Shown here: in pieces, positions 1-64,000 of the stretch
Position numbering within the stretch: the first letter of the stretch is position 1
Layout: each line of letters begins with the position of its first letter
Virus record (IMG/VR): IMGVR_UViG_3300049043_000112
Coordinates: 1-64,000 of that record
Strand: one strand, 5' to 3'
Length of the DNA stretch: 64,000 nt
Source of the DNA: a virus
The notes under the pieces: model-generated
The model's input: only the letters and a program-made list of their open reading frames with translations
The model's database searches: none
Told to the model about the DNA's origin: nothing
Program-made: the position numbers and the translations under genes

Positions 1-378
1 GGTATAGGAGCGAGAATGAATCATCTCCATAAACTCCCAGACCTTCATACACGCTTCCAGTTCAGGAAGTGAACAGTATGGAGCAAACGCCATACCAGGT
101 CCTCTTCCCTGAACAGAATCCAGCATAACCTGATACTTTAGGTTGCTGGTAAAGATATGTTTTTGCTCTGGGCGTAGCATATGATAATCGCTACGATCTT
201 TTTGAAGAGAAACCTCTTCGGGTCTCCAGAAATAACCCAATTGTTGTGTTGTTAGTTTATCAAATATTGGATACTTGTAAGAATCATATCTTTGAATCCC
301 TAGTGGTTGTCCAAAAAACATTGGCTGCTTTTTAGTATCCACTTCCTGAGGATTAAAAACGGTCATTGATTCGACCAC
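1..378 (-). CDS. nrdB: Ribonucleotide reductase small (beta) subunit NrdB, partial
   Basis: N-terminal part of the class Ia ribonucleotide reductase radical subunit, which with NrdA makes deoxyribonucleotides for phage replication. The frame is open from the start to the window edge and the rest is missing. The peptide includes MFFGQPLGIQRYD and QLGYFWRPEEVSL, typical of phage NrdB. I chose the GTG at 378 because GGAGG lies 8 bases upstream (387-391); an ATG at 366 in the same frame is the alternative. It follows nrdA by about 22 bases, so the two are probably cotranscribed. The iron ligands lie at or beyond the window edge, so activity cannot be judged. Confidence 0.9.
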   Translation of the reverse strand, partial: MVESMTVFNPQEVDTKKQPMFFGQPLGIQRYDSYKYPIFDKLTTQQLGYFWRPEEVSLQKDRSDYHMLRPEQKHIFTSNLKYQVMLDSVQGRGPGMAFAPYCSLPELEACMKVWEFMEMIHSRSYT

Positions 379-400
379 TGCTTTTTCCTCCAAACCTGTT

Positions 401-2712
401 TTAAATCTTACAAGACTCACAATCTTCCTCCTCTGCGTTTTCTAGTTGAGAAATTAAATCTTCAAGAGACTGTTTGGTTTCTTCAACCTCATCAGTCTTA
501 TGGTCATATGTATTTTGATAATAACTGGTTTTCCAGACCGTACTTATATGTAGTTAAAAGGTCTTGTGCCATTACTGAAGTAGGAACTTCATTATCTGGG
601 TAATTTTCTGGATTATAAGACCAGTTTCCAGAAATCGCCTGATCAAAGAATTTTTGCATAACAGCAACAATATGAATGTACCCGCGATTGCTAGGCATAT
701 CCCACAGAAGCGTATAGTTATTTTTAAGTGATTGATACTGGGGAACAATCTGCTTAAGTGGACCCTTCTTGGACTTCTTAATGGACAAGTATCCGCGAGG
801 TGGTTCGATTCCGTTTGTGGCATTTGACACAACGGAACTGCTCTCCGATGGCATCTGTGCGGACAATGTTGAGTTCCGTACACCGTACTGCTTAACCTGT
901 TCTCTAAGACTCTCCCAATCATATTTCAGTTCGTTAGCAACAATTTCATCTACGTCTTTCTTGTATGTATCAATAGGCAAAATTCCCTGTCCATACTTGG
1001 TACGATGAGAATATTCACACGCTCCTTTTTCTTTGGCAAGATTAACTGTTGCCTGGATCAAATAATACTGGAATGCTTCGGTCAGGTCGTGTACCAGTTT
1101 CCAGGCGCCAGGATCATCATAGTGCTCCCCGTGCTTGGCGAGATAATGTGCTAAACCAATAAAACCTACCCCAAGAGAACGACGTGCTCTAGTGGCGATT
1201 TCTGCTGCTTTGACGGGATATCCTTGGAAGTCAATCAGTTCATCCAGAGAACGAACTGAAAGGTCACAGAGACTATCCAGTTCTTCCATTGACTTGAGTT
1301 TGCCAACGTTCACTGCACTCAGAATACAAAGAGCAATTTCGCCATCAGGGTCATCAATATGCTGAATAGGTTTAGTAGGAAGAGTAATCTCCTGGCAAAG
1401 ATTACTCATTTCAACCTTATCCATAAAAGACGAATGAGAATTACAATGATCGATATTCATAATATAAACACGACCCGTTTCTGCTCTTTCTTTTAGAAGA
1501 TTAAGAAATGAGTTCTTGAGCTCCGACAGTTTTTCTTGGAATAGACTGATTTCGTTCATAAGATACATAAAGATCGTCAAATCGATCAGTCCCAAAAGCA
1601 TCATACAAGCCAGGAACGGAATGGGGAGAGAAGAGTGAAACTTCTTCGTTGCGGATGAATCGTTCATAGAAGAGTTTGCTAATTTGGATACTGTAGTCTA
1701 ACTTACGAACCCGATTATCCTCAGTTCCTTTATTATTTTTCAATACTAGGATGTCTTCTATTTCTTGGTGCCAGATTGGGAAGTGGACCGTTGCGCTTCC
1801 ACCTCTGATGCCATTCTGTGTACAGCATCGGACAGTGCTCTCAAACTTCTTGAGGAATGGGATAACCCCAGTATGAGCAACTTCTCCGCCTCTGATTTTG
1901 CTGTTGATGCCACGGATTCTGCCTGCGTTGATACCGATGCCCGCCCTTTGAGCAACATAGCGCATAATCGCCAGGTCGCTACTACCGATGCTATCGAGGG
2001 TGTCATCAACATCAACAAGAACACAACTAGCGTATTGTCGCAGTGGTGTCCTAACTCCTGCCATGATGGGAGTTGGAATGTTGATTTTATGCTTTGAGAT
2101 TGCATCGTAGTACTTCCTAACGTAGTCTAGACGGGTTTCTTTAGGATACTTTGAAAAGATTGTTGCCGCAATCAGAAGGTACATAAACTGTGGAGTTTCA
2201 TAAAGTTCACCAGAACTTCTGTCCTGCACGAGATACTTGTCAACGACCTGGCGTAGACCTGCATAAGTGAACAAATAGTCACGACTATGATCAATAAACG
2301 ACTCAAATTTATCAAACTCTTCATCGGAATACAGAGCAAGAATTTCAGGATCATAGACACCTCTACCAACGGCACGAAGGACGTGCTGCTTCACTGTGGG
2401 ACATTCGTGCATACGACCAAACAACTGCTTGCGGAGGGCAAACAGAAGCAGACGAGCAGCAACGAATTGATAATTAGGGTGGTCTAGATCAATCAAGTCA
2501 GAAGCAGAGCGAATTAAAATTTCTTGAATCTCTCCAGTGGTGATACCATCATAAAATTGGATGCCTGATTGCATCTCCACCTGAGATGCTGATACACCTG
2601 CTAGGTCTTTGCAGGATTCTTCCACCATAACGTGGAGTTTATTTAAATCAAGGGGTTCAGTTTTACCATTTCTCTTAACGACTTTCGTTCCGTTACTCAT
2701 ACCTTCTTCCAA
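401..2712 (-). CDS. nrdA: Ribonucleotide reductase large (alpha) subunit NrdA (two frame breaks)
   Basis: Catalytic subunit of aerobic class Ia ribonucleotide reductase. The N-terminus has an ATP-cone-like segment (TKVVKRNGKTEPLDL), the middle has the NrdA core (CVLVDVDDTLDSI, HCNSHSSF, LCQEITLPTKP, DPDGEIALC), and the C-terminus ends in CESCKI, the redox-active CxxC tail expected of NrdA. The reading frame shifts near 1505 and near 529; joining the three segments gives about 770 codons, close to T4 NrdA (754). The true stop is TAA at 401-403, found only after correcting the second shift. The start overlaps the end of the primase gene by 16 bases. No intron-sized insert is present, so the breaks look like single-base indels. 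Confidence 0.93.
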
Positions 2713-3695
2713 TTGTTAAATTTAATTTTTGCTTCTAAACCTGTGTATGTATTTGATTTTAACACATCCATAACATTAAGTCCAGCGAGCACCATATCAT
2801 TAATATCTTTTTGCTCGATGGATGTGGGCCAGATAATTACCTTGTCTCCTCTGTTAATGGTTTTTGATATTCGGTTGACGATTTCTCGATTGCGTGGTTC
2901 GTTATCAAAAACGTAAATATAATTGCGCCAACCAAACGACCCAATATCAACGTCGGACCCACACATAGCAACAGCATTTTTGATAAACGTGGAGTCAAAG
3001 GGTCCTTCAACGATGTAAATGGGTTCCGAAGAATCCACTTTATCGAGTCCATAAATCTTTGGTGCATCATCAGAGAGCATCACGGTAATATATTTAACAG
3101 GGCTAGGTCCGAGTGCTCTTCCCTGAAACCCAATAAAATTAGAGTCAGCATCATACATTGGTATAATAATACGACTCTCATCTCTACCTATAGTGTCAAA
3201 CGTAACTTTTTGGGAGTTTGTCCAATGTTTAAACTTGTCAGCAAAATAAAACTTTTCAGGATCAAGTTGCCTTTTTTCTAGGTATTCTTTGGCAATTGAT
3301 ACTTCTGATGCTTTAGGTAAATCCAACTTTTTCAGGTTTTTGGAATTTTCGCGTTTTGTGAAAAAGTCTGGTTTCTGAAAATTGAACTTGGGTTCCTCAA
3401 CCACAAAGTTTCTACCAGTGTGCCCTTCCTTAAACTTCTCAAGTGTATATTGCTTATGAAGTGTGGGATTTAACTCTTTCAGAAAGTTGTTGAAAGATAA
3501 ACTTGCCCCACAGTTATGACACTTGAAGTTTGTATTGTTCTTGACAGGATAAATGTATCCTCTTGTCTTGTTTTTATTCTTTTGAGAGTCGCCACAAAGA
3601 GGACATCGGAAGTTGTAGAGATCTGCCTTGACTCTCTTGAATTTTTGCAAACGTGACGAAACTAGTCCAATATACTTGGAGTCAATCAAATCCAT
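2697..3695 (-). CDS. 61: DNA primase gp61
   Basis: Primase that lays down RNA primers for lagging-strand synthesis with helicase gp41. The N-terminus has a zinc-binding pair, CPLC (residues 31-34) and CHNC (59-62). A Toprim-like segment around residue 225 reads YIVEGPFDSTFI, followed by FDNEPRNREIVNR, consistent with the acidic metal-binding residues. At 332 aa it matches T4 gp61 (342 aa). The frame is intact. It overlaps nrdA by 16 bases at its 3' end and lies just downstream of a small membrane protein gene. The identification is secure from zinc motif, Toprim motif and length together. Confidence 0.93.
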   Translation of the reverse strand: MDLIDSKYIGLVSSRLQKFKRVKADLYNFRCPLCGDSQKNKNKTRGYIYPVKNNTNFKCHNCGASLSFNNFLKELNPTLHKQYTLEKFKEGHTGRNFVVEEPKFNFQKPDFFTKRENSKNLKKLDLPKASEVSIAKEYLEKRQLDPEKFYFADKFKHWTNSQKVTFDTIGRDESRIIIPMYDADSNFIGFQGRALGPSPVKYITVMLSDDAPKIYGLDKVDSSEPIYIVEGPFDSTFIKNAVAMCGSDVDIGSFGWRNYIYVFDNEPRNREIVNRISKTINRGDKVIIWPTSIEQKDINDMVLAGLNVMDVLKSNTYTGLEAKIKFNNWKKV

Positions 3696-3704
3696 TATAA
3701 AGAG

Positions 3705-4058
3705 TTACTTTGCTCTTTCTATTGTAGCAGGGGTTAAGGAAGGAGTCAATGCTGGAACAATAGTTGGTGCTAAACCAATTAATACTATCGCAAGTGCAAC
3801 TACACCGCCAATCTGCCAACGGAACTGATATAAGTTATCAATTTTCACTTCCATATCTTCTACTTTCTTACAGAGTTCACCATCATCAGTTTTACACTGC
3901 TCTAAACGCTCATCATGAACAGCAAGCATTTTACAAATATTTTGATTTGTTTCACTTAATGTTTGAATTGCAGTATCAACTTTATCAATAATCTGTTCGT
4001 GCGCCTTAAAACGTTCTTGGAGCACCGCTAGTTGTACTTTAGAATCGTTACTGAACAT
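3705..4058 (-). CDS. Small coiled-coil protein with one C-terminal membrane segment
   Basis: A 117-aa protein starting MFSNDSKVQLAVLQERF. Residues 5-75 are heptad-rich and probably coiled coil. Residues about 85-110 (WQIGGVVALAIVLIGLAPTIV) form one strong membrane helix, and a short tail follows. An upstream in-frame ATG at 4118 lies inside the preceding gene and is a less likely start. Proteins of this layout are common next to the primase gene in T4-like cyanophages, with no proven function. The single-span, coiled-coil layout would fit an envelope-associated or spanin/holin-accessory role, but that is inference. It starts 4 bases after the stop of the preceding gene. Confidence 0.7.
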   Translation of the reverse strand: MFSNDSKVQLAVLQERFKAHEQIIDKVDTAIQTLSETNQNICKMLAVHDERLEQCKTDDGELCKKVEDMEVKIDNLYQFRWQIGGVVALAIVLIGLAPTIVPALTPSLTPATIERAK

Positions 4059-4062
4059 TGTT

Positions 4063-4269
4063 TTATTGTGGTGGTTTCCTTTTTTGCATCCAACGAGAGC
4101 GGGAACCTTTCCCACCATAGATATATTTTTTCTTCGGAGCAGACATTACAGGGTCATATCCCGCAACAGGACCTTTTGGGTCAGCAGCACCAGTAAATCC
4201 ACCGGCACCAGCAACCATACCCTCTTCTTTAAGAGTTCTAATAATAAAAATAACTTTATCAATATCCAT
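4063..4269 (-). CDS. Small glycine-rich conserved phage protein
   Basis: A 68-aa protein beginning MDIDKVIFIIRTLKEEG. I chose ATG 4269 because it overlaps the corrected stop of the upstream gene as TAATG; an in-frame ATG at 4296 lies inside that gene. After a short helical N-terminus comes a glycine/alanine stretch (AGAGGFTGAADPKGPVAGYD) and then a very basic tail ending SRSRWMQKRKPPQ. I do not recognise a function. The basic tail and the late-gene-like style suggest a virion or DNA-associated protein, but nothing in the sequence proves this. Confidence 0.65.
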   Translation of the reverse strand: MDIDKVIFIIRTLKEEGMVAGAGGFTGAADPKGPVAGYDPVMSAPKKKYIYGGKGSRSRWMQKRKPPQ

Positions 4270-4639
4270 TAGAGTGCCTGTAACTGAGAAAGACATTCAT
4301 TATCTTCTGGAATATCATGAATTTGAGTTCTAGGATATTCCGGAAACGATTTAAAAATAAAAGAAAACTTTTAATTGATGGCCAGAGTTCACTTTCTAAA
4401 TTATAAAAAAGTAAAGGAACTGTAGCATCATTAAAAACATTAAAAAGTATAATTAAATGATTTAATATTAGGTGGGTTTTGAGTTCACCAGTATTTTTAT
4501 ATCTCTTCAATAATCTTTTAACATACCTAATTCTCTTCAAATCAGTTTCAAAATCCTCCATAGTAATTGCTTGAGGATTTTCATAGAATTTTATAGCAAA
4601 TAACAAATAATTATTTTCATTCAATTCATCAAATCTCAT
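4269..4639 (-). CDS. Conserved hypothetical phage protein (one frame break)
   Basis: Starts MRFDELNENNYLLFAIKFYENPQAI and runs about 123 codons. The middle is helical and basic (KRIRYVKRLLKRYKNTGEL) followed by hydrophobic helices (HLILNHLIILFNVF). The frame breaks near 4350 in a T-rich run. In the shifted frame it continues SFPEYPRTQIHDIPEDNECL and ends QLQAL at TAA 4269-4271. That stop overlaps the next gene's start as TAATG, which is strong evidence for the corrected end. No known domain is recognised. It is cotranscribed with the two genes downstream. Confidence 0.65.
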
Positions 4640-4648
4640 ATTACATTA

Positions 4649-5209
4649 TCAGCTATTTGGGAATCTTGCGTTATCAGCAGCGTCAGTAGTTGTAGAAATT
4701 CCACCAGCAACTAATACTTCAGATTTAACTCTGAAGTTTCCGTGCGTATCAACATAAGTTGTAACACCAACCCATCCAGAGTGGGCAACTGCATAAGCAG
4801 CATTCTTACCACCAACAGTTCTACCTGCGGCAACCGTAGTTTCAGTAGAAGTTACACCAAATACTGCAGAGAATCTATTTGATTTTGCATCAGGTGTGAA
4901 ATATTGACCATCTTCAAGAGTGAATTTTGGTTTTTGACTTACAGTATATGCTGCACCAGTAATGGTATTTAATGTGGAATGAGGAATCAAGAATTGTGTT
5001 GAACCAATAGAAAGTAAAGTAGCAGAAGTTATTCCAGTGATTACTGCCTGCCCATATGTTCCACCAACACCAATTGTAATTACATCACCAGTAGAAATAC
5101 CAGCGGTTACAAAAGTGGTTCCAGTTCCGGTAATTGTTTCTGCAGAAAGATTAACGGTTACCGTTCCAGTTAGACTGCTAAAAGATTCTTTATTGCCCCA
5201 AAGAGACAT
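4649..5209 (-). CDS. Virion structural protein
   Basis: A 186-aa protein rich in Gly, Thr, Ser and Val, beginning MSLWGNKESFSSLTGTVTVN. It has the beta-rich pattern of cyanophage virion proteins: a 'GTGTTFVTAGISTGDVI' segment, a TSATLLSIGSTQFLI repeat-like strand, and a conserved tail GWVGVTTYVDTHGNFRVKSE. This family is repeatedly found as a structural protein in T4-like cyanophages, but its place in the particle is not known to me. A TATAAATA late promoter lies 32 bases upstream, right after a terminator, so it begins its own late transcript. Confidence 0.8.
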   Translation of the reverse strand: MSLWGNKESFSSLTGTVTVNLSAETITGTGTTFVTAGISTGDVITIGVGGTYGQAVITGITSATLLSIGSTQFLIPHSTLNTITGAAYTVSQKPKFTLEDGQYFTPDAKSNRFSAVFGVTSTETTVAAGRTVGGKNAAYAVAHSGWVGVTTYVDTHGNFRVKSEVLVAGGISTTTDAADNARFPNS

Positions 5210-5240
5210 GTGCCTTACCTATAAATTCTTTTTCTATTCA

Positions 5241-5248
5241 TATTTATA
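5241..5248 (-). promoter_or_regulatory. T4-type late promoter (TATAAATA)
   Basis: The minus strand reads TATAAATA, the sequence used by gp55-directed late transcription. It lies 32 bases upstream of the structural gene at 5209 and directly abuts the T-tract of the terminator at 5248-5276. Confidence 0.75.
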
Positions 5249-5276
5249 AAAAAAGGAGACCTTAAGTTTGGTCTCC
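5248..5276 (-). terminator. Intrinsic terminator
   Basis: On the minus strand GGAGACC (5276-5270), an 8-base loop and GGTCTCC (5261-5255) form a perfect 7-bp stem followed by seven T. It closes the transcript of the genes at 5296-8322. Confidence 0.88.
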
Positions 5277-5295
5277 AATTATTTTTTAAATTAAC

Positions 5296-5476
5296 TTAGG
5301 GAGTAATATCTTTTGCACCCTTTTTCTTTAGTTGCTCTTAAGCTTGAAGAAGAATAAGTGAAAGAATACCGTTAGATTTTACTTTTGGGTTTGCTCCTAG
5401 TGCTTCTGAAACTGCAAACAGAACGGTTGCAATTAAAGTCTTGATTAGCAAGACACCAAGCGACGAGTGCTGACAT
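5296..5476 (-). CDS. Small hydrophobic membrane protein, broken frame
   Basis: About 59 codons starting MSALVAW at ATG 5476, preceded by one of the strongest ribosome binding sites in the window (AGGAGG, 5 bases before the ATG). The frame breaks within the first 12 codons. It then continues LLIKTLIATVLFAVSEALGA, NPKVKSNGILSLILLQA, an in-frame TAA at 5338-5340, and EQLKKKGAKDITP ending at TAA 5296-5298. It contains one or two membrane helices and a basic tail. Its size and pattern resemble small membrane proteins common in T4-like cyanophages; a holin-like role is only a guess. The frame break and nonsense codon may be sequencing errors. Confidence 0.6.
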
Positions 5477-5515
5477 AATAACCTCCTATAAAGAGTATCC
5501 TGTCCTATTTAGGAA

Positions 5516-7007
5516 TCAGTCTCTTGGAGAATGCATCATATCTTGTGCTCTTTGAGCAGCAGCACGACGCATTGCTACTTTTTGTTCTGGCGATCTAGGT
5601 CCACCATATTCACCAGCGGTTGGTGGTTTCTTACCAGGAACTTTTTTTTCACCTCTTGGTTTAACACCCATTCTACCCGTACCCATAGATTTAGCAACTA
5701 ATTCAAATGCTCGGTCACGGGGTTTTCTTGGAGTTTCTGATACCTTATCTTCCTTTCTTCTTTCATCAATTTGTTCTACTTCTTCAGCAGCAACCATTAC
5801 AATAGGATTTCTTGCTCCTCTAAATCTTGCAGCGGTTTTAGCAAGATTTACTGCTGTTGGAATTGAACGGGGATCCATTTTTTTATCTTTAATCCCCATT
5901 TTATCTTTATCTTCACATCCACCGTCTGCTGCTTCTTCTACTTTTTCAGGAAGACCCTTATGCTTTGTTTTAGCAAATTTCTTTGCTTCTTTCTTGGTCA
6001 TACCTTTAGCAGCTGCTGCTACTTCTGGAGATGCTGCCTTTTCACCTTTCTTAGCAGCATAAACCATTCCCATAAAACGCTGCTGTGCTTTACTGAGTGC
6101 CTTCTCTGATAATACAGGTCCTTCCATTTCATGGTGAGCAACTTGCATATAAGAAGTTACATTTCTTCCAACACCAGTTCCAGGAACTTCTGGATTAAGT
6201 TTAACAGTGTTTTTACCCTTCATCACATCAATTTGCTTATTATTTGCATCTTGATTAGATTTTTCATCATTTACTTCACCAAGAAATTCTTCAGATACAC
6301 CACCCTTCTTTGCAATTGCAGCACCACGAACATCTCTACGATGCTTCAAATACTTATCAGTCTTATCTACTTTACCATCATTATTTACGTCAGAATCTTC
6401 TTTGCCAACGGATCTAATTTTTCACCACGCTTTGCTCTTGCAGTCTGTTCACCTTTTTTCTTTCACCCTCATAAGGTTCACCATATCCCGTCATTTCAAC
6501 AGATTCAATATTTGGATTGGCACGAAGAGCACTAATCTTATCACGAGTTGCGTATCTTACATATGAACGACCATCTTTACCAGTAACTCTTACCTTATAC
6601 TTTCTATGTTCGGAAGACTCTAACTTTTCCATATAAGTTAGAACAATCGGTTCTTCTTCTTTTTGAACACCTTCAACAAATACCTTATATAATGCAGTTG
6701 CTACACTATTTGAAGCAAACTCTTCGATGTTAAAATCTTCTGCTTGCATTCCACCTTTACCAAATAACTTCTGCTTTACTATAGTCTTTTCTTGCTGACT
6801 CATATTACTATTTTGCATATATTGCGAATATGCCTGACGAAGAGGAAGTTCTTCTCTTCTGGCACGATAACGAATATCGTAAATTGCTTGCTTTGCTCTT
6901 TTTTCGGGAGACTTTCCACCTGCTTCCTTTTTATCTCCAGCAGCATCTGCATCCGCTGCAGGAGCGTGTTTTCTTGCTGGAAGCTCTTCAGCAATATGTT
7001 TTTTCAT
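5516..7007 (-). CDS. Virion-associated protein with EF-hand-like loop (two frame breaks)
   Basis: About 497 codons, start [14 protein letters not shown]. The N-terminal half has an Ala/Lys-rich segment and a compact domain with [20 protein letters not shown]. Two one-base A-tract losses at about 6430 and 6455 break the frame. Corrected, it reads [20 protein letters not shown] then the EF-hand-like loop [15 protein letters not shown]. The C-terminal 280 residues are Lys/Ala-rich and basic ([36 protein letters not shown]). Proteins with this GEQTAR/VGKED/EF-loop arrangement are frequent in cyanophages and are probably packaged or structural. A CATAAATA late promoter lies 33 bases upstream. Confidence 0.72.
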
Positions 7008-7016
7008 GAGTAAACT

Positions 7017-8322
7017 TTACTTCTTACTTTTTCTATACTTATTTATGAAATCAATTCCGTAAGCGACTCCACCAGGTTGAAGATTTTCTTTCCCAGTACC
7101 AACTGCTCCTGGAGTTTGTTTTGCAGCGTATTTGAAATATCCAGTAGTTCCAATTAATGTATTAGGTTTTCCAGGTTGTCTATACATTTTATCCATTTTA
7201 ACTTCAGTATATTCAACCAAATCTTTAATCCAAGATTTAAACATTTGACCAGATTCTGTTACACAGATAAGATAATTGGTACCTCTACGAATAATACGTC
7301 CTATTAATCCAGTATTTAAGTTTTCTACTTTTTCACCAAGTTTAAAAATTGTTTCTGTAAGATAATTTTCACGCAGATTTTGATAATCAAACTTTGGAGC
7401 AATTTGCCATATGTCCCAACCTTCCTTAACATTCATTGAACCACGAAGAATATTGAATAATTCTTTTGCCTCTGAAGGTTTGACTTCGGGAGGAAGACCG
7501 GATCTAAATGTTTTAAAATCTCCTTCTGCGGCAGCAAGTCTCATTCTTGATGCAGACATTCCTTCTACACCTTTTGCATCAGGGTCCCTATCGCCAGATG
7601 AAACGACTTCAATGTTATCAAAGTTATAAAGTTGTCCATTATATTGGTTAGAAAGTTTTTCAAACTCCTTGACTCTATCTGCACCACCAATAATTCTTAC
7701 ACCAGCATATCCATTATTATGTGCCATTTTGAGCACGTCAAATATAGTTTTAGTATTTGCATCATTAACAATATTTCCTGCATGATTTGGATAAAACTTT
7801 TGCATATAAGCAATCTTTGTATCGGGATCTAATGGATTCTTTTTCTTGTCCTGACTTCTTGAAGGAAAGATAAGATACTGCCCATCCTTATCCTGTGATG
7901 CTGCTTGTGCTGCAGTATCCATTAATTGTTGATGCCCAATTGTCAGGGGGATTGAAACGTCCAAAAGCAACAGTAAGAGTTCCTTTTGTTTTAGGTACAG
8001 GAAGATACTGTGCTGGCGGTTGTTCCTGGGATGCTTGTTGTTCAGGTGCTGGTGCTTGTTGTTGCGCTGCTGCTTGCTGCTGAACTAATGCTGGATCAGG
8101 TATATCCAGGAGATGCAATTGTTTTTTCTTTTTCAGTCTGTGCTGGATCTTTTCACCAACTCTCTGTCGCTTATTATAAAACTTTAATTTTCCACCTTCT
8201 GTTTTTGCTACGAATTCTCCCTGCTTATCATACCATCCACCATGACCGTCTCCAACAAGTCCAAGACGCTGTGCTTGCTGAGAGGCAGATGCTTCTGTTA
8301 TGAATTGGAAAAAACTTTTCAT
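7017..8322 (-). CDS. Nucleotidyltransferase (NMNAT/cytidylyltransferase-like) with capsid-targeting-like leader (one frame break)
   Basis: About 434 codons. Residues 1-10 (MKSFFQFITE, then A) resemble the T4 internal-protein leader MKTYQEFIAE|A cleaved by gp21. A basic domain and a Gln/Ala/Pro-rich linker follow. The catalytic domain begins TVAFGRFNPPTIGHQQLM, the (H/T)xGH nucleotidyltransferase motif, once one extra G near 7945 is removed. It continues with GVRIIGGADRVKEFEKL and EGMSASRMRLAA, resembling the ISSTxxR motif. After that comes a KOW-like segment (EKVENLNTGLIGRIIRRG) and a C-terminal motif KPNTLIGTTGYFKYA. The fold suggests adenylyl or cytidylyl transfer, perhaps NMN to NAD, but the substrate is not readable. 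Head packaging is inferred from the leader. Confidence 0.75.
7040..7047 (-). promoter_or_regulatory. Putative late promoter (CATAAATA)
   Basis: Minus-strand CATAAATA fits NATAAATA and lies 33 bases upstream of the gene starting at 7007, inside the last codons of the nucleotidyltransferase gene. Confidence 0.45.
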
Positions 8323-8360
8323 TATCTATTAAATATGTATCCAGTTACTCTTATATTATG

Positions 8361-8368
8361 TATTTATT
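8361..8368 (-). promoter_or_regulatory. Putative late promoter (AATAAATA)
   Basis: Minus-strand AATAAATA, about 39 bases upstream of the ATG at 8322, in a short AT-rich spacer at the end of the preceding gene. It fits NATAAATA and the expected late timing of a head-leader protein. Confidence 0.5.
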
Positions 8369-8374
8369 ATTATT

Positions 8375-9376
8375 TTATATCAATCCGACAAATTTACTTC
8401 TAGGAAATAGTTTAACATTTCCAGTAAGTCTAGATTTATATACGGCTTGTACTCTTAATCCTGCAAAATCTTTTCTACCTGCTAATCCTGCTGTTCTACT
8501 CGAATCTTTTCTTATTAAAATATATGGATCTTCACTAGAAGATTTTATTTGTTGTAAATTATTATACAATTTAACACAATTAACTTTTAAAATTAAATTA
8601 TTTTCATCCCAAGTAAAATGACTATCACCTGAAAATGTCTGTTTAACAATGGCACCATTCCCTAATATATCAGATCCAAATACAAAATTTGTTTTTTCAT
8701 AATCTGTAGTAGGAATGGCTATACCACTAATACCAAATCCAAAATCAACTTTGTTACCTATTCTTTTTATTTGTATTTCACCTTGCTCCTCCAGTGTTTC
8801 TAAAATAGAAACTGCTTGAGAACCATAAATTGTATCTGCAGATTCCCAAAATTCAGCAGTAGATTTTTTTAATGAAACTCTAAAAGTAGGAGCATTTAGT
8901 CTAAGCAAATTTACGTCAGATTTTTTTCTACCAGCAGTATCAGATCCAGAAGCTTCTGCAATTAAAACATTATCAACAACTACTGTTCTTCCAGATCCAG
9001 AAAAAACAACTGTTATTGTATGAAATGCTCCATATCCAGTATCAAGATATTTGTTAATTCCATTAACAAAGGCAATTTCCTTACCGATTCCAGCAGATTT
9101 ACTTCCTTGTCTAGATGCTGGTCGAGTAAAAACAATTTTATCACCAATCTGAACAACACCCAATGATGATACTTGATTTCCACCCTTACCATTTACCAAA
9201 GGTGTTTGATAACTAGGATTATAAAAAGCGCCTTTATCTTTGAATATTTCTGCAACTCTCCTCAAAACTGCTGATCTATCACCATCTGCCAATATTGCAA
9301 TACGATTTGCAGTTTTATTTTTAAAATTTATATATCCTAATTTTCTTAAAACTAATTCTATTTCAGGAATAGTCAT
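8375..9376 (-). CDS. Unrecognised 333-aa protein
   Basis: An intact frame, MTIPEIELVLRKLGY to KLFPRSKFVGLI. I do not recognise a family. The N-terminal ~50 residues look like a helical module (ANRIAILADGDRSAVLRRVA). The middle has GKEIAFVNGINKYLDTGYGA, followed by beta-rich segments with many Gly/Ser. A Lys/Glu/Asp pattern (KEIAFVNGINKYL ... DFGFGISG) could suit a nuclease-like fold, but no catalytic motif is clear. It lies between the tRNA pair and the leader-bearing nucleotidyltransferase. The tRNA-flanked position is a common place for accessory genes in these phages. Confidence 0.6.
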   Translation of the reverse strand: MTIPEIELVLRKLGYINFKNKTANRIAILADGDRSAVLRRVAEIFKDKGAFYNPSYQTPLVNGKGGNQVSSLGVVQIGDKIVFTRPASRQGSKSAGIGKEIAFVNGINKYLDTGYGAFHTITVVFSGSGRTVVVDNVLIAEASGSDTAGRKKSDVNLLRLNAPTFRVSLKKSTAEFWESADTIYGSQAVSILETLEEQGEIQIKRIGNKVDFGFGISGIAIPTTDYEKTNFVFGSDILGNGAIVKQTFSGDSHFTWDENNLILKVNCVKLYNNLQQIKSSSEDPYILIRKDSSRTAGLAGRKDFAGLRVQAVYKSRLTGNVKLFPRSKFVGLI

Positions 9377-9407
9377 TCAAATTAAGTTAACTTTTTAAAA
9401 TATTTAG

Positions 9408-9487
9408 TGCCCAAGAGAGGACTCGAACCTCCACGCCGAAGCACATGATCCTAAGTCATGCGTGTATACCAGTTTCACCACTTGGGC
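9408..9487 (-). tRNA. tRNA-Leu (anticodon TAG)
   Basis: An 80-nt cloverleaf. The acceptor stem GCCCAAG pairs with CTTGGGC and has discriminator A. The 7-base anticodon loop CTTAGGA gives anticodon TAG, which reads CUA and other CUN leucine codons. The long variable arm (around TGCTTCGGCG) is typical of tRNA-Leu. The T arm has the GGTTCGAGTCC core. CCA is not encoded. This is not an amber suppressor. Confidence 0.93.
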
Positions 9488-9489
9488 AA

Positions 9490-9562
9490 TGGAGATAAGG
9501 AGACTCGAACTCCTGACATCAGCCTTGCAAAGACCGCGCTCTACCAACTGAGCTATATCCCC
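9490..9562 (-). tRNA. tRNA-Ala (anticodon TGC)
   Basis: A 73-nt cloverleaf 2 bases upstream of tRNA-Leu. The acceptor stem GGGGATA pairs with TATCTCC with one G-U pair, the D arm reads GCTCAGTTGGTAGAGC, the anticodon loop is TTTGCAA (anticodon TGC), and the T arm contains GTTCGAGTC. CCA is not encoded. Confidence 0.94.
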
Positions 9563-9577
9563 AATAAGACCATTATA

Positions 9578-9985
9578 TCACCGAAGTGGCATAAGGTCAA
9601 ATAATTCTGGATGAAGTTGTCCGTATTTTCTCATTAATTCACCTGCTTTTGCATTCGCCTGATTTTCTGTCGGACTACCAGCATGAGAACTCTTATGGTC
9701 AAGACCTTTCTCCATGTGTTGTTTGTAGTGAACATACTCATGAGCAAGAGTTCTTAATATATCCATAGGATGACGATTAATAATGCTCAAATGAATTACA
9801 TTTTCTTTTGAAATTTCACCAAATGCAGCAATTCGTTTAGCAAAATCTGTATCATCTACAAGAATGACTGGAATATCATAAGTGAGGCGAAGTTCTCTTT
9901 TTAAAAAGACCTGAAATTTTTTAAGAATCAAATCAAATTGAATCTTTGTAGTTGGTCTTCCTTTTCGCTTTCCAATCAAAGACAT
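9578..9985 (-). CDS. Small zinc-metallopeptidase-like protein (HExxH)
   Basis: A 135-aa protein. Residues 82-86 are HEYVH in the context LRTLAHEYVHYKQHMEKG, a zinc-metallopeptidase motif like that of SprT/ImmA-type proteins. The N-terminus is basic (GKRKGRPTTK). The C-terminal NQANAKAGELMRKYG may provide a further ligand helix. Target and biological role are not known. It sits between a small conserved gene and the tRNA pair and is probably cotranscribed with mazG and gp41 upstream. Whether it is a true protease or a non-catalytic zinc protein cannot be told from the sequence. Confidence 0.75.
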   Translation of the reverse strand: MSLIGKRKGRPTTKIQFDLILKKFQVFLKRELRLTYDIPVILVDDTDFAKRIAAFGEISKENVIHLSIINRHPMDILRTLAHEYVHYKQHMEKGLDHKSSHAGSPTENQANAKAGELMRKYGQLHPELFDLMPLR

Positions 9986-9997
9986 TTTTTAAAATAT

Positions 9998-10156
9998 TTA
10001 TTCTGGGTCAATTGCACAAGCAATTTTATCATCAAGATCGTAAATTACATTACGAATTTCGGAGATACGGGGAGGAACACTTGTTTGATTATAAGTATAT
10101 CCTTCTTGTGCATCAAAAAGAACTTGACGAACTGCTGCAGCAGAACGAAGATCCAT
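9998..10156 (-). CDS. Small conserved phage protein (52 aa)
   Basis: ATG at 10156 opens MDLRSAAAVRQVLFDAQEGY and ends LDDKIACAIDPE at TAA 9998. It is short and helical with an acidic C-terminus, and resembles small proteins seen beside mazG in cyanophages. The ribosome site is weak; the nearest purine run, AAGGAAC, lies about 20 bases upstream. No function is known. It starts 31 bases after the MazG-like gene and ends 12 bases before the metallopeptidase gene. Confidence 0.6.
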   Translation of the reverse strand: MDLRSAAAVRQVLFDAQEGYTYNQTSVPPRISEIRNVIYDLDDKIACAIDPE

Positions 10157-10187
10157 TTCAATTTTTACTGTTAGTTCCTTTTTTTAG

Positions 10188-10604
10188 TCATCGGTCATCA
10201 GCAGCACGGTTTTCGGAGAAATAAACATCAAAAGCACCTTCAGGATAACGCTTCAGAAGTTTTTGAACATTACGGGCAACTACGTCATCAAGAGTAGTAT
10301 CGAGTGCCATACAAGCCTGGGCAACATACCACATAATATCGCCCAGTTCAATAATTAGGTGCTCACGGTTATCCTCATTAAAAGGTTTGCCCTGGAATAC
10401 CATCTTCTTAACGATTTCCATAAACTCACCACCTTCAGCGTTGATGCCAACGGCAGCAGTCAGGAGTCGTTCAATATTAGCACCTTTCTCATCCAGAGCA
10501 ACAAGACGGTCGGAGAGAGCAAGAAAGTCTTTGGATGCGTCAGACGTTACAGCATCCACAAACTCAGCGTACTTATCAAAATTAACGTGTTTAGCGGTTT
10601 CCAT
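10188..10604 (-). CDS. mazG: MazG-like nucleotide pyrophosphohydrolase
   Basis: A 138-aa protein with the all-alpha NTP pyrophosphatase signature: GINAEGGEFMEIVKKM (ExxE), then ELGDIMWYVAQACMALD (ELGD with following helix). Enzymes of this family hydrolyse (d)NTPs to monophosphates, and cyanophages commonly carry one, with proposed roles in nucleotide recycling or alarmone control. The start overlaps the stop of the gp41 helicase gene as TAATG, so translation is probably coupled. The specific substrate cannot be read from sequence. It could equally be assigned to the wider MazG-like superfamily rather than MazG proper. Confidence 0.82.
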   Translation of the reverse strand: METAKHVNFDKYAEFVDAVTSDASKDFLALSDRLVALDEKGANIERLLTAAVGINAEGGEFMEIVKKMVFQGKPFNEDNREHLIIELGDIMWYVAQACMALDTTLDDVVARNVQKLLKRYPEGAFDVYFSENRAADDR

Positions 10605-11983
10605 TAAAATTTAAATCCTTCAAATGATTTTTTAGGTTTCTTGTCTTCGTTATCATTATACTCGTCTTCGTTGCCAGAGTCAAGTATGTCCTTCTGGGCA
10701 GTTTGCTCACAATCATACAGTCTCATCTTAGCACGGTCAATACCCACAATAAAACGCTTGTAGATCGTTGGGTCATTGTAACGGTTCTTCAACTGCTTCA
10801 CCATAATCTGTCCCAACTGTTCAAGTTCTTCAGTGCTAATAAGGGCAAACATAAGATCAGCAGTAGCAGGAAGACCAAAGGATTCGCTAGTATCAGTAAG
10901 TTCAACATCAGAACTACCATAACCTGAACGAGTGGTCTGAGTAGCGGAGACAATTGGGACATTAAACTCCACGGCGAGTCCCCTAAGTTCCTCAGCAATT
11001 GCTTTAATATACGAATATGAATTGACAGAAAGGTTTGACTTATACCTGCTGGAAGCACAAATATTGAGGTAATCAATGAAAATAATATCAGGTCTAAATG
11101 ACTTTTTGAGAGCAAGTTCATTGAGAAGTGCCTTAAAGTGCCCACTGTGTGCGGAAGCAGTGGGATACTCTTTAATTATAAGAGTTCCTTGTGTTTTCTT
11201 TGAGAGTCCTGTAACTTTGTTTTCGAATGTCGAGCGTGGGAGATCAACCAGTTGCTGAATCGGGACATTGAGAAGGTTTGCGTCAATTCTTTCTGCAATT
11301 CGCTCTTCCGCCATTTCAAGAGTGATATAGAGAACGGACCTGCCTTGCAGTAAGACGGAACTAGCCACATGACACATGAATAGCGATTTCCCAACGCCCG
11401 TCCCAGCGAGAGCGATATTGAGAGTCTTACTAGGGAGACCACCCTTCGTGATTTTGTTGAAATATTCCAGATCAAATTCGATCTTATCCTCTTTACGATG
11501 ATAAAACTCATAACGCTCCTCATAGTTTTGAAGATAATCGTGACCAATATTATTATCAAATGATACTGCTAGAGCATCAGACAGAATGGTTGGGATTGCA
11601 TCACGATTCTTCTTATCATCGTTACCATCGGCAATATGAATTGATTCCATCAATGCCAGGTAAATAGCACGGTCACGACACCATTTTTCAGTGGTATCAA
11701 GCAACCATTGCTTATCAACAGGAGAATCATTTAAAGAATTATTAATTTCTCTGACTTCTTTAATCTCCGTTTCATTTAAATCAGTTCGGTTTTCTACTTC
11801 AATATTGAGTGCTTCAATGGTAATTGCCGAACCGTATTTAACAATAAATTGAACGATTTCTTCAAAAATGACCTTTTCCGACTTTTGCTCAAAATAACTT
11901 GGTTGTATAAAAGGTATGACCTTGCGGGAATAATCTTCATTGAATACTAAGTTCCTTAAAATAGTTGTCTCAATTCTTTCCAT
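10604..11983 (-). CDS. 41: Replicative DNA helicase gp41
   Basis: DnaB-type 5'-3' helicase that drives the replication fork and works with primase gp61. I chose ATG 11983 (MERIETTILRNLVFNED) because it overlaps the upstream stop as TAATG; the frame is open further upstream, but that lies inside the oxygenase gene. The protein is 459 aa (T4: 475). The Walker A motif is GTGVGKS at residues 194-200. A Walker B-like FIDYLNIC and a Gln/Thr-rich SATQTTRSGYGS segment follow. The C-terminal tail is acidic then basic, which is usual for helicase-primase contacts. The frame is intact. Confidence 0.94.
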   Translation of the reverse strand: MERIETTILRNLVFNEDYSRKVIPFIQPSYFEQKSEKVIFEEIVQFIVKYGSAITIEALNIEVENRTDLNETEIKEVREINNSLNDSPVDKQWLLDTTEKWCRDRAIYLALMESIHIADGNDDKKNRDAIPTILSDALAVSFDNNIGHDYLQNYEERYEFYHRKEDKIEFDLEYFNKITKGGLPSKTLNIALAGTGVGKSLFMCHVASSVLLQGRSVLYITLEMAEERIAERIDANLLNVPIQQLVDLPRSTFENKVTGLSKKTQGTLIIKEYPTASAHSGHFKALLNELALKKSFRPDIIFIDYLNICASSRYKSNLSVNSYSYIKAIAEELRGLAVEFNVPIVSATQTTRSGYGSSDVELTDTSESFGLPATADLMFALISTEELEQLGQIMVKQLKNRYNDPTIYKRFIVGIDRAKMRLYDCEQTAQKDILDSGNEDEYNDNEDKKPKKSFEGFKF

Positions 11984-12540
11984 TATTTGTAATGTAGATA
12001 TGCGGTCATGATATACTTTGGTCCACTCATAGGTGGTTCTCCACGATGGGGATACATCCAAAGTGGTGGAAACATTATTAGTGTTCCTTTTTTAGGTTGA
12101 ACTTCGAAATCTTTAAAGACTGTTTTACCTCCACTTCCAACATCATTCAAATACCACATAAAAGACAAAAATCTTCTAGCAGTATCATACGTCACAACAT
12201 CAACGTGTGTATCAAATTAATCTTTGCCACCAGGATTATACTTTTTTATACGAAATTGTTCAAGAGCATGTTCTTCTGGAAAGACACGCTTATCAACATA
12301 TTCATAATACTTATCCCGATATTCAAATATCTTTTTAATGATATGACTATGAACTTGTTTGACTTCAGGAGTTAATTCCTTATGCTCAGTTAAATTAAAC
12401 TGAGTAAAATTAGGTTTACCATCATTATCATATCGTTCGTGTTTATCTGATGTTTGTTCAAAGAGTGAAATTAAAAAATCACAGACTTCTGGTTCTAACC
12501 CATCTTCATAGACGTGAATTAAATCATTAAGTTCAACCAT
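11983..12540 (-). CDS. 2-oxoglutarate/Fe(II)-dependent oxygenase (in-frame TAA)
   Basis: About 185 codons, start MVELNDLIHVYEDGL at 12540, overlapping the uvsX end. The C-terminal half has the prolyl-4-hydroxylase-type core: KYNPGG, then FDTHVDVV (the HxD iron-binding pair), RRFLSFMWYLND, GGKTVFKDFEVQPKKGTLIMF, and HRGEPP (the distal His). The frame carries an in-frame TAA at 12217-12219 in the context GAT-TAA-TTT, just before FDTHVDV; both halves are in the same frame. 2OG oxygenases are frequent in T4-like cyanophages, but their substrates are mostly unknown. It lies inside the uvsX-gp41 replication cluster and is coupled to both neighbours by overlaps. Confidence 0.82.
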
Positions 12541-13534
12541 AAGAAAACTGTTCTTTTGCAGCAGCATCAAGTGCTTGCATCACATCTTCAGTAAAATATT
12601 GGTCAGGATTTTTCAGGATTTCCTTCCCGTAAATTTTCTTACCATTAATCTCATAACGCCCCGCAACATTCTTCCAGAGTCCAGCGAGTTCCCCGAGTTC
12701 CAGAAGACCATAATAACGATCAAGACCCCGATCATCATAGTATAAACGGACTTCAACGTCTTGATTCTCCTTACTTAAACGTGACTTAGCAGTCTTTGCC
12801 TTGATAATATTTCCAATGACTTCTGTTCCATCTTTCTCCTTTTTCTTTGAAAGATAAATGATAGTAGAAGCGGCATACTTAAGACCGCTACCACCACCCA
12901 TCTCCTTTGTAGGAACATAAGCACCGATGACATCATAGGTATGGTTGGTTACAATCATTGGAATACTTGCCTGCCCCAACTTAAGTGTAAGCATACGGAA
13001 AGCACCTTTTACAAGTTGAGATTTAGTCATATCACGAACTTGTTTATCATTCAGTGCGTCAGTAATCTCCTTCTCTGTTGAAAGCATACCTAAGGAGTCT
13101 AACACAAACATACAGGGTTTGCGTTCTTCTACAGGTTTTTTTAAGTAAATATCAACTGCCTTGAGTGCCTTACCACGAAACTCTTCTATGGTGACAACAT
13201 TAACCACGACAAGGCGTGATGTGTCAATGCCGCGTGATTCCAGGAGAGATTTTGTAATGGCAGCCTCAGTATCAAAGTAGAGACAATAACCATCGGCATT
13301 ATTATCAAGAAAATTCTTAACCACAGCGAGAGAGAAGAAAGTCTTTCCAGTAGAAGACTCTCCAGCAATAGCAGTAATTTTATTCCCAGATACACCACCA
13401 AATATGCTACCTGAAACCAGTGCGTTAAAAATGTACGAACCCGTGTCCACATAAGTTTCAGTCTCATCAATATCTGAAGCAAGTTTGGTGTATTCTCCAC
13501 CAACTTCTTTTACAATTTCTTTAAGAAAATCCAT
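12533..13534 (-). CDS. uvsX: RecA-like recombinase UvsX
   Basis: Strand-exchange recombinase for recombination-dependent replication and repair. It is 333 aa from MDFLKEIVKEVGG. The Walker A motif is GESSTGKT (residues 58-65), with a Walker B-like CMFVLDSLGML and RecA-type segments MIVTNHTYD and EMGGGSGLKYAASTIIYL. It is shorter than T4 UvsX (391 aa), as is usual in cyanophages. The start at 13534 overlaps the stop of the 42-aa gene as TGATG. The loader UvsY is encoded elsewhere in this window (33050-33481). Confidence 0.95.
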   Translation of the reverse strand: MDFLKEIVKEVGGEYTKLASDIDETETYVDTGSYIFNALVSGSIFGGVSGNKITAIAGESSTGKTFFSLAVVKNFLDNNADGYCLYFDTEAAITKSLLESRGIDTSRLVVVNVVTIEEFRGKALKAVDIYLKKPVEERKPCMFVLDSLGMLSTEKEITDALNDKQVRDMTKSQLVKGAFRMLTLKLGQASIPMIVTNHTYDVIGAYVPTKEMGGGSGLKYAASTIIYLSKKKEKDGTEVIGNIIKAKTAKSRLSKENQDVEVRLYYDDRGLDRYYGLLELGELAGLWKNVAGRYEINGKKIYGKEILKNPDQYFTEDVMQALDAAAKEQFSYG

Positions 13535-13662
13535 CACTCATCTCCAATAAAAACATAATCTGGATGTTGAGACTTAAACATCTCCACTGCTTCTTCAGTT
13601 TTAAAAAACTTAAAGAGTGTTGCGTTTGGAAACTCTTTAATATAATAATTCAGTTTAATCAT
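13534..13662 (-). CDS. Small conserved protein between g43 and uvsX (42 aa)
   Basis: ATG 13662 opens MIKLNYYIKEFPNATLFKFF and ends QHPDYVFIGDE at TGA 13534-13536, overlapping the uvsX start as TGATG. Its own start overlaps the stop of the 54-aa gene in the same way, so it is one link in a chain of coupled genes. The TLFKFFKTEEAVEMFKSQHP segment looks like a small alpha/beta unit. Similar small ORFs occur at this place in T4-like cyanophages; the function is unknown. Confidence 0.7.
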   Translation of the reverse strand: MIKLNYYIKEFPNATLFKFFKTEEAVEMFKSQHPDYVFIGDE

Positions 13663-13826
13663 CAAGATACCATCCCGTATTGTTCACGAAGTATTTTTTT
13701 ATAGGGCAAACCCTGATCTTTAAGTTCCCTAACCAGTTTTAATTTTTGATAAAGTGCCGCATTTCCACCCAGAGTCAGGGCACTAATAATAGTATTCAGT
13801 TCTTCATCATTAATAGGCAAATCCAT
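13662..13826 (-). CDS. Small conserved protein downstream of DNA polymerase (54 aa)
   Basis: ATG 13826 opens MDLPINDEELNTIISALTLG and ends KKILREQYGMVS at TGA 13662-13664. Its start overlaps the DNA polymerase stop as TGATG and its stop overlaps the next start likewise. It is helical, with an acidic N-terminus and basic middle (KLKLVRELKDQGLPYKK). A protein of this type is usual between g43 and uvsX in cyanophages. A role as an accessory to replication would be a guess from position only. Confidence 0.72.
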   Translation of the reverse strand: MDLPINDEELNTIISALTLGGNAALYQKLKLVRELKDQGLPYKKILREQYGMVS

Positions 13827-16327
13827 CAGGCAAAAAATAGTTCAAGGTTTACGGTTTTTTCCACATTCCATCCAATCGAATCAAGGATGGATTTCAGTGG
13901 TTCTACAAAACTCTTTTCAAATTGTAGTTCATAGTCAATGTATTTGTCAAGACCGAGTTCTTTAGGGAAATCTTGAATAAAGGAGATAATATTCTCCTGA
14001 ATAATATTAGGTTTTTTCAGATAAACAAACTTAATCTTTTCACCATTAGCAATCAATGAATACTTATTGTTAAGTTTTTTCTCCTTTACATAATGATTAA
14101 AAAGAAGTGCTCCACGAATATGAATAGGAGTTCCTTTTATATAAATGCCAGAAGAAGAATAGTACTTACGAACATCAGACGCAGTTCTTGGAAAAGCAAT
14201 CTGTTCAGGTGGCAAACTCTTAAACTCTTCACGACACTTATCAATGAAGTTAATCACATCTTCTTCGGTGCCGCTCATCATCAGTTTAAGTCCATCCTTA
14301 ATCATCTTGCGACAAGGTGCTGGTGTAGAAGATTTCACCGCCTCAATACCCATCATCTTCAGTTTGGGTTCTTCATAGCGAACACCTTCACTGTCCCAGA
14401 CATTCAAAATGTATCGTTTCTTCGCAGTCCAGATTCCACGTTCGGCAATGTTCTCACGCTTCATCTGCATCTTCTGGTCATAAGCATTTACATACTCAGC
14501 CAGTTCTTGGTAGCAACCTTCAATATACTTTTCAAATTCCACCTGACAGACCTTATCAAGGAACGAAACAACGCCTTCAGTAGTTTTCTCTCTTCCCTTG
14601 TATACACTTTCAACCAAAGGACCCATATTAAGGTAAATAGAATCAGTATCTGAAGCAATAACATAGTCTTCGCCGTCCGTTTTTAGAATCTTATTGAGAT
14701 AGGCATTCATCTTGTTCTCAATCCAACGGATAGACACCTGACCCGACAAGGTGATTGCCTCTGCGTTTGCTAGTTTATAATAGCGGAAATACTGATTGCC
14801 GATAGCACCATAAGCAGAGTTAAGTTGAATCTTCCTCGCCATTTGGATGTTGTTACATCGAGCAATCTCTTTTTCCAGATCTTTGGTCTTTTTCTTTTCA
14901 TACTCCTGCTTAGCAGCAAGCATTTTCTTTTTGTAGATGGTGCGATCCTTATAGATCTTCTCCATCAATTCTGGAAGAAATCCACGCACGTCCTTACGGA
15001 ACATTGCCCCGTTAGCACATACTGCTTTGTCCTTATACAATTCAAAAGTAACCTCTTGATTTAGAATCTTATCAACGGTCACATTTGGGTGCCTCTCCTC
15101 CAGAAGAGTTTCTGGTGAGATGTTGTATTGCATAATGAGGTGGGGATATAGTGAGTTAAGGTCAAAAGACACAACCCAGTCATACTTTCCAGGAATAGGT
15201 TCTTTAACATACGCACCAGCATACTTAGAGTCTTTATCGGAACGTTCTTTAGGAGGAATTACAATGTTCCTCTTTTTCAGATAGTTGTAGATGATTGTAT
15301 CCCACATTCGGACTTGCGAAAATACATCTGTGTAATTCGCTTTAGCATCATATGCCATTGTGAGAGCAAGTTCAATCAGTTTCATCTTGTCTTCCATACG
15401 GTCAACAAGTTCCACGTCAATGATGTTGTACTCTACAAACTTCTGCCAACCCTTAGTATAAAAGTCTTTGAAGGTATCAAACTCAGAGTGATCAAGTTTT
15501 TTCTGACCAAGTTCAACACTGGCAATGTAGTCAAGACGATAAGATTCCTGTGCCTTATAAGTAAACTTTTTATAAAGATTCAGATAGTCAAGTTGACTAA
15601 TGCCACCAACATCATAAGAAATATGCTTACGACCAGCAACATAGATTTCATCTTCAGTCACAAGACCCCAAGGTGAAAAACGTTTCATCAACTTTTCACC
15701 AAGAATACGGTCCAGACGACGAACAAGATATGGAATATCATACAGTTCAATATTCCATCCAGTCACAACTTCTGGAGTATTCTCTTCAACCATCCACCAG
15801 TTAATAAAGTCCATCAGAAGGTCACGTTCATTATTAAATGAACGATAGATAACATTCTTCTGCTGATTGTTAAATGGACCCATTCCCCAAGTACGAATCT
15901 GTTTAGAAGAATAATCCTGAATTGTAATCAGGAGAACTTCTTCGGCAGCAGACTCTACATCGGGGAATCCATTCTCTGAAGCGACCTCAATATCAAGAGT
16001 AGTAACTTTGACTTTACTAATATCAAACTTTAATTCCTCTTCTGGATACATCTCAGAGATATACTGATAGATGTATTGGGTATTCCCATAGATTTTGAAG
16101 TTTTCTACACCATCATACCTTTTAACAAACTCACGACAATCACGAACAGAACCAGGTTGAACTGATTCAACATACTCCCCATTCAGGGTTTGATATTTAG
16201 TTTTCTTTTGGGAAGGGACAAAAAGAGTCGGGTTAAACTTCTCCTTGGTCATAAAATGTTTACCATTTTCATAACCTCGGACCAGGAAGTTATCCCCGAC
16301 CATTTGAACGTTTGTATAAAAGCGCAT
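13826..16327 (-). CDS. 43: DNA polymerase gp43 (family B)
   Basis: Replicative polymerase with 3'-5' proofreading, 833 aa (T4: 898). Exonuclease motif I is TLDIEVASENG (acidic residues near 112-114), and exonuclease II is around EVVTGWNIELYDIPYL. Polymerase motif A is DLNSLYPHL (from 389), motif B is KIQLNSAYG (499-507), and motif C is ASDTDSIYL (DTDS at 560-563). The frame is intact and complete, which is notable in this error-rich sequence. The start ATG overlaps the upstream stop as TAATG. It belongs to the operon starting at the sigma70-type promoter at 16900-16928. Confidence 0.97.
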   Translation of the reverse strand: MRFYTNVQMVGDNFLVRGYENGKHFMTKEKFNPTLFVPSQKKTKYQTLNGEYVESVQPGSVRDCREFVKRYDGVENFKIYGNTQYIYQYISEMYPEEELKFDISKVKVTTLDIEVASENGFPDVESAAEEVLLITIQDYSSKQIRTWGMGPFNNQQKNVIYRSFNNERDLLMDFINWWMVEENTPEVVTGWNIELYDIPYLVRRLDRILGEKLMKRFSPWGLVTEDEIYVAGRKHISYDVGGISQLDYLNLYKKFTYKAQESYRLDYIASVELGQKKLDHSEFDTFKDFYTKGWQKFVEYNIIDVELVDRMEDKMKLIELALTMAYDAKANYTDVFSQVRMWDTIIYNYLKKRNIVIPPKERSDKDSKYAGAYVKEPIPGKYDWVVSFDLNSLYPHLIMQYNISPETLLEERHPNVTVDKILNQEVTFELYKDKAVCANGAMFRKDVRGFLPELMEKIYKDRTIYKKKMLAAKQEYEKKKTKDLEKEIARCNNIQMARKIQLNSAYGAIGNQYFRYYKLANAEAITLSGQVSIRWIENKMNAYLNKILKTDGEDYVIASDTDSIYLNMGPLVESVYKGREKTTEGVVSFLDKVCQVEFEKYIEGCYQELAEYVNAYDQKMQMKRENIAERGIWTAKKRYILNVWDSEGVRYEEPKLKMMGIEAVKSSTPAPCRKMIKDGLKLMMSGTEEDVINFIDKCREEFKSLPPEQIAFPRTASDVRKYYSSSGIYIKGTPIHIRGALLFNHYVKEKKLNNKYSLIANGEKIKFVYLKKPNIIQENIISFIQDFPKELGLDKYIDYELQFEKSFVEPLKSILDSIGWNVEKTVNLELFFA

Positions 16328-16581
16328 TATGCAGTTAATTCAAGATACTTTTCAACAATTTCAGGTTTTGGATCCACAATAGTTAAAATACTATCAGAAT
16401 GAATCATCATTTCTCTCTGGTCAGTTATATCTGGCCACGGAGTTAACTCACCCTCTGCATCAATACGAAAAGGATTAATTAATTTACAATCTGGTTCCCC
16501 AAGTTCAGAACCAACTTCAATAATTTCAGTGACAATTACGTTATCAACTTTCAGTAAAAGACACTTGACTGTCTTGCCCAT
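16327..16581 (-). CDS. Small conserved phage protein, possible Sm-like paralogue
   Basis: An 84-aa protein, MGKTVKCLLLKVDNVIVTEI to EIVEKYLELTA. The N-terminal strand pattern (LLLKVDNVIVTEIIEVGS) resembles the starts of the proteins at 16544-16877 (LAVLKSGETVISDAKE) and 31135-31542 (AIVKLTSGEEIVSLVI). All three read like a small beta-barrel that opens with a Lys-x-Gly/Asp turn. The function is unknown. Its start lies inside the 3' end of the preceding gene (38-base overlap) and its stop overlaps the polymerase start as TAATG. A structural comparison with Hfq/Sm folds would be informative. Confidence 0.68.
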   Translation of the reverse strand: MGKTVKCLLLKVDNVIVTEIIEVGSELGEPDCKLINPFRIDAEGELTPWPDITDQREMMIHSDSILTIVDPKPEIVEKYLELTA

Positions 16582-16877
16582 TTACTTTCTCCTCATACAT
16601 TTTTTTAATGGTTTCAATCGGTTCAACAATAGTAACAACCCAATCCAAAGGAACAGGAATTTTTTCGTCACTAGTTAAAACAATCCACGGTGCCATTAAG
16701 AACTTCTAAATCACCTTTTGTAGGATCGTTTTCTTCCACCAATAAGAGTGTTTTCCTAGTTTCAATTTTATGTGGTTTTGCAAAAAGATATCCACAGACC
16801 TTATCATCAGAGATAAGTTCTTTAGCATCTGAAATTACAGTTTCACCAGATTTTAATACTGCTAACTTAATTGACAT
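16544..16877 (-). CDS. Conserved phage protein, possible Sm-like paralogue (one frame break)
   Basis: About 111 codons, first gene of the DNA polymerase operon. It begins MSIKLAVLKSGETVISDAKE and continues GYLFAKPHKIETRKTLLLVE. The frame breaks near 16690; the shifted frame reads APWIVLTSDEKIPVPLDWVV, then TIVEPIETIKKMYEEKVNG, ending at TGA 16544-16546. Such proteins with the DWVVTxVEP / MYEEKVNG tail are common in cyanophages. The function is unknown. The start is 23 bases downstream of the TATAAT of the promoter at 16900-16928. Confidence 0.7.
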
Positions 16878-16899
16878 TTTTTCAGATTATCCTACAGTC

Positions 16900-16928
16900 A
16901 TTATAAGGCAAAAAAAGGGGGAAGTCAA
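16900..16928 (-). promoter_or_regulatory. Sigma70-type early promoter overlapping a terminator
   Basis: On the minus strand TTGACT (16928-16923), an exactly 17-base spacer and TATAAT (16905-16900). It drives the operon starting at 16877 (two small genes, gp43, uvsX, gp41). The -35 box lies inside the terminator hairpin at 16911-16952 and the spacer contains its T-tract. Confidence 0.8.
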
Positions 16929-16952
16929 CCTGGATTTTGCCAGGTGCTTCCC
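16911..16952 (-). terminator. Intrinsic terminator with two-part stem
   Basis: On the minus strand GGGAAG (16952-16947) pairs with CTTCCC (16924-16919), and inside it ACCTGG pairs with CCAGGT around a short loop. A T7 run follows. It ends the hsp20 and 52-aa gene transcript. Confidence 0.82.
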
Positions 16953-16975
16953 GCGCCGACGATATTCAGAATTAT

Positions 16976-17134
16976 TTATTCTTCCTTTCCCTTTCCACCA
17001 CCACCAGGATTAAATGGAACTGCCTTACCAGCAGGAACATTCTGAACTTTTCCTTTCATATAAACCTTATGCGCTTTTGCCATAGGGTACTTAATGGTTT
17101 TTATTTCATTAAGAAAGTGGGCGAAAGTTTTCAT
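16976..17134 (-). CDS. Small basic protein with capsid-targeting-like N-terminus (52 aa)
   Basis: ATG 17134 opens MKTFAHFLNEIKTIKYPMAK and ends with a glycine/lysine tail FNPGGGGKGKEE at TAA 16976-16978. The first ten residues (MKTFAHFLNE) follow the pattern MKxFxxFxxE seen in other proteins of this window and in T4 internal head proteins (MKTYQEFIAE). The L-x-E end fits the T4 gp21 cleavage rule, though the next residue is Ile rather than Ala or Gly. The function is unknown. It lies between hsp20 and the terminator at 16911-16952. No clear ribosome site is visible. Confidence 0.62.
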   Translation of the reverse strand: MKTFAHFLNEIKTIKYPMAKAHKVYMKGKVQNVPAGKAVPFNPGGGGKGKEE

Positions 17135-17148
17135 TTTTTTATTTTTAT

Positions 17149-17583
17149 TTAGAGATAATCCTTACGTGCGTGATGCTCTGGAACTACTTTCCCAAGTATG
17201 ATCCGTAAAAGTCCGTCTTCAAATGTGACTTCGCGGACTTCTGTGTCGTCGGATAAAGTCCACGCTCGTTTAAAACTTCTGCTAGCCACTCCCTTGTGGA
17301 TAAACGTCCTATCCGATTCTGTATCTTCTTTTTGTCCCTCGACAAAAAGTTTTCCATACTCTGTGAAAACATTTACCTCTCCTTTCTTGAATCCTGCGAG
17401 TGCGAGTTCTAGATGGGATTCAACATTATTTATTTGAACCAGATTATATGGAGGATAATTAGTTGTAGTTTCGTGAAGATTGAAAATACGATCAAAATAT
17501 TCATCCATTCCAATACTATTGCGTGTAATTCTTTCCATCAAGGCAGGAAGATCCGCAGCAGTATACCTTGCAAAATTATTCAT
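17149..17583 (-). CDS. hsp20: Small heat-shock protein Hsp20
   Basis: A 144-aa alpha-crystallin-type chaperone, typical of T4-like cyanophages. The alpha-crystallin domain runs from about residue 45 to 135: VESHLELALAGFKKGEVNVF, LFVEGQKED, KGVASRSFKRAWTLSDDTEV and EDGLLRIILGK. The Gly/Ala-x-Ser-RSFKR and DGLLRI elements are the family hallmarks. An AAGGAG ribosome site lies 8 bases before the ATG. The gene follows the terminator at 17661-17684. It probably protects phage or host proteins during infection or helps virion assembly; both are inference. Confidence 0.9.
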   Translation of the reverse strand: MNNFARYTAADLPALMERITRNSIGMDEYFDRIFNLHETTTNYPPYNLVQINNVESHLELALAGFKKGEVNVFTEYGKLFVEGQKEDTESDRTFIHKGVASRSFKRAWTLSDDTEVREVTFEDGLLRIILGKVVPEHHARKDYL

Positions 17584-17660
17584 TATAGTAGCTCCTTTAA
17601 AAGCGAGTTTGTGTTTTGTGGACCCTTACGGCATCCACATATAATTATATTACTTCTTAC

Positions 17661-17684
17661 AAAAAAGGCGGGTGTAAAACCCGC
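17661..17684 (-). terminator. Intrinsic terminator
   Basis: On the minus strand GCGGG (17684-17680), a 7-base loop, CCCGC (17672-17668), then C and six T. It lies directly after regA and ends the gp45/gp44/gp62/regA transcript. Confidence 0.82.
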
Positions 17685-17690
17685 TCTTTA

Positions 17691-18131
17691 TCATTCGGCA
17701 TCCTCTACCTTTTTCTTTTTGGCACCAATGTTGTACTTGGTTTCCAAAATCCAATCTCCTTTGTCCTTATAAGCAAGAACTTTGATTTGATTTAGGGGAG
17801 CGATATCCTGAATCTTCTTAACATCAACAATTTCAATCAGACCCCAATCAGCAAGAAGTTGGGCGATACGATTGCGACGTTGTACATCGTTTACAGTCAG
17901 GTTTGCGTGTTTGCCATCCAGGGCAAATAGTTCCTTAAAATGAACGAGATAATATCTACCTTGTTTGTGTAGAATATGGCAAGACTGATAAATTTTCTTT
18001 TCCTTTCTTGAAGCAACTCCGATACGGGTCAAAGTTTCACGAACTTTCAAAAAGTCATCTGGTTCATTCAGAATGACTTCCACCATTTGATCGGGCGTCC
18101 ACTTCACTTCAGGTTCTTGAACGACACTCAT
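17691..18131 (-). CDS. regA: Translational repressor RegA
   Basis: An RNA-binding repressor that blocks translation of early phage messages at their start sites. It is 146 aa (T4: 122). The core reads MVEVILNEPDDFLKVRETLTRIGVAS, then IYQSCHILHKQGRYYLVHFKELFALDG, which is the RegA signature. The C-terminus has a lysine-rich extension (GAKKKKVEDAE). Order gp44-gp62-regA matches T4. It overlaps gp62 by 4 bases (ATGA). The frame is intact. Confidence 0.93.
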   Translation of the reverse strand: MSVVQEPEVKWTPDQMVEVILNEPDDFLKVRETLTRIGVASRKEKKIYQSCHILHKQGRYYLVHFKELFALDGKHANLTVNDVQRRNRIAQLLADWGLIEIVDVKKIQDIAPLNQIKVLAYKDKGDWILETKYNIGAKKKKVEDAE

Positions 18132-18508
18132 TTTGTTCCTCCAGTTTCAAATTTCGATTTAATAAATGTTAGTTGTTCTTTAGTAAGAATCCTCAAAGAT
18201 TGTTTTGCCTTCTCATTACTAAAACCATAGTAACGTTTAACATAATCAAGGTCTTTGATTTTATCTTGACGGAGCCAGGGAGAAAATCTCTTCTTTTTCC
18301 TCAGACTATTTATAAAGAAGTCATATTGCATCTTTTTTGGAAGGAAATTATACCGATTCATTTCATTCGCAAACATAATACAGTCAAGGTGCCCAGACAG
18401 ACAACGATTGATGATATAGGGAGGATATTCCTTCTCAAGTGAAGGATCTTCTTCAATCAGATTCTGTTTCGTCTGATTGATTGAGTTTAACCAGTCCTTC
18501 AATTCCAT
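18128..18508 (-). CDS. 62: Clamp-loader small subunit gp62
   Basis: With gp44 forms the ATP-driven loader of the gp45 clamp. It is 126 aa from MELKDWLNSINQTKQNL at 18508; an upstream ATG at 18562 lies inside the dam gene and is less likely. It contains YPPYIINRCLSGHLDCIMFA and PKKMQYDFFINSLRKKKRFS, the conserved gp62 helices. It is shorter than T4 gp62 (187 aa), as usual in cyanophages. The end overlaps regA by 4 bases. Confidence 0.9.
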   Translation of the reverse strand: MELKDWLNSINQTKQNLIEEDPSLEKEYPPYIINRCLSGHLDCIMFANEMNRYNFLPKKMQYDFFINSLRKKKRFSPWLRQDKIKDLDYVKRYYGFSNEKAKQSLRILTKEQLTFIKSKFETGGTK

Positions 18509-19327
18509 AATTAAAAAGCAGTAGTTCTTTACGTTGTTTTTGCTCTCGCATATATTCACCAACCGAACGCATCGTATAAGTTAAGTCAAACTCAGCAGCG
18601 TTCCAGTTCTTAAAACGGTCTTTTACAAGTTGGTCAGAGTTATAACTGACTAACTGATCCATATTGTTAGCATCGCAATCAGCAGCAAACTTATCGTGAT
18701 CAAATCCTTTGTGCATTGATCCCTTTCTGCCATAGAGATTGTCCTTAATATCATAAGGAGGATCGAGATACATAAAAGCAGTCTTATCTCCATCCATCAG
18801 ATAATCATACGAGTAATTAGTTATACGCCAATGCTCAATCAGTTTAGAATACGCAGGCAGTTTTTCGATACCCCGCATACTGAAGTTGGCGTTGGAAGCT
18901 TGTTCTGAAAATGATGAACTCTCCGTAAGACCACTGAAACTGCACTTATTGACAACATAGAAAGCCACAGCACGATCAAGATTCGACAGAAGTGGTTCAT
19001 TGATTCTGCTCCTTTGATTGGAGAAAAAGTTCTCTTGCCTTATCTGGAGTATTATACTTTGACTTAAGATTCTACAAGTTTATCTTTAAGGTCAGGTCCA
19101 AAAATCTGGAGTTGTTGCCAGAAGTTAACAAGAGGTTCATATAAATCATTTACCCAGATATCTAGGCTGGGATATTTTTTCGTGATATGAATTGCAACAC
19201 TTCCACCACCAAGAAAAGGTTCTCGGAATTGCTTATAATTACGGAGGTCTGGAAAATATGCGTCCATCTTGGTACAAGCACGGGACTTGCCGCCTGGATA
19301 CCTCAAAGGGGTTTTAAGAGATTTCAT
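18453..19327 (-). CDS. dam: DNA adenine methyltransferase, Dam type (two frame breaks)
   Basis: N-terminal motif I region: TPLRYPGGKSRACTKM and REPFLGGGSVAIHI (the AdoMet-binding FxGxG). The catalytic motif IV is DPPY in TAFMYLDPPYDIKDN. Between them RAVAFYVVNKCSFSGL is typical of the D12/Dam class. The frame breaks near 19065 and near 19005; corrected, the middle reads LKSKYNTPDKARELFLQSKE. About 290 codons in total. The expected target is adenine in GATC, though specificity is inferred. The 3' end overlaps gp62 by 55 bases. It is placed unusually inside the clamp-loader cluster, between gp44 and gp62. Confidence 0.85.
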
Positions 19328-19523
19328 AATCTTTAGGATGATACTTCAAATATTCTCTAAAAGTGAGTTTCATTTCTTTCTGCGTCATACCGCAATGTTT
19401 TGCGGCAGCAGGAAGAGTCATTTTAGCACGAAACAATGCTTCATTTGCTTCTCGGACATTCTCAGGAGTAGTCTTAACTGGAACATCTTTGAGAGACTTA
19501 TAATCAATTTTGAGAAGACCCAT
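19314..19523 (-). CDS. Small conserved protein with HTH-like region
   Basis: A 69-aa protein from MGLLKIDYKSLKDVPVK; a second ATG two codons upstream (19529) is possible. It contains VREANEALFRAKMTLPAAAK and HCGMTQKEMKLTFREYLKYH, which looks like a helix-turn-helix with a GMTQKEMK turn. It overlaps the dam start by 14 bases and is overlapped by the small membrane protein gene. It may be a DNA-binding regulator, but that is a guess from the helix pattern. Confidence 0.6.
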   Translation of the reverse strand: MGLLKIDYKSLKDVPVKTTPENVREANEALFRAKMTLPAAAKHCGMTQKEMKLTFREYLKYHPKDYEIS

Positions 19524-19674
19524 TTGCACACCTCACAGAAATTGAAATATTTTTAAACGATTGTGCCATTTCACGATACCCAGTTCCAACATAAAGTTGT
19601 CCGCCAACCACAGCAACAGCACAGATACCCCAGAAGATATAATACCACTGAGATTTAAGTTGATGCCTAATCAT
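19504..19674 (-). CDS. Small single-span membrane protein (56 aa)
   Basis: ATG 19674 opens MIRHQLKSQWYYIFWGICAV and continues AVVGGQLYVGTGYREMAQSF, ending at TGA 19504-19506. A basic N-terminus is followed by one membrane helix of about 20 residues, so the C-terminus is probably outside or in the periplasm. Its start overlaps the gp44 stop as TGATG. Small membrane proteins with the YVGTGYR motif are usual between gp44 and gp62 in T4-like cyanophages. The function is unknown. Confidence 0.7.
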   Translation of the reverse strand: MIRHQLKSQWYYIFWGICAVAVVGGQLYVGTGYREMAQSFKNISISVRCANGSSQN

Positions 19675-20615
19675 TTGAACTCACACTCCACCATCAGTTC
19701 AGTCAATGCTGCCAAGGTATTAATCTCTTGATCTGCAACGAATCCACCTTGATACAGATACTTAGCGATAACAAGAACAGCAGCGGGGATGCTGGAAGGA
19801 GTAAGAGATTCGTAGCAAGCATCATAGACACGACGAAGAACAAGATGAGCATCGTTATCAAGGTTGGCGACAACCCACTTGCGAACTTCAGTAAAGTTTT
19901 TATCCTTAAGATTCTTGACCAGTTCATTTACAGAGATATCTGAGAAAGAAGCAAGAATTCCAGAATCAATCTGCCCACTTACGGAATATCGTTGGCACTC
20001 GTTGAGGACTCGTCGCCAGTCGGGGAAGTGCTTGTTGATGAGTTCTGCAAGGACTTTAGGATCGTATTGTACACGTTCTTCATCCAAGATGTTTTGTAAA
20101 CGCTTGAAGAAGGATCCTGCCAACTGGGTTTTCTCTTTCCCTTTGATTGAGAAATCGACAACGGCACATCGGGAGTGAAGGGGTTCAATGATTTTGTTTT
20201 TGTAGTTGCAGGTGAAGATGAAACGGCAGTTACCAGCAAACTCCTCAATAAACGCCCGTAGCAGGAGTTGTACGTCGTTCCCTGTGTTATCTGCTTCGTC
20301 AATGATGACGACTTTGTGTTTAGCATCTGACGAAAGCGAAACGGTCGAAGCGAAGTTCTTCGCATTGTTTCGGACAGTATCAAGGAATCTACCTTCGTCG
20401 GATCCATTAATGACATAAACATCTACTCCAAGTTCATTGCAGAGTGCTTTTGCTACTGTGGTCTTACCAATACCAGGAGGACCAGCAAGAAGCATATTTG
20501 GAATTTCACCAGTATTTAGAAAATCACTAAAGGTTTTTTTAATACCTTCAGGGAGAATACAATCTTCAATTGTCTTTGGGGCATACTTTGCTACCCACAA
20601 AAAATCACTGTTCAT
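19671..20615 (-). CDS. 44: Clamp-loader large subunit gp44
   Basis: AAA+ ATPase of the sliding-clamp loader, 314 aa (T4: 319). Walker A is GPPGIGKT (residues 45-52), Walker B is VVIIDEADN (102-110), sensor 1 is FIFTCNYKN, and the arginine-finger SRC motif is LHSRCAVV (147-149). The C-terminal collar domain follows. The frame is intact. It lies between gp45 and gp62, as in T4, with extra small genes inserted. Confidence 0.95.
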   Translation of the reverse strand: MNSDFLWVAKYAPKTIEDCILPEGIKKTFSDFLNTGEIPNMLLAGPPGIGKTTVAKALCNELGVDVYVINGSDEGRFLDTVRNNAKNFASTVSLSSDAKHKVVIIDEADNTGNDVQLLLRAFIEEFAGNCRFIFTCNYKNKIIEPLHSRCAVVDFSIKGKEKTQLAGSFFKRLQNILDEERVQYDPKVLAELINKHFPDWRRVLNECQRYSVSGQIDSGILASFSDISVNELVKNLKDKNFTEVRKWVVANLDNDAHLVLRRVYDACYESLTPSSIPAAVLVIAKYLYQGGFVADQEINTLAALTELMVECEFK

Positions 20616-20618
20616 AAT

Positions 20619-21131
20619 TTAGATCCATTCAGGTTTACGTTCTGGCATACGAAGATAATTAGATGCAACCCAAGGTTTGGATGCGATATACATCTTGTAA
20701 GCAGTAAAAGTGTCAATGCTTGTGTCAAGTTTATACTCATCAGGCATTGCACGAGCAAAAGAAGTTACTTCAGTAATTTTTCCTTTAGGGAAAAGATAAT
20801 AAGCACCTAGAAGAGTATTATAGCACGAATGGATTTTTCCATATCGCACAGAATACTCATCACACAAATTCATACCGTGTTTGATTAACCAATAAGCATT
20901 ATGGATACTATCCAATGCCCATTTGGTACAGGGATGATTACGAAACGCTCCTTTTTCCGTCTTGTATGGAGTGTTATCAGACTTATATAAATTGCCATAA
21001 TTGTGACCCCATTTACTAGAGGCAACAATAGAAAGCATCTGACAGCACTCCAACGGCATTTTAACAATATGTTTATCGGGAAGACAAATTGCACTTTCAG
21101 CAGGCCAAGGAGATGTTACGAAGATATTCAT
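20619..21131 (-). CDS. Conserved phage protein, possibly DNA-repair glycosylase-like
   Basis: A 170-aa protein from MNIFVTSPWPAESAICLPDK, start chosen because it overlaps the upstream stop as TGATG. Conserved-looking elements: KHIVKMPLECCQMLS, RNHPCTKWALDSIHNAYWLI, HGMNLCDEYSVRYGKIHSC and a C-terminal MPERKPEWI. Proteins of this pattern occur in many phages and are sometimes annotated as pyrimidine-dimer glycosylase-like; I cannot confirm that from motifs. It lies between gp45 and gp44, so expression with the replication genes is likely. Confidence 0.65.
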   Translation of the reverse strand: MNIFVTSPWPAESAICLPDKHIVKMPLECCQMLSIVASSKWGHNYGNLYKSDNTPYKTEKGAFRNHPCTKWALDSIHNAYWLIKHGMNLCDEYSVRYGKIHSCYNTLLGAYYLFPKGKITEVTSFARAMPDEYKLDTSIDTFTAYKMYIASKPWVASNYLRMPERKPEWI

Positions 21132-21553
21132 CAGAGACAATACTTTTGAATTACATATTTGACCTTATTTGGTTTATCTTCCATCCAATATGCTTCATGT
21201 TCAATTTGAGCAGAAGCACTAGATGTCTTAACAGAATTCCTAATATCTTGATATTTGAATGCTGGAAGAATCATATCTTTTTTAGATATTCCAAATGGTT
21301 TATAACCATTACACAGATGAGCAACGTGAGTAGCTTCGTGATAAACGGTTTCATTAATGTAGTACTTTGCATCAAAACCACTTTGCTTGATGTTTTTGGT
21401 GCAGATTACAAACTTTCGTCCAAAATCTGCATAACCAAAAATATCTTTATTACTTCTACAATAATTAACATTTTCACGAACAGAATATCTTGCCTGATAA
21501 ACTTGGTTAAGAATGTCTTTTGCTTGAGGAGTAAGATAAAGTAAAAATTCCAT
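21131..21553 (-). CDS. HExxH protein (metallopeptidase-like)
   Basis: A 140-aa protein from MEFLLYLTPQAKDIL; start chosen because it overlaps the gp45 stop as TGATG. Residues 72-76 are HEATH in NETVYHEATHVAHLCNG, a zinc-metallopeptidase motif. A later IEHEAYWMED could supply the third ligand. It is the second of three HExxH proteins in the window and is unrelated in sequence to the one at 9578-9985 outside the motif. The target is unknown. Its place directly after the sliding clamp suggests expression with replication genes. Confidence 0.68.
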   Translation of the reverse strand: MEFLLYLTPQAKDILNQVYQARYSVRENVNYCRSNKDIFGYADFGRKFVICTKNIKQSGFDAKYYINETVYHEATHVAHLCNGYKPFGISKKDMILPAFKYQDIRNSVKTSSASAQIEHEAYWMEDKPNKVKYVIQKYCL

Positions 21554-22239
21554 CACCCAAAGGTCGAATCAGGTTCCAGAGCAATATAATACTTCAGGTT
21601 GTACTTGCTGTTCGTGAATTGTGACAGAAGTTTAGAAGACACCACAACATCATAGGCACCAGGAATAATCTTGATGTTTTCTACCTTGAAGTTAAAAGTG
21701 AACTCGGCATCGGTTTCACCAACCACGATGGAGTATTCGTTGGAAGTATCGTTCTTCTTATCACGAACCACCAGTTTAACCACACCTGCTTCGCCAACAG
21801 CAGAAAGGTCGGGAAGTTGATACACTGCTGCTGCCTTAATCAGTTTCTCCAGAGTCACACTATCCAGTTGGAAACACACATCTTCAGAAGGAAGTTGAAT
21901 GTCCTTATCGGGAGGAGAAATAATCACGTTAGGATCGGCAAAGAAATACTTAACACGACGCTTACCTTCCTTGATGCTCAGATAAGATCCTTCAGCAAAA
22001 TCAAGGTCGGGATCCTGATGAAGACTCAGACCATTCAAAAACTGGTTGAGGTCATAAATGGCAAAATCACGGGGGAACTCTTCCGTAATGTCTGCCTCTG
22101 CAAGAATGTTCTTAGCAACGGAAATAGTGCGGAGACGGTTGCCTTGCTTCACAAGAATGGAGTTATTGATACCAGCAAAGTTCTTGAGCAGAGCGAGAGT
22201 ATTATCAGAGAGTTTCATAGATTTGTTTTGGATTTTCAT
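21553..22239 (-). CDS. 45: Sliding clamp gp45
   Basis: Trimeric processivity clamp for gp43 and coactivator of late transcription with gp55. It is 228 aa from MKIQNKSMKLSDNTLALLKN, the same length as T4 gp45. An ATG two codons upstream is possible. Segments such as FAGINNSILVKQGNRLRTIS, FPRDFAIYDLNQFLNGLSL and PGAYDVVVSSKLLSQFTN are typical. The stop overlaps the metallopeptidase-like gene as TGATG. The frame is intact. Confidence 0.95.
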   Translation of the reverse strand: MKIQNKSMKLSDNTLALLKNFAGINNSILVKQGNRLRTISVAKNILAEADITEEFPRDFAIYDLNQFLNGLSLHQDPDLDFAEGSYLSIKEGKRRVKYFFADPNVIISPPDKDIQLPSEDVCFQLDSVTLEKLIKAAAVYQLPDLSAVGEAGVVKLVVRDKKNDTSNEYSIVVGETDAEFTFNFKVENIKIIPGAYDVVVSSKLLSQFTNSKYNLKYYIALEPDSTFG

Positions 22240-22241
22240 AA

Positions 22242-22652
22242 TCAACGAGTAAATTCAGTAAAACCATTATCTTTACGGGAATAGTGCCCGTCGAAGTGGA
22301 GCAGAAGCATAGCATAGTGAATGACTTTGAGAAGGTCACGCTTATTACGTCCATCTTTATCACCATAGCGACTACCATACTTCAGGATGTTTGCCTGACA
22401 GAAATGTGTGGCAAGGTCTTTTGCTGCCATCAGGTCAATCGTTTGCGTATCTTTGTAGTCTTGATTGTGACCACAGTAGTGGCTGCCATAAGTGCTGGTT
22501 ACATAATCCTGGACATCTTTCAGGATTTTATCTTCGTTATATTTCCAAAGGTGGTTGGTTGTTTCACTCATAGTAGGTTTTTTACCAAAAAGAATTTCGT
22601 TTGGTTTGTCAGAAAGAGTAAATTGATACTCAGAATAAGGATACTCGTCCAT
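22242..22652 (-). CDS. DUF3310-like phage protein
   Basis: The core reads LWKYNEDKILKDVQDYVTST, QTIDLMAAKDLATHFCQANI, LKYGSRYGDKDGRNKRDLLK and VIHYAMLLLHF, the DUF3310 pattern often loosely labelled nucleotide kinase. I set the start at ATG 22652 (MDEYPYSEYQFTL). An ATG at 22670 lies in the loop of the terminator hairpin, and an ATG at 22571 (MSETTNHLW) would remove 27 residues. No ATP-binding motif is visible, so the kinase label should not be trusted. It lies just upstream of gp45. Confidence 0.72.
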   Translation of the reverse strand: MDEYPYSEYQFTLSDKPNEILFGKKPTMSETTNHLWKYNEDKILKDVQDYVTSTYGSHYCGHNQDYKDTQTIDLMAAKDLATHFCQANILKYGSRYGDKDGRNKRDLLKVIHYAMLLLHFDGHYSRKDNGFTEFTR

Positions 22653-22684
22653 AATAAAAGGGAAGGTCATAGTTTTACCTTCCC
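22652..22684 (-). terminator. Intrinsic terminator
   Basis: On the minus strand GGGAAGGT (22684-22677), a 9-base loop, ACCTTCCC (22667-22660), then TTTTATTAT. It directly follows the CobS-like gene. Confidence 0.75.
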
Positions 22685-22692
22685 CAATTATA

Positions 22693-23829
22693 TCAGAAAA
22701 CTTCCTCAGAGGCAAATGCTGCACGGACTTCTTTTTCAGAAGGACCAGCAGGCATCTGGAAGTCAGCATCCACCTTGTCATACAGTTCCAGGAACGATTG
22801 CTTGGTCTCATCATCAAAGCGGTTCACGCACACTTGGATTGCCTTTGCCTTGTCTTGGAAGATGCTGTAGGCACGGATGATGTGAACCAGGCGGCGGGTG
22901 CTGATGATTTCCTCAATACCACCATCGTAGAAGGTTTTGCGGATGATGTCTGCCCAGTCCACAAGACGCTTACAGAAATCGCGGTCTTCCACACCCAGGT
23001 CCAGAGCGATGCCTTCAAGGATCTTCTGTTCGGTAGCAGGAGCAGGATAAGACTGCTCGAAGGTCACAGGAAAACGCTCAAGGAATGCTTCGTTGAGCAC
23101 GTTGGTGCCGATAAAGCGACCGTCATCAGAACCCTTACCTTTGGTGTTGGCGGTGGCGATGATATTGAAACCAGCGGAAGGATTGACCCAACGACCAATC
23201 TTTTTCAGGAACACACCTTTACCTTCCAAAATAGATTGAAGGCACAGAATCTTGTTAGAAGCAAGGTCAATCTCATCCAGCAGCAGAATGGCACCACGCT
23301 CAAGTGCCTCAATCACAGGACCATTATGCCACACAGTTTCACCACTTACCAGGCGGAAACCACCAATCAGGTCATCTTCATCAGTCTCAATGGTAACGTT
23401 CACACGAATCATTTCACGCTTAAGTTGAGCACACGCTTGCTCCACACTGAACGTTTTACCGTTACCCGACAGACCCGTAATGAACGTAGGGTAAAAGAGA
23501 CGGGACTGAATAATTTTTTTAATATCGTTAAAGTTACCAAACTTGACGAAGGTATCATCTTTATCAGGAATAAGATTTTGTTCAACAGCAGGGAGAGCAG
23601 CAGGTGCTTGGTATGCTTGCTCCATCTTACCAACAACAGTAGGAGTCACTTCCAGATTCCAACGACCACGACCAGTCTTGTAACCTTCCAGGCGGCGGGT
23701 TACGGTCTGGTAGTTCAGACCACGAGAAGCACAGAAACCCTTCAGGTCGCCAGTGGTAATTTCGGAACCATACAGTTCTTTAATGGACTCAATCAGTTGG
23801 GCGTCGTTCACAGAAGACTTGCGAGACAT
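22693..23829 (-). CDS. cobS: CobS/MoxR-like AAA+ ATPase
   Basis: A 378-aa AAA+ protein. The first ~65 residues form a helical, possibly DNA-binding-like unit (GDLKGFCASRGLNYQTVTRR). Walker A is GLSGNGKT (119-126), Walker B is ILLLDEID (181-188), and sensor 1 is NIIATANT (222-229). The WHNGPVIEALERGAILL segment is characteristic of the MoxR/CbbQ/CobS group. Cyanophages commonly carry this gene under the name cobS, after the cobaltochelatase subunit, but MoxR ATPases more generally remodel proteins together with a VWA partner. Such a partner is encoded just upstream (24174-26330). Intrinsic terminators flank it. Confidence 0.88.
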   Translation of the reverse strand: MSRKSSVNDAQLIESIKELYGSEITTGDLKGFCASRGLNYQTVTRRLEGYKTGRGRWNLEVTPTVVGKMEQAYQAPAALPAVEQNLIPDKDDTFVKFGNFNDIKKIIQSRLFYPTFITGLSGNGKTFSVEQACAQLKREMIRVNVTIETDEDDLIGGFRLVSGETVWHNGPVIEALERGAILLLDEIDLASNKILCLQSILEGKGVFLKKIGRWVNPSAGFNIIATANTKGKGSDDGRFIGTNVLNEAFLERFPVTFEQSYPAPATEQKILEGIALDLGVEDRDFCKRLVDWADIIRKTFYDGGIEEIISTRRLVHIIRAYSIFQDKAKAIQVCVNRFDDETKQSFLELYDKVDADFQMPAGPSEKEVRAAFASEEVF

Positions 23830-23861
23830 AATCTAGTTAGGTGTGTTTGTTAACTGAAGTT

Positions 23862-23889
23862 ATTATAGCAATAAAAAAGGGGCATCCAA
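23862..23889 (-). promoter_or_regulatory. Putative sigma70-type promoter for the CobS-like gene
   Basis: On the minus strand TTGGAT (23889-23884), a 16-base spacer and TATAAT (23867-23862), 33 bases before the ATG at 23829. The -35 box is weak (TTG only) and overlaps the hairpin of the terminator at 23873-23896. Confidence 0.5.
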
Positions 23890-23896
23890 GTGCCCC
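23873..23896 (-). terminator. Intrinsic terminator
   Basis: On the minus strand GGGGCA (23896-23891), a 6-base loop, TGCCCC (23884-23879), then six T. It follows the small leader-bearing gene at 23928-24143. Confidence 0.85.
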
Positions 23897-23927
23897 ATGT
23901 GACGGTTTAAAAAGTGTACACTAAAAT

Positions 23928-24143
23928 CTATTTTTTCTTTTTAGAAGTTGATGGAGAAACACTTCTCTCAAAGGGTGTACCTTCCTGAACTAATCCGTCA
24001 CCATCACGATCTGTAGCATTTGGATTATATCCAATTGCTTTTGATTCTGATGATGAAGCAGCAACTGGTGATGGTGCAGTAGGAGCAGCAGGAGATGGTG
24101 CTTCCACTATTGATTCTTCAATTAAATCTGAAAATCTACTCAT
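23928..24143 (-). CDS. Small protein with capsid-targeting-like N-terminus and EF-hand-like loop
   Basis: A 71-aa protein. The N-terminus MSRFSDLIEESIVEAPSPAA resembles the MKxFxxFIxE leaders, with a possible I-x-E|S cleavage point at residues 8-11. An Ala/Pro/Ser-rich linker follows, then NATDRDGDGLVQEGTPFER, which contains the DxDxDG calcium-loop pattern, and a basic tail KKKK before TAG. A GATAAATA late promoter 25 bases upstream supports a late, virion-associated role. It lies between the VWA and AAA+ genes but has its own late promoter. The function is unknown. Confidence 0.7.
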   Translation of the reverse strand: MSRFSDLIEESIVEAPSPAAPTAPSPVAASSSESKAIGYNPNATDRDGDGLVQEGTPFERSVSPSTSKKKK

Positions 24144-24167
24144 TAAATCTGATAGAACTCTTTGAAA

Positions 24168-24175
24168 TATTTATC
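24168..24175 (-). promoter_or_regulatory. Putative late promoter (GATAAATA)
   Basis: Minus-strand GATAAATA, 25 bases before the ATG at 24143; it overlaps the stop region of the CobT-like gene. Fits NATAAATA. Confidence 0.6.
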
Positions 24176-26330
24176 AAGCGACAAGTTCTACAAACTCACT
24201 CAAAATTTTCTTATTCATTTTTTTAGACTTAAGACTCTTTACAAAGGCAGACTTGATTTGAGTCTTGGTCGCATCTTCAGCAACTTCAAACTCACTATTC
24301 TGAGCGAGAGCATTTGCCGACAGACCAAAGTAAGCATGGTAACCAGAGTTCTTGATGGCAAAAGACTTTTCCTTCCTCCAAGAACCCATCACTTTTTCGT
24401 GCTCGGGACCATACCATCCACAATAACGACGAATAAAGTTACCAGCATCACGAGATTCAAGAACACGAATACCAATAAAGTTGATATCGGTAAAGTTGTG
24501 CCTCAAATTCTGAAGAAGAATATCAGTAAATTTCCACCAGTCACCATCACAAGAATAAGTATGACCAGTCTTGCGATCACGAATAAAAGCATTTGCCCCA
24601 ATAGTAGAAACTCCAAGATAAGGACCATCTTCCCAATGACGCTTGACTTCACGATGATATTTTACCATACAAGCTTCACCATCAGTCAAAATCACACACT
24701 GAACTTTTTGGAGTTTATTTTCTTTCTGAAACTTAGGAAGAATCTGATGAAGAGAAATCAGTGCCTCATTCAGGGGAGTACCTGAAAGAGAAAGACCCAG
24801 AGGAATAGAATAACGGGAATAGTGGTGGCGATGATTTGCGTAAGCAAGGCGGAAAATATTTTTCATCTGGTCTTCCAGAGTTTTACCATTCACTTTGCTG
24901 GTCAACAGGTTCATCATAGAGAACCACTCACCAACGTGAACCAGACCATCTTTCCTTTCATAAGCAAGTTCACGAAGATTTGCTTTACCATCTTCACTAT
25001 ACTTGACCAAAGGATACTCAGTTGTGAAGGCATAAACCTCAAAAGGAATCGCAACTTTCTTGCAGAACCAAATCAGGTTAAACAGTTGCTTTACGGTATC
25101 AGTCATCACATCACACATTGAACCAGACCAGTCCAACACAAACACTAGACCGTGATTCTTACCATCGGCAAGAGTGGTGACTTTCTTGAACAGGTCTTCG
25201 TTGTACTTGTAAGTATGAAGTTTAGAGCAGTCCAGAACGCCTGTGCGGGCAGTAGAGGCACGAGAATATGAATCTGCTGCCTTGCGGCACTCAAACTCTT
25301 TCACCAGATAGTTAACTTCCTTCTGAGCAGAACGCTTGAACTCTACGAACTGACGATCAACTTCACCAAAGATATCAAGATATGAATAGTCAAGTTTTTC
25401 AAGATAATCATCCCAAGATTCTTTACAACGAGCATGAATCTCTTGATTAGGAACAATCACTTTATTCAAATCAAGTTTAGGAAGTTCCAGGTAAACGTTC
25501 TCATAGACATCATTACCTACAAGGTTTTTCAGTGCCTCTTCAAGAGACTCCATCGTTTTCACTTCAGGATCTCCATTCTTCTCACCACCTTCGTTACTAG
25601 GTTGTTGCTGCTGCTGTTGCCGCTGAGAAGTTTCGGAGGAAGAAGCACCATCAGAACCTTCGGACTCAGGTTGGTCGTTCTCACCTTCCTGTTGGTCACT
25701 GAAATCAGAAGCGGGTTGCTGATTAGCACCGCTCTGTTGCGATTCAAGATTATCCAGAGAAATCTTGGTTTCCTCTTCTTGCTTGTGCTTACAATACTTG
25801 TAGAGTGCCTCTGCGGCAATCAGAACATCAGCAAAGGTTTCGGTCTCTGCAATCTGATTGATAATATCCGTCTCCTCACCACGTTCAATAAGAATATCAG
25901 TATAATTACCAATTTTGAACCACAGGTTTGCACGGTCTGCAAGATTATAAGTTTCCAGATTATCGTCTTTGATTTGGAAGAAATCATCATCAGCAAGTTC
26001 CTTGTATCCGTTGAAGAAGGTCTTCGCCAGACCAGGATAACGACGCTTCATCAGTTTCTCAATACGAGCATCCTCAACCACATTCACAAATTGCGGAGGA
26101 ATCTTATATTCTTTCAACCAGTCTTCATCAGGTGTATAGAGAGCATGACCCACCTCGTGACCCACCAGAAGGTCATAGACGGTGTTGCTTGCCTTCTCCC
26201 ACATCGGCAGGGTCAGCACACGAGTATGAACGTTGAAGCAGGCAGTCTCCACTTTCTTGTGCTCAACCACAAGGTCTTCGGTAGCAAGGAGCTTGGCGAG
26301 TTGAGATTTGATTTCGTGAGAAACAGGCAT
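24174..26330 (-). CDS. cobT: CobT-like VWA protein with HExxH motif
   Basis: A 718-aa protein from MPVSHEIKSQLAKLLATEDL. Residues 58-62 are HEVGH in LLVGHEVGHALYTPDED, followed by VVEDARIE (86-91), the third-ligand pattern of CobT-like peptidase-type domains. Residues ~196-256 are a Gln/Ser/Glu-rich acidic linker. A von Willebrand A domain follows with MIDAS motif FVLDWSGSM (DWSGSM, 400-405), then SGTPLNEALISLHQI and LTDGEACM. It would pair with the CobS-like AAA+ ATPase at 22693-23829. In bacteria CobS/CobT insert cobalt into a corrin, but other MoxR-VWA pairs remodel proteins. The actual substrate is unknown. The frame is intact. Confidence 0.87.
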   Translation of the reverse strand: MPVSHEIKSQLAKLLATEDLVVEHKKVETACFNVHTRVLTLPMWEKASNTVYDLLVGHEVGHALYTPDEDWLKEYKIPPQFVNVVEDARIEKLMKRRYPGLAKTFFNGYKELADDDFFQIKDDNLETYNLADRANLWFKIGNYTDILIERGEETDIINQIAETETFADVLIAAEALYKYCKHKQEEETKISLDNLESQQSGANQQPASDFSDQQEGENDQPESEGSDGASSSETSQRQQQQQQPSNEGGEKNGDPEVKTMESLEEALKNLVGNDVYENVYLELPKLDLNKVIVPNQEIHARCKESWDDYLEKLDYSYLDIFGEVDRQFVEFKRSAQKEVNYLVKEFECRKAADSYSRASTARTGVLDCSKLHTYKYNEDLFKKVTTLADGKNHGLVFVLDWSGSMCDVMTDTVKQLFNLIWFCKKVAIPFEVYAFTTEYPLVKYSEDGKANLRELAYERKDGLVHVGEWFSMMNLLTSKVNGKTLEDQMKNIFRLAYANHRHHYSRYSIPLGLSLSGTPLNEALISLHQILPKFQKENKLQKVQCVILTDGEACMVKYHREVKRHWEDGPYLGVSTIGANAFIRDRKTGHTYSCDGDWWKFTDILLQNLRHNFTDINFIGIRVLESRDAGNFIRRYCGWYGPEHEKVMGSWRKEKSFAIKNSGYHAYFGLSANALAQNSEFEVAEDATKTQIKSAFVKSLKSKKMNKKILSEFVELVA

Positions 26331-26351
26331 TAGTTTGTTGCGTATGAAATC

Positions 26352-26357
26352 ATTATA
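26352..26357 (-). promoter_or_regulatory. Possible -10 box upstream of the CobT-like gene
   Basis: Minus-strand TATAAT immediately after a terminator T-tract, 22 bases before the ATG at 26330. A TTGACC in the terminator loop (26371-26376) could be a -35, but the spacer is only 13 bases, too short unless bases are missing in the homopolymer. Confidence 0.4.
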
Positions 26358-26358
26358 C

Positions 26359-26383
26359 AAAAAAGAGGGTGGTCAAACCCTCT
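26359..26383 (-). terminator. Intrinsic terminator
   Basis: On the minus strand AGAGGGT (26383-26377), loop TTGACC, ACCCTCT (26370-26364), then a T run. It closes the transcript of the small genes at 26408-26825. Confidence 0.87.
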
Positions 26384-26407
26384 TGTGTGCCAGTTTAGAA
26401 AGTGGTC

Positions 26408-26626
26408 TCAACCTTCAATAATACTCTGCTTCCACTCTTCACTCATATTTGCCATAATAGCAAGAGCTGCCTTGTTGGTGTCTGCGTAACCTTCGGAAAC
26501 TAAGTATTCTAGCAGATAATCAAAGAGATCAGTTTCTTCACGAAGTCTTGGATTTTTTAAAGCATCATTAATCTCACCCATTTTTCCTCTGGGAGACCCC
26601 TTACCACCATCACCATCATCTTTCAT
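26408..26626 (-). CDS. Small conserved phage protein
   Basis: A 72-aa protein. The N-terminus is Gly/Asp-rich (MKDDGDGGKGSPRGKMG). The C-terminal 45 residues are the recognisable part: EETDLFDYLLEYLVSEGYAD and TNKAALAIMANMSEEWKQSI, a helical element seen at the C-terminus of several cyanophage small proteins. It overlaps the upstream small gene by 11 bases. The two may be one protein broken by a frame error, or two overlapping genes; the sequence does not decide. Function unknown. Confidence 0.6.
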   Translation of the reverse strand: MKDDGDGGKGSPRGKMGEINDALKNPRLREETDLFDYLLEYLVSEGYADTNKAALAIMANMSEEWKQSIIEG

Positions 26627-26825
26627 AGCTTGTGTTTCTTAATTTATCTGCTCTCTTCATCATTGCTTCCCTCTTTTTTCCAGCAGGAAGTTTTTTAAAT
26701 CCTTTCCCTACAGGACCGTATGGAAGTCCTGCCTCATCAAGTGCTTCTACTTCTTCTATTTCTTCTGTTTTTACATAAACAGAAGCATAAGCCTCCATCA
26801 AATCCTTAATTTGTTTTGCTTCCAT
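26616..26825 (-). CDS. Small late protein
   Basis: A 69-aa protein, MEAKQIKDLMEAYASVYVK, an acidic middle (TEEIEEVEALDEAG) and a basic end (KKREAMMKRADKLRNTSYER). A TATAAATA late promoter lies 21 bases upstream, just after a hairpin. It is probably a virion-associated or head-related small protein. It may be the N-terminal half of a longer protein that includes the gene at 26408-26626 (see that entry). No domain is recognised. Confidence 0.6.
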   Translation of the reverse strand: MEAKQIKDLMEAYASVYVKTEEIEEVEALDEAGLPYGPVGKGFKKLPAGKKREAMMKRADKLRNTSYER

Positions 26826-26840
26826 TTTTATAAAGACTTT

Positions 26841-26987
26841 TTAAATATTTATAAATGAAGAAGCGTCCCCGTGTTGGAGACGCTTCTTGAGTGCTTGGCG
26901 ACGTGCCTTTGCTTGTCGGAGTGCTTGCGGTTTTAGTTTCCGCTTCTGATCCTTCTTAGAGTGGTGATAGCGGTTGGGGACTTGCAT
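26841..26987 (-). CDS. Small very basic protein (48 aa)
   Basis: ATG 26987 opens MQVPNRYHHSKKDQKRKLKP and continues with QALRQAKARRQALKKRLQHG, ending at TAA 26841-26843. It is strongly basic and helical, so nucleic-acid binding is plausible. Its start overlaps the gp46 stop as TGATG. The last codons run through a hairpin (GAAGCGTCTCC / GGGGACGCTTC) that resembles a terminator and then the late promoter at 26846-26853, so the C-terminal residues may differ from those predicted. Function unknown. Confidence 0.58.
   Translation of the reverse strand: MQVPNRYHHSKKDQKRKLKPQALRQAKARRQALKKRLQHGDASSFINI
26846..26853 (-). promoter_or_regulatory. Late promoter (TATAAATA)
   Basis: Exact minus-strand TATAAATA 21 bases before the ATG at 26825, and just after a GC-rich hairpin at about 26857-26883. 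Confidence 0.72.
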
Positions 26988-28714
26988 CATTCTTGTGTCG
27001 ATGAAGACACTCTACGGGAAAAACCTTTGACTTTTTCGAATTGTATGACACTTTCAAATCTGTCACGCATATCGGTCTTATGAGAAATCACAAAGATATT
27101 AGCATCTTTAATCACATAACGGATAATCTTCAGGAACTCATCAGTTCCGAATCCATCAAGCGATGAATCAAAGACCTCATCCATAATCAGCAGATTAGTA
27201 TTTACGGAGTTTTTGACTCGGGCAACTTCTCTCCAAGTGAAGAGAAGGGCAAGATCGATTCTCATTTTCTCACCCTCACTAAAAGAACTATAAGAAAAGT
27301 CTTCGTGAATGGGTGATTTTACCGTTTCGTTAAACTCTTCATCCAGATGGAAATTAATATAAAAATCCATCATCTGAAGATAACGATTCACCTGCTGATT
27401 TATGAACGGAAGATACTTCTTGATTATCTTCGTTTTAACGCCATCGTCCTTGAGTAAGGAATAGGCAAAATCGTAATAAACGATTTCTTCTTTTTCTTTG
27501 AAAGGTCTTCGAATGTTTTTTGGAGATTGGTTTGAAATTCTTCTAACTTCTCATGCTCAAGTATTTCTGTTTGCAAGGTTTTGGGTAATAGTTTGAACTT
27601 CATTTTCAAGATCTCGGATTTGTCGCTGGTTAAGTGATATCCGAGTATTGTTTTGAGAAATCTCATGGTTGAGTTTCGTAATCTCCTTAGATAGAACTGT
27701 GAATTGACGCTCTCTCTCCTGTTCTAACTTTATAGTCTCCTTAAGTTCTTGAAAACCTTTCTGGAGTTCCTTTGCCTTATTTTGAGCGTCTGCAATTCTA
27801 TTTAACCGAAACTCTTCTTCTATAGTCTGAGTACAGGTGGGGCAGACCGTATTTTCTGTGAAGAACTTATGTTCTTTGGTAATAGCAGATACTTTCTGAG
27901 ATATTTTACCCTTAAGATTGTTAAGCTTTACTAACTTATCACCAGCACCTATGACTTCTTCTTGATCTTTGGTGTATTTAAAAACTTCCTCTTCTATCTT
28001 GGCATTTTCGGTCATATAAACACCAACTTCGGTATCTAAATTGGCAATCTTTTCTTTGTTGGCATTTATATTGGCGTTACCACGATTCTCAAGTTCCTCA
28101 ATGAATTCTTGTTGCATCTTCATCTTGTCCTTAAGAGTTTCCTTCTTAAGTTCAAGAGATTTTACTTGGTCTTTCTTTTCACGAATCTTATCTTTAATAA
28201 GATTATTCATTGCAGAAAAAATACGAATATCCAAAAGGTCTTCAATTACTTCTCGACGATTAGAAGTAGTCAATTGCATAAAAGGTACAAAAGTACTACT
28301 CCCTAAAATTACAATCTGAGTGAAAGATTTGTAATTTACCTTTAAAATATTATCTTCAAGAATTCTTTGATTGGCACGGTCATCTGCTTCCTTGTGTAAA
28401 GGAACACCATTTACTTCAATATCAAAAACATTTGGTTTGATACCACGACGAACCAAATAATCACGACTATTAATTGAAAACTGAATTTCTACAAGACAAT
28501 CTTTCTCATTAGTCGTATTAACTAACTGAGGTTTGTTAATCTTTCGAAATGGTTTATTGAAGAGAACAAAAGTTAAGGCATCCAGTACTGTGGATTTACC
28601 AGCACCATTGGTTCCTATGATTAAGTTTGTATGATGTTTTTCAAAATCAACTTCGGTCCACTGATTTCCAGTTGAAAGAAAATTTTTCCATTTAATCTTG
28701 TGAAATACTAACAT
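26987..28714 (-). CDS. 46: Recombination endonuclease subunit gp46, SbcC/Rad50-like (two frame breaks)
   Basis: ATPase of the gp46/gp47 end-processing nuclease that feeds recombination and replication. N-terminal Walker A is GTNGAGKST (34-42). Long coiled coils flank the zinc hook CPTC (291-294). The C-terminal lobe has FSEGEKMRIDLALLFTWREV (ABC signature) and LLIMDEVFDSSLDG (Walker B), ending VISHKTDM. The frame breaks near 27575 and near 27497; both are A/T-rich. Corrected length is about 575 codons (T4: 560). The 5' end overlaps the DUF3110 gene by 23 bases. Confidence 0.93.
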
Positions 28715-28967
28715 TCTTAGGGGGAATTACGATATCGTCAGGAGTGATCACAGCATACTTGTAATTATAAGTCCTACACGTCTTTATGGCAAGCTCATCA
28801 TCAACTTCCACAACTTCCATTTCTTGTTCTTCTTGATCTTCAAGCATCAAAGCATAACGAGTAGCATCATCTTCTTCCTCAAACAAAAATAGAACCTTAT
28901 GACCATATTGGTCTTGAACTGCATATGCTCCGTCGTCTTTTCTGTCCTTAAGGGTAAGAAGAAACAT
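28692..28967 (-). CDS. DUF3110-like protein
   Basis: A 91-aa protein. The segment VLFLFEEEDDATRYALMLED, followed by QEEQEMEVVEVDDELAIKTC, matches the DUF3110 pattern, a family otherwise typical of cyanobacteria. This is a small host-linking clue. It is intact and lies between gp47 and gp46, overlapping gp46 by 23 bases. The function is unknown. An insertion of one gene between gp47 and gp46 is usual in T4-like phages, but its identity varies. Confidence 0.75.
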   Translation of the reverse strand: MFLLTLKDRKDDGAYAVQDQYGHKVLFLFEEEDDATRYALMLEDQEEQEMEVVEVDDELAIKTCRTYNYKYAVITPDDIVIPPKNVSISQD

Positions 28968-30005
28968 TTACTCTACTTCGCAAGCTTGTTTATAAAGATC
29001 CTGAAAAATACCTTTGATAATGTTTTTATCAAATTCAAATTCTGATTCTTCAATATAGCGATTCAAAATTGAAAGTGTGTTTTCTGTTTCATCAATTTCA
29101 AACTCTTCATTCTCTTGAATTTCAAAGTTTTCAACAATCTTAAGTTCTTGAATACCAGCAGTATATAGTTTATCAATAAACTTTTCAAAATCTTTTGGTT
29201 TCGATTTTTTACGGACAATCACTTTTACAATCTTATTTTCATATTCGGTTGCATCAAATACCTGATAAGGAGTATCCTCATAATAAATGTTATAAAACAA
29301 TTTATAAGGATTGTTGATTGGAATATGAGTGAGGGTTTCTGTATCAAAGATATGAAATCCTCGCATATCATTCACATCAGTCCAATACATTTCATAAGGA
29401 TTTCCCAAATAGAAAATCTTGCCGTTGTCTGAACGAGTGTGATAATGCCCTGAAAATACTTTGGTAAACTTATCAAAAATGTTTGGGTCTGCTCCGTGTT
29501 CTTCCATAATCAGGTTTCGATTGACACGGAAACCTTGAAGTTCAAGGTGACCCATAGCAACCTTTGCTTTGGTCTTTTTAATTTGATTTAGCGTTTCATC
29601 ATAGTTCTCACTACAAATCCATGGCACCATCAAAATATTCAAACCACCAACTTTAATGGTTTGTGGAGAACTATATGTTTTAATGTTTGGATAAGTTTGA
29701 AGAAGCAAACTTGGAGAATTAACAGTATTAGTATTCTTGTAGTAGCAATCATGATTACCAACGATCATATGAACTTCATAATCTCGCAAATGTTCAAACA
29801 CAACTCTCTTAGACCATTCAAGACTTTGATAATCAATTGACTTACGACTATCAAAAGCATCGCCCATATGAATGACTGCCTCTACCCCATGTTCTTTCAG
29901 AGCAGGAAAAAATACATTCTTATAAAAGAGTTCAAAATGATCGTGGAGGTATTTTGAACCCTTTCTTGCCCCATAATGAGTGTCGGTGATGATTGCAATT
30001 TTCAT
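28968..30005 (-). CDS. 47: Recombination endonuclease subunit gp47, SbcD/Mre11-like
   Basis: Nuclease of the gp46/gp47 complex, 345 aa (T4: 339). Calcineurin-type phosphoesterase motifs in order: DTHYG (D8, H10), MGDAFDSR (GD at 48-49), GNHDCY (GNHD at 83-86) and SGHYHTR with its catalytic histidines. The C-terminal cap domain is acidic. The start overlaps the endonuclease VII-like ORF stop by 4 bases (ATGA). The frame is intact. Confidence 0.94.
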   Translation of the reverse strand: MKIAIITDTHYGARKGSKYLHDHFELFYKNVFFPALKEHGVEAVIHMGDAFDSRKSIDYQSLEWSKRVVFEHLRDYEVHMIVGNHDCYYKNTNTVNSPSLLLQTYPNIKTYSSPQTIKVGGLNILMVPWICSENYDETLNQIKKTKAKVAMGHLELQGFRVNRNLIMEEHGADPNIFDKFTKVFSGHYHTRSDNGKIFYLGNPYEMYWTDVNDMRGFHIFDTETLTHIPINNPYKLFYNIYYEDTPYQVFDATEYENKIVKVIVRKKSKPKDFEKFIDKLYTAGIQELKIVENFEIQENEEFEIDETENTLSILNRYIEESEFEFDKNIIKGIFQDLYKQACEVE

Positions 30006-30463
30006 AATGAACTCAAATAATTAATTGCATTTTCAAATAGAGAAATATCGTCATTTAAAAAACCAAGAGCACTATTACATTTTCCACATAAAAGTCCTCT
30101 CACCTCATTGGTTTTATGACTATGATCCACAAATAAATTTCCTTTTTCTTTTTGAAAGCAAATAGCGCATACACCCTTTTGCTTATCAAGCATAGCATCA
30201 TAATCTTCTAAAGTCAATCCATAGAGAGAAAGTTGTTGCTTTCTATTTCTAAGAATTTTTTCTTCTGGTGTTAAAGAATGGTAATAGGCGTTGTTTTTTT
30301 TATACACACTATCTTTATTTGCTCTTACCCATTTTTTTGTTTCTCCAATCTTAAATCTACGTTTTGAGTTTTCTTTAACACATTTAACACAAGGTTTATT
30401 TCCAGAAAAATACCTTTCACTATTTCCACATTTTTTGCAGGGTTTTCCAATAAAAGTATTCAT
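30002..30463 (-). CDS. Endonuclease VII-like protein (possible homing endonuclease)
   Basis: A 153-aa protein. The N-terminal zinc cluster reads KPCKKCGNSERYF and KPCVKCVKENSKR. The C-terminal endonuclease VII domain has GVCAICFQKE, LFVDHSHKTNEVRGLLCGKC and NSALGFLNDD, with the DHSH catalytic region and CxxC zinc ligands. Such freestanding proteins occur widely in phages, some as homing endonucleases, others as junction resolvases (T4 gp49). It lies between gp55 and gp47 with its own TATAAATA promoter 22 bases upstream, which fits a late, independently expressed gene or an insertion. Confidence 0.82.
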   Translation of the reverse strand: MNTFIGKPCKKCGNSERYFSGNKPCVKCVKENSKRRFKIGETKKWVRANKDSVYKKNNAYYHSLTPEEKILRNRKQQLSLYGLTLEDYDAMLDKQKGVCAICFQKEKGNLFVDHSHKTNEVRGLLCGKCNSALGFLNDDISLFENAINYLSSL

Positions 30464-30485
30464 ATATTTTCTATAATACTATTAA

Positions 30486-30493
30486 TATTTATA
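30486..30493 (-). promoter_or_regulatory. Late promoter (TATAAATA)
   Basis: Exact minus-strand TATAAATA 22 bases before the ATG of the endonuclease VII-like ORF at 30463. Confidence 0.72.
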
Positions 30494-30505
30494 AAATAAT
30501 AGTAT

Positions 30506-31023
30506 TTAACGATTATTTCTATATTGAATATTATCTTTAATTGTGTTGTAATCGCTAGTGCTTCCAGCTAGCAACTGTCGTCAACCATCATAACCTTATC
30601 AAACCCAGTGCGTTCAATAATTTTAGTTTTAATATCTAACTGTTTCTTTTCTTTTTGAATTCTTCTTAGGAATGCATAGTGAATAATCTGAGTAAAATAT
30701 GCAAAAGGATTCTTTGACTTTTCAGGATCAAAGTTATGAATATATTGAACACAATTTTCAATTCCGTCAGAAATCATATCCTCACGGAACATATAGTTTA
30801 CAAAATTTGGTTTATATGAAAGATGAGTCGCAATCTTTAGAAAACATTCACCAAGGTAATTTGGAATGGGTGGTTTACCTTCCCAATGCTTACCACGATC
30901 TTCTTTGGTGGGTTTTCTATCATATTTTTGTTGAAAGGAATTTTCTACTTTAGAACGATAAACAATCATCGCTTCTAATAATTCCCTATTATTCACATAA
31001 TGTTCGGGTTTTTTCTTAGACAT
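30506..31023 (-). CDS. 55: Late sigma factor gp55 (one frame break near its end)
   Basis: Sigma-like factor that directs host RNA polymerase to NATAAATA late promoters together with gp45. The protein reads NRELLEAMIVYRSKVENSFQ, PNYLGECFLKIATHLSYKPN, YMFREDMISDGIENCVQYIH and NPFAYFTQIIHYAFLRRIQK, the sigma region 2-like part. The frame breaks near 30573; corrected, the C-terminus reads LLAGSTSDYNTIKDNIQYRN and ends NR at TAA 30506-30508. It is about 172 aa (T4: 185). A sigma70-like promoter lies 33 bases upstream. Confidence 0.92.
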
Positions 31024-31055
31024 ACCATCGGACTCATTTATTATAACTTTTGTTT

Positions 31056-31085
31056 ATTATAACATACTTTTTAAAGGCTTGACAA
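31056..31085 (-). promoter_or_regulatory. Sigma70-type promoter for gp55
   Basis: On the minus strand TTGTCA (31085-31080), an 18-base spacer and TATAAT (31061-31056). It lies in a 112-base gap between gp55 and the gene at 31135 and lets the late sigma factor be made early or middle. Confidence 0.75.
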
Positions 31086-31134
31086 CATTCAAAAATGTGT
31101 GTAGAATCCCTTTGTTCCCGTTGAAGATAAAAAT

Positions 31135-31542
31135 CTAGCTTTCTTTAATTTCTTTAAAGATTCTTTCAAGTTTTTTGCGAGCATCTTCAACAGAAGCAAT
31201 ATAACCCATTTTAGATGAAGGTTTTACCTTACCAGAAGGATTATAAACATCTATTAAATCTTCATCTTCAATATAATCATTATAAATATTAATCAATTTT
31301 TCATCTTTAGTTTCTGTCATTGTAATAATTTTATCAAGTCTTACAATAAAAAAATCATCACTAGATAGTTCCATCCAAGATTTAACTTTAAGATGAGTCC
31401 CTTGATGATTATGAAAAGTTTTTATAGTGATTGGATTTTGCAATACAACTACAGGATCACCATCATTTTCATCGATTATGACTAATGATACTATTTCCTC
31501 TCCTGAAGTTAATTTAACTATTGCGTAAAACTCTTCTCCCAT
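31135..31542 (-). CDS. Conserved phage protein, possible Sm-like paralogue
   Basis: A 135-aa protein, MGEEFYAIVKLTSGEEIVSLV to KKLERIFKEIKES, ending with TAG. The first ~90 residues are beta-rich (VVVLQNPITIKTFHNHQGTH, LKVKSWMELSSDDFFIVRLD) and the rest is helical. The opening resembles the small proteins at 16327-16581 and 16544-16877, suggesting one family in three copies. Its start overlaps the uvsW stop. It is common next to gp55/uvsW in cyanophages. Function unknown. Its TAG stop shows that TAG is used as a terminator in this phage. Confidence 0.7.
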   Translation of the reverse strand: MGEEFYAIVKLTSGEEIVSLVIIDENDGDPVVVLQNPITIKTFHNHQGTHLKVKSWMELSSDDFFIVRLDKIITMTETKDEKLINIYNDYIEDEDLIDVYNPSGKVKPSSKMGYIASVEDARKKLERIFKEIKES

Positions 31543-33012
31543 TAGTTTTTTAGCGGAATGTTTACAATATCATAATTAAAGTTTTCTTCGTTATAAACTT
31601 TGATTCTTTCTATTAAGTGATTGAGTGTATAATTTTTTCTTGACTTATAACTGATATCATCGGCAATATCATATAGAGTTGCTTTTACTTTGTTTTCGCC
31701 TTTTCTGAGAACTCTGCCGATAGATTGGAGATTTCTAATTCTCGACTTCGATGGTGAAGCAAACACAACGTTATGTAAGTTACGTATATTAATACCGGTA
31801 GAAAAAGTCCCATAAGATGCTACGATAATTGCGTTATTTTCTTTTTCTGTAATTTCACGAACTTTTTCTCTTTCTTCAGTATCTACACCACCATGTACAA
31901 AGAATACGTGGCGATCATCCTGAATGCTATTATTTATGAGTTCGTATAAAGGTTGCCCGTGACCTTCTACTCTTGAAAATAAAATTAGAGTATTGCCTTT
32001 AAGATCAATAGCAAGGTTTTTAATGAACTTGTTTCTACGTTCGTGATTGATAATATACTGAACCTTATCTTCAAAAGTCTTAAACTTATTCGGTGGATGT
32101 TTCAATAGAAGAATATTAATATCTAACTTCGCAACGTGACCCTTCTGCATCAGTTCGTCAGTGCGAATGATTTTATATGAAGGTCCAAATAATCCCTCAA
32201 GAACCCACTTGTGCGTTTGTGTTCCGTCTAGCGTTCCTGTAAATCCAAAACGATACTTAGCATCTGAAAGTTTTGACATTATAGATACTAATGACTTTGA
32301 TTTAAACTGGTGTGCTTCATCTCCAACGACCACATTAAATCTTGAGAAATATTGTCGGGGAAGTTTGTAGATGGACTGCCAGGTTGTAATGATAACCTGA
32401 GAGTCCGTTTCTCTTTCTTTACCCGCATATATCTTGTGGCAAAATGAACCTACGTCCCACCCATAATCTGCAAAGTCTTTATACATCTGCTCTACAAGGG
32501 ATGTCGTTGGAACGACTATCAGAGTATTTTGCCCTTTCTTAACGTAATATCTCACAATCGCATATATCATCAGAGACTTTCCAGAAGCAGTTGGAGATAT
32601 CAACAACTTTCTATTGTGTTTTAAAGCGTCGTATACTCCCTCTAACTTGGTACTTACGGGGAGCATACTTGCTAATTGATGTAATATAATCTTTAACTCC
32701 TTCTTTTGAAATCATTTCATTGACTTCAAAAGGAAGACCATAGAACTTATTATTTGCAAACTCGTAGGTATATTCGTGATTTTCGCAAAATCTAATCAAT
32801 TTATCTAGAAGACCTACATAAATCTCACCTGCTTGAGGATTGAATAAACGTATTTTTCCATCCCAGTGTCTATTACGGAACTGGGGCATAAATTTTGCTC
32901 TGGCACGTCAAAGGTGAACTGGTCCTGAAGTTCATAATAGACGTGTGGTTCTGCCTTTACCTGAAGATATACCTCATTCTTTTTGATATAACCAAATGTG
33001 ACATACGTTCAT
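31542..33012 (-). CDS. uvsW: Recombination helicase UvsW (three frame breaks)
   Basis: Superfamily 2 helicase that branches and regresses recombination and replication intermediates. N-terminal domain: VTFGYIKKNEVYLQVKAEPH and MPQFRNRHWDGKIRLFN. Helicase core: Walker A SPTASGKS, then TTSLVEQMYKDFADYG, DEAH in VVGDEAHQFKSKS, FGFTGTLDG, and motif VI region LQSIGRVLRKGENK. The frame breaks near 33005, 32887 and 32640. The probable start is ATG 33012. Corrected length is about 490 codons (T4: 503). An AATAAATA promoter lies 14 bases upstream, after the terminator at 33040-33062. Confidence 0.92.
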
Positions 33013-33025
33013 ATCAATACAAAAA

Positions 33026-33033
33026 TATTTATT
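33026..33033 (-). promoter_or_regulatory. Putative late promoter (AATAAATA)
   Basis: Minus-strand AATAAATA between the uvsY terminator and the likely uvsW start at 33012. Confidence 0.45.
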
Positions 33034-33039
33034 GATAAT

Positions 33040-33062
33040 AAAAAAGGGGTCAATTAAACCCC
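33040..33062 (-). terminator. Intrinsic terminator overlapping the uvsY stop codon
   Basis: On the minus strand GGGGT (33062-33058), a 7-base loop, ACCCC (33050-33046), then a T run. The uvsY TGA lies in the loop. Confidence 0.8.
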
Positions 33063-33481
33063 GATTGGAACTTGTGCCATTCCAGAGCATTCTTTATTTG
33101 GAATGTTCTATTTGATATACACTTAATAACTTCTTCCAAGAACTTTAACATAATGTCATAGTATCTTATCTTGAGTTCTATCTTACTTAACTTCTCATCC
33201 CCATCCATATGCCTCTGTAGTGCCTCTTTGTCCCGAACTTTATACGGAAATGGATCTTCTTCATAAACCTCTTGTGGCGCCTTTCCCGTGTAATAGTTGT
33301 AGCGTTCAAGTTTCACTCGGTTGAAAGTTTCTCTTGCTTTTTCACGCAACAAGGTAATAGTATTATAAACTGTATAATACTTGGCATGTAGTTGAGGAAT
33401 TTTTAAAGACTCATCGTGTAAATTATCAGGATCGATGACAGAATCTTTCTGCCACATTTCCTGAATTTCATCAAGATTCAT
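33050..33481 (-). CDS. uvsY: Recombination mediator UvsY
   Basis: Loads UvsX onto gp32-coated single-stranded DNA. It is 143 aa (T4: 137). It is helical and charged: MNLDEIQEMWQKDSVIDPDN, HAKYYTVYNTITLLREKARE, RVKLERYNYYTGKAPQEVYE and a C-terminal ISNRTFQIKNALEWHKFQSG, all typical of UvsY. The start overlaps the upstream stop by 4 bases (ATGA). The frame is intact. The stop codon lies in the terminator loop. Confidence 0.93.
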   Translation of the reverse strand: MNLDEIQEMWQKDSVIDPDNLHDESLKIPQLHAKYYTVYNTITLLREKARETFNRVKLERYNYYTGKAPQEVYEEDPFPYKVRDKEALQRHMDGDEKLSKIELKIRYYDIMLKFLEEVIKCISNRTFQIKNALEWHKFQSGFN

Positions 33482-34005
33482 AGACCTGTTTTGATATTAT
33501 AGACAGTATACTTGAAAGTGACGTTTGCTGTAAAGTACTGAACATCAGTTAATGTGGAATCAAATTCTAAAGAAGTTAATGAAACTGGAAATAAATCTTT
33601 AAATTTTACAATTGCATTTGTATTATAACTGCTATCCAAAATATAAAGGCTACCATCACTAAATGCTTTTTTAGGGTCTTCTCCAGTACCATCAATTAAA
33701 TCATAGTACTGGCGTAAACTTTCTGGCGCCCCAAGACCAGTCATCCAATTATGAATTGCCATATAATTTACCATATCTTCATCAACAATAAATCTTAAAT
33801 TCAAATCGCCATATTGAAGTTTTCCTCCTGGTACATCAATATCTTTTAAGTATGTTGGTTGTTGTAAAGTATCAAGTGTAATTTCTGGAATTCTAGCAGA
33901 GTTGCAAAAGAATACTGCCTTTGGTTCTTTTGATAAAGTGAATTTGAACCCAACGGGAGATAAAAAATTTCTATTTTGAATTTGTTTTGAAAATGCGTTT
34001 GACAT
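33478..34005 (-). CDS. gp19-like tail tube-fold protein
   Basis: A 175-aa protein with NFLSPVGFKFTLSKEPKAVF, DVPGGKLQYGDLNLRFIVDE and a C-terminal DVQYFTANVTFKYTVYNI. The beta pattern resembles T4 gp19/gp54-type tail-tube proteins. Its place right after the capsid cluster and before uvsY is conserved in T4-like cyanophages. It could be the tube initiator (gp54) or a second tube-like protein. The assignment to the fold is moderate and the exact role is uncertain. It overlaps uvsY by 4 bases. Confidence 0.7.
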   Translation of the reverse strand: MSNAFSKQIQNRNFLSPVGFKFTLSKEPKAVFFCNSARIPEITLDTLQQPTYLKDIDVPGGKLQYGDLNLRFIVDEDMVNYMAIHNWMTGLGAPESLRQYYDLIDGTGEDPKKAFSDGSLYILDSSYNTNAIVKFKDLFPVSLTSLEFDSTLTDVQYFTANVTFKYTVYNIKTGL

Positions 34006-34006
34006 T

Positions 34007-34627
34007 TTAATACCTTCCGTACATTAAACCCTTACTTTGTGTAACTGGAAAGAGTGGTTTAGTTTTTGTCATTGCAGGTTTTGGTGCATTACGGACATAA
34101 ACTTTTTGTTTACCAAATTCTTGCGATGTAATATTTGATTTTCCAGAAACATCTCTTGCAGTTTGTAATGCAAGATCATAACTTGTTGATTTATTATAAG
34201 ATCCAGCAGGTCCAAAATTACCAGTATCTTGTGCAGAAGTTGTTGCAATTGGTGCTTTTGTTCCTGGTGCCTTTGTCATTTGAAGTTTGGTTCCAAATGG
34301 TATAGATGGTTTAGTACTTGTCTTAGATGCATAAGGTACAGCAACTAATTTTTGTTTATCATCAAACTTTGCACCACTTGCAGTTAATGATCCAGGAGTA
34401 TCTACCTTACTATAAGAACTTACATTGACTGGTTTCCAACCATAACGTTGTTGTTCTGCACTAGTATGTGCTCTTTGAGTGAATTTTCCAGATGATTTAT
34501 CTAATACACCAGGTTGGTAGTTCTTATATGCAAGAACTTGTTGAGATTGTGGTTTTTGTTCTTTATCAAATCTCTAAAACTCTCTTATCTCATATGCTTC
34601 CAAACAAAACTGCTTATATGGTTTCAT
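34007..34627 (-). CDS. Late protein with capsid-targeting-like leader (in-frame TAG)
   Basis: About 206 codons. ATG 34627 opens MKPYKQFCLEAYEIREF, again the MKxYxxFxxE|A pattern of T4 internal-protein leaders. An in-frame TAG at 34574-34576 interrupts it, and the same frame continues RFDKEQKPQSQQVLAYKNYQ. The rest is Ser/Thr/Lys/Gly-rich and of low predicted order (KPVNVSSYSKVDTPGSLTAS, KAPIATTSAQDTGNFGPAGS) and ends SKGLMYGRY. It lies between gp23 and the gp19-like protein. It is probably a packaged or structural protein. The stop may be an error, or it may leave only a short leader peptide. Confidence 0.62.
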
Positions 34628-34656
34628 TTAAACAGGGTACTTTTAAATATTTAGAT

Positions 34657-34681
34657 AAAAAAGAGGGTCCGAAGACCCTCT
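34657..34681 (-). terminator. Intrinsic terminator after gp23 (TTCG loop)
   Basis: On the minus strand GAGGGTC (34680-34674), the stable tetraloop TTCG, GACCCTC (34669-34663), then six T. It follows the major capsid gene closely. Confidence 0.9.
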
Positions 34682-34701
34682 CGATTGAGTTGTGAATTAA
34701 C

Positions 34702-36105
34702 TCACATAAGGTTAGCAACTTTAACTCTTCTGTAGTAGACGTTAGCGTTGGTTGTAAGAGCACCAGCACCTGCGGTAAGACCCTCTGCGAATGGGTTAGC
34801 AACCATTCCATAACGGGTCTTAAATCCAATCTTAGGCTGGAAGGTATTCTCACCAACTGCACGTACCATCTGGAGAGGTACGTATGGGCAGTAGAAGAGA
34901 CCAGCATCATAAGGTGAAGAACCCTTGTATCCAACAACGTAGAACTGGTTAGCAGCAACGTTTGCCGAATATGGATCAATATAAACTCTATACTTACCTT
35001 GGAGAACACCAGCGAAGGTGTTGCCAGTGTCATCAACGTTCAAGTTAGCGTTGAGTGCAGGGGTGTAATCGAGAACACCAGCCATTGCAAGTGCCGAAGC
35101 AACGTCAGCAGAGCAAAGGATCGTGTTACCCTTCCCTCTACGAGTTTGTTGGGCGATTGCGTTTGCATCACGCTCGATCTGGAAGATCAGACCCTTGAAC
35201 TTCTCAACCGACCAACGACCGTTGGAGTCAACGTCAAGGTCAAAAGTACCAGCGGTAGCAGTGTTGACCTGAGCACCAGGCTTAGCAATCTTGTAGATTG
35301 TTCTGATGACTTCACGGTTGATTTCAGCAAGAATCTCAGTGCTGAGGATGTTAGCAAGCTCAGCTTCTGCATTCAGACCGTGAATTGCCTTCAGGTCTTG
35401 TGCGAGCTCGAGTGAGTACTCAGCTTTCAGAGCACGTGACTTAGCGGTTACAGTGACTTTCTCGATCGAGAACGCCATCTGGTTGAACTGATCAGATTCA
35501 CCTAATGATTCTGCCTCATCAGTTCTCATTCCCTGACCAACGTTATACTGGTTAGCACCAGTTGCAGCGTTGTTTGCTTGGTTTGAACCATCAAGGATTG
35601 ATGGGTTTGTACCACCTTGAGCAGTAGTACCCATACCAACAGTACCGTCGGTCCAGCCATTGGTATTGTTGAAACCACTATCTTGACCAGAGAATGCGGA
35701 ATCTACTTCGTTATAGAAGGTTTCAGATCCACTCTGAGTCTTATAGCGTGAACGCATTGCGAAGATAAGTCCAGTAGGACCATTCATTGGTTGAACGCCA
35801 CACAGATCGTAAGCGATCAGGTTAGGCATTGAACGGCGAATAAGGGAGATTAGTACAGGGTCGAAACCTTGTAGTGCTCCAGTTGATGCGCCACTTAGAC
35901 CAGTTCCAGTTCCAGTTGAAGTGCTGGTGAAGTTGGTTGGTGCTTCGTAGAGAAACTCACGCTCTTCGCGGATAGTTTTCTCTTGGTTTTCAAGCAGGAT
36001 AGCAGTTACCGCTCTACGATGTGAATCTTTGATTTCATCGAGACCTGAGTAGTCCAGAATTGGTGCCCACTTCTCCTGCAGTTGTTCAGTGTTGTACATC
36101 TGCAT
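34702..36105 (-). CDS. 23: Major capsid protein gp23
   Basis: Main head protein, 467 aa before cleavage by gp21. The N-terminal part is the cleaved region (MYNTEQLQEKWAPILDYSGL, HRRAVTAILLENQEKTIREE). Then come PNLIAYDLCGVQPMNGPTGL and IFAMRSRYKTQSG, VTAKSRALKAEYSLELAQDL, and the C-terminal VRAVGENTFQPKIGFKTRYG. These are the conserved gp23 segments. The frame is intact. An AGAGG ribosome site lies 11-12 bases before the first ATG; a second ATG two codons later is possible. A strong terminator follows. Confidence 0.97.
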   Translation of the reverse strand: MQMYNTEQLQEKWAPILDYSGLDEIKDSHRRAVTAILLENQEKTIREEREFLYEAPTNFTSTSTGTGTGLSGASTGALQGFDPVLISLIRRSMPNLIAYDLCGVQPMNGPTGLIFAMRSRYKTQSGSETFYNEVDSAFSGQDSGFNNTNGWTDGTVGMGTTAQGGTNPSILDGSNQANNAATGANQYNVGQGMRTDEAESLGESDQFNQMAFSIEKVTVTAKSRALKAEYSLELAQDLKAIHGLNAEAELANILSTEILAEINREVIRTIYKIAKPGAQVNTATAGTFDLDVDSNGRWSVEKFKGLIFQIERDANAIAQQTRRGKGNTILCSADVASALAMAGVLDYTPALNANLNVDDTGNTFAGVLQGKYRVYIDPYSANVAANQFYVVGYKGSSPYDAGLFYCPYVPLQMVRAVGENTFQPKIGFKTRYGMVANPFAEGLTAGAGALTTNANVYYRRVKVANLM

Positions 36106-36154
36106 TTGGTTTTTACCTCTTTAAAAAGTTTTGTTTGACTTTATAATCTATAAA

Positions 36155-37323
36155 TCACTTTTTGGCGACTCTTGTAAGAGTTTGAAGATATGCTTCCATA
36201 ATTGGGGAGACAGACTTAACTTCTCCTTCTTGTGAGGCATCTTCAGACAGACTTTCGGAGTCATCTTTTTGAGTACCAGTATTTGTTGGGAAATATGATT
36301 CCCTCAGAGTTACCAGTTTCTCACGATAGTTTGCTTCACTATCAAACTCAACATTTTCTGCAAGAGAAGCGAGTTTGTCCTTCTGAGAAAGTGCAAGACC
36401 CTCAGCGACATCTGCAAAGATTACATCAGCAACTGACTCTGCTAATCTTCTATTGAGAGCAACGTTTCTTTCGATTTGCTCGTTGAGTTTTTCTTCCATT
36501 TCATCAAGTTTATCTACCATACTCTCGATAACATCATATCTATCTTCAGGGATTGTTACATAATGATCTTCAAAAAGACTCTTCATTCCGGCAAGGAATG
36601 ATTCTGTCATTTCAGTCTTAAGACCGTGCTCAACTGCGAGTGCATTTTCTTGGATCCACTCGTCAGCAACATACTCAAGGTAAGCATCAACTCTGTCGGT
36701 CAGGCTTTCCTTGATTGCTTCGATTTCTTCTACAAGGGTCTGCTCATAAGCAGATTGTAGAGATTCTTTAATTTCAGCAACCTTAGATTTGATTGCTGCT
36801 TCGAAGATGGTACGGCTTTCTCTTCAAATTCTTCAGAAAGCTCTTCACCTGCAAGAAGGGCATTGACATCTTCTTCGATATCAAACTCTTCTTCCATTTT
36901 CTTTTTACCTTTCTTTTTACCACCTTCTTCTTCCTCTTCCTCTTCTTCCTCCTCTTCTTCTTCCTCTTCTTCCTTGGCTTCGGTTACTTCCTCTTCACCA
37001 TCTTCTAGTTCTTCTTCATCCTCTACTTCTACGAGTTCTTCTTCATCCTCAACTTCTTCTTTAGCAACAGATTGCATTGGTTCAGCAGCTGCTGCCTTTG
37101 CATTAACTACATTCTTTACTTGAGCAAGAGTTTTGCCTGGAGTATTGAGATGTGCTGACTCGTCATCTGGACGATAATTTTCCGGAGTTGGACCACCTAA
37201 ATCTTCCCAAGCGCCAGTTTGTCCTGGAGTAATAGATCCAGTACCGGATTGCATTGGTTCGGCAGGTGCAGCCCCTTTGGTTACTACGTTTTCCATTTCT
37301 TGTAAATTTCTACCAACGGACAT
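36155..37323 (-). CDS. 22: Prohead scaffold gp22 (one frame break)
   Basis: Core scaffold protein degraded by gp21 after head assembly. The N-terminal third is loosely ordered and contains two similar segments (ENVVTKGAAPAEPMQSGTGS and KNVVNAKAAAAEPMQSVAKE), then an acidic region with a run of more than ten glutamates followed by a lysine cluster. The frame breaks near 36815; the shifted frame reads TIFEAAIKSKVAEIKESLQS and continues as coiled coil (EIEAIKESLTDRVDAYLEYV) to MEAYLQTLTRVAKK. Corrected length is about 390 codons, longer than T4 gp22 (269). Late promoter TATAAATA is upstream. Confidence 0.87.
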
Positions 37324-37353
37324 TTGTTTAGATATTTAGATATAATCTATATT

Positions 37354-37361
37354 TATTTATA
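37354..37361 (-). promoter_or_regulatory. Late promoter (TATAAATA)
   Basis: Exact minus-strand TATAAATA, 31 bases before the gp22 ATG at 37323, directly after the gp21 stop. Confidence 0.78.
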
Positions 37362-37363
37362 AA

Positions 37364-38014
37364 TTATAGATTTGAAAGAAATTCTTGGAACAATTGTACT
37401 TTATGTTCCTGTAGAACTTTTTCATCAACTAGCGTATTTATTCTACGCTTAGTTGATTCTGCCAATCTTTCACGAAGAATTCCTCCTTCCCAGACCCATT
37501 CCTTTCCTTCCATAATTCCTGAAACAAATGCATCAGGGGCAGAAGGATCGGCAACGATATCTGCTGCTGTTGCAAGCATAAAATCTTCACCAACAATTTT
37601 GCAACCACTGTGATCCTCTTTTAAAGAACCAACACCACGAGAGGAAACTCCAAGAGTAACCCCTTCATCAATTAGGGATGAAGCAATTTTACCCATTGGG
37701 GTGGATAAAAGTTGTGCTTTACCAATAAAATTACTTCCATCTTGATAAAGTTCGCAAATTTTATGAGATACTCTATCAAGATTTACGGTTGGTCCATCAG
37801 GGTGCCCAAGTTCACCAAGAGCACGACCTTTAGCAATGAAAGATTCGGCATATCTCTTAACCTCTTTAGAAAGAGTGTCTAAAGGATACATTCTTCCATT
37901 ACGATTTTTGATGTTTCCTTGGAGAAAAACACCTTTGATATACATTTTTTTGCCGGAACCCTTACCTTCGGTAATAAATTCTACCTTTTGAATTTCTTCT
38001 GTGATGAGTTTCAT
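37364..38014 (-). CDS. 21: Prohead protease gp21
   Basis: Serine protease that processes the scaffold, capsid and internal head proteins. It is 216 aa (T4: 212). The catalytic His is in GRALGELGHPDGPTVNL and the Ser in GVTLGVSSRGVGSL. An N-terminal segment VEFITEGKG carries an I-x-E|G site of the kind it would cleave itself. It lies between the gp67-like/structural pair and gp22, as in T4. The frame is intact. Its recognition rule supports the leader findings in this window. Confidence 0.94.
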   Translation of the reverse strand: MKLITEEIQKVEFITEGKGSGKKMYIKGVFLQGNIKNRNGRMYPLDTLSKEVKRYAESFIAKGRALGELGHPDGPTVNLDRVSHKICELYQDGSNFIGKAQLLSTPMGKIASSLIDEGVTLGVSSRGVGSLKEDHSGCKIVGEDFMLATAADIVADPSAPDAFVSGIMEGKEWVWEGGILRERLAESTKRRINTLVDEKVLQEHKVQLFQEFLSNL

Positions 38015-38016
38015 TT

Positions 38017-38559
38017 TTATTCTGAGACTAGAGTGACTACTTCTGAAATATTGAAAAATGTATTAGAATCGTCAGTTAAGCAAGCAACTTTTACACTCCT
38101 ATAAGCTGATGCTCCAGTTATATTTGGAGATGTTAAGGACGAACTATTATATCCAATTGTAATTGAATTGTCAGTCATCGATACGATTGGATTGTGTGCA
38201 GTATTAATACCTGCTGTTGCTGCGCCAGCGATGGTAATATAATCAGTAGATTCGAATGGATTGGCTACAGAATCTGCAAACCTTATAGTTGTAGTTGTGC
38301 CAGTTGTAACTCCAACAATTACCTGTCTTCTCATAGTTTCTTTCAAAATATCTGTCCCATAAGGAACAATATGAAAACTATTTCTGTTTACGACAGGATC
38401 TGTTCCAATAGCAACATATCCACCATAGCTAGATGAAGTTGCACCGATTGTAATTCTTAAATAACCACTTTTTAGTGCAATCGGAACACTTGTTACCGCA
38501 ACTCCTGCTGAAGGAGATAATCTTGGTATAACTGTGTCTTGAATAATCTTTGTTGCCAT
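38017..38559 (-). CDS. Virion structural protein between gp67-like and gp21
   Basis: A 180-aa, Gly/Ser/Thr/Ile-rich beta protein, MATKIIQDTVIPRLSPSAGV with GGYVAIGTDPVVNRNSFHIV and a C-terminal YRSVKVACLTDDSNTFFNIS. It is a typical cyanophage virion protein at this locus, where T4 has gp68. There is no sequence similarity to T4 gp68 that I can see. Its start overlaps the gp67-like stop as TAATG. It is probably a head or decoration-type component, inferred from position. Confidence 0.72.
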   Translation of the reverse strand: MATKIIQDTVIPRLSPSAGVAVTSVPIALKSGYLRITIGATSSSYGGYVAIGTDPVVNRNSFHIVPYGTDILKETMRRQVIVGVTTGTTTTIRFADSVANPFESTDYITIAGAATAGINTAHNPIVSMTDNSITIGYNSSSLTSPNITGASAYRSVKVACLTDDSNTFFNISEVVTLVSE

Positions 38560-38729
38560 TATTCGTCATCTCCTTCTGTTTGTTCTGCATTACCAAACAT
38601 CACGGATGCAATCTCTGGACGAGCAGCATCTACTTTTTCAGCAGCTTTAGCATATAGTAATTCTTTAATTCTGCTGGAAACATCAGAAGCTGATCCATCA
38701 GTTGCAATCAAATCGATAAGTTCTTCCAT
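38559..38729 (-). CDS. 67: Prohead core protein gp67-like
   Basis: A 56-aa protein, MEELIDLIATDGSASDVSSR, IKELLYAKAAEKVDAARPEI and an acidic tail NAEQTEGDDE. The opening (MEELIDLI) and the acidic end closely resemble T4 gp67 (MEGLIEAI..., acidic tail), and it lies between gp20 and gp21 as in T4. It would be part of the head core and a target of gp21. A TATAAATA late promoter lies 13 bases upstream. Confidence 0.82.
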   Translation of the reverse strand: MEELIDLIATDGSASDVSSRIKELLYAKAAEKVDAARPEIASVMFGNAEQTEGDDE

Positions 38730-38741
38730 AAAAGTAGTTTA

Positions 38742-38749
38742 TATTTATA
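38742..38749 (-). promoter_or_regulatory. Late promoter (TATAAATA)
   Basis: Exact minus-strand TATAAATA in the spacer between gp20 and the gp67-like gene. Confidence 0.72.
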
Positions 38750-38756
38750 AGATTAT

Positions 38757-40453
38757 TTATATCTTACCACCTTTGGGTTCCTGTGGAATTTCTGTAGGTG
38801 CGGGTGCTGCTGGTTCTGCTGGAACTTCACCTAATGCTGGTTGTTCTCCTACTGCTCCTTCTGGTGGAACTCCTTCTGGTGGAATTGGATTTCCCATTTC
38901 ATCAACGGGAGCATTAGGATCTGGAAGAATACCTTTTTCAATTTCATCATCAATCTGTTGATCAATTTCAATAATTTCAGAATCTGTTTGGCGAAGAATT
39001 TTTTTACGAACATACTCTGTAGAATAATATTTTCCAATATAAGGTTCAACTTGTGTCATCAATGAAATACGGTTTGTTAAAATTTCTGCTTCCTTTAGTT
39101 CTGCAAAATGATTATCATATAAGAAGTCATATTGAATATGATCCTCCATCCTTTCCCAATCTTCTGGAGAAACAATATTCTTCAAAAGAAGTTGAGTACG
39201 GAGCATATCATTAAACATATTCGAAAAACGCTTTCTAAGTCTCCCTACAAACTTAGAAAACTTAAGTTCATCTCTTAAAATTTCAGATGAACGTCCAAGA
39301 TTAAACCCATCTCCTCCACCAGCAATTCTTGTTTCTGGAACTCCAAGTGCTCTATAAAGTTTCTTTTGAAAATATTCAATATCTGCAAGTTCACCAAGGT
39401 TTTGACCACCAGGTAAGGTTGTAATCTCGGTTCCTCTACCACCTCTCTTCTTGGAAGCCAAAAATCTTCCAGCATCGCCATATATTTGCGATCATCACGA
39501 ATTTCTCCAGTATTTGCATCATAAACAAGTTTATTACGATAACGACTCATCACTTCTTTAAGATATTGCTCTGCTTTTACTTTAGGAAGATTGCCAACAT
39601 CGATATAGAAAATTCTTCTTTCTGGAGCACGTGATAATCTGTAGATAACCAGAGAATCTTCAATCATTCTTAACTGGTTAAGTGCTTTAATCGCTTTATG
39701 AAGATATGAAAGTACAGTTCCTTTATTTCTATCTACAAGTCCAGAAGTGCAATAAGTAATTGAATCTTTTGCAATTTTAAGTGATCCTTTTGCTGCTCCA
39801 CTCAAAGAACCCATGGGATAATTTGGTGCTGGAGAATAAATGAAATATTCTTCAACATCAGAATAACTCATTTCTGAGTTAGTAAGATTTGCATTTGCGG
39901 TTAAAGTACTTACGATTGGTTGTCCATTTTTGCCGTTCGTCTTTACCTCTTGACGAACATGCTTCATTTTCATTGGATCAATGTATCTGATTTCTTTTAT
40001 ACCTTCTTGTGGTTTTTTAGTATCAATAACTTTCAAGTAATATAATCTACCATCAACATACCAATTCCTAAAAATTTCATGACACTTTCTATCAAAGTCC
40101 ATCATCTCTTTGATGGACTTAAATTCATCACGAATTGCTTTTTTGAGTTTATCGCTAGCATTTAAATTTGATAATTCAATTTCAACTGGAGAATCATAAA
40201 GATCACTTACAAGGGCTTCGTTTACAACATCTTCAATCGCAGCATCACACTCCGGATGTAATGCCATTTCACGATAACGACGCATTAAATCAAACTCAGT
40301 TCTATAGACACCTTCAATATCTACATACTGACCGTAGAATCCAGATTGAATATAATAATCAACCCCGTCCTCATCTGTCTGAGGAACGGGGGATACTATA
40401 GATTTGGATTTTTCCTCTGTATCTTCAATCGAAAAACCAAAAAGTTTCGCCAT
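38757..40453 (-). CDS. 20: Portal protein gp20 (one frame break)
   Basis: Dodecameric portal through which DNA enters the head. Key segments: FYGQYVDIEGVYRTEFDLMR, HPECDAAIEDVVNEALV, WYVDGRLYYLKVIDTKKPQE, RLSRAPERRIFYIDVGNLPK and MAMLEDFWLP, after which the frame breaks near 39453. It then continues RGGRGTEITTLPGGQNLGEL and GVPETRIAGGGDGFNLGRSS, and ends in a Pro-rich tail. Corrected length is about 565 codons (T4: 524). It is widely used as a cyanophage marker gene. Confidence 0.95.
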
Positions 40454-40484
40454 TTTATAAATTTAAACGTTTAATATCTACTAT

Positions 40485-41075
40485 TTAGTTAATGTCCTTA
40501 CCGCCTGCAGCAGGAGAAGTTCCTTTAACTGCTTCCCACCAAAGAACTTGCATTTCTACTGTGAATTCCTGAATCGAATCTGTGCCATAATCTAAAGGAA
40601 TGTTGCTGATATTTGTTGGGAAAATATCATAGAAATGATATGCTCTTAGAGTGGTTCCATCACGATTTAACTGATAAACAAAAGCATCTGCCTGATATGC
40701 AGCAGGATCAGTAGCACCCGTGTTATCAGAAACTCGATTAATTGCATTCATCCACTTTTCAAAAGCAGAACGAATTGCAAAATCAGTGTCATTAATAACA
40801 CCAATTGTCCAAGATTCGAATGTACGATCTCCAGCAAGTTTTAGAGTTCTTCCACGGAAAGAAACTTCAAGTGGAGTAACGCTAGATGCTGGAAGAGCCG
40901 CAGACTTTACTAAGAATCTTGCTTTATCCAGAGTATTAACATCTGCGGGCGCAATGTCAGGGAATGAAAGAACAACTTCGAAAAGATTACTTCTTGTGCC
41001 GCCACCAGTTAACTTACTTTTGAAGTCAGTAATCTTCCTTAAAGGAGGTGGATTTAATTGCTGTCTGGTTGCCAT
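40485..41075 (-). CDS. 19: Tail tube protein gp19
   Basis: Inner tail tube subunit, 196 aa (T4: 163). It contains RKITDFKSKLTGGGTRSNLF, ARFLVKSAALPASSVTPLEV, WTIGVINDTDFAIRSAFEKW and a C-terminal IQEFTVEMQVLWWEAV. These are typical of gp19 in cyanophages. It lies between gp18 and gp20, as in T4. The frame is intact. A paralogous tube-fold protein is encoded at 33478-34005. Confidence 0.94.
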   Translation of the reverse strand: MATRQQLNPPPLRKITDFKSKLTGGGTRSNLFEVVLSFPDIAPADVNTLDKARFLVKSAALPASSVTPLEVSFRGRTLKLAGDRTFESWTIGVINDTDFAIRSAFEKWMNAINRVSDNTGATDPAAYQADAFVYQLNRDGTTLRAYHFYDIFPTNISNIPLDYGTDSIQEFTVEMQVLWWEAVKGTSPAAGGKDIN

Positions 41076-41094
41076 AGTTTTTTAAACCTCTAAA

Positions 41095-43248
41095 TTAAAA
41101 GTTTCCGATTACTTCTTCAAAATCAACACCAGTTTTGGTGGCGACAAAGTTCAGTCCAATGAAGTTAATTGATCTTGCTGGTTTAATGAAGATATCAGCT
41201 CTGAATTCATTACTATCTATCACTGCAGCAGTATTATTTGTTTCATCGCAAATTACAACATAATCAAAAATACCTCTCTTAGATTGAACATCACGGAGGA
41301 AAGGTTCAATTGTATTTACGAAGTTTGTTCTGGTAATTTCATCATTGAATTCAAAGAGTGCATCTTTTGCTGCCTGTGAAATTGCATTTTCAAGATAAAC
41401 AAAGAGGCGACGAACGTTGATTCTATCGAATGCAGATGCCTTAGCAAGTCCAGTCTTATCACCGAATAGAATAATACCAGATCCAGGTGAGAAGACTACT
41501 GGATTAATTCTATTGGAATATAAAGTATCTCTTTGAGATTTTGTTGGATTATATGCAAGTTTAACTGCATTTAGAATAGCACCTCTGGTGGTTCCTGCTG
41601 GCGAATACCAAGGGAAGTTGTTGATATCATTGCGGGCACAGAGACCTGCCATATCCCCATTTAGAGGAACATATCTAAACGTGTTTGCAAATCTATCGTA
41701 CATGTACTTATAACCACTATCAAATACTGCATAAGAAGATGAGGTGACTGGTGCATAGAATGAAATAACATTCGTAGTAATATCACTTGAAGAACGAACT
41801 GCTACTGCACCTTGACTAGTGGTATCAGTTAATGCGGCACCTCTATAAGGTGAAACAAATGCTAAAGCATCTTTTCTGAGTTCAGCAACCGAAATAATTT
41901 TATTAGCAAGAGCCTGAGCAGTTTCTTTAGCATATGCTGCAGAACCCATCAGTAAGAAATCTACAGTATAATTATCGGTTGATTCGAATAAATCATATCC
42001 GTCCGATAATTCTCCAAGAGACGCTGTGAGAGCACCTGTTGATGCTACACCTACTATTCCACCATAGTCTGCACCTTTAGATAAAATATTGGTTGATGAA
42101 CCAGTTGCAGCAAAAATAACTCCGTCTGCTGCTTGGTCCCAAGCATTATCTGTTGCGGGTGTATAATTGTTAGCAAATCCTGTCGTTACAATTCCTGTTG
42201 GAGATCCAAGACCAAAGATATAACTTGAATTATTTGCTAAGTATTTTCTCCAGTTTGAAGGATTACCTACAGAGAACTCGGCATCAGATGCTTTGGAGAG
42301 AGATAAGTGCTTTTCAAGAATTGTTCCAGCATTTCCACTAACCGTTCCTAGTCCATCAATAACTACAACGTGAACTTCATCAAATCTTGAACCTCTTGAT
42401 GAAGCATAAGCAGAAGTTCCAGGAGCTGGAGCAATATCACTCCAATTAATATTAGAACTTGTTGTCACCCCAATTGTTTGCTGACTAAACCAGTCTACAC
42501 GAGTAGAAACTGTTGTTGTTGCAACACCAACGGCGCTATTAGTTAAAATAGAAATATTTTGATTGGTATAGAAACTATAAATTCCACTTTGTTGGTAATC
42601 TACATTTGTTTCTGTCCCTCCAGCAGAAACATGACTTAAAACTTTAACATCTAGTGTTCCCTCTCCAACTCTAGTGATAATACCTTTTAGATAACCATCT
42701 AGAATTGAAGTAGAACCAGCTCCAGGATTAATTCTTCCAGAAACTGATTGTGAAACTCCATAACCAACCACAGCACCAGTCGTTGTAAGTCCAAGAGTTT
42801 GATTTGCTTTAGAGTCGATAATTGCAACTCTAAGACCATTAGACCACGAACCAGGATTTCTTGCAGCAACTACAACATTAGCAAGAGTATTTTCATCATA
42901 ACCTAAAAGATTATAATGCTCTAAACTATCAATTTTCACGCTTGCAGCAGATCCTACCATTCCATTGACTAGACCACCATCATTTGCTCTTACTACTCTG
43001 AGTGATCCACCATAAGCAAGAAACGATGATGCGGTTAACCAATTCTCATAATGCTTATCTGTTGCATAAGGTTGTCCAAAGGTGTTTAGTAAATCATTTT
43101 CATTTTGTACCAAAGTTGGTACGTCTACAGGTCCTCTAGCAAAAGGTGATACAATCGCTCCAGTTTTATTGGATGATGGAGCAACTCTTCCGAGTGTTAA
43201 ATCAAATTCCTTTACTACAATTCCAGGAGATGCTAAATTTAGCGGCAT
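41095..43248 (-). CDS. 18: Tail sheath protein gp18
   Basis: Contractile sheath subunit, 717 aa (T4: 659). N-terminal SPGIVVKEFDLTLGRVAPSS and PFARGPVDVPTLVQNENDLL are classical. The C-terminal core reads FGDKTGLAKASAFDRINVRR, LFVYLENAISQAAKDALFEF and NEFRADIFIKPARSINFIGL, the conserved sheath-packing region. The frame is intact over its full length. A CATAAATA late promoter lies 37 bases upstream. Confidence 0.96.
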   Translation of the reverse strand: MPLNLASPGIVVKEFDLTLGRVAPSSNKTGAIVSPFARGPVDVPTLVQNENDLLNTFGQPYATDKHYENWLTASSFLAYGGSLRVVRANDGGLVNGMVGSAASVKIDSLEHYNLLGYDENTLANVVVAARNPGSWSNGLRVAIIDSKANQTLGLTTTGAVVGYGVSQSVSGRINPGAGSTSILDGYLKGIITRVGEGTLDVKVLSHVSAGGTETNVDYQQSGIYSFYTNQNISILTNSAVGVATTTVSTRVDWFSQQTIGVTTSSNINWSDIAPAPGTSAYASSRGSRFDEVHVVVIDGLGTVSGNAGTILEKHLSLSKASDAEFSVGNPSNWRKYLANNSSYIFGLGSPTGIVTTGFANNYTPATDNAWDQAADGVIFAATGSSTNILSKGADYGGIVGVASTGALTASLGELSDGYDLFESTDNYTVDFLLMGSAAYAKETAQALANKIISVAELRKDALAFVSPYRGAALTDTTSQGAVAVRSSSDITTNVISFYAPVTSSSYAVFDSGYKYMYDRFANTFRYVPLNGDMAGLCARNDINNFPWYSPAGTTRGAILNAVKLAYNPTKSQRDTLYSNRINPVVFSPGSGIILFGDKTGLAKASAFDRINVRRLFVYLENAISQAAKDALFEFNDEITRTNFVNTIEPFLRDVQSKRGIFDYVVICDETNNTAAVIDSNEFRADIFIKPARSINFIGLNFVATKTGVDFEEVIGNF

Positions 43249-43284
43249 CTTTATTCTCCGTGCTATCCAGAATTATTCTAGAAA

Positions 43285-43292
43285 TATTTATG
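43285..43292 (-). promoter_or_regulatory. Late promoter (CATAAATA)
   Basis: Minus-strand CATAAATA, 37 bases before the gp18 ATG at 43248, in the spacer after the zinc-binding small gene. Confidence 0.7.
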
Positions 43293-43331
43293 AAAATGGT
43301 TATTTTAATTGGGGAAACGCTGCGTGAATAT

Positions 43332-43559
43332 CTACCAATCAGGATATTGCCATTCACTTGAATATGCTTTGGTCTTTTTAGACTCTTGAATTCTCTTAAT
43401 GGTACATTCTTTACATTCATATGAGTATGATGAAAGAAGTGTATTATTTTTTCTTGTTTTATAAAAACTATCTATTAAATTTTTTCTTTCTTTGCAAACT
43501 CTACAACGACTATCAGTAAAAAATAAATGTTCTACTTCAAACTGTTCTTCTAAGTCCAT
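43332..43559 (-). CDS. Small zinc-ribbon protein
   Basis: A 75-aa protein, MDLEEQFEVEHLFFTDSRCR. Two cysteine pairs, CRVC and CKEC (in YSYECKECTIKRI), indicate a zinc ribbon; the second half resembles the N-terminal zinc module of endonuclease VII-like proteins, but the nuclease domain is absent. It ends with an aromatic WQYPDW. Its ATG follows the gp17 stop directly. This small protein is a usual neighbour of gp17 in cyanophages. Function unknown; nucleic-acid binding is plausible. Confidence 0.7.
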   Translation of the reverse strand: MDLEEQFEVEHLFFTDSRCRVCKERKNLIDSFYKTRKNNTLLSSYSYECKECTIKRIQESKKTKAYSSEWQYPDW

Positions 43560-45258
43560 TTAACGATAATCCCACATATAAGAACGATCACCATATTCAT
43601 CTAAATTCCAAACATCAGTTGTTTGCACTCCATTTTCTTTTGTTGCAAACATCCATCTATCTCCAGTTTCTTTTTCTATAATATCATCCATATCTTCAAA
43701 TCCATCAGAAATAAATCCAAATGGGGACATATCTTGTTCTATCTGATTTTTTTGTTCTTCATAAATTCTTTTACGAACATCATTGTCCGTCATCTCTTTG
43801 AAATAATCCTGAGCAACTAACCAAGAGAAAATTACAAGACACATTGCTAAGTCATCATTACAACCTTCTTCTGCTTCAAATGAATTATGACGTTGTGCAA
43901 ATGTAGTAAGTTCTGATATAATATCATAATCAACTGTTAATAACTTATCATCTTCTAGTAATGTTTTTAAATTAGAGCATCCTAATTTCTTAACAGATGC
44001 AGTCATTCTTACGCCCAATTGAGATTTCTTTCCACTAAATCCAGAACCAACCAATTGACCAGCTCGTCCTCTTATTGCACACATTAAAACATTATCATAC
44101 TCTAAATCAAAGTGCATAATATTTGCTACTTGATTCTCCAATATCATTAACTTCTATTAATAACCAAGCATCATTGTAACCTCTTGCTACTTCGTTAATA
44201 ATACTTGGAAATAGCATGGGTTTAATTTCGTTATTGCGATATTTTGCTACAACTTTATACGGAAAGTTTGTAATATCAAAAACAATAAATGCAGAGTAGT
44301 CATTTCCAAGTCCACGAGCAACATCAACTGTCATCAAGTAGTTGTGTTCTTCAATTGGATTTTCATAAATGTCTAAACCAGCGTTTCTCTTAATTGGGTC
44401 TTCATAAACAAGATTTCTAAGTTTTGCTGGATTAATCAGCGTATTAACAGAACCTAAGAATTCACATTCAAATTCTACCTTGAATTGTTGTTCTGAAGTG
44501 TTTGCAATTGTCTGTTCTTTCCAGACAGCATCTCTACCAGGCACTTCAGACCAATGAACATCAGTCGGTACATATTCATTTTTACCGCGTTCGGAATCAT
44601 GCCACATGCGGTAAAAATGGTTCATACCACGTGGTGTTGAAACTATGATGACTTTTGTGCTTTGTCCAGAAGAAATAGTAGGATAAACAGAGGCAAAGAA
44701 GTCATCAGCAATGTGATTCGGGATGAAAGCGAACTCGTCAAGAAAGATGACATTATAGGATCCGCCTCGGACAGCAGACGAAGAAGTAGAGTTAGATGAA
44801 ATCTTGGAGCCATTTTCTAATTCCAACGATCCTTTGTTCCAGGATATAATACCCTGTTGCATCCACTTTGGTAAATTCTATAAGCAAGTTGTAGTCTCCC
44901 AAGTAGGTCTCTAGCAGTAGATGCTTTGTTTGCTAGAATAGCTATATTTACATTATCATTAAATACCGCATAATGTAACAAATATGAAACGCAAGTTGTA
45001 GATTTACCCGTTTGGCGGGGCATCTTACAAATATTAAATCTGTTCTTATGGAAATTATGAATTAGTTTCTCTTGAAACGGATACATCTCTAAAAGGAACA
45101 AGACCGTGATCCAGAGAAACAATTTTAATGTAGTTTCTCGCAAAATAAACAGGATCTTCTTTACACTTTAAGAACTCGATAATTTGTTCTTCAGTGAATT
45201 GGATTTGCGTATTTGCTTTTTTTAAATTTGGATTACCAAGATATACATTATCACTCAT
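43560..45258 (-). CDS. 17: Terminase large subunit gp17 (three frame breaks)
   Basis: DNA-packaging ATPase and nuclease. N-terminal QIQFTEEQIIEFLKCKEDPV and ARNYIKIVSLDHGLVPFR. Walker A region is MPRQTGKSTTCVSYLL, Walker B NVIFLDEFAF, coupling motif STPRGMNHF. The RNase H-like nuclease has VDVARGLGNDYSAFIVFD, and near the C-terminus NDDLAMCLVIFSWL. The frame breaks near 45088, 44868 and 44132. Corrected length is about 566 codons (T4: 610). There is no insertion at the breaks, so an intron is unlikely. Confidence 0.95.
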
Positions 45259-45263
45259 AAAAA

Positions 45264-46577
45264 TTACCTACTAATTTCTTCCCAGTCTAGTGAAGCAAAA
45301 ACATCAGCACCAGCAGTATCGGATGCAACTACTAGTGTTAATTCATAAGCAGTTCCAGTCAGTCCATTTCTTTCTAATTGAAACTTAAATAATGCTTCTT
45401 TTAGAATATCAACAGATGAGGAAGATTGGTTTGCTGATGAGAAAAATCCAGATGCTAGAATTCTTCCACCACTTACAGTTCCTCCATCAATTTTATATTC
45501 CACAGCACTATCAGCGCCCGCACTTACCCAAGTACCACCACTAGTAGTTGCAGATGCTCTTACCTGCCAGTTATATTGTGGACCATTTCCAGTACCCATC
45601 AAGGAAAGTGCTGTCAAAATAACAATTGCATCTAATCTATTTGGAGAAGATTTTAGACGAATAGAAATAACGGGATAATAAGTCCCTGCAGGAGTTGGTA
45701 AATCTACTGGTGCTGTGATTGGAGTATTTACTGCTTGTTGCAATCCACGCAATTCATAACCACCTTCCGAAATTACAGAAGAACACACCTGTTTCATAGT
45801 ACTACTACCTGTAGTAATACCAGTATTTGCAATCTCATATCTTAAAGGAAGAGATGCTGTTGTAATATAAGTTGATTGGATATAGTTTGCGTGATGGAAT
45901 GAATGTGCGTGAATAAACTTCCCATCAATCACAAATCCCATTCTTACTGTACCAAGACCCAACCACTTAATATCCATCCAAAGAATTTGTGCTTTGGTGA
46001 TATCTAATGTAATACCAGAAACCCCAGTACCATCTAACTTATCAATATTCCAATCATTTTGTGCAACTGAGGTTTGAGTACCAGTAGATAAACTTCTTTC
46101 TACAAAGTAAGGTGTTGTATTATTGATTTCAAAATACATTCCATTATCAGCACCAAAATATCCTACTCTTTGACGAAGGTTTTGTTTTGGTGTAGCGGGA
46201 ACAAAGGTATTTAAAACAAGTAAAGATTTGCCTGGTTGATATGAGAATGTCTTTGTGGTCTCTCTAATTACAGAGCAACCAGCAGTAGTTCCAATACCAA
46301 TATTAATTAATCCTTCAGTAGTTGCAAATCCAACTGTAGAACCAGTTCCTACAACTAAACTTTCCCAGAGATTATTGTCTCTATATCTGTGAGAACTATC
46401 AAATAATGTAAGTGGATTTGATACTCTTGTTCTTCCAAAAGCATCTGGATTTACACTTACAGGAAATCTATTGATATTATCTACAACATTTCCATCCCTT
46501 GTCGCTATCAAAGGAACTTCAAAGAGTGTACGCTCTTGATTCAAATAATCTTGAGTATTCTTATTCCACTGTGCCAT
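45264..46577 (-). CDS. Large virion structural protein
   Basis: A 437-aa protein, MAQWNKNTQDYLNQERTLFE. It is beta-rich with conserved segments NRFPVSVNPDAFGRTRVSNP, GYFGADNGMYFEINNTTPYF, AQILWMDIKWLGLGTVRMGF and VIDGKFIHAHSFHHAN. The family occurs next to gp17 in many cyanophages and is found in virions; its exact position in the particle is unknown to me. The frame is intact. It lies immediately before the terminase in the late operon. Confidence 0.78.
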   Translation of the reverse strand: MAQWNKNTQDYLNQERTLFEVPLIATRDGNVVDNINRFPVSVNPDAFGRTRVSNPLTLFDSSHRYRDNNLWESLVVGTGSTVGFATTEGLINIGIGTTAGCSVIRETTKTFSYQPGKSLLVLNTFVPATPKQNLRQRVGYFGADNGMYFEINNTTPYFVERSLSTGTQTSVAQNDWNIDKLDGTGVSGITLDITKAQILWMDIKWLGLGTVRMGFVIDGKFIHAHSFHHANYIQSTYITTASLPLRYEIANTGITTGSSTMKQVCSSVISEGGYELRGLQQAVNTPITAPVDLPTPAGTYYPVISIRLKSSPNRLDAIVILTALSLMGTGNGPQYNWQVRASATTSGGTWVSAGADSAVEYKIDGGTVSGGRILASGFFSSANQSSSSVDILKEALFKFQLERNGLTGTAYELTLVVASDTAGADVFASLDWEEISR

Positions 46578-46580
46578 GAA

Positions 46581-46892
46581 TTATTCACCCCAGGATAATC
46601 TTTCTGGTCTGTATCTTTCTGTATTTTTAATCTTTAATGGATTGGTTGAATTTGGATAAACGTTATGGACAATGGCACCTGGATACTCTGCTTGAAGTTG
46701 TTCTGCAAGTGCGTTCTTATCCATCATTTTTCCTTCAACTTCCATACGATAAAGTCTTCCTTGCCAAACTATATCAGCAAGAAAAGATTCAGTTGCAGTT
46801 TCTTGTTGGGATGAAGAATTCATATAAAGATTTCCGTTGAAATCTCCAGAAATGTTGATACTTTCTGAAATAAATTGTTGAAAGGATTTCAT
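46581..46892 (-). CDS. Small protein with capsid-targeting-like leader
   Basis: A 103-aa protein. The N-terminus MKSFQQFISESINISGDFNG fits MKxFxxFIxE|S, the pattern of T4 internal-protein leaders (MKTYQEFIAE|A). The rest reads NLYMNSSSQQETATESFLAD, IVWQGRLYRMEVEGKMMDKN and ends with PLKIKNTERYRPERLSWGE, perhaps a small alpha/beta domain. It lies between the structural gene at 46577 and a basic virion-associated protein. If cleaved, the mature part would be about 93 aa and lie inside the head. Function unknown. Confidence 0.72.
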   Translation of the reverse strand: MKSFQQFISESINISGDFNGNLYMNSSSQQETATESFLADIVWQGRLYRMEVEGKMMDKNALAEQLQAEYPGAIVHNVYPNSTNPLKIKNTERYRPERLSWGE

Positions 46893-46893
46893 T

Positions 46894-47523
46894 TTAGTTG
46901 CAGTTCCAACGACGAAGGGCTTTGTTAATTCTTGAATCTGGATCTCTTGCAGTTTTAGCAGAAGTTAGTTTGGATTTCATTCCGGACATACGTCGGCAGA
47001 AGTTTGCACGACGCTTTGCTCTTTTACCAGTTGGTTTCTTTTCGGTTACAGCAGTTTGTAACTTAGAACCTGGATTCTCACGTCGATAAGCGTCTACTGC
47101 TTTTTGACTAAGACCATCAGTTTTATCCTGACGATTTACTTTTTGCCAATCTTCCATAAATTGACTAAAAGTTTTATTTTCTTGAACTCTACCCATAATT
47201 TGATCAATCTGCTGCTGTTGTTTTTCATTTCTTTGTTTAATTTTTTCAGCAGTTACTTTTGCTTTATCATATACCATTTTACCTGCCAGTGCAGTTCCTG
47301 CTGCCAGTCCAGCACGAATACCCAATCCAATCAGAGGATTTTCATTTAATTCATTAGACTCTTTCATTTCTCCACTATCTACATAATCTGCTGCAGTATC
47401 AATATAATCTGCTGCTTTAGTAATTTTTGATTGAACCCAAGCCTCAATATTTCCTTCTCCCTTCATTTTTTTACGAAGTCTTTTTGCTGCAGAAATAATT
47501 GTAGAAAGTTCAGAGCGAGCCAT
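46894..47523 (-). CDS. Virion-associated protein with DUF6321-like C-terminus
   Basis: A 209-aa protein. The N-terminal half has amphipathic helices and a hydrophobic Gly/Ala segment (IGLGIRAGLAAGTALAGKMV). Residues ~113-125 read ENKTFSQFMEDWQKV, similar to the leader motif but internal. The C-terminal ~80 residues (DGLSQKAVDAYRRENPGSKL, RAKRRANFCRRMSGMKSKLT and SRINKALRRWNCN) form a basic, cysteine-containing module common in marine phage proteins. It may be a head-internal DNA-binding or crosslinking protein; that is inference. The frame is intact. Confidence 0.68.
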   Translation of the reverse strand: MARSELSTIISAAKRLRKKMKGEGNIEAWVQSKITKAADYIDTAADYVDSGEMKESNELNENPLIGLGIRAGLAAGTALAGKMVYDKAKVTAEKIKQRNEKQQQQIDQIMGRVQENKTFSQFMEDWQKVNRQDKTDGLSQKAVDAYRRENPGSKLQTAVTEKKPTGKRAKRRANFCRRMSGMKSKLTSAKTARDPDSRINKALRRWNCN

Positions 47524-47536
47524 TGAATACTCATGA

Positions 47537-48619
47537 TCATAAGACTTCAGGAAAATTTCCAGGATGAACAGTTGCGATATTATATTTTAATTGGTTTGTT
47601 GTTAATGCAGATGGTCTAGAAAACATATCCCAATACTTAGATCCATACTTACATTCATCACGAGTTTCATCTTTTTTACATTTAGGGCAATATCTAATCA
47701 TTCCTTGCTCCTCTTTTACTGGTATGCAATTTGGAACCAATTTTTTACCTTTCTTTTTCATTCCTTCTTCCTTATACCCATCCCAACAATCTTCTGATTT
47801 TGTTCCCCAATTTGCAGCACCAACTTTACGACATTTGACCAATGCTCCTGAAGCATATGCACTTGGCCAGACATCATATCTTGACTTAACTTTTTGGTAA
47901 CAGGCATCTTTTTTACCACTACCTTTACCTGGTTTATCTTTAACTTCTTGTAAATCCATTTCTTCAGTTCTTACGTTAGTTGGTTTTGCTCCACCAGTTT
48001 TTTCTGGTTGATTAGGATCTAGACGATTTTTTCTTCTTCTTGCCTTTTCCTCTTCTTCTGGAGATAAATTTGCTGCCATTTTAGAACTACCGCATTTTGG
48101 TGTAGAAGTTTGACCTGGTTGGCGAGCACATGGTTTTCCTGCATATTTGCCTCCAAGTTGAACCCAACCTTTTTTTCCATCAGAAGACTTTGATTTGCCA
48201 AACCAGTCATGAAGACCTTCATCACCAGAAGTTGTTTCTTCTTTTACATCTTTGAACTTTTTATGATGCTTTTTAGCATCAGATTCCATTTTTTTCAAAC
48301 GAGTATAATAATCTGGAATTTCATCAAGATGTTGAAGAGCAATATCAGTTGCTAAGTCTTTATCCTTTGTATGCTCATGTTCAATTGGAATACCCATTTC
48401 AAGTTGCTTCTTTACAAAAGAAACTTCAAGACGATGTTTTTTTGCAATCTGTTCAACCGATTTATGAGATTTCAATTCGTGCATTTCATTGAAAGGAGAT
48501 TTTGATTGAGTTGATTCACCTTTTGCTCTTTTTTTACGAGCAGCACAGTGTGCTTTTTGAGAAAATCCCTAAGGACTATCACAGTTTATTGATCTTTTGT
48601 ATTTGTCAGACCAACTCAT
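47537..48619 (-). CDS. Multi-domain virion-associated protein (in-frame TAG)
   Basis: About 360 codons from MSWSDKYKRSINCDSP at ATG 48619. An in-frame TAG at 48569-48571 follows; the same frame continues GFSQKAHCAARKKRAKGEST. Domains: a cysteine-containing N-terminal unit; a DUF5661-like helical unit (HTKDKDLATDIALQHLDEIP, DYYTRLKKMESDA); a unit with KGWVQLGGKYAGKPCARQPG; one with KPGKGSGKKDACYQKVKSRY and VWPSAYASGALVKCRKVGAA; and a final zinc-like YCPKCKKDETRDECKYG. These are common cyanophage modules of unknown function. The expected codon at the TAG is AAG (Lys), so the stop looks like a one-base change. Confidence 0.68.
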
Positions 48620-48631
48620 TAAAGTATATGT

Positions 48632-49054
48632 TTACTCTTTATTATTTAGAAAACCTTGCTTCAGTAGTTTAGAAAGTTCTGATGTAGAACCAACAAAAAC
48701 AGCATTGTTAGTTACATTATTTGTAGTTTTAACAGTATCTTCTTCTACATCTTTTAATTTTTTTTGTAAATCTATAAGTTTATCTGTCACGTCACCGACA
48801 CTTTTAATAAGTTGCCCAGCAACTTCATAAGCTCTTGGACTTCCACCTTCTCCAGCAAGTTCCATAATTCCATTGATTGCTTCCTGACCCTTTTCAATCA
48901 AAGAATATAAATTTGCACGTGTATATTCATAATCTTTTTTAATGTCATCAGTTTTTAAGGGAGTAATGTTTAAATCACTCCTGTCTTTTTCTACTTCTAC
49001 GATGCTACTCTCTATATTCAAAGATGCATCCAAACCATCATAATTATTTTTCAT
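48632..49054 (-). CDS. 16: Terminase small subunit gp16
   Basis: Recognition/regulatory subunit of DNA packaging, 140 aa (T4: 164). The central helices read DYEYTRANLYSLIEKGQEAI, NGIMELAGEGGSPRAYEVAG and QLIKSVGDVTDKLIDLQKKL, the typical gp16 coiled-coil core. The C-terminus has NNAVFVGSTSELSKLLKQ. The frame is intact. It lies upstream of gp17 with four structural genes between, which is a usual cyanophage layout. Confidence 0.88.
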   Translation of the reverse strand: MKNNYDGLDASLNIESSIVEVEKDRSDLNITPLKTDDIKKDYEYTRANLYSLIEKGQEAINGIMELAGEGGSPRAYEVAGQLIKSVGDVTDKLIDLQKKLKDVEEDTVKTTNNVTNNAVFVGSTSELSKLLKQGFLNNKE

Positions 49055-49060
49055 ATCTTA

Positions 49061-49857
49061 TTAAATATCAGTTTGTCTTGTAGGACTAAATTCCTTACCG
49101 TCAAAGAACATTTCAATTGACTCATCAAATCCAAAATCATCAGTTGGTTGTGCATCAATTGGATCGGGAGTTACAGTATATCTCATCTCTCTCTTTGCAG
49201 TCTGAGTATCTGTACCAGTATAATAATCAACTTGAACCTTACGAATAAGACCATCCGTACTTTCAGCAATAGGACCAAATAGATATGTTTTAGCAGTAAA
49301 ATTGAAAGTATAAATCAATATTCTTCTAGATGAAAAATCTCCTTCATAATCATCTGTAAAAGAAACATTATCAAGAACAACTGGAATATCTCTTTTTCTC
49401 CAATCGAATCTACTAAATCAACTGTTAACGTAAAAGCAGGTTGAAAATATGGCAGAATTTGTTCAACAACTTGTAAAGCATCATCTTGAATTTTACTCAT
49501 CAAATTAAGTTGAAATCCAAGATTATAAGGAACAGGAAGGTATACTTTTTTAAGATTATTACCATCTTGTACTTTAAAAGTTTGCGTTATATTTGCTTTT
49601 CTTGTAGGATCGTATTGTATTGATGTCATCTCAAAAGACAATCGAGGAAGAGTCATTGCAATTGGTTTATTTAATTCCGACTGTTGTTCAATCCTAGCAA
49701 GAAATTTTTGCATTGGACCATAAGCTAATGGAACTTTTATCTGACTAATACTGCCTCCAGAAGAATCTTTATGGCGAATATTAATATCATTAAATAAAGT
49801 ACCAAAGGAGATAACAGTTCTTCTAATAATTTCGTGGTAATAGTAAGTACCTAGCAT
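49061..49857 (-). CDS. 15: Tail terminator/sheath stabilizer gp15 (one frame break)
   Basis: Caps the tail tube and sheath before head joining. MLGTYYYHEIIRRTVISFGT and KVPLAYGPMQKFLARIEQQS are classical gp15 segments. The frame breaks near 49398 in an A-run; the shifted frame reads RDIPVVLDNVSFTDDYEGDF, then FNFTAKTYLFGPIAESTDGL and ends in SPTRQTDI. Corrected length is about 265 codons (T4: 272). The start ATG overlaps the gp14 stop. Order gp13-gp14-gp15 is as in T4. Confidence 0.92.
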
Positions 49858-51248
49858 TAAAATGTACCAAATGGATTTGACTCTGAAAAATCTATAATAT
49901 TGTCCGCTTCAGTTTCAATTTGTTTATTTTCACTATATTTATCATATTCATCCCACTCTTCAAATGATGAGACTGCATACCTTGCAGATGATGCTGCTCC
50001 AATAATAAGTTCCCCTGGATAAAATCCTTTAATTGTCGCTCCAATACTTACAATAGAAACCTTAAGTACATTAGTATCTTTATCCCAAGACTTAACTCTT
50101 GCGGTCGTATAAGACCTTGTTCCGGTAACAATTTCATTAAATATGTAAGTTCCAATTCCAGAAATAATCGATGGAGATTGAATACTTACAGTAGGTGCCT
50201 GTGTATATCCAATTCCTGCATTAGAAATACGAATATCAGATACTTGCTCACTGGAATTTATGGCGGCAATTCCAATAGCAGTTTGTCCAGTTCCTACAGA
50301 TCCCACAATTGTTACTGTTGGAGTTTCTTTATAACCATTTCCATTATTTGTTACAGTAAAGTTTATAATTCCATTCGCAACTGTTTCTATGGAACAAGTT
50401 GCAATTGCACCAGCACCACCGCCACCAGTAATCTGAATTGTAGGTGCTACAGTGTACCCTGAACCAGCGTTAGTAAGCAGGATTTGACTTACAGACCTAA
50501 CTCCACCAATTGCTGAAGTAATCGCTACAGCAGACGCATTAGTGCCTCCTGCAGGGGCAGTTGATATAGAAACAACGGGGTTTGATGTGTACCCGTATCC
50601 ATCATTATTCAAATAAATTTGTCTGATATATCCTGTTCCTATTGTTGCTGTTGCTGCAGCCGTTGTACCAATACCAATTAAATTCAAAGTTGTAATATAC
50701 CCTTCATTTTGAATTGTCTTATCAATTTCATCAATTGAAGTATCGATAACTTCATCCTTATATTCGAAGAGTTCACATTTTAGTTCATAGACATATAATT
50801 TACCCAATTGATAAAATGGTTGTTCATGCTCTACAAATTTAACTTCAAATAATCTTTGACCAAGTGGAAAATAAATTAAATCTCCTTCACGAGGTCTTGA
50901 TGCTAATTCAATTTCTGGATCATTTTCATCTAAAAAGGGGGCAATAAAATCTTCATATCTTTCTCTTGATATGACTAAACTTACTTCATCTTTCAAACTT
51001 ATTCCAAATTTTGTTAAAAGATCTCCCTGCCCACTGTATCCTTCATAGTTATTAATATACGCTTCAATAGCGTAGTTATCATCAAATTTAGATGATGAAA
51101 TTTCTCTTAAAATAGTTTCCCTTCTAACAAATTTTCTTGGAATATAGATAACTTCAACCCCATAAATTTTAAGCTGCTCATTAATCAACTCTTGAACGAG
51201 TCTTTGTTCGTTTGGTGATCCTTGAAGAAAAAAGGGATTAAGTGCCAT
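49857..51248 (-). CDS. 14: Neck protein gp14 with beta-repeat insertion
   Basis: Head-completion neck protein. The N-terminus (MALNPFFLQGSPNEQRLVQE, LINEQLKIYGVEVIYIPRKF) and middle (YFPLGQRLFEVKFVEHEQPF) are typical of gp14. At 463 aa it is much longer than T4 gp14 (256). Residues ~200-375 hold an insertion of four or five repeats of the form N-x-G-x-G-Y-T-x-x-P-T-V-x-I (for example NAGSGYTVAPTIQITGGGGA and NNGNGYKETPTVTIVG). The C-terminal part returns to gp14 (EEWDEYDKYSENKQIETEAD). The frame is intact. Confidence 0.9.
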   Translation of the reverse strand: MALNPFFLQGSPNEQRLVQELINEQLKIYGVEVIYIPRKFVRRETILREISSSKFDDNYAIEAYINNYEGYSGQGDLLTKFGISLKDEVSLVISRERYEDFIAPFLDENDPEIELASRPREGDLIYFPLGQRLFEVKFVEHEQPFYQLGKLYVYELKCELFEYKDEVIDTSIDEIDKTIQNEGYITTLNLIGIGTTAAATATIGTGYIRQIYLNNDGYGYTSNPVVSISTAPAGGTNASAVAITSAIGGVRSVSQILLTNAGSGYTVAPTIQITGGGGAGAIATCSIETVANGIINFTVTNNGNGYKETPTVTIVGSVGTGQTAIGIAAINSSEQVSDIRISNAGIGYTQAPTVSIQSPSIISGIGTYIFNEIVTGTRSYTTARVKSWDKDTNVLKVSIVSIGATIKGFYPGELIIGAASSARYAVSSFEEWDEYDKYSENKQIETEADNIIDFSESNPFGTF

Positions 51249-52091
51249 TATCCAATAAAATCGTAAGGAGGAAGTTCATAATCCATCGACATTCTCTGTC
51301 TGATGCTCTCTAATTCTCTTTCAGCATCATCATATATTTCTCTACCATTCAATTCAATTCCACCAGGAAGTTTAACTCCCCTAAATTTAATTAAATTCTG
51401 ACCCCACTGACGTTTCATCAACGCAGTCAGATATTTTTTTAAGAAACTATCATTATAAACTTTGGTGAAATCATTTGGATCTGAAAATTCTGTAACAATC
51501 AATAACTATAAAAGTATCTTTTTCTTTCGCTCCCCAATCAATATCAAGATACAATCTATTTTGTCTTTTATTAAAACGTATCTGCTTGTCTGTTGATAAA
51601 AGAAAATCAATATCTTCAAGATAAGTTTTTACCATTGCATATTGTAAGAGTTCAACAGAGTTGAAATAATACAAGTCATTTAAGAAAAGTTGATATTTAA
51701 TACTGAACATTCCAGCGGAAATTGAACTAGTATCAAATTTAAAAACTTTTTCAATGCCTATAACACTATCAGGAACTTGAATAAAGTTTGTGTTTTCATA
51801 AAAATTGAATGATGTTGTCCCAATTCCAGAAATTGTCGTAGTTCCAGTTGTAGTTACAATTCCAACTCCATTTGTATATTTTGCTCTTGCTCTATCTAAA
51901 TCTGCTTGTGTAATTTTGTACTTTAAGTACATTCTTTCAACACCATCAAAGTGTCTTTCATGAAAATACTGTAAAGCATCATCAACTAAATCATCAATTT
52001 GTTCGTCTGATATATTAATTTCTAATACCGGTGCCCCCAGTCTTCTGAGACAGTAATCGATTAATTCTTGTCTACTTGTAGGTTTTGACAT
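51248..52091 (-). CDS. 13: Neck protein gp13 (one frame break)
   Basis: Head-completion neck protein. MSKPTSRQELIDYCLRRLGA and EINISDEQIDDLVDDALQYF are diagnostic. The frame breaks near 51485; after that LDPNDFTKVYNDSFLKKYLT and RQWGQNLIKFRGVKLPGGIE follow, ending in YELPPYDFIG. Corrected length is about 281 codons (T4: 309). Its start overlaps the upstream stop as TAATG, and the stop overlaps gp14's ATG. Confidence 0.93.
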
Positions 52092-52637
52092 TAGTACAAT
52101 CCTCCATCGATTGCCCCTGACCAGGTTGGAACTCCAGCGCCATTAGTTGTCATTATATAGTTGCTATCATCAATTCCATTTTGTGGACTTTGAGTGGATA
52201 CCATTAATCCAGAAGAATTAAAATATGGCATACCATTTGTATAATATGGACCATAATATAATCCACCAGGTAATAGTAGTAATACCAGTTATTCTTGCAT
52301 TTCGTGCAGTAAATTCATCAAAGAAAATATCATCATTTACATATAAATCACCACCAATATAAACATCATTTCTAAATGTTGATACTCCTACAAAAGTAGA
52401 AACACCTAAAACATTAATTCCTGTATTTGCAGTTAAGATACCTGCAAATATTGCACCATCTCTAAAAGTAGCAAGTCCAACTATTGTTGAAATTCCACTT
52501 ACATAAAGTTCTCTAACTGAAGCGATTCCACCGATTACATTTTCAGCACTAACTGCTCTGCCTCCAGCAGATCCAGAAAGGCTGGAAATAACTTTAACGG
52601 CATTTTGTTGCCCAACTCGGACTTTAATATCTGCCAT
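52091..52637 (-). CDS. Virion structural protein with repeated short strands (one frame break)
   Basis: About 182 codons. MADIKVRVGQQNAVKVISSL is followed by short Gly-Ile-Ser-Thr strands (VSGISTIVGLATFRDGAIFA, VLGVSTFVGVSTFRNDVYIG) like those of phage fibre proteins. The frame breaks near 52258; the shifted frame reads GGLYYGPYYTNGMPYFNSSG and ends in PTWSGAIDGGLY. The corrected stop (TAA 52091-52093) overlaps the gp13 start as TAATG, which supports the join. It is a common cyanophage structural protein; location in the particle unknown. Confidence 0.75.
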
Positions 52638-52978
52638 TATCGAGTAGCTCCTTCTCTTACAAGAACCATACCTTCAATGACCCTGTTTTTTACACCAAAT
52701 TCGTCAGTAATAACAACATCATAAATGTATCTTCCAGGTTTAATTGCAGATGTTTCTGCTGCAGTTAATCTAATTAAGATTTGTCCAGCGGATTCGGATT
52801 CAACAGTGGCAGTAAAACTAATTGCAGATGTACTCCCAGACCACTTTCTCATCTGAGATGCAACGGTATAATTTGTTAAATCAAAGGAAGAATTAGTTGC
52901 AAATCCTTCTAAAGTAAAAAGTTGGCTAAAATTAGCTCCTGTGTTTATAACCAGGTTATTGACATATACCGCTGCCAT
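52637..52978 (-). CDS. Small virion structural protein
   Basis: A 113-aa beta-sandwich-like protein, MAAVYVNNLVINTGANFSQL, with GFATNSSFDLTNYTVASQMR and a C-terminal YIYDVVITDEFGVKNRVIEG. The pattern resembles small baseplate or fibre-associated domains in cyanophages. A TATAAATA late promoter lies 23 bases upstream, inside the end of the preceding gene. The stop overlaps the next ATG. Function is inferred from position only. Confidence 0.7.
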   Translation of the reverse strand: MAAVYVNNLVINTGANFSQLFTLEGFATNSSFDLTNYTVASQMRKWSGSTSAISFTATVESESAGQILIRLTAAETSAIKPGRYIYDVVITDEFGVKNRVIEGMVLVREGATR

Positions 52979-52992
52979 CTATTTTTAGAGAC

Positions 52993-53217
52993 CTACTTTT
53001 TATTTATATCTGGTGTTGGTCCGAGTGTTGCCAGCACCTCTTGCTGTCTAAGATATAATTTACAATATAATTTTGAAAATTTTCTTAGTTCATTAATGTC
53101 TAGTTCATCAATTATTCTAGAATGTTTTTCATATTCAAATAATTTATTAATTGATTCAAGTTTAATTTCATCTGGATCCATTAACAATCTCCTTAAGTAA
53201 AGATTTAATTTCTTCAA
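52993..53217 (-). CDS. Small helical hypothetical protein
   Basis: A 74-aa protein, MKKLNLYLRRLLMDPDEIKL, acidic and helical in the middle (ESINKLFEYEKHSRIIDELD, INELRKFSKLYCKLYLRQQE) and ending PDINKK at TAG. The start could instead be the internal Met at residue 13 (MDPDEIKLESINK, 53181), which would reduce the overlap with the upstream gene from 50 to 14 bases. No family is recognised. It lies in the late cluster between structural genes. Confidence 0.6.
   Translation of the reverse strand: MKKLNLYLRRLLMDPDEIKLESINKLFEYEKHSRIIDELDINELRKFSKLYCKLYLRQQEVLATLGPTPDINKK
53001..53008 (-). promoter_or_regulatory. Late promoter (TATAAATA)
   Basis: Exact minus-strand TATAAATA, 23 bases before the ATG at 52978; it lies in the last codons of the gene at 52993-53217. 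Confidence 0.68.
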
Positions 53218-53368
53218 TATCTTTTTTCATATTATCAATTTCATTTTTTTGCAGTGCTCTATTATTCATAGCATTAACATATTGTGTATATGACACATTA
53301 TCGCAGTTAATTATAGCACCGGTCTGTTCGTCACGATACAGATTTGGATGTCCTTGTACTGGTATCAT
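53168..53368 (-). CDS. Small conserved phage protein (66 aa)
   Basis: MIPVQGHPNLYRDEQTGAII is followed by NCDNVSYTQYVNAMNNRALQ and a coiled-coil end (EIDNMKKDIEEIKSLLKEIV). The N-terminal VQGHPNLYRDEQTGAIINCD element is a widespread phage signature of unknown function. The coiled coil suggests oligomerisation or a chaperone role for the large structural protein encoded just upstream, whose corrected stop overlaps this ATG as TAATG. The frame is intact. Confidence 0.78.
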   Translation of the reverse strand: MIPVQGHPNLYRDEQTGAIINCDNVSYTQYVNAMNNRALQKNEIDNMKKDIEEIKSLLKEIVNGSR

Positions 53369-56300
53369 TACGCTAGGGCAATACTTCTAAGATCTCTAAA
53401 CCTTGGAGCATATGCTTGTGATCTTCCTGACATGACGAGTTTAATTGTATATCCAGTGAAACTTCCAAGATTGTTAGCACTAAATTCATATTCTAAAAAT
53501 TAATCCTTTAAGCTTGCAGGAACAAACACATCTGGAAGTCCACTGTTTTTGGATGGATCAACAATATCCAAATATCCGTCTTGATTATTGTCAATAGTTA
53601 AATTATTGTATCCAGGGAATAGTTCAAATGCTTGACTTACTTCACTCGAATCGGGTCTAATTAAACTATAAAGAACTCTAAAATCTGCAGTTGAATCTCT
53701 ATAAGCACTTAATATAACTTTCAGAGATGTTGCTGGTTGTTGCAGTTTTACGGTATTTGAAACATAAATTGATGCATGTGGATCACCAATAATGTTATTA
53801 ACTCTATTATCTAAAGTATAATCTGCAATTGGAGAATTTAATCTGTTACTTATAAGTTGTGCAGAAGACTCCTGCCAGAAAATAACAGGAGAAACGTTTT
53901 GATCGGTTGTTGATAAATCAACTTTAACGGTAAACGATTTATTTCTCAATACAGATCCAAGATATGTTTGCTCGTTAATATTTGAGCATACAATTCTAGT
54001 CGAATTTAGATTATTTGCAACTCCTATTTCTACAGGTTCATAACCTAAATCTACAAAAGAACTTTCAGTTCCATTTACACTAGTTCCAGATATGGTTCTT
54101 ATTTGAGCAAGACTAGAAGTTACTGCAGAAGGATTGACAACTGATATTTGTGGAATAATGGTATTAAACTGAATGTTTTCGGAAGATCTTACTTCAGTTC
54201 CGCCGCACAACGCATTGGAATTAAATGATAACTGAGGAGCACTAGTAATTGATCCATCTGTTGATCTATTAGTTACATTAGCATCAAATGCAAATCTATC
54301 AACTTCAATATAGTAATTATCAATATCAATGCCAGTATCGCTAATATCATGTGTTTTGTTAATTCTTCTTAAGGATACTCCACCAAGTTCATACTTATAA
54401 ACTTGTGTATTGGTTGGATAAGTTAGAACTAGCGTGGAATCAATACCTCTAGTAATTCCATTTAATGTACCACTTCCTACAGAAGTATATTTAATAATTT
54501 CATTTTCAATCTTAACAAATCCAGGATTTGTTGCGCTTACAGTAAGACCTTCAAAAGTATTGAAGTTAGATGTAGAAGCAACACTAATTGTCGTGTTTGT
54601 TGATGTAATTGGTTGTGCAAGAGATGTGGGTATGATGTCAGTAATTGCATTTGAAATAGTTATCTTGTTGGTATTCGCATACATTCCATGATTAAAGTGA
54701 TTTACTCTAAAGAAGTTTCCAGCGTTAATACCACCAATTGCAGTTGATGAGAGGACACTTGTACCAGCAATTGAAGTGGCATTTCCAGAAGTATCATAAT
54801 AAACTAAGGTTGAAATACCTGCCGTTGTGAAAGAATTCCCTTGAACATTTGAAAGGTATAATGTATCAAGACCTGTAATAGAGTTAATTGTAATTCTTGC
54901 GTTTCTTCCAGACACTGAAGAAACAGAAGATGTGACAATTCCAACAACATCACCAACAGAATATCCATTTCCTGGACTTACAATTGTCGCAACACCTACA
55001 ACACCACTAGTAGCAGTGATGTTCAGAGTCAATCCTGTTCCATTACCAGTGATTGCGTATGTTGAAACTACACCATTTGAGTAATTTGTTCCACCAGTGG
55101 TTATTCCAATTGTTGCAACAGAACTTCCAGTACCAACAATATAGCCATTAAGTATATGGAGTTCCAACTGAAGAAACTTTTCTACCTGTAGTTAAGATAC
55201 CGATATTTGTTGCTGAAGTTGTAGTTGTAATTCCAACTTTAAGTTGTCTGGGTAATAAAGTGAATGGATTTGAATCTAATTTTGGAACATATCCATTACT
55301 TTCGTTTAGGGTTGGATTATGGAAGAATGCACTTCCTGTAGAAGAAACAAATTTAGATTTATACAGTTTAAACTTTAAATCTTGATATTGATTTGCTGTC
55401 CATATAGATCCATTTTGTGATTTGAATAGACTTCCTAAAGCAAACTGTCTTGAATATCGAATGCTTTGTGAGTCTGGTAAGGTTGAGGTTTCAATAGTCT
55501 TTTGACCCATTTCAGCAATCCAAACTTCATATTGAATCACTTTGGGGTGCAAGAAGAACAATTGCATATTCTAATCCTGGTGCAAGGTAAATAGGATGAT
55601 CAAATGTAACTTTTGTTGCAACCGACGCATTTTTTGAAATTTGGATATCACTTGGTTTTAGTGTTACTGGATTTCCAAGAATTTTTGTTGTTGGCGTTCC
55701 TAGTTCAACGGTTCTAACTTCAACAGTAAGTGGTGCATTGCCAGGATCTTTATTTGCAAAATACAAATCAACTGCAGTTAAAAACGCACCATTAACGTCT
55801 TCATTTGGAGTGTTTCCATTTAAGTTGTCTGTAGATGCACCAACAGTAAATGACTGCGCTAATGGATCAACATAATAAATTGTTGTTGTAGATGTAATTG
55901 TTCTTTGTTTTTGCTGCCAAGTTCCTTCAGACTTATAAATTGTCTCTCCACTTGAAATCAGATTACTTCCAGGAAGAGGAACTTCGTTAGTTGAACTAGA
56001 TGTCAACTTGTAAACTTTAGATCCTGTTGCAATTCTAATCGCAGGAGTTGGATTTGTATTTGGATCTTTGAGGAAAAATGCTCCTGCTAAAAATCCATTA
56101 GAAATCACTAATTAATCTAAGATCTTTTACATAAGCAACTGCACCGCTTGTTTGCCCAACAAGTTTCATACCCAATGCTAAATATCCAGAATACAAACCT
56201 TGTGCTTCAGAACATAAAGATTCCGTATCAATATTTAAAACCTTAGATGATGCACTGTAGGACGCTGGAATATTTTCTGTAGTCGAATATGGGTTTGTCG

Positions 56301-59300
56301 TATATGTAACTGATGGATCACTATATGGACCTTCTTTATGATTTGCTTTTGCAACTCTAAAACTAATTGCCTGACTTAAAACTCCAGAAGTAGTATTTAC
56401 ATATCCAAAAACTTTTTCACCGACTTGGAAAGATGATGAAGCACCGTAGTTTTGAAGAGTTAAGTCCGTAGCAATTTCTACAAGTTTTGGAACAAAATCA
56501 ACCAATCCATTTCCATCTAAGAATTGGTAATATCTAGTTAAAGGTCTTAAGTTTACTGCTTTAAATCCAGTATTTCTGGATCTCATATATAACTCTTTTC
56601 CAGTTGCAACAACTTGATCAACGGTTGAAGTGCTAGTGCTTTGCCCAACAACTTGATAACGTCCAGTAGCATACAACCATACCCAATTTGTTTGGTTAAC
56701 ATTTACGTCTGGAAGACGAATAGTTCTAACCCAACTATCACTTGCTGGACTTAATTTAATAGTTCCACTATAAGAGACAATATTGAATGGATTAACGTTT
56801 TCAACCTTAGTTGCAAATAACTGTTCAATCCAACCAATTGAATTATATTTTAATGTGAGAATTTCTCCAGTTTTTTGAACATTTGAATCAAATAGAGTAA
56901 AGTTTTGGGATAAATCTAATGTCTCATCTGTAACACTTTCGGCAGAAACTGGTTTAAGATTTATTGTATTTTTACTAGTTTGTGTTATTAATTCATCATT
57001 ATCAGTATCTACTTCAATTTTAGATATTTCTAAATTAATTAAATCTGTATTTTTAAAGTCGTCAACAAAGAATCCTGTTTTAAAGCGACTTAATCCTTGT
57101 GCATCACGTATTTGGAGTGTTTGTGTATTAAGTTCTAATAAAGATAAAGAAGTAACTCTTTCTAAATTGTTGACTCGATTTTCAATCTTGCCAATATCAC
57201 GCATCGTATATCTCTTATTATCCACAAGAGTTATACCTGCGTCTTTAGGATTGTATAAGTATGGTGGTAATGTGATTGTAGCAATTTCTATGGAATCGCT
57301 TGGTTTTGCTGGTTCTTTTGGTTGTACTGCTGGAGTTCCTTGAACCACTGCAAATTTGCCATTTTTATCAATGAAAAGTTTATCAATTCTTCCAAGATAA
57401 AACTGATATCCAATTAAAGCACTTTCATTGGGGGACATTAAAATTTTTGGTTCTGATCCAAAAGATCTTGAAGAAAAATCAAAAGGTGATGCTGAAGTGC
57501 TTGTAAATTGAGAAACTCTTGGTCTAAAGTCTAGAGTATCAGAAGATCTAATATTATTTTTACCAATTAATGGAATGTCTGAAGTAAATCTTTCGCCATC
57601 ATAACTATTAACAGTAAATACATCTCCGGTATCACTTGTAGGTACAGAATAATAGTCAAAAACTACTAAAAGTTGTCTTGATGGAGCACTTTCTCCAGAA
57701 TTTCGAACAATTTTTGAATAATCATAATATTGAATCTTTTTGCCCTTTATCTAAGGTATATTTTGTTGTTATATTTTTAAAACTTCCAAGAGTAATAGTA
57801 GAAATTGTAGTTTGAATGTTAGATTCTTCAAAAATTACCTGTTCTCCTTCAGAGAGAGTATTTCCATTAAGATAAACAATCCCTAAATTGTTTGTGGAAG
57901 GTTTTGAAACAATTCTGGCGACTGCGTTACTTGTTTTTCCAATAATATTTTCTCCAATAATTGCATTACTATCGACATTTACTACAGAACTAAATGAAAG
58001 TCTAGTTGGAACTGGAGCATTTGTATCAAGAGATTCATAAATTGCAATTACTTTAACAACATCTGGATAATTTAAACTAATTTCTTCGTCCTGAACTCTT
58101 AATCCATAATATTGATTATAAATTAACCCATCATTAACAGAAGTGTTTACACCAACACCAGATTGTGGATTTTTAGACAAAGTTATATTAATAGTTTTAC
58201 TTCTATTAAACTGCTTGACTTTGCTTTGAATAGAATTTTTTACAAAAGTGGCGTTAATTACTGAAATGGATTTGTTGGAAATATTTGTAAATGTTACTTG
58301 AGAAGAATTGCCACTTAAAGCAACTTTATCTGAAGTTAAATTTTCAATTGTTCCATCAGCATAAAAAATTGAATATCTTTCTTCGTCAAATGCTTCAAAT
58401 CTTGCAGAAGATGTATTAATTCCAAGATTAAAATTACTGGTGCTGACTGTAAGAGATCCACCAGAAGGAGTTAAAGTTCCTGTTGATTGTGCAGTAAACG
58501 TAATTGTTGAAGTGCTTAAATCTGTGGAAGCAATATTTGAATCTGGAAGTTGTGCATACAAAAATCCCTTTTCATCGTTTAGAATTTTTGTTTCACCTAG
58601 AGAGTATGATCCACTATATTGAGAAGTAGGTAATGCACCATCACAAACACCGTTTACACTAGTAACACTAGCAAGTGTAAGTGATAATCCAGTAGAAGAG
58701 ACAGAAGCAACTCTATTATATGTTTCAGTAGATATTCCTGCTCTTTGATATCTAACTATATTATCTGTTTTAATTCCGACAAAACTAAATGGGGAAGAAA
58801 CTGTTGCTGTGCTAACTCCAGCACTTGCAGCAGTAATTGTGATTGTTTCTGGTCTTAAAGTTTTACTTAGTTGTGTATCTGCTATAAAAGCAGTACTAAA
58901 TCCTGATATAGAAGTTGGTTGATGAACCAATCTAACATCCTCTATACTATAAACCTTAATAGAAGATATAAATCTAGAGTAATTTTCTGATCCATTGATT
59001 AAAATCTGTTCACTAACTGAAAATGTTCCAGAAGTTTGACTTAAAAGAACAGCAGACCCACTAATGGAAGCAACATACCCACTTGCACCGCTACTTTTTC
59101 CTTTTATGAAAGAAGATGTTGGTAATTCAGTTGAAGTTAAAGATTGATTTAAAGTTAATTCAGTATAAGTTTGAACATCATATAGATACAAGTCCCAGTT
59201 AGTAGTTTGATTTGAATATGCAGCATCAGTTACGTTAAATGTATAAACCCTTGCAGAACCAACGGTTGAACCTGCAGCAACAGTTGTACTGTCTTTTCTT

Positions 59301-60565
59301 CTACCTTGAAAATATACGATTCCTTTTTGAACTGGAGCACCAGATATATTATTAACTCTAACTAAATTCCCCATTTCAAAAGGAATATTTACAGAAGAAA
59401 CTGTATTAGTTGTTCTTGGTTTTGAAACATCTAAAATTTCAACTCCAGTTTTTTCTACATCATATCCTCTCACATAAGCTTTACCTGGAGACATTTTAAA
59501 GCACATCAAATCATCTGATGGTGTGTTTCCTTGCTCTGTTTTTTCTGTATCAAAGAATAAACCATCATTACCAATTCTATTATTTAATGAATTGTTTAAT
59601 GAAAATTGAAAAGGAGTAACGACATAATCTCCAGATTCATCATAAGTTCTTTGTGCTAAGTAATCTTTTATGTTTGAATATGTAGATTTGGTTTCAATCT
59701 TCTTAATTGCGCCATTTTGTACTCTAAGTAACTCTACAAAATCAATATCATTATTATCAGTTAAAAGTCTTTTTGTTAAAGTTAATGAAATTTTAAACCT
59801 ATCCGCTCCAGGGGCAGCATAGTTTGTAAAACCTTTTGCATTATCATACAAACTAGAATCATCTCTAGCAGTGATAATTTCTTCATTAATTCTTAATCCT
59901 ACTCTATAAGAAGGAGTATTTGTATAATAATCTAAAATAATTGTTTGTTTTGGAACTCTTACGAAAGTTCCTCTAATAAAATATACACCTTCACCAATTG
60001 ATGCTGCAAATCCAATCGAAGTTGAATTGGAAATGATTGTGGTGGCAAAAGGTGTTCCAGATGTAATTGTAGTAGATTGATATGTAATATTCTCTTCAAT
60101 GTATAAAGTTTCATTATCTTTGAAAGAACTTACCTCAAAATTAGAATCTAGAGCTAAGATATTTTACATATAAGGTTACATATTCTACATCAGAATTTGG
60201 AAGTTGAACTAACTGAATATTTGCAGTAACTCCAGAATCGGTTCCTATAACTTTTTTACCTACAAATTTTTCAATGTAGTTTGATATATCAACACCGTAC
60301 TGTAATTGATTTAATTTAACTGCATAAAACTGCCCATCGTATGCAATATTTCCAGGGATCACCATTGATCCGTCTTTGAAAATATGACTTCCGAACGATT
60401 CTACTTGATCTTGTAGAATTGATTGTAATGTGTTAAGTTCACGAGCTTGAATTGCCCTTCCTGGATTAAATAGGACCTTGTAATAGTTCTTATCCCTTGC
60501 ACCCACATTCACTTCCGAAAAATCATCAAAATATGGATTTATATTGAGATTAGTTTTTTGACCAT
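53368..60565 (-). CDS. Giant virion structural protein, DUF4815-like (six frame breaks, one in-frame TAA)
   Basis: About 2,400 codons. The start (ATG 60565) and TNLNINPYFDD, with KNYYKVLFNPGRAIQARELN and TLQSILQDQVESFGSHIFKD, mark the DUF4815-type N-terminus. Later parts are beta-rich, with segments such as SPGKAYVRGYDVEKTGVE and VDPLAQSFTVGASTDNLNGN, and Gly-Tyr repeat strands (GGTNYSNGVVSTYAI, SPGNGYSVGDVVGIV). Frame breaks lie near 60552, 60155, 57725, 56105, 55540 and 55155. An in-frame TAA lies at 53500-53502 (GAT-TAA-TTT), after which FLEYEFSANNLGSFTGYTIK continues to the end. The corrected stop overlaps the next start as TAATG. A baseplate or fibre-linked role is inferred from the position after gp8. 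Confidence 0.82.
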
Positions 60566-60568
60566 CTT

Positions 60569-62168
60569 TTAGAATTCCAGGATAATTTTAACGTCTTCTT
60601 TTTGTCTTAAACTTCTAGAAACCGTAGGTCTGTTATCAATGTAAATTATTTCTCCAGACTTATTATTTATTTGTGGTTTTGCAAGACCATCTGTAAACTG
60701 AACTCCCAAATTGATAATTCGATTGGAAATAGTTACTTTATTATCAGAAAATGTAGTATCAATACTTGCAACAAAACCATCTCCGGTAACTTGCAAATTG
60801 CTATCAGACACAAAATCTATTGCACTACCTGAAGATGTTCCTGAAGTATTGAAAAATGAAGAAACTCCAACAAAATCTTGATATGTGGAACCATTACCCC
60901 CATTAAAATATAAAGAACGATCTTTGTAATACTTTAAAACTTTCGTTTCATCATCATATGATGCCACATATCCAACTGCTTTTTTACCTGTATTTGTATT
61001 AATTTGTTGAATTCTTGTGCCAACACTTATCGCAGCATTTGACGGTGTAACAGATGATAATTTTATGGCGTATAAAGAAGAAAAATCGTTTTCATTATAA
61101 ACTGTTGTATTAATTCCTGTAGAATCATAAACAGTAGGATTTTTTAAAATCCCAATCTGAGCAAATTTAGCGTCAATTGGAAAATTCTTTGTAGAATCAT
61201 CAAATCGAGCATAGACTAAAATTCTATCTGCACCTAACTCTTTGTAAATATCAAATCCGTGACCCTTAGAAGGTGGAATAATAGGAACTAATTCTGCATA
61301 TGTTGAAGGGGTATTAGCACCTGTAGTTCCCAAGTCAACTAGAGCATATGTATAATTTTTTCCTCCAGAAGTTACTACAGCATCAGTAATTTTTCCTTGA
61401 GTTGAATCAATTTGTATAGAAACTCTACCACCAGATCCGTCACCAACTAAATTGCAAGATTGACCATTTTGTAAACTGTATCCAACTCCACCATTTTTTA
61501 CATAAACTTTTTTAATTTGGTTTTCATTTAGAGTTGAATCGCCATTTTCTCGTACTGCAACAATTTGAGAATCTGTACTTGTCTGCCAATTATTTGGAAT
61601 AGTAATATATTCTGTGGTATCAAATTTTACAATATCACTAGGAGATGTTGTATATAAGTATTTCCAAGTATACCCATCACTTAATTTGGATGGTTCTAAA
61701 TCTGTAAAAGTTGGTTCTACTTGGGATGCATTTTCCAGTTGTATTAATTCCAGTTGACCCATTATCAACACAAATATAAACTCTATAATCAGAATTAATT
61801 ACATAATAATTTGCATCATATAATCTCATTGCACCAGTAATTGGAGATGGTGATAAAATACTATAATCTGGTCTATACATTTCATATCGTTGACCAGAAA
61901 CCCAATTAATTTTTCTAACTACTCTTCTAATATTAGCACTAGTGATTTTTTTACCAAATAAAGCAGTTGACTCATAATGATTTGAATAATCAATATTATC
62001 TATCGGATTTGGAGGTGTAGAATTCCAATTAGCATCTCTTCCAAATCCAGATGTTGTTGGATTGGATAATCCAACAAAAACATAATATGAATTTGCAGAC
62101 TTCTGAACTTCGTCTATAAAAGTAGACGCATTCAGTATTCTAAATTAATCTGTTACAAATGCAGACAT
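60569..62168 (-). CDS. 8: Baseplate wedge protein gp8 (one frame break, in-frame TAA)
   Basis: About 533 codons. ATG 62168 opens MSAFVTD, then an in-frame TAA at 62145-62147 (GAT-TAA-TTT), and the same frame continues FRILNASTFIDEVQKSANSY. The frame breaks near 61728. The core reads DGYTWKYLYTTSPSDIVKFD, and the C-terminus GEIIYIDNRPTVSRSLRQKE followed by DVKIILEF. The latter closely parallels the T4 gp8 end (GEMIYMENRPPI...EEINILFTF), and DGYTWKYLY parallels T4 DGYVWEYLF. It is longer than T4 gp8 (334) because of an inserted Gly-rich middle. Late promoter 20 bases upstream. Confidence 0.87.
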
Positions 62169-62187
62169 CTGAATATTGTTTTTTCTA

Positions 62188-62195
62188 TATTTATA
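62188..62195 (-). promoter_or_regulatory. Late promoter (TATAAATA)
   Basis: Exact minus-strand TATAAATA, 20 bases before the gp8 ATG at 62168. Confidence 0.77.
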
Positions 62196-62200
62196 TCACG

Positions 62201-64000
62201 TTAAAGAATCTTTTTAATTGGTCCAATACTTCTCAATCCATATCCTCTTCTTTGAATTGTTGGAAAGGTTGATAATCCAACATCAACATTATATCCAGAA
62301 ACTGCTATTGAAACTGGAGAAGATGAGCGAGTAAATCCATACATTTTACCCCAAGAGAACTTACCAACCGTTAATCCTGTTGTTGCAATACCCACAACCG
62401 AAGAATTTGATCTAATATTGCAAGTTATAATTCCTAGAGAAGTATTAAATGCACTAATCTGATATACATTATCCAAGAATGTAGTTCCAACACCAACAAT
62501 ACTAGAATCATGATTGACAATTGATGTTACTCCACTTCCTACGCAAGTATTGTAAATGTAAATTGGATATCCAACTGCCCAGTCAGTAAACGGTGCCAAT
62601 GCAGGATTTAAGGTAAACTTAATTGCAAGGTTAGTACCAATTCCAGTTGCAGTTGCAATTCCAATAATATTTCCAAAAGATCCAGCAACTCCAGTGATAT
62701 TTTTGATGTTTTCATAAATTGGATTTGAGAGAGGAACAATAACTTCAGGCACATTTGAAGTAGTATATCCAAATCCTGGATTGATTATTGTAACTGAAGA
62801 AGTGAGAGATCCATTGACGACTGCAATTGTTGCAGTTGCTGTTGTACCCAATCCAACTCCAACAGAAGGTGGTGCAGAAATTTTAACTTCGACAGAAGAC
62901 CCAGTATATCCACCACCAACTTGATTAATTGTTAAAGTTTGAATAGTTCCTGCTACAGAAACGGTTGCCGTAACTGCTGCGGAGACAGGATCTAATGAAC
63001 CAGATACTATTAAACCATCAAAATCAGTTGGTGCATCATAACTAAAGAATTTAATATTGTCTACAAAAATTTGATTAGTTGTTGAAGAAAAATCTGATAT
63101 TATCTTTGCGGTTGGATATATTTGAGATTCTACAGAATCTCTTGCTTTTGATACTGTGTTTCCATCAATAACTTTATCAACTTTTTGTTTTATCCAACTT
63201 AAATTAAGTTGTCTATCAGGTTGTGAATTAATTCCTTGGAAGAAATAATTATTAGTTTGAATTTTATCGGCAGATGGGATATCAAAAATATTTCTAATCT
63301 CCTGAGTGGTTGTAATTCCAAGATAATTATTGTTACTAAATGCTTGTACAGAATCTCCAATTTTAAGAGTTTCTGAAACATTTACTTGAGTACTATCATT
63401 ACCACTTCCTCTGTAGAAGAAGATTGCAATGTTGTCCTCTGTTTTAGGTGGTTGAGTAAAAGTAAACGATGTACCACCATTAAATTGATATGCAACGCCT
63501 GGTTGTTGAAGAACACCATTAATAAAAATAATTAATAGTGTATTAAAGTCAATCAGTTGAGAATCAGGATCAGAATTATTTTTTTCAAAACTTAACAACT
63601 GAGAATTATAATATAGAGGGAATCTAGTTCTAGATCCATTTTGATAAGTCTTTACACTATCAATATAATCCATTTGCCCAAATTGCCAGGCGGAGAAGGA
63701 ATCTGTAAATGTACTAAGAATAGTTAATTGGAATTCTGATACTGGTTGAGAAAGACCATAAGCAGTAACAAGACCAACTGCTCTAACCACGTCTCCAGGT
63801 TTAAATCCATATCCATTTCTTACAACTTTAAATCCAGTAACTTCAAATAATGTAGATCCAATACCAGTAGTTGAACTTGCTCCAACATCTACATTTAATA
63901 GTAAACCTACTCCAGCATCAGTAGTTGAACCAATACTTAGTCTTGAGACACCTGTGATTGGTAAATTACTATAATTTGGTGGTGATATGGTTATAGTTGG
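62201..64000 (-). CDS. Large virion structural protein, C-terminal part (gp7 position)
   Basis: The reading frame is open from the window edge to TAA at 62201, giving 599 C-terminal codons; the start lies outside the window. It is beta-rich with Gly-Tyr repeats (NQVGGGYTGSSVEVKI, NPGFGYTTSNVPEVIV) like those in gp14 and the giant protein. Other segments: SVKTYQNGSRTRFPLYYNSQ, FINGVLQQPGVAYQFNGGTS and FTFTQPPKTEDNIAIFFYRG, a typical fibre/baseplate beta element. It lies just upstream of gp8, where T4 has gp7, but sequence similarity to T4 gp7 is not evident in this part. Confidence 0.72.
   Translation of the reverse strand, partial: PTITISPPNYSNLPITGVSRLSIGSTTDAGVGLLLNVDVGASSTTGIGSTLFEVTGFKVVRNGYGFKPGDVVRAVGLVTAYGLSQPVSEFQLTILSTFTDSFSAWQFGQMDYIDSVKTYQNGSRTRFPLYYNSQLLSFEKNNSDPDSQLIDFNTLLIIFINGVLQQPGVAYQFNGGTSFTFTQPPKTEDNIAIFFYRGSGNDSTQVNVSETLKIGDSVQAFSNNNYLGITTTQEIRNIFDIPSADKIQTNNYFFQGINSQPDRQLNLSWIKQKVDKVIDGNTVSKARDSVESQIYPTAKIISDFSSTTNQIFVDNIKFFSYDAPTDFDGLIVSGSLDPVSAAVTATVSVAGTIQTLTINQVGGGYTGSSVEVKISAPPSVGVGLGTTATATIAVVNGSLTSSVTIINPGFGYTTSNVPEVIVPLSNPIYENIKNITGVAGSFGNIIGIATATGIGTNLAIKFTLNPALAPFTDWAVGYPIYIYNTCVGSGVTSIVNHDSSIVGVGTTFLDNVYQISAFNTSLGIITCNIRSNSSVVGIATTGLTVGKFSWGKMYGFTRSSSPVSIAVSGYNVDVGLSTFPTIQRRGYGLRSIGPIKKIL

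Follow-up and report, generated by a model that had tools for sequence, protein, structure and literature searches.

The nucleotidyltransferase gene at 8322..7017 (minus strand, not a single open frame) encodes an enzyme that is probably made late, loaded into the prohead of a T4-like cyanophage by a cleavable leader and ejected into the host as cargo. The window, the whole stretch of DNA analyzed here, comprises bases 1-64000 of a 236,016-base IMG/VR virus record, and the source phage is a T4-like cyanophage. In the proposed mechanism, the gene would be expressed late and its product loaded into the cyanophage prohead, with residues 1-10 acting as a T4-type capsid-targeting sequence in which F4 and F7 guide the enzyme toward the scaffolding core. 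A gp21-type protease would then cut after E10 in an [IL]-x-E|A site, a form shared with the major capsid protein of the phage. The mature enzyme would remain with the DNA, be ejected at infection and act before phage gene expression, where it may adenylylate NMN/NaMN or a similar mononucleotide, a reading with an even chance at best. A module of approximately 40 residues would provide a second N-terminal element shared by several unrelated head enzymes. Docking, cleavage, ejection, the substrate, and the role of the second module are steps that we infer. The features are listed in Table 1.

Table 1. Features of the nucleotidyltransferase locus and related genes in the window (feature, position, strand, basis or remark)
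late-promoter-like motif AATAAATA (ATAAATA), 45 bases before start codon	8361..8368	-	upstream motif count
leader MKSFFQFITE, predicted capsid-targeting sequence	8293..8322	-	conserved positions 2, 4, 7, 8, 10, 11
shared N-terminal module, about 40 residues (QAQRLGLVGDGHGGWYDKQGEFVAKTEGGKLKFYNKRQ)	8164..8286	-	also on kinase and phrog_3561-family proteins
low-complexity Gln/Pro/Ala-rich linker	7984..8163	-	pLDDT <50 in model of a relative
HIGH-motif nucleotidyltransferase domain, two frames (GRFNPP, then TIGH ... SASRMR)	7431..7983	-	PF01467 in 40/41 relatives; Foldseek
frameshift site, one extra base after CCCCC	7944..7950	-	not in 80/80 relatives
small C-terminal domain (VENLNTGLIGRIIRRGTNYLICVTE..MFKSWIKDL)	7215..7385	-	phrog_4808 match
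downstream neighbor, also split	5516..7007	-	phrog_3326; next gene in S-SRM01 and P-SSM2
major capsid protein, FLYE|A in N-terminal region	34702..36105	-	site form same as that of the leader
gp21-type prohead protease, presumed processing enzyme	37364..38014	-	PF03420 E 8.2e-36 at 37511-37963
phrog_1742 protein, 103 aa, starts MKSFQQFISES, predicted head cargo	46581..46892	-	same start in S-SRM01 and S-SZBM1

The leader and the virion proteomes

The leader together with residue 11 (MKSFFQFITEA) occupies 8322-8290 on the minus strand, and the predicted cut lies between codons 10 and 11 (8293/8292, MKSFFQFITE|A). Among 80 relatives, a somewhat biased sample in that the leader was part of one of the six patterns by which they were retrieved, residues K2, F7, L/I8, and E10 were each conserved in 79, F4 in 76, and A/S11 in 74, and positions 3, 5, and 9 were variable. 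The first-pass annotation had compared this N-terminus with that of T4 internal proteins, and the likeness is borne out: T4 IPII and IPIII start with MKTYQEFIAE|A. The first ten residues of IPIII are sufficient for packaging; targeting depends mostly on residues 4 and 7 and processing on residues 8 and 10, and gp21 cuts at [LI]-x-E (reviewed in PMC9026906). These T4-type determinants were retained in 44 of 45 distinct leaders. When the leader pattern was run on four cyanophage genomes, it started 11 of 836 ORFs compared to 0.08 expected from shuffled N-termini; four of these roughly 11 are nucleotidyltransferases, the family that had supplied the pattern.

In the whole T4 genome, the same pattern matched only IPII, IPIII, and gp61.1. 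The latter, a 54-aa hypothetical protein (NC_000866 18966-19130), starts with MKTFKEFIKED, akin to the internal-protein leaders, and is possibly an unrecognized T4 head peptide.

The presumed processing protease is encoded in the window, and the major capsid proteins contain N-terminal sites that match the form of the leader site, F-[IL]-[ST]-E|A: FLYE|A in the source phage, FLSE|A in S-SRM01 and P-SSM2, ILTE|A in S-SZBM1, and LLTE|A in S-CREM2. From their sequence, we infer that the capsid proteins are cut here. The sequence ATAAATA was found within 100 nt upstream of 41 of 60 homologues compared to 6.3 expected, in line with the late promoter proposed earlier, and fits late expression of the enzyme.

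Orthologues have been detected in the virions of S-SM1 (T4-GC190, in 2010; PMC3037559), S-SZBM1 (S-SZBM1_140, in 2022; PMC9146016), S-SCSM1 (ORF91, in 2022; PMC9602691), and S-CREM2 (gp154, in 2023; PMC10665884), and all four carry the leader. Presence in virions thus applies to orthologues in published proteomes and not to the source phage itself, and the statement of the first-pass annotation that no phage enzyme of this type had been described as head-targeted needs correction. A sorting signal for the enzyme is proposed in none of the four papers, as far as their accessible text goes. Our searches of openly readable literature found no description of capsid targeting in cyanophages; the one paper that mentions both names cyanophages solely in its reference list. 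Within this literature, the sorting signal, its occurrence on enzymes of different families, and the module behind it appear to be new; the presence of the enzyme in virions is already known.

The enrichment of the leader among virion proteins rests on S-CREM2, where 5 of 52 virion-detected and none of 167 other proteins carry it (Fisher p = 6e-4 for a pattern tightened after the data were seen; p = 0.009 for the looser first pattern, which 2 of the 167 match). The five proteins are the SAM lyase gp6, gp13, the kinase gp14, gp136, and the nucleotidyltransferase gp154. In S-SZBM1, the leader was not enriched: one of the 30 detected proteins carries it, and two small leader-bearing proteins were undetected.

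The detection of only a few orthologue peptides (2-3) in S-SZBM1 (PMC9146016) and S-CREM2 (PMC10665884) and of none in S-PM2 (PMC3037559) would agree with an enzyme that is abundant late and merely co-purifies with virions, its N-terminal pattern being a family feature of other purpose. The S-SCSM1 (PMC9602691) and S-CREM2 (PMC10665884) reports raise this explanation, leaving carriage versus contamination undecided and regarding carry-over in CsCl preparations as possible. We consider it unlikely, however, in view of a leader that is conserved precisely where targeting and processing are determined in T4 and that recurs on unrelated virion-detected proteins. Head targeting by a gp21-cleavable T4-like leader, as suggested earlier, is well supported by conservation, the PF03420 protease, and the virion-detected orthologues, and sequence comparison and independent proteomics agree in pointing to a T4-type capsid-targeting sequence.

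Less probable again is a packaged protein that is a structural or core component of the prohead, its fold serving assembly rather than the host cell. T4 core proteins are likewise cut by gp21 (PMC9026906) and the substrate of the enzyme is only putative, but the catalytic motifs T-x-G-H and SxSxxR are kept across relatives, and leaderless homologues are present in phages whose heads are of other types. Leader-free homologues were found in Cr30 and HTVC008M and, as proteins consisting almost entirely of the nucleotidyltransferase, in G17, PA5oct, and ACG-2014j. The PA5oct homologue is not marked as detected by ESI-MS/MS; five of its neighbors are. The reading as ejected cargo enzyme remains the one that we prefer.

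A second shared module and further candidate cargo

After the leader, the module reads RLGLVGDGHGGWYD..GEFVAKT..G.LKFY. A profile built from nucleotidyltransferase N-termini only was searched against six-frame translations of six phage genomes and found the module in two further proteins, the S-CREM2 kinase gp14 (two copies, E 1.6e-18) and the S-CREM2 protein gp12, a large phrog_3561-family protein annotated as Cas9-like (E 1.3e-11); shuffled frames gave no match with this profile. Both proteins were detected in virions, with 21 and 28 peptides for gp14 and gp12, respectively (PMC10665884). The same N-terminus is shared by the kinase of S-N03 and its large neighbor, by S-CRM01 g128 and the S-CRM01 kinase, and by ACG-2014f gp178, which is encoded near the nucleotidyltransferase of that phage. 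The module is common to unrelated head enzymes, and the nucleotidyltransferase would therefore be one of a cargo set with a common N-terminus. The occurrence of the leader on several unrelated enzymes is suggestive of a leader that suffices to package a foreign protein. As for the module, our guess is that it tethers the protein to the core or to DNA.

Searches with the module matched as many as 327 phage records; these are cyanophages almost throughout, with Xanthomonas phage X1 in addition. The X1 protein (L151 2468-2995, 175 aa) combines an MSFETYLKESA start and the module with an unrelated C-terminus and is encoded a few genes before nrdA. Scans of viral contigs gave no relative with S-CREM2 gp14 and one with the N-terminus of ACG-2014f gp178. 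A possible head-cargo cassette is seen in S-CRM01, where five adjacent genes (g131, the kinase, g129, g128, and the nucleotidyltransferase) all have leader-like starts; the S-CREM2 report (PMC10665884) cites the detection of a putative kinase in S-CRM01 virions.

Several side observations concern individual proteins. The S-CREM2 gp12 gene (L097 7704-10313), which carries a Cas9 annotation, matched no Pfam family and falls into phrog_3561. The S-CRM01 run from g131 to g127 lies at L146 749-5145. Other small proteins of the source phage that start with a leader are encoded at 16976-17134 of the window (MKTFAHFLNEI..) and at G000:C1:87532-87651 (MKTFQQFMEQV..); judged by their starts, the small leader-bearing proteins of this phage are candidates for further head cargo. 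Larger leader-bearing proteins are encoded next to or near nrdB in S-SRM01 (L126 16324-17664, 447 aa, MKSFSQFLEES) and in P-SSM2 (L138 9737-11455, 573 aa, MKSLSQFIIET), and neither matched a Pfam or PHROG family.

More broadly, we hold it somewhat more probable than the reverse that head cargo is handled by a general system in T4-like cyanophages. In such a system, a cleavable T4-type leader, often with the module (GL..DGHG.W.D..G..VA.T..G.L), would be attached to enzymes of unrelated kinds, namely the nucleotidyltransferase, a kinase-like protein, SAM lyase, and the phrog_3561 family. Their genes would stand alone or be grouped in cassettes, and the products would travel with the DNA as an early takeover kit. 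If so, the tag would mark predicted cargo in the sequences of hundreds of cyanophage genomes, and the prediction would rarely extend to other phages such as Xanthomonas phage X1. Cyanophage virion proteomes repeatedly contain non-structural enzymes that their authors left undecided between carriage and contamination. A T4-like leader offers a direct mechanism for their carriage and a sequence-based prediction of injected enzymes in abundant marine viruses; the hosts of such enzyme-bearing viruses are ocean and lake cyanobacteria.

The frameshift and the reliability of the record

The gene was assigned to phrog_395 (E 2e-92) and is a member of the cyanophage core "cytidyltransferase" family T4-GC190 / phrog_395. 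Its position between gp41/mazG and gp61-nrdA is kept in the gene order of S-SRM01, P-SSM2, and S-SM1. Relatives were found in 560 phage records, mostly from Synechococcus and Prochlorococcus phages, with further relatives in coliphages, PA5oct, Cr30, and HTVC008M. Judged by this gene, Synechococcus phage S-SRM01 is the closest isolate, with 65% identity across the full-length protein. The flexible linker described earlier after the leader is present as a low-complexity segment, and the counterpart of the small C-terminal domain is a separate gene in ACG-2014j. For the downstream neighbor, a comparison via its S-SRM01 orthologue found no homology to the virion-detected S-SZBM1_139.

The first-pass annotation had treated 7017-8322 as one gene frame and overlooked a frameshift. 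The locus consists of two overlapping ORFs: the leader, module, linker, and GRFNPP lie in 8322-7888, and everything from TIGH onward lies in 7970-7017. The motif GRFNPPTIGH, quoted earlier for the nucleotidyltransferase domain, spans the frameshift (..AAT CCC CCT G ACA ATT GGG CAT..) and is absent from both ORFs, whereas the other two motifs, GGADRVKEF and SASRMR, are present in the translated gene. With PF01467 matched by nearly all relatives examined (Table 1), the domain is a HIGH-motif nucleotidyltransferase. Relative to the S-SRM01 sequence, the window contains a single additional base behind five consecutive C (window AATCCCCCTGACAATTGGG, S-SRM01 AATCCCCCAACAGTCGGA).

The break is probably a sequencing or assembly error, because the reading frame continues uninterrupted at this site in S-SRM01, in P-SSM2, and in every one of the 80 viral-contig relatives. 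Moreover, of the 54 genes of the record that could be compared (S-SRM01 ORFs aligning to the window over at least half their length), 13, including nrdA and terminase, are split between more than one frame. A programmed +1 frameshift giving leader-only and full-length products, for which the five-C run directly before the shift might speak, is highly improbable and was rejected, being seen in no relative and in a record full of breaks. With this fraction of split genes, the gene calls of the record, which has many single-base errors, are not trustworthy. Broken-gene stretches of the window lie at 404-2712, 4275-4639, 5774-7007, 36158-37323, 38763-40453, 43563-45249, 46900-48619, 49064-49740, 51251-52637, and 53374-62168. 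The two frames were joined by hand for database searches, and an intact relative (L013) was used for structure prediction.

Enzyme fold and comparison with known systems

The AF2 model of L013 reached a pLDDT of about 80-91 over most of the nucleotidyltransferase domain. Foldseek neighbors of this model in the PDB were a mixture of CoaD, NadD, archaeal NMNAT, and FAD synthetase; the NMNAT and FAD synthetase comparisons suggested in the first-pass annotation are therefore represented, but CoaD leads. The role in NAD or nucleotide pools also suggested there is held only tentatively: a NadR model was the best NCBIfam match and scored far below its cut-off, as did NadD. The enzyme obtained 23.5 bits against a cut-off of 341 for TIGR01526, an NMN/NaMN adenylyltransferase equivalog, and 16.6 bits against 112 for TIGR00482, so that no equivalog cut-off was reached. 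A profile search of the PDB gave nothing useful (best E 0.03). Based on sequence and model comparisons, we lean weakly to NMN/NaMN as the substrate to be adenylylated.

A candidate NAD-pathway neighbor near nrdB, annotated as "NAD synthetase" in S-SM1 and S-SRM01, was rejected, since by Pfam it is a GIY-YIG SegE-type endonuclease; it therefore lends no support to the NAD reading. The misannotated genes are T4-GC213 in S-SM1 and its S-SRM01 equivalent (L149 34999-35460 and L011 28969-29400).

Compared with the T4-GC190 / phrog_395 genes of S-SM1, S-SZBM1, S-SCSM1, and S-CREM2, the gene described here has the same family, neighborhood, and leader but is split by a frameshift in this record. With the NMN/NaMN adenylyltransferases NadM, NadR, and NadD, the cyanophage enzyme has the superfamily fold and motifs in common, although its equivalog scores are far below cut-off and the CoaD fold match is equally good. 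Phage NAD+ reconstitution by NARP1 rebuilds NAD against an NAD-depleting defense, a task that would suit an injected NMNAT; NARP1 uses Adps and Namat (PMC12774641), whereas a role of the cyanophage enzyme in NAD synthesis or counter-defense is hypothetical.

Like the T4 internal proteins IPII and IPIII, the cyanophage enzyme starts with a leader of ten residues that is aromatic at positions 4 and 7 and has I/L at 8 and E at 10, with A/S following at 11, and the cyanophage also encodes a gp21-type protease. In contrast, the cyanophage cargo is a HIGH-motif enzyme rather than a small inhibitor, its leader is followed by the shared module of approximately 40 residues, and its cut and targeting are predicted from sequence. 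The T4 Alt protein is a head-packaged ADP-ribosyltransferase that is processed by gp21, stays in the head and enters the host along with the DNA. The proposed head carriage, gp21 processing, and injection of the cyanophage enzyme resemble this system in outline, whereas its fold and chemistry are unrelated and its leader sequence is different.

Follow-up and report, generated by a model that had tools for sequence, protein, structure and literature searches.

The window analysed here is a stretch of 64,000 nucleotides from the record of a T4-like cyanophage (Kyanoviridae; nearest named relative S-SRM01). Two adjoining genes lie on its minus strand, as do gp45, gp46 and all the motifs, domains and promoter elements located below. 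One encodes a VWA-metallopeptidase-like protein of 718 amino acids with an ATG start (24174..26330), matching phrog_459, "peptidase", with an E-value of 3.1e-273; the other encodes a CobS/MoxR-class AAA+ ATPase of 378 amino acids (22693..23829), matching phrog_249, "porphyrin biosynthesis" (E 5.2e-137). By synteny comparison, the order along the replication/recombination cluster is gp47-gp46-VWA-AAA-gp45-gp44. The conserved upstream flank is the recombination endonuclease subunit gp46 (26987..28714; phrog_77 and synteny), interrupted in the source record and a single CDS in S-SRM01; the conserved downstream flank is the sliding clamp gp45 (21553..22245; phrog_223, E 1.4e-87, and synteny). The VWA gene precedes the AAA+ gene on one strand, in the same order, at 225 of 225 loci, and the pair is found between gp46 and gp45 at every one of these where those flanks are covered. 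An earlier note, made from the sequence, had placed the pair at a boundary between replication and late genes, next to a head-leader gene: late-type motifs are indeed present on short flanking ORFs, but the pair itself is inside the replication/recombination cluster, and the head-leader label of the neighbour (ORF 26408-26626) was not confirmed, its match being phrog_3708, a family of unknown function.

Members of phrog_459 are carried by 463 phage records, and relatives of the VWA protein are annotated either as CobT or as peptidase. The AAA+/VWA pair is present in nearly every large cyanobacterial virus, from ocean and freshwater, where it is commonly classed as the enzyme that inserts cobalt into vitamin B12, and cobS has been described as a core gene of cyanophages and myo-cyanophages (PMC3037559). 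The pair is also carried by Pelagibacter phage HTVC008M, and a relative of the VWA protein by Ochrobactrum phage OC. A plasmid search with the VWA protein found no homologue; 11 loci from a scan of bacterial genomes, considered as cellular homologues, are mostly on phage-looking MAG or single-cell contigs, and were not counted as cellular.

The full Walker motifs claimed for the AAA+ protein were both located, Walker A (GLSGNGKT) at 23452..23475 and Walker B (ILLLDEID) at 23266..23289; sensor-1 (ATANT), arginine-finger-like (LERFP) and sensor-2 (STRRL) motifs can also be read in the sequence. Pfam reports AAA_5 (E 2e-16) and, above cut-off, CbbQ_C, the CbbQ/NorQ C-terminal domain, which, together with the Walker motifs, place the protein in the MoxR class. 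Its relatives of solved structure in the PDB are midasin, CobS, NorQ and CbbQ. The N-terminal extension (23653..23811) has no family match, and Pfam reports nothing for residues 1-60.

In the VWA protein, residue numbers from the structure and alignment inputs are higher by one, as the inputs began one codon (TTG) before the ATG. Its N-terminal domain contains both motifs expected there: HEVGH (26145..26159), with the predicted zinc ligands and general base, and VVEDARIE (26058..26081), on a second helix, whose E or D might supply the third zinc ligand. The MIDAS motif DWSGSM (25116..25133) is likewise in place, completed by SGTPL (24771..24785) and LTDGE (24675..24689). The Q/S/E-rich linker (about residues 192-253; its core at 25563..25724) is predicted to be disordered (pLDDT < 50, AF2 model) and, in the homologue alignment, has the lowest conservation within the protein (0.48); it had been described as acidic, but is richer in Q, S, N and G (38 of 64) than in acidic residues (14 D/E, 2 K/R).

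Conservation was evaluated on 175 distinct homologues, whose identity to the window protein goes down to 27%. The H, E and H of HExxH are present in 172 of 172 (three are gapped), and N..ED.R in 173 of 173, with both E87 and D88 invariant; the MIDAS residues (D, S and S of the first motif, Thr of the second, Asp of the third) are found in all 175. The same three motifs are kept in HTVC008M (33% identity) and in phage OC (25%). The coding strand of the window has 71 ORFs with an ATG start and a length of 100 amino acids or more, and only 3 of them contain HExxH. A chance occurrence was rejected on the grounds of this rarity and conservation: being intact in 172 of 172 relatives, along with N..ED.R and the MIDAS, HExxH is no accident. 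The VWA gene, whose product has a complete MIDAS and a VWA fold by its NorD and midasin matches, is linked to an AAA+ gene at all 225 loci.

The N-terminal domain (25764..26330) was modelled by AF2 with a pLDDT of 83. It features three short strands (22-26, 32-34, 39-43), the HExxH helix (50-66), the N..ED.R.E helix (80-98), bearing N84, E87 and D88, and a helical tail; strands and helices correspond to a zincin core, with HExxH on the active-site helix. The best eight PDB matches found by Foldseek are all zincins, including ArdC (6sna, 6i89), selecase (4qhi, 4qhj, 4qhg, 4qhf) and PprI (8slm). As their E-values are marginal (0.07-0.8, with a probability of 0.94-0.99 for the top four), the assignment rests on the consistency of the matched families and on the motif. 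In a library of viral structures, its first matches are CobT/VWFA phage proteins, followed by SprT, PolyVal and IrrE metallopeptidases. The full-length model finds its best PDB match in NorD, from the NorQD complex (E 1e-4), with the midasin MIDAS ranking ninth. Searches of PDB sequences, by phmmer with the VWA protein and with a profile of 33 relatives, gave nothing useful, so that only the folds link the protein to NorD and to zincins; for the window protein, no relevant match was obtained with Pfam or NCBIfam. In these models, the N-terminal domain looks like an intact zincin (zinc metallopeptidase) fold; it could instead have zinc in a structural role, or serve as an adaptor that lacks activity.

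Each gene is preceded by a TATAAT -10-like element, with a terminator-like hairpin directly upstream. For the VWA gene, the element lies 27 nt before the ATG (26352..26357; hairpin 26363..26384), and 143 of the 147 distinct upstream regions compared match it at 5 or more of the 6 positions (35 when shuffled); for the AAA+ gene it lies 38 nt before the ATG (23862..23867; hairpin 23879..23896), with 122 of 123 regions matching equally well (44 when shuffled). The late motif ATAAATA is present upstream of the VWA gene in none of the 147 regions, and upstream of the AAA+ gene in 3 of 123. Late motifs in the window are found before the genes for tail sheath, head scaffold and tail fibre, while gp46 and gp47 have TATAAT-type promoters, like the pair. 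Since the number of ATAAATA sites across the window (23) is what chance would give (23.7), statements on late promoters rest on position and on the comparison of upstream regions. The promoter motifs suggest early or middle expression of the pair; an early-expressed gene may still act late.

The reading that we favour, at a probability of about two in three, is that the pair forms an AAA+/VWA machine that includes a zinc-peptidase module and works early or in the middle of infection. A MoxR/CobS-class AAA+ ring would work with a VWA adaptor bearing the intact zincin domain. The hexameric ATPase may grip and twist the VWA domain, by analogy with the NorQ-NorD mechanism (PMC13036017); the MIDAS would bind to an acidic residue on the target; once remodelled, the target would be reached by the zinc-peptidase domain through the flexible linker, and would be cut or exposed. 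Association of the two proteins, zinc binding and proteolysis are predictions, and so is the target class. The pair would be transcribed from its TATAAT-type early/middle promoters within the replication/recombination cluster, and for this reason a host, replication or transcription protein is a likelier target than a late virion protein. The earlier note had already preferred a MoxR-type pair with a peptidase-like module to a cobaltochelatase, and this preference is supported by conservation, fold, neighbourhood and host range; for sister jumbo phages, a MoxR-VWA and metallopeptidase combination was proposed in 2021 (PMC7824862).

The opposite opinion has also been published: the cyanophage CobT would be "mistakenly annotated as a peptidase", and would hijack the host CobN (PMC8651126). 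The phage pair would then dock on CobN, normally driven in cyanobacteria by ChlI/ChlD, boosting B12 or pseudo-B12 production, and HExxH would be incidental. This agrees with the CobN-family proteins encoded by marine cyanobacterial genomes, four of which, when tested, lacked CobT_N, and with the whole-length alignment of other phage CobT-like families to cellular CobT. Yet CobN (PF02514) is absent from the whole 236-kb record and from all 13 pair-bearing phage records (the source phage and 12 others); CobT_N (PF06213) is also absent from the record, and the claim that no other cobalamin gene is present holds for these two scanned families. The AAA+ protein scores 66.5 bits on the CobS equivalog TIGR01650, against a cut-off of 558.55 (six pair-bearing phages score 61-94 bits), and the VWA protein matches neither CobT family, PF06213 or PF11775, on which authentic CobT scores 325 and 373 bits. 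HExxH, invariant in the phage family, is missing from all of six authentic cellular CobT proteins. Host range points the same way: HTVC008M carries the pair, although its SAR11 host is described as B12 auxotrophic (PMC9296465), and a related pair, with HEVAH, is carried by Escherichia phage PhiR41_1, whose recorded host is E. coli MG1655, although a control genome of E. coli gave no match to the CobN family. The small subunit of the B12-independent class I RNR, moreover, is encoded by 10 of the 13 phages, and by 8 of 8 in the family of the window pair. We consider the hijacking of CobN very unlikely; the vitamin-B12 label of the pair is probably wrong, because the pair looks like a protein-remodelling motor with an intact zinc-protease site.

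The same RNR subunit might, for example, be the client of a non-proteolytic metal insertase or chaperone, in which a NorQD-like system would insert a cofactor and the HExxH domain would carry or deliver the metal. NorD is the closest structural match, the NorQD system inserts iron (PMC13036017), and NrdB is encoded in all eight tested records of the window family; three small phages with related pairs, however, lack NrdB, and the catalytic Glu of HExxH is invariant, although it would be dispensable in a metal carrier. T4 has NrdB and is not known to carry the pair. We regard this role as quite improbable. A part in virion assembly or maturation, with the pair remodelling structural proteins and the peptidase trimming them during head or tail assembly, appears unlikely as well. 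It has been published for the sister group 2.2 jumbo phages (PMC7824862, where an archaeal virus MoxR-VWA pair needed for tail assembly is cited), and small late-type ORFs flank both genes; the pair itself, however, has TATAAT-type elements, like gp46/gp47, rather than late promoter motifs, and is located in the replication cluster. In T4-type phages, head maturation is already served by the prohead protease gp21. In the text of a study of one cyanophage virion proteome (PMC9146016), which covers 30 proteins, there is no mention of a peptidase or of CobS.

Marine ecologists use cobS both as a marker of communities and as an "auxiliary metabolic gene" for B12 (PMC9983427, PMC3037559). Should the pair prove to be an AAA+/VWA metallopeptidase, the B12 claims resting on cobS ought to be given up, and very abundant viruses would offer a conserved machine, for takeover or assembly, that can be tested; the two opposed readings in the literature (PMC7824862 and PMC8651126) are put on testable terms, and the relation of the CobT N-terminal domain to the peptidase fold is given a residue-level account. 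More tentatively, and with considerable doubt, the pair of cyanophages and pelagiphages might be an ATP-driven targeted protease, early/middle in infection, by which host or replisome proteins are remodelled and cut, and cellular CobT might descend from, or share an ancestor with, such a peptidase-VWA partner, its zinc site having been lost on recruitment to the chelatase.

Among known systems, cobaltochelatase provides, with CobS, the nearest stand-alone AAA+ protein of solved structure to the window AAA+. CobT resembles the VWA protein in its disordered linker, in its VWA domain with MIDAS and in its N-terminal domain, where RGxxD and the E of EDARIE can be aligned; it differs in the absence of HExxH, RGxxD-HExxH of the phages being aligned to RGxxD-SMALR of cellular CobT, and in the Pfam families that the window protein misses. 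The site is hence not "extra", as the earlier note had it: cellular CobT is the version of the domain without it. That CobT lost the zinc site is a direction suggested by an unrooted sequence comparison. Compared directly, the profiles of the window VWA family and cellular CobT show a weak relation (probability 5%), the link being established only through intermediate phage families (99.8% and 100%). NorQ/NorD share the AAA+ partner of a protein made of N-terminal domain, linker and VWA, the best whole-protein fold match (NorD) and the CbbQ/NorQ C-terminal domain; the NorD literature (including PMC13036017), in contrast, mentions neither HExxH nor a metalloprotease, and the target is nitric oxide reductase. 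DUF2201 proteins (PF13203/PF09967) have HExxH, N...D in the next segment and a VWA-like C-terminus, but the example compared lacks the ED.R.E pattern; DUF2201_N (PF13203, "putative metallopeptidase") has no match in the record at the gathering cut-off, and matches 1 of 33 family members, weakly (E 0.003). The minigluzincin selecase and the antirestriction zincin ArdC come closest in fold to the N-terminal domain among PDB entries; they are stand-alone proteins, without VWA or AAA+ partner, at 10-12% identity. The architecture described for group 2.2 jumbo phages (PMC7824862), a MoxR AAA+ adjoining a vWA-metallopeptidase fusion, is the same, the likeness being one of description; cyanophages and phage OC form group 2.1 of that study, and the window promoters suggest early/middle rather than late expression. 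Finally, the window proteins are direct members of the phrog_459/phrog_249 pair of T4-like cyanophages, with full-length profile matches and no difference in sequence: the functional reading alone differs.

The two genes lie on the minus strand, the VWA gene at 24174-26330 (718 aa) and the AAA+ gene at 22693-23829 (378 aa), within the first 64 kb of a virus record of 236,016 bases. Among named viruses, Synechococcus phage S-SRM01 (Kyanoviridae, Serangoonvirus) is closest to this record. The products of the two genes are full-length members of phrog_459, annotated "peptidase", and phrog_249, annotated "porphyrin biosynthesis", respectively. All the motifs named in the earlier note were found in place by a sequence check; its reading of a peptidase-like AAA+/VWA pair, rather than a cobaltochelatase, is supported in outline by sequence, fold model and gene linkage. 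Relatives of the VWA protein occur in 463 phage records, nearly all of them from cyanophages, the small remainder being marine viruses and Pelagibacter phages.

Conservation was evaluated on 175 distinct VWA homologues taken from 223 loci. The residues of HExxH are present in 172 out of 172 (three sequences have a gap at this site), the N, E, D and R in N..ED.R each in 173 out of 173, and the MIDAS residues in all 175. Since these residues are invariant despite identities to the window protein as low as 27% and a poorly conserved linker, the sequences indicate strong selection on the MIDAS as well as on the peptidase-like site. All residues of the three motifs are retained even in two outliers, Pelagibacter phage HTVC008M at 33% identity and Ochrobactrum phage OC at 25%.

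AlphaFold2 models reached a pLDDT of 77 for the full-length VWA protein and 83 for its N-terminal domain. The latter is predicted to form three short strands, followed by a helix (50-66) with HEVGH and a second one (80-98) bearing N84, E87, D88, R90 and E92: in the model, this is the layout of zincins. Foldseek comparison to the PDB gives only zincins in ranks 1-8, ArdC and selecase in the first seven and PprI in the eighth, at marginal E-values (0.07-0.8) but with no other fold competing. Among viral structures, phage CobT/VWFA proteins, haloarchaeal tailed viruses included, come first, followed by SprT, PolyVal and IrrE metallopeptidases.

The relation to cellular CobT was analyzed by aligning the phage proteins with authentic CobS/CobT sequences from six plasmid-borne loci. 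After RG..D, cellular CobT shows S/A-x-A-L-R or similar at the place of the phage HExxH, and DAVEQARVE at that of N..ED...E. HExxH is retained in the "CobT" families of phages Roseobacter CRP-810, T5S1, Rhizobium RHph_N1_15, Escherichia PhiR41_1, Microcystis Mae-Yong1326-1 and Vibrio ICP2, while Stenotrophomonas ANB28 and Pseudomonas ZY21 proteins are degenerate intermediates. A bridging case is CRP-810, which contains HEAGH and yet hits the Pfam CobT N-terminal family at E 2e-15. HExxH is therefore not an added motif, as the earlier note had it, but appears to be the state that CobT has lost, a direction we infer from unrooted comparison. Direct profile comparison of the window family with cellular CobT is weak (probability 5%), and their homology is based on the phage intermediates. 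Overall, the evidence favours the peptidase annotation for the window family, with the CobT resemblance accounted for.

The gene pair and the general idea are already known: for group 2.2 jumbo phages, a survey described a MoxR-vWA pair bearing a metallopeptidase at the N-terminus, with a proposed role in virion assembly, and placed cyanophages and phage OC in group 2.1 (PMC7824862). The present analysis extends the idea to the cyanophage family and adds the promoter evidence and the series of intermediates leading to cellular CobT. In all 225 loci that have both genes, these lie on one strand, VWA first, with a median gap of 357 nt; gp46 and gp45 flank the pair wherever they are seen, and no VWA gene lacks its AAA+ partner at loci where the sequence continues for over about 1.9 kb downstream. 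A hairpin, then a TATAAT-like element, precedes either gene: at least 5/6 matches to TATAAT are found in 143 of 147 distinct VWA upstream regions (35 after shuffling) and in 122 of 123 AAA+ ones (44 after shuffling), while the late motif ATAAATA is found in none and three, respectively. In the window, late motifs stand before tail sheath, head scaffold and tail-fibre assembly genes. These motifs speak for early/middle expression of the pair and against a machine dedicated to virion assembly. TATAAT-like elements are absent at gp44, and perfect ones are few at gp45; the AAA+ promoter may therefore serve the clamp genes as well.

An archaeal-virus survey considered cyanophage cobT "mistakenly annotated as a peptidase", suggesting instead that the pair hijacks host CobN to act as cobaltochelatase (PMC8651126); whether cyanophage cobS has the function of the host gene has been called unknown in an ecology paper (PMC9983427). 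CobN-family proteins are indeed present in Synechococcus and Prochlorococcus assemblies, so a hijack is conceivable in these hosts. CobN was found neither in the whole record nor in twelve other pair-bearing phages. HTVC008M, which has the pair, infects SAR11, described as B12 auxotrophic, and a related pair, its HEVAH intact, is found in PhiR41_1, a phage of E. coli MG1655, while the E. coli control genome has no CobN-family match. The AAA+ protein scores far under the CobS cut-off, and a class I (B12-independent) RNR small subunit is found in eight out of eight tested phages of the window family, which weakens the usual B12 rationale. Overall the hijack is unlikely, and a peptidase-like pair is preferred.

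Some further features were observed. Short minus-strand ORFs surround the pair (23928-24143, with an EF-hand-like DRDGDGLVQEG, 26408-26626 and 26616-26825); ATAAATA lies 27-31 nt ahead of the first and the last, and they look like late genes inserted among early/middle ones. Two more minus-strand HExxH proteins are encoded: one of 141 aa with HEATH (21131-21556, phrog_16003), overlapping the gp45 clamp gene and with relatives in only 5 phage records, S-SRM01 and P60 among them, and one with HEYVH (9578-9985, phrog_87, "metallo-protease"), directly preceded by a late-type motif. The nrdA-like (504-2712), gp46 (26987-28714; a single gene in S-SRM01) and portal (38757-40453) genes are each broken up into frames that overlap or adjoin, probably by assembly indel errors rather than biology. 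The gene for the class I RNR small subunit, containing one in-frame TAG, is cut by both record ends (4-282 and 235387-236001 of the whole record), which suggests that the record is circular and was opened within nrdB. Related CobS-like AAA+ proteins occur in 1882 plasmid records, more than half predicted conjugative (e.g. from Vibrio furnissii and Halorubrum); one inspected gene adjoins a YqaJ recombinase and a DUF3150 gene, and a haloarchaeal one a vWA protein without HExxH. A VWA gene is also borne by a 188 kb contig of the flavobacterial isolate Nonlabens xiamenensis, whose genome gave no CobN match: the contig may be a phage of this host or contamination.

Among known systems, NorD, from the NorQD complex, is the best PDB match of the full-length VWA model (E 1e-4), while the MIDAS domain of midasin ranks 9. 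Midasin, CobS, NorQ and CbbQ are the solved-structure relatives of the AAA+ protein, which contains the CbbQ/NorQ C-terminal domain, above cut-off. In NorQD structures a VWA finger is located inside the AAA+ pore, the MIDAS is proposed to bind acidic target residues, and the linker joining VWA and N-terminal domain is stretched by an ATP-driven twist (PMC13036017). The phage pair has the domains, the motifs and the gene linkage; by analogy, the two proteins would form a complex in which the MIDAS grips a target, as on the NorQD scaffold, and the N-terminal domain, as a putative zinc-binding peptidase, would be swung onto the held target and cleave it.
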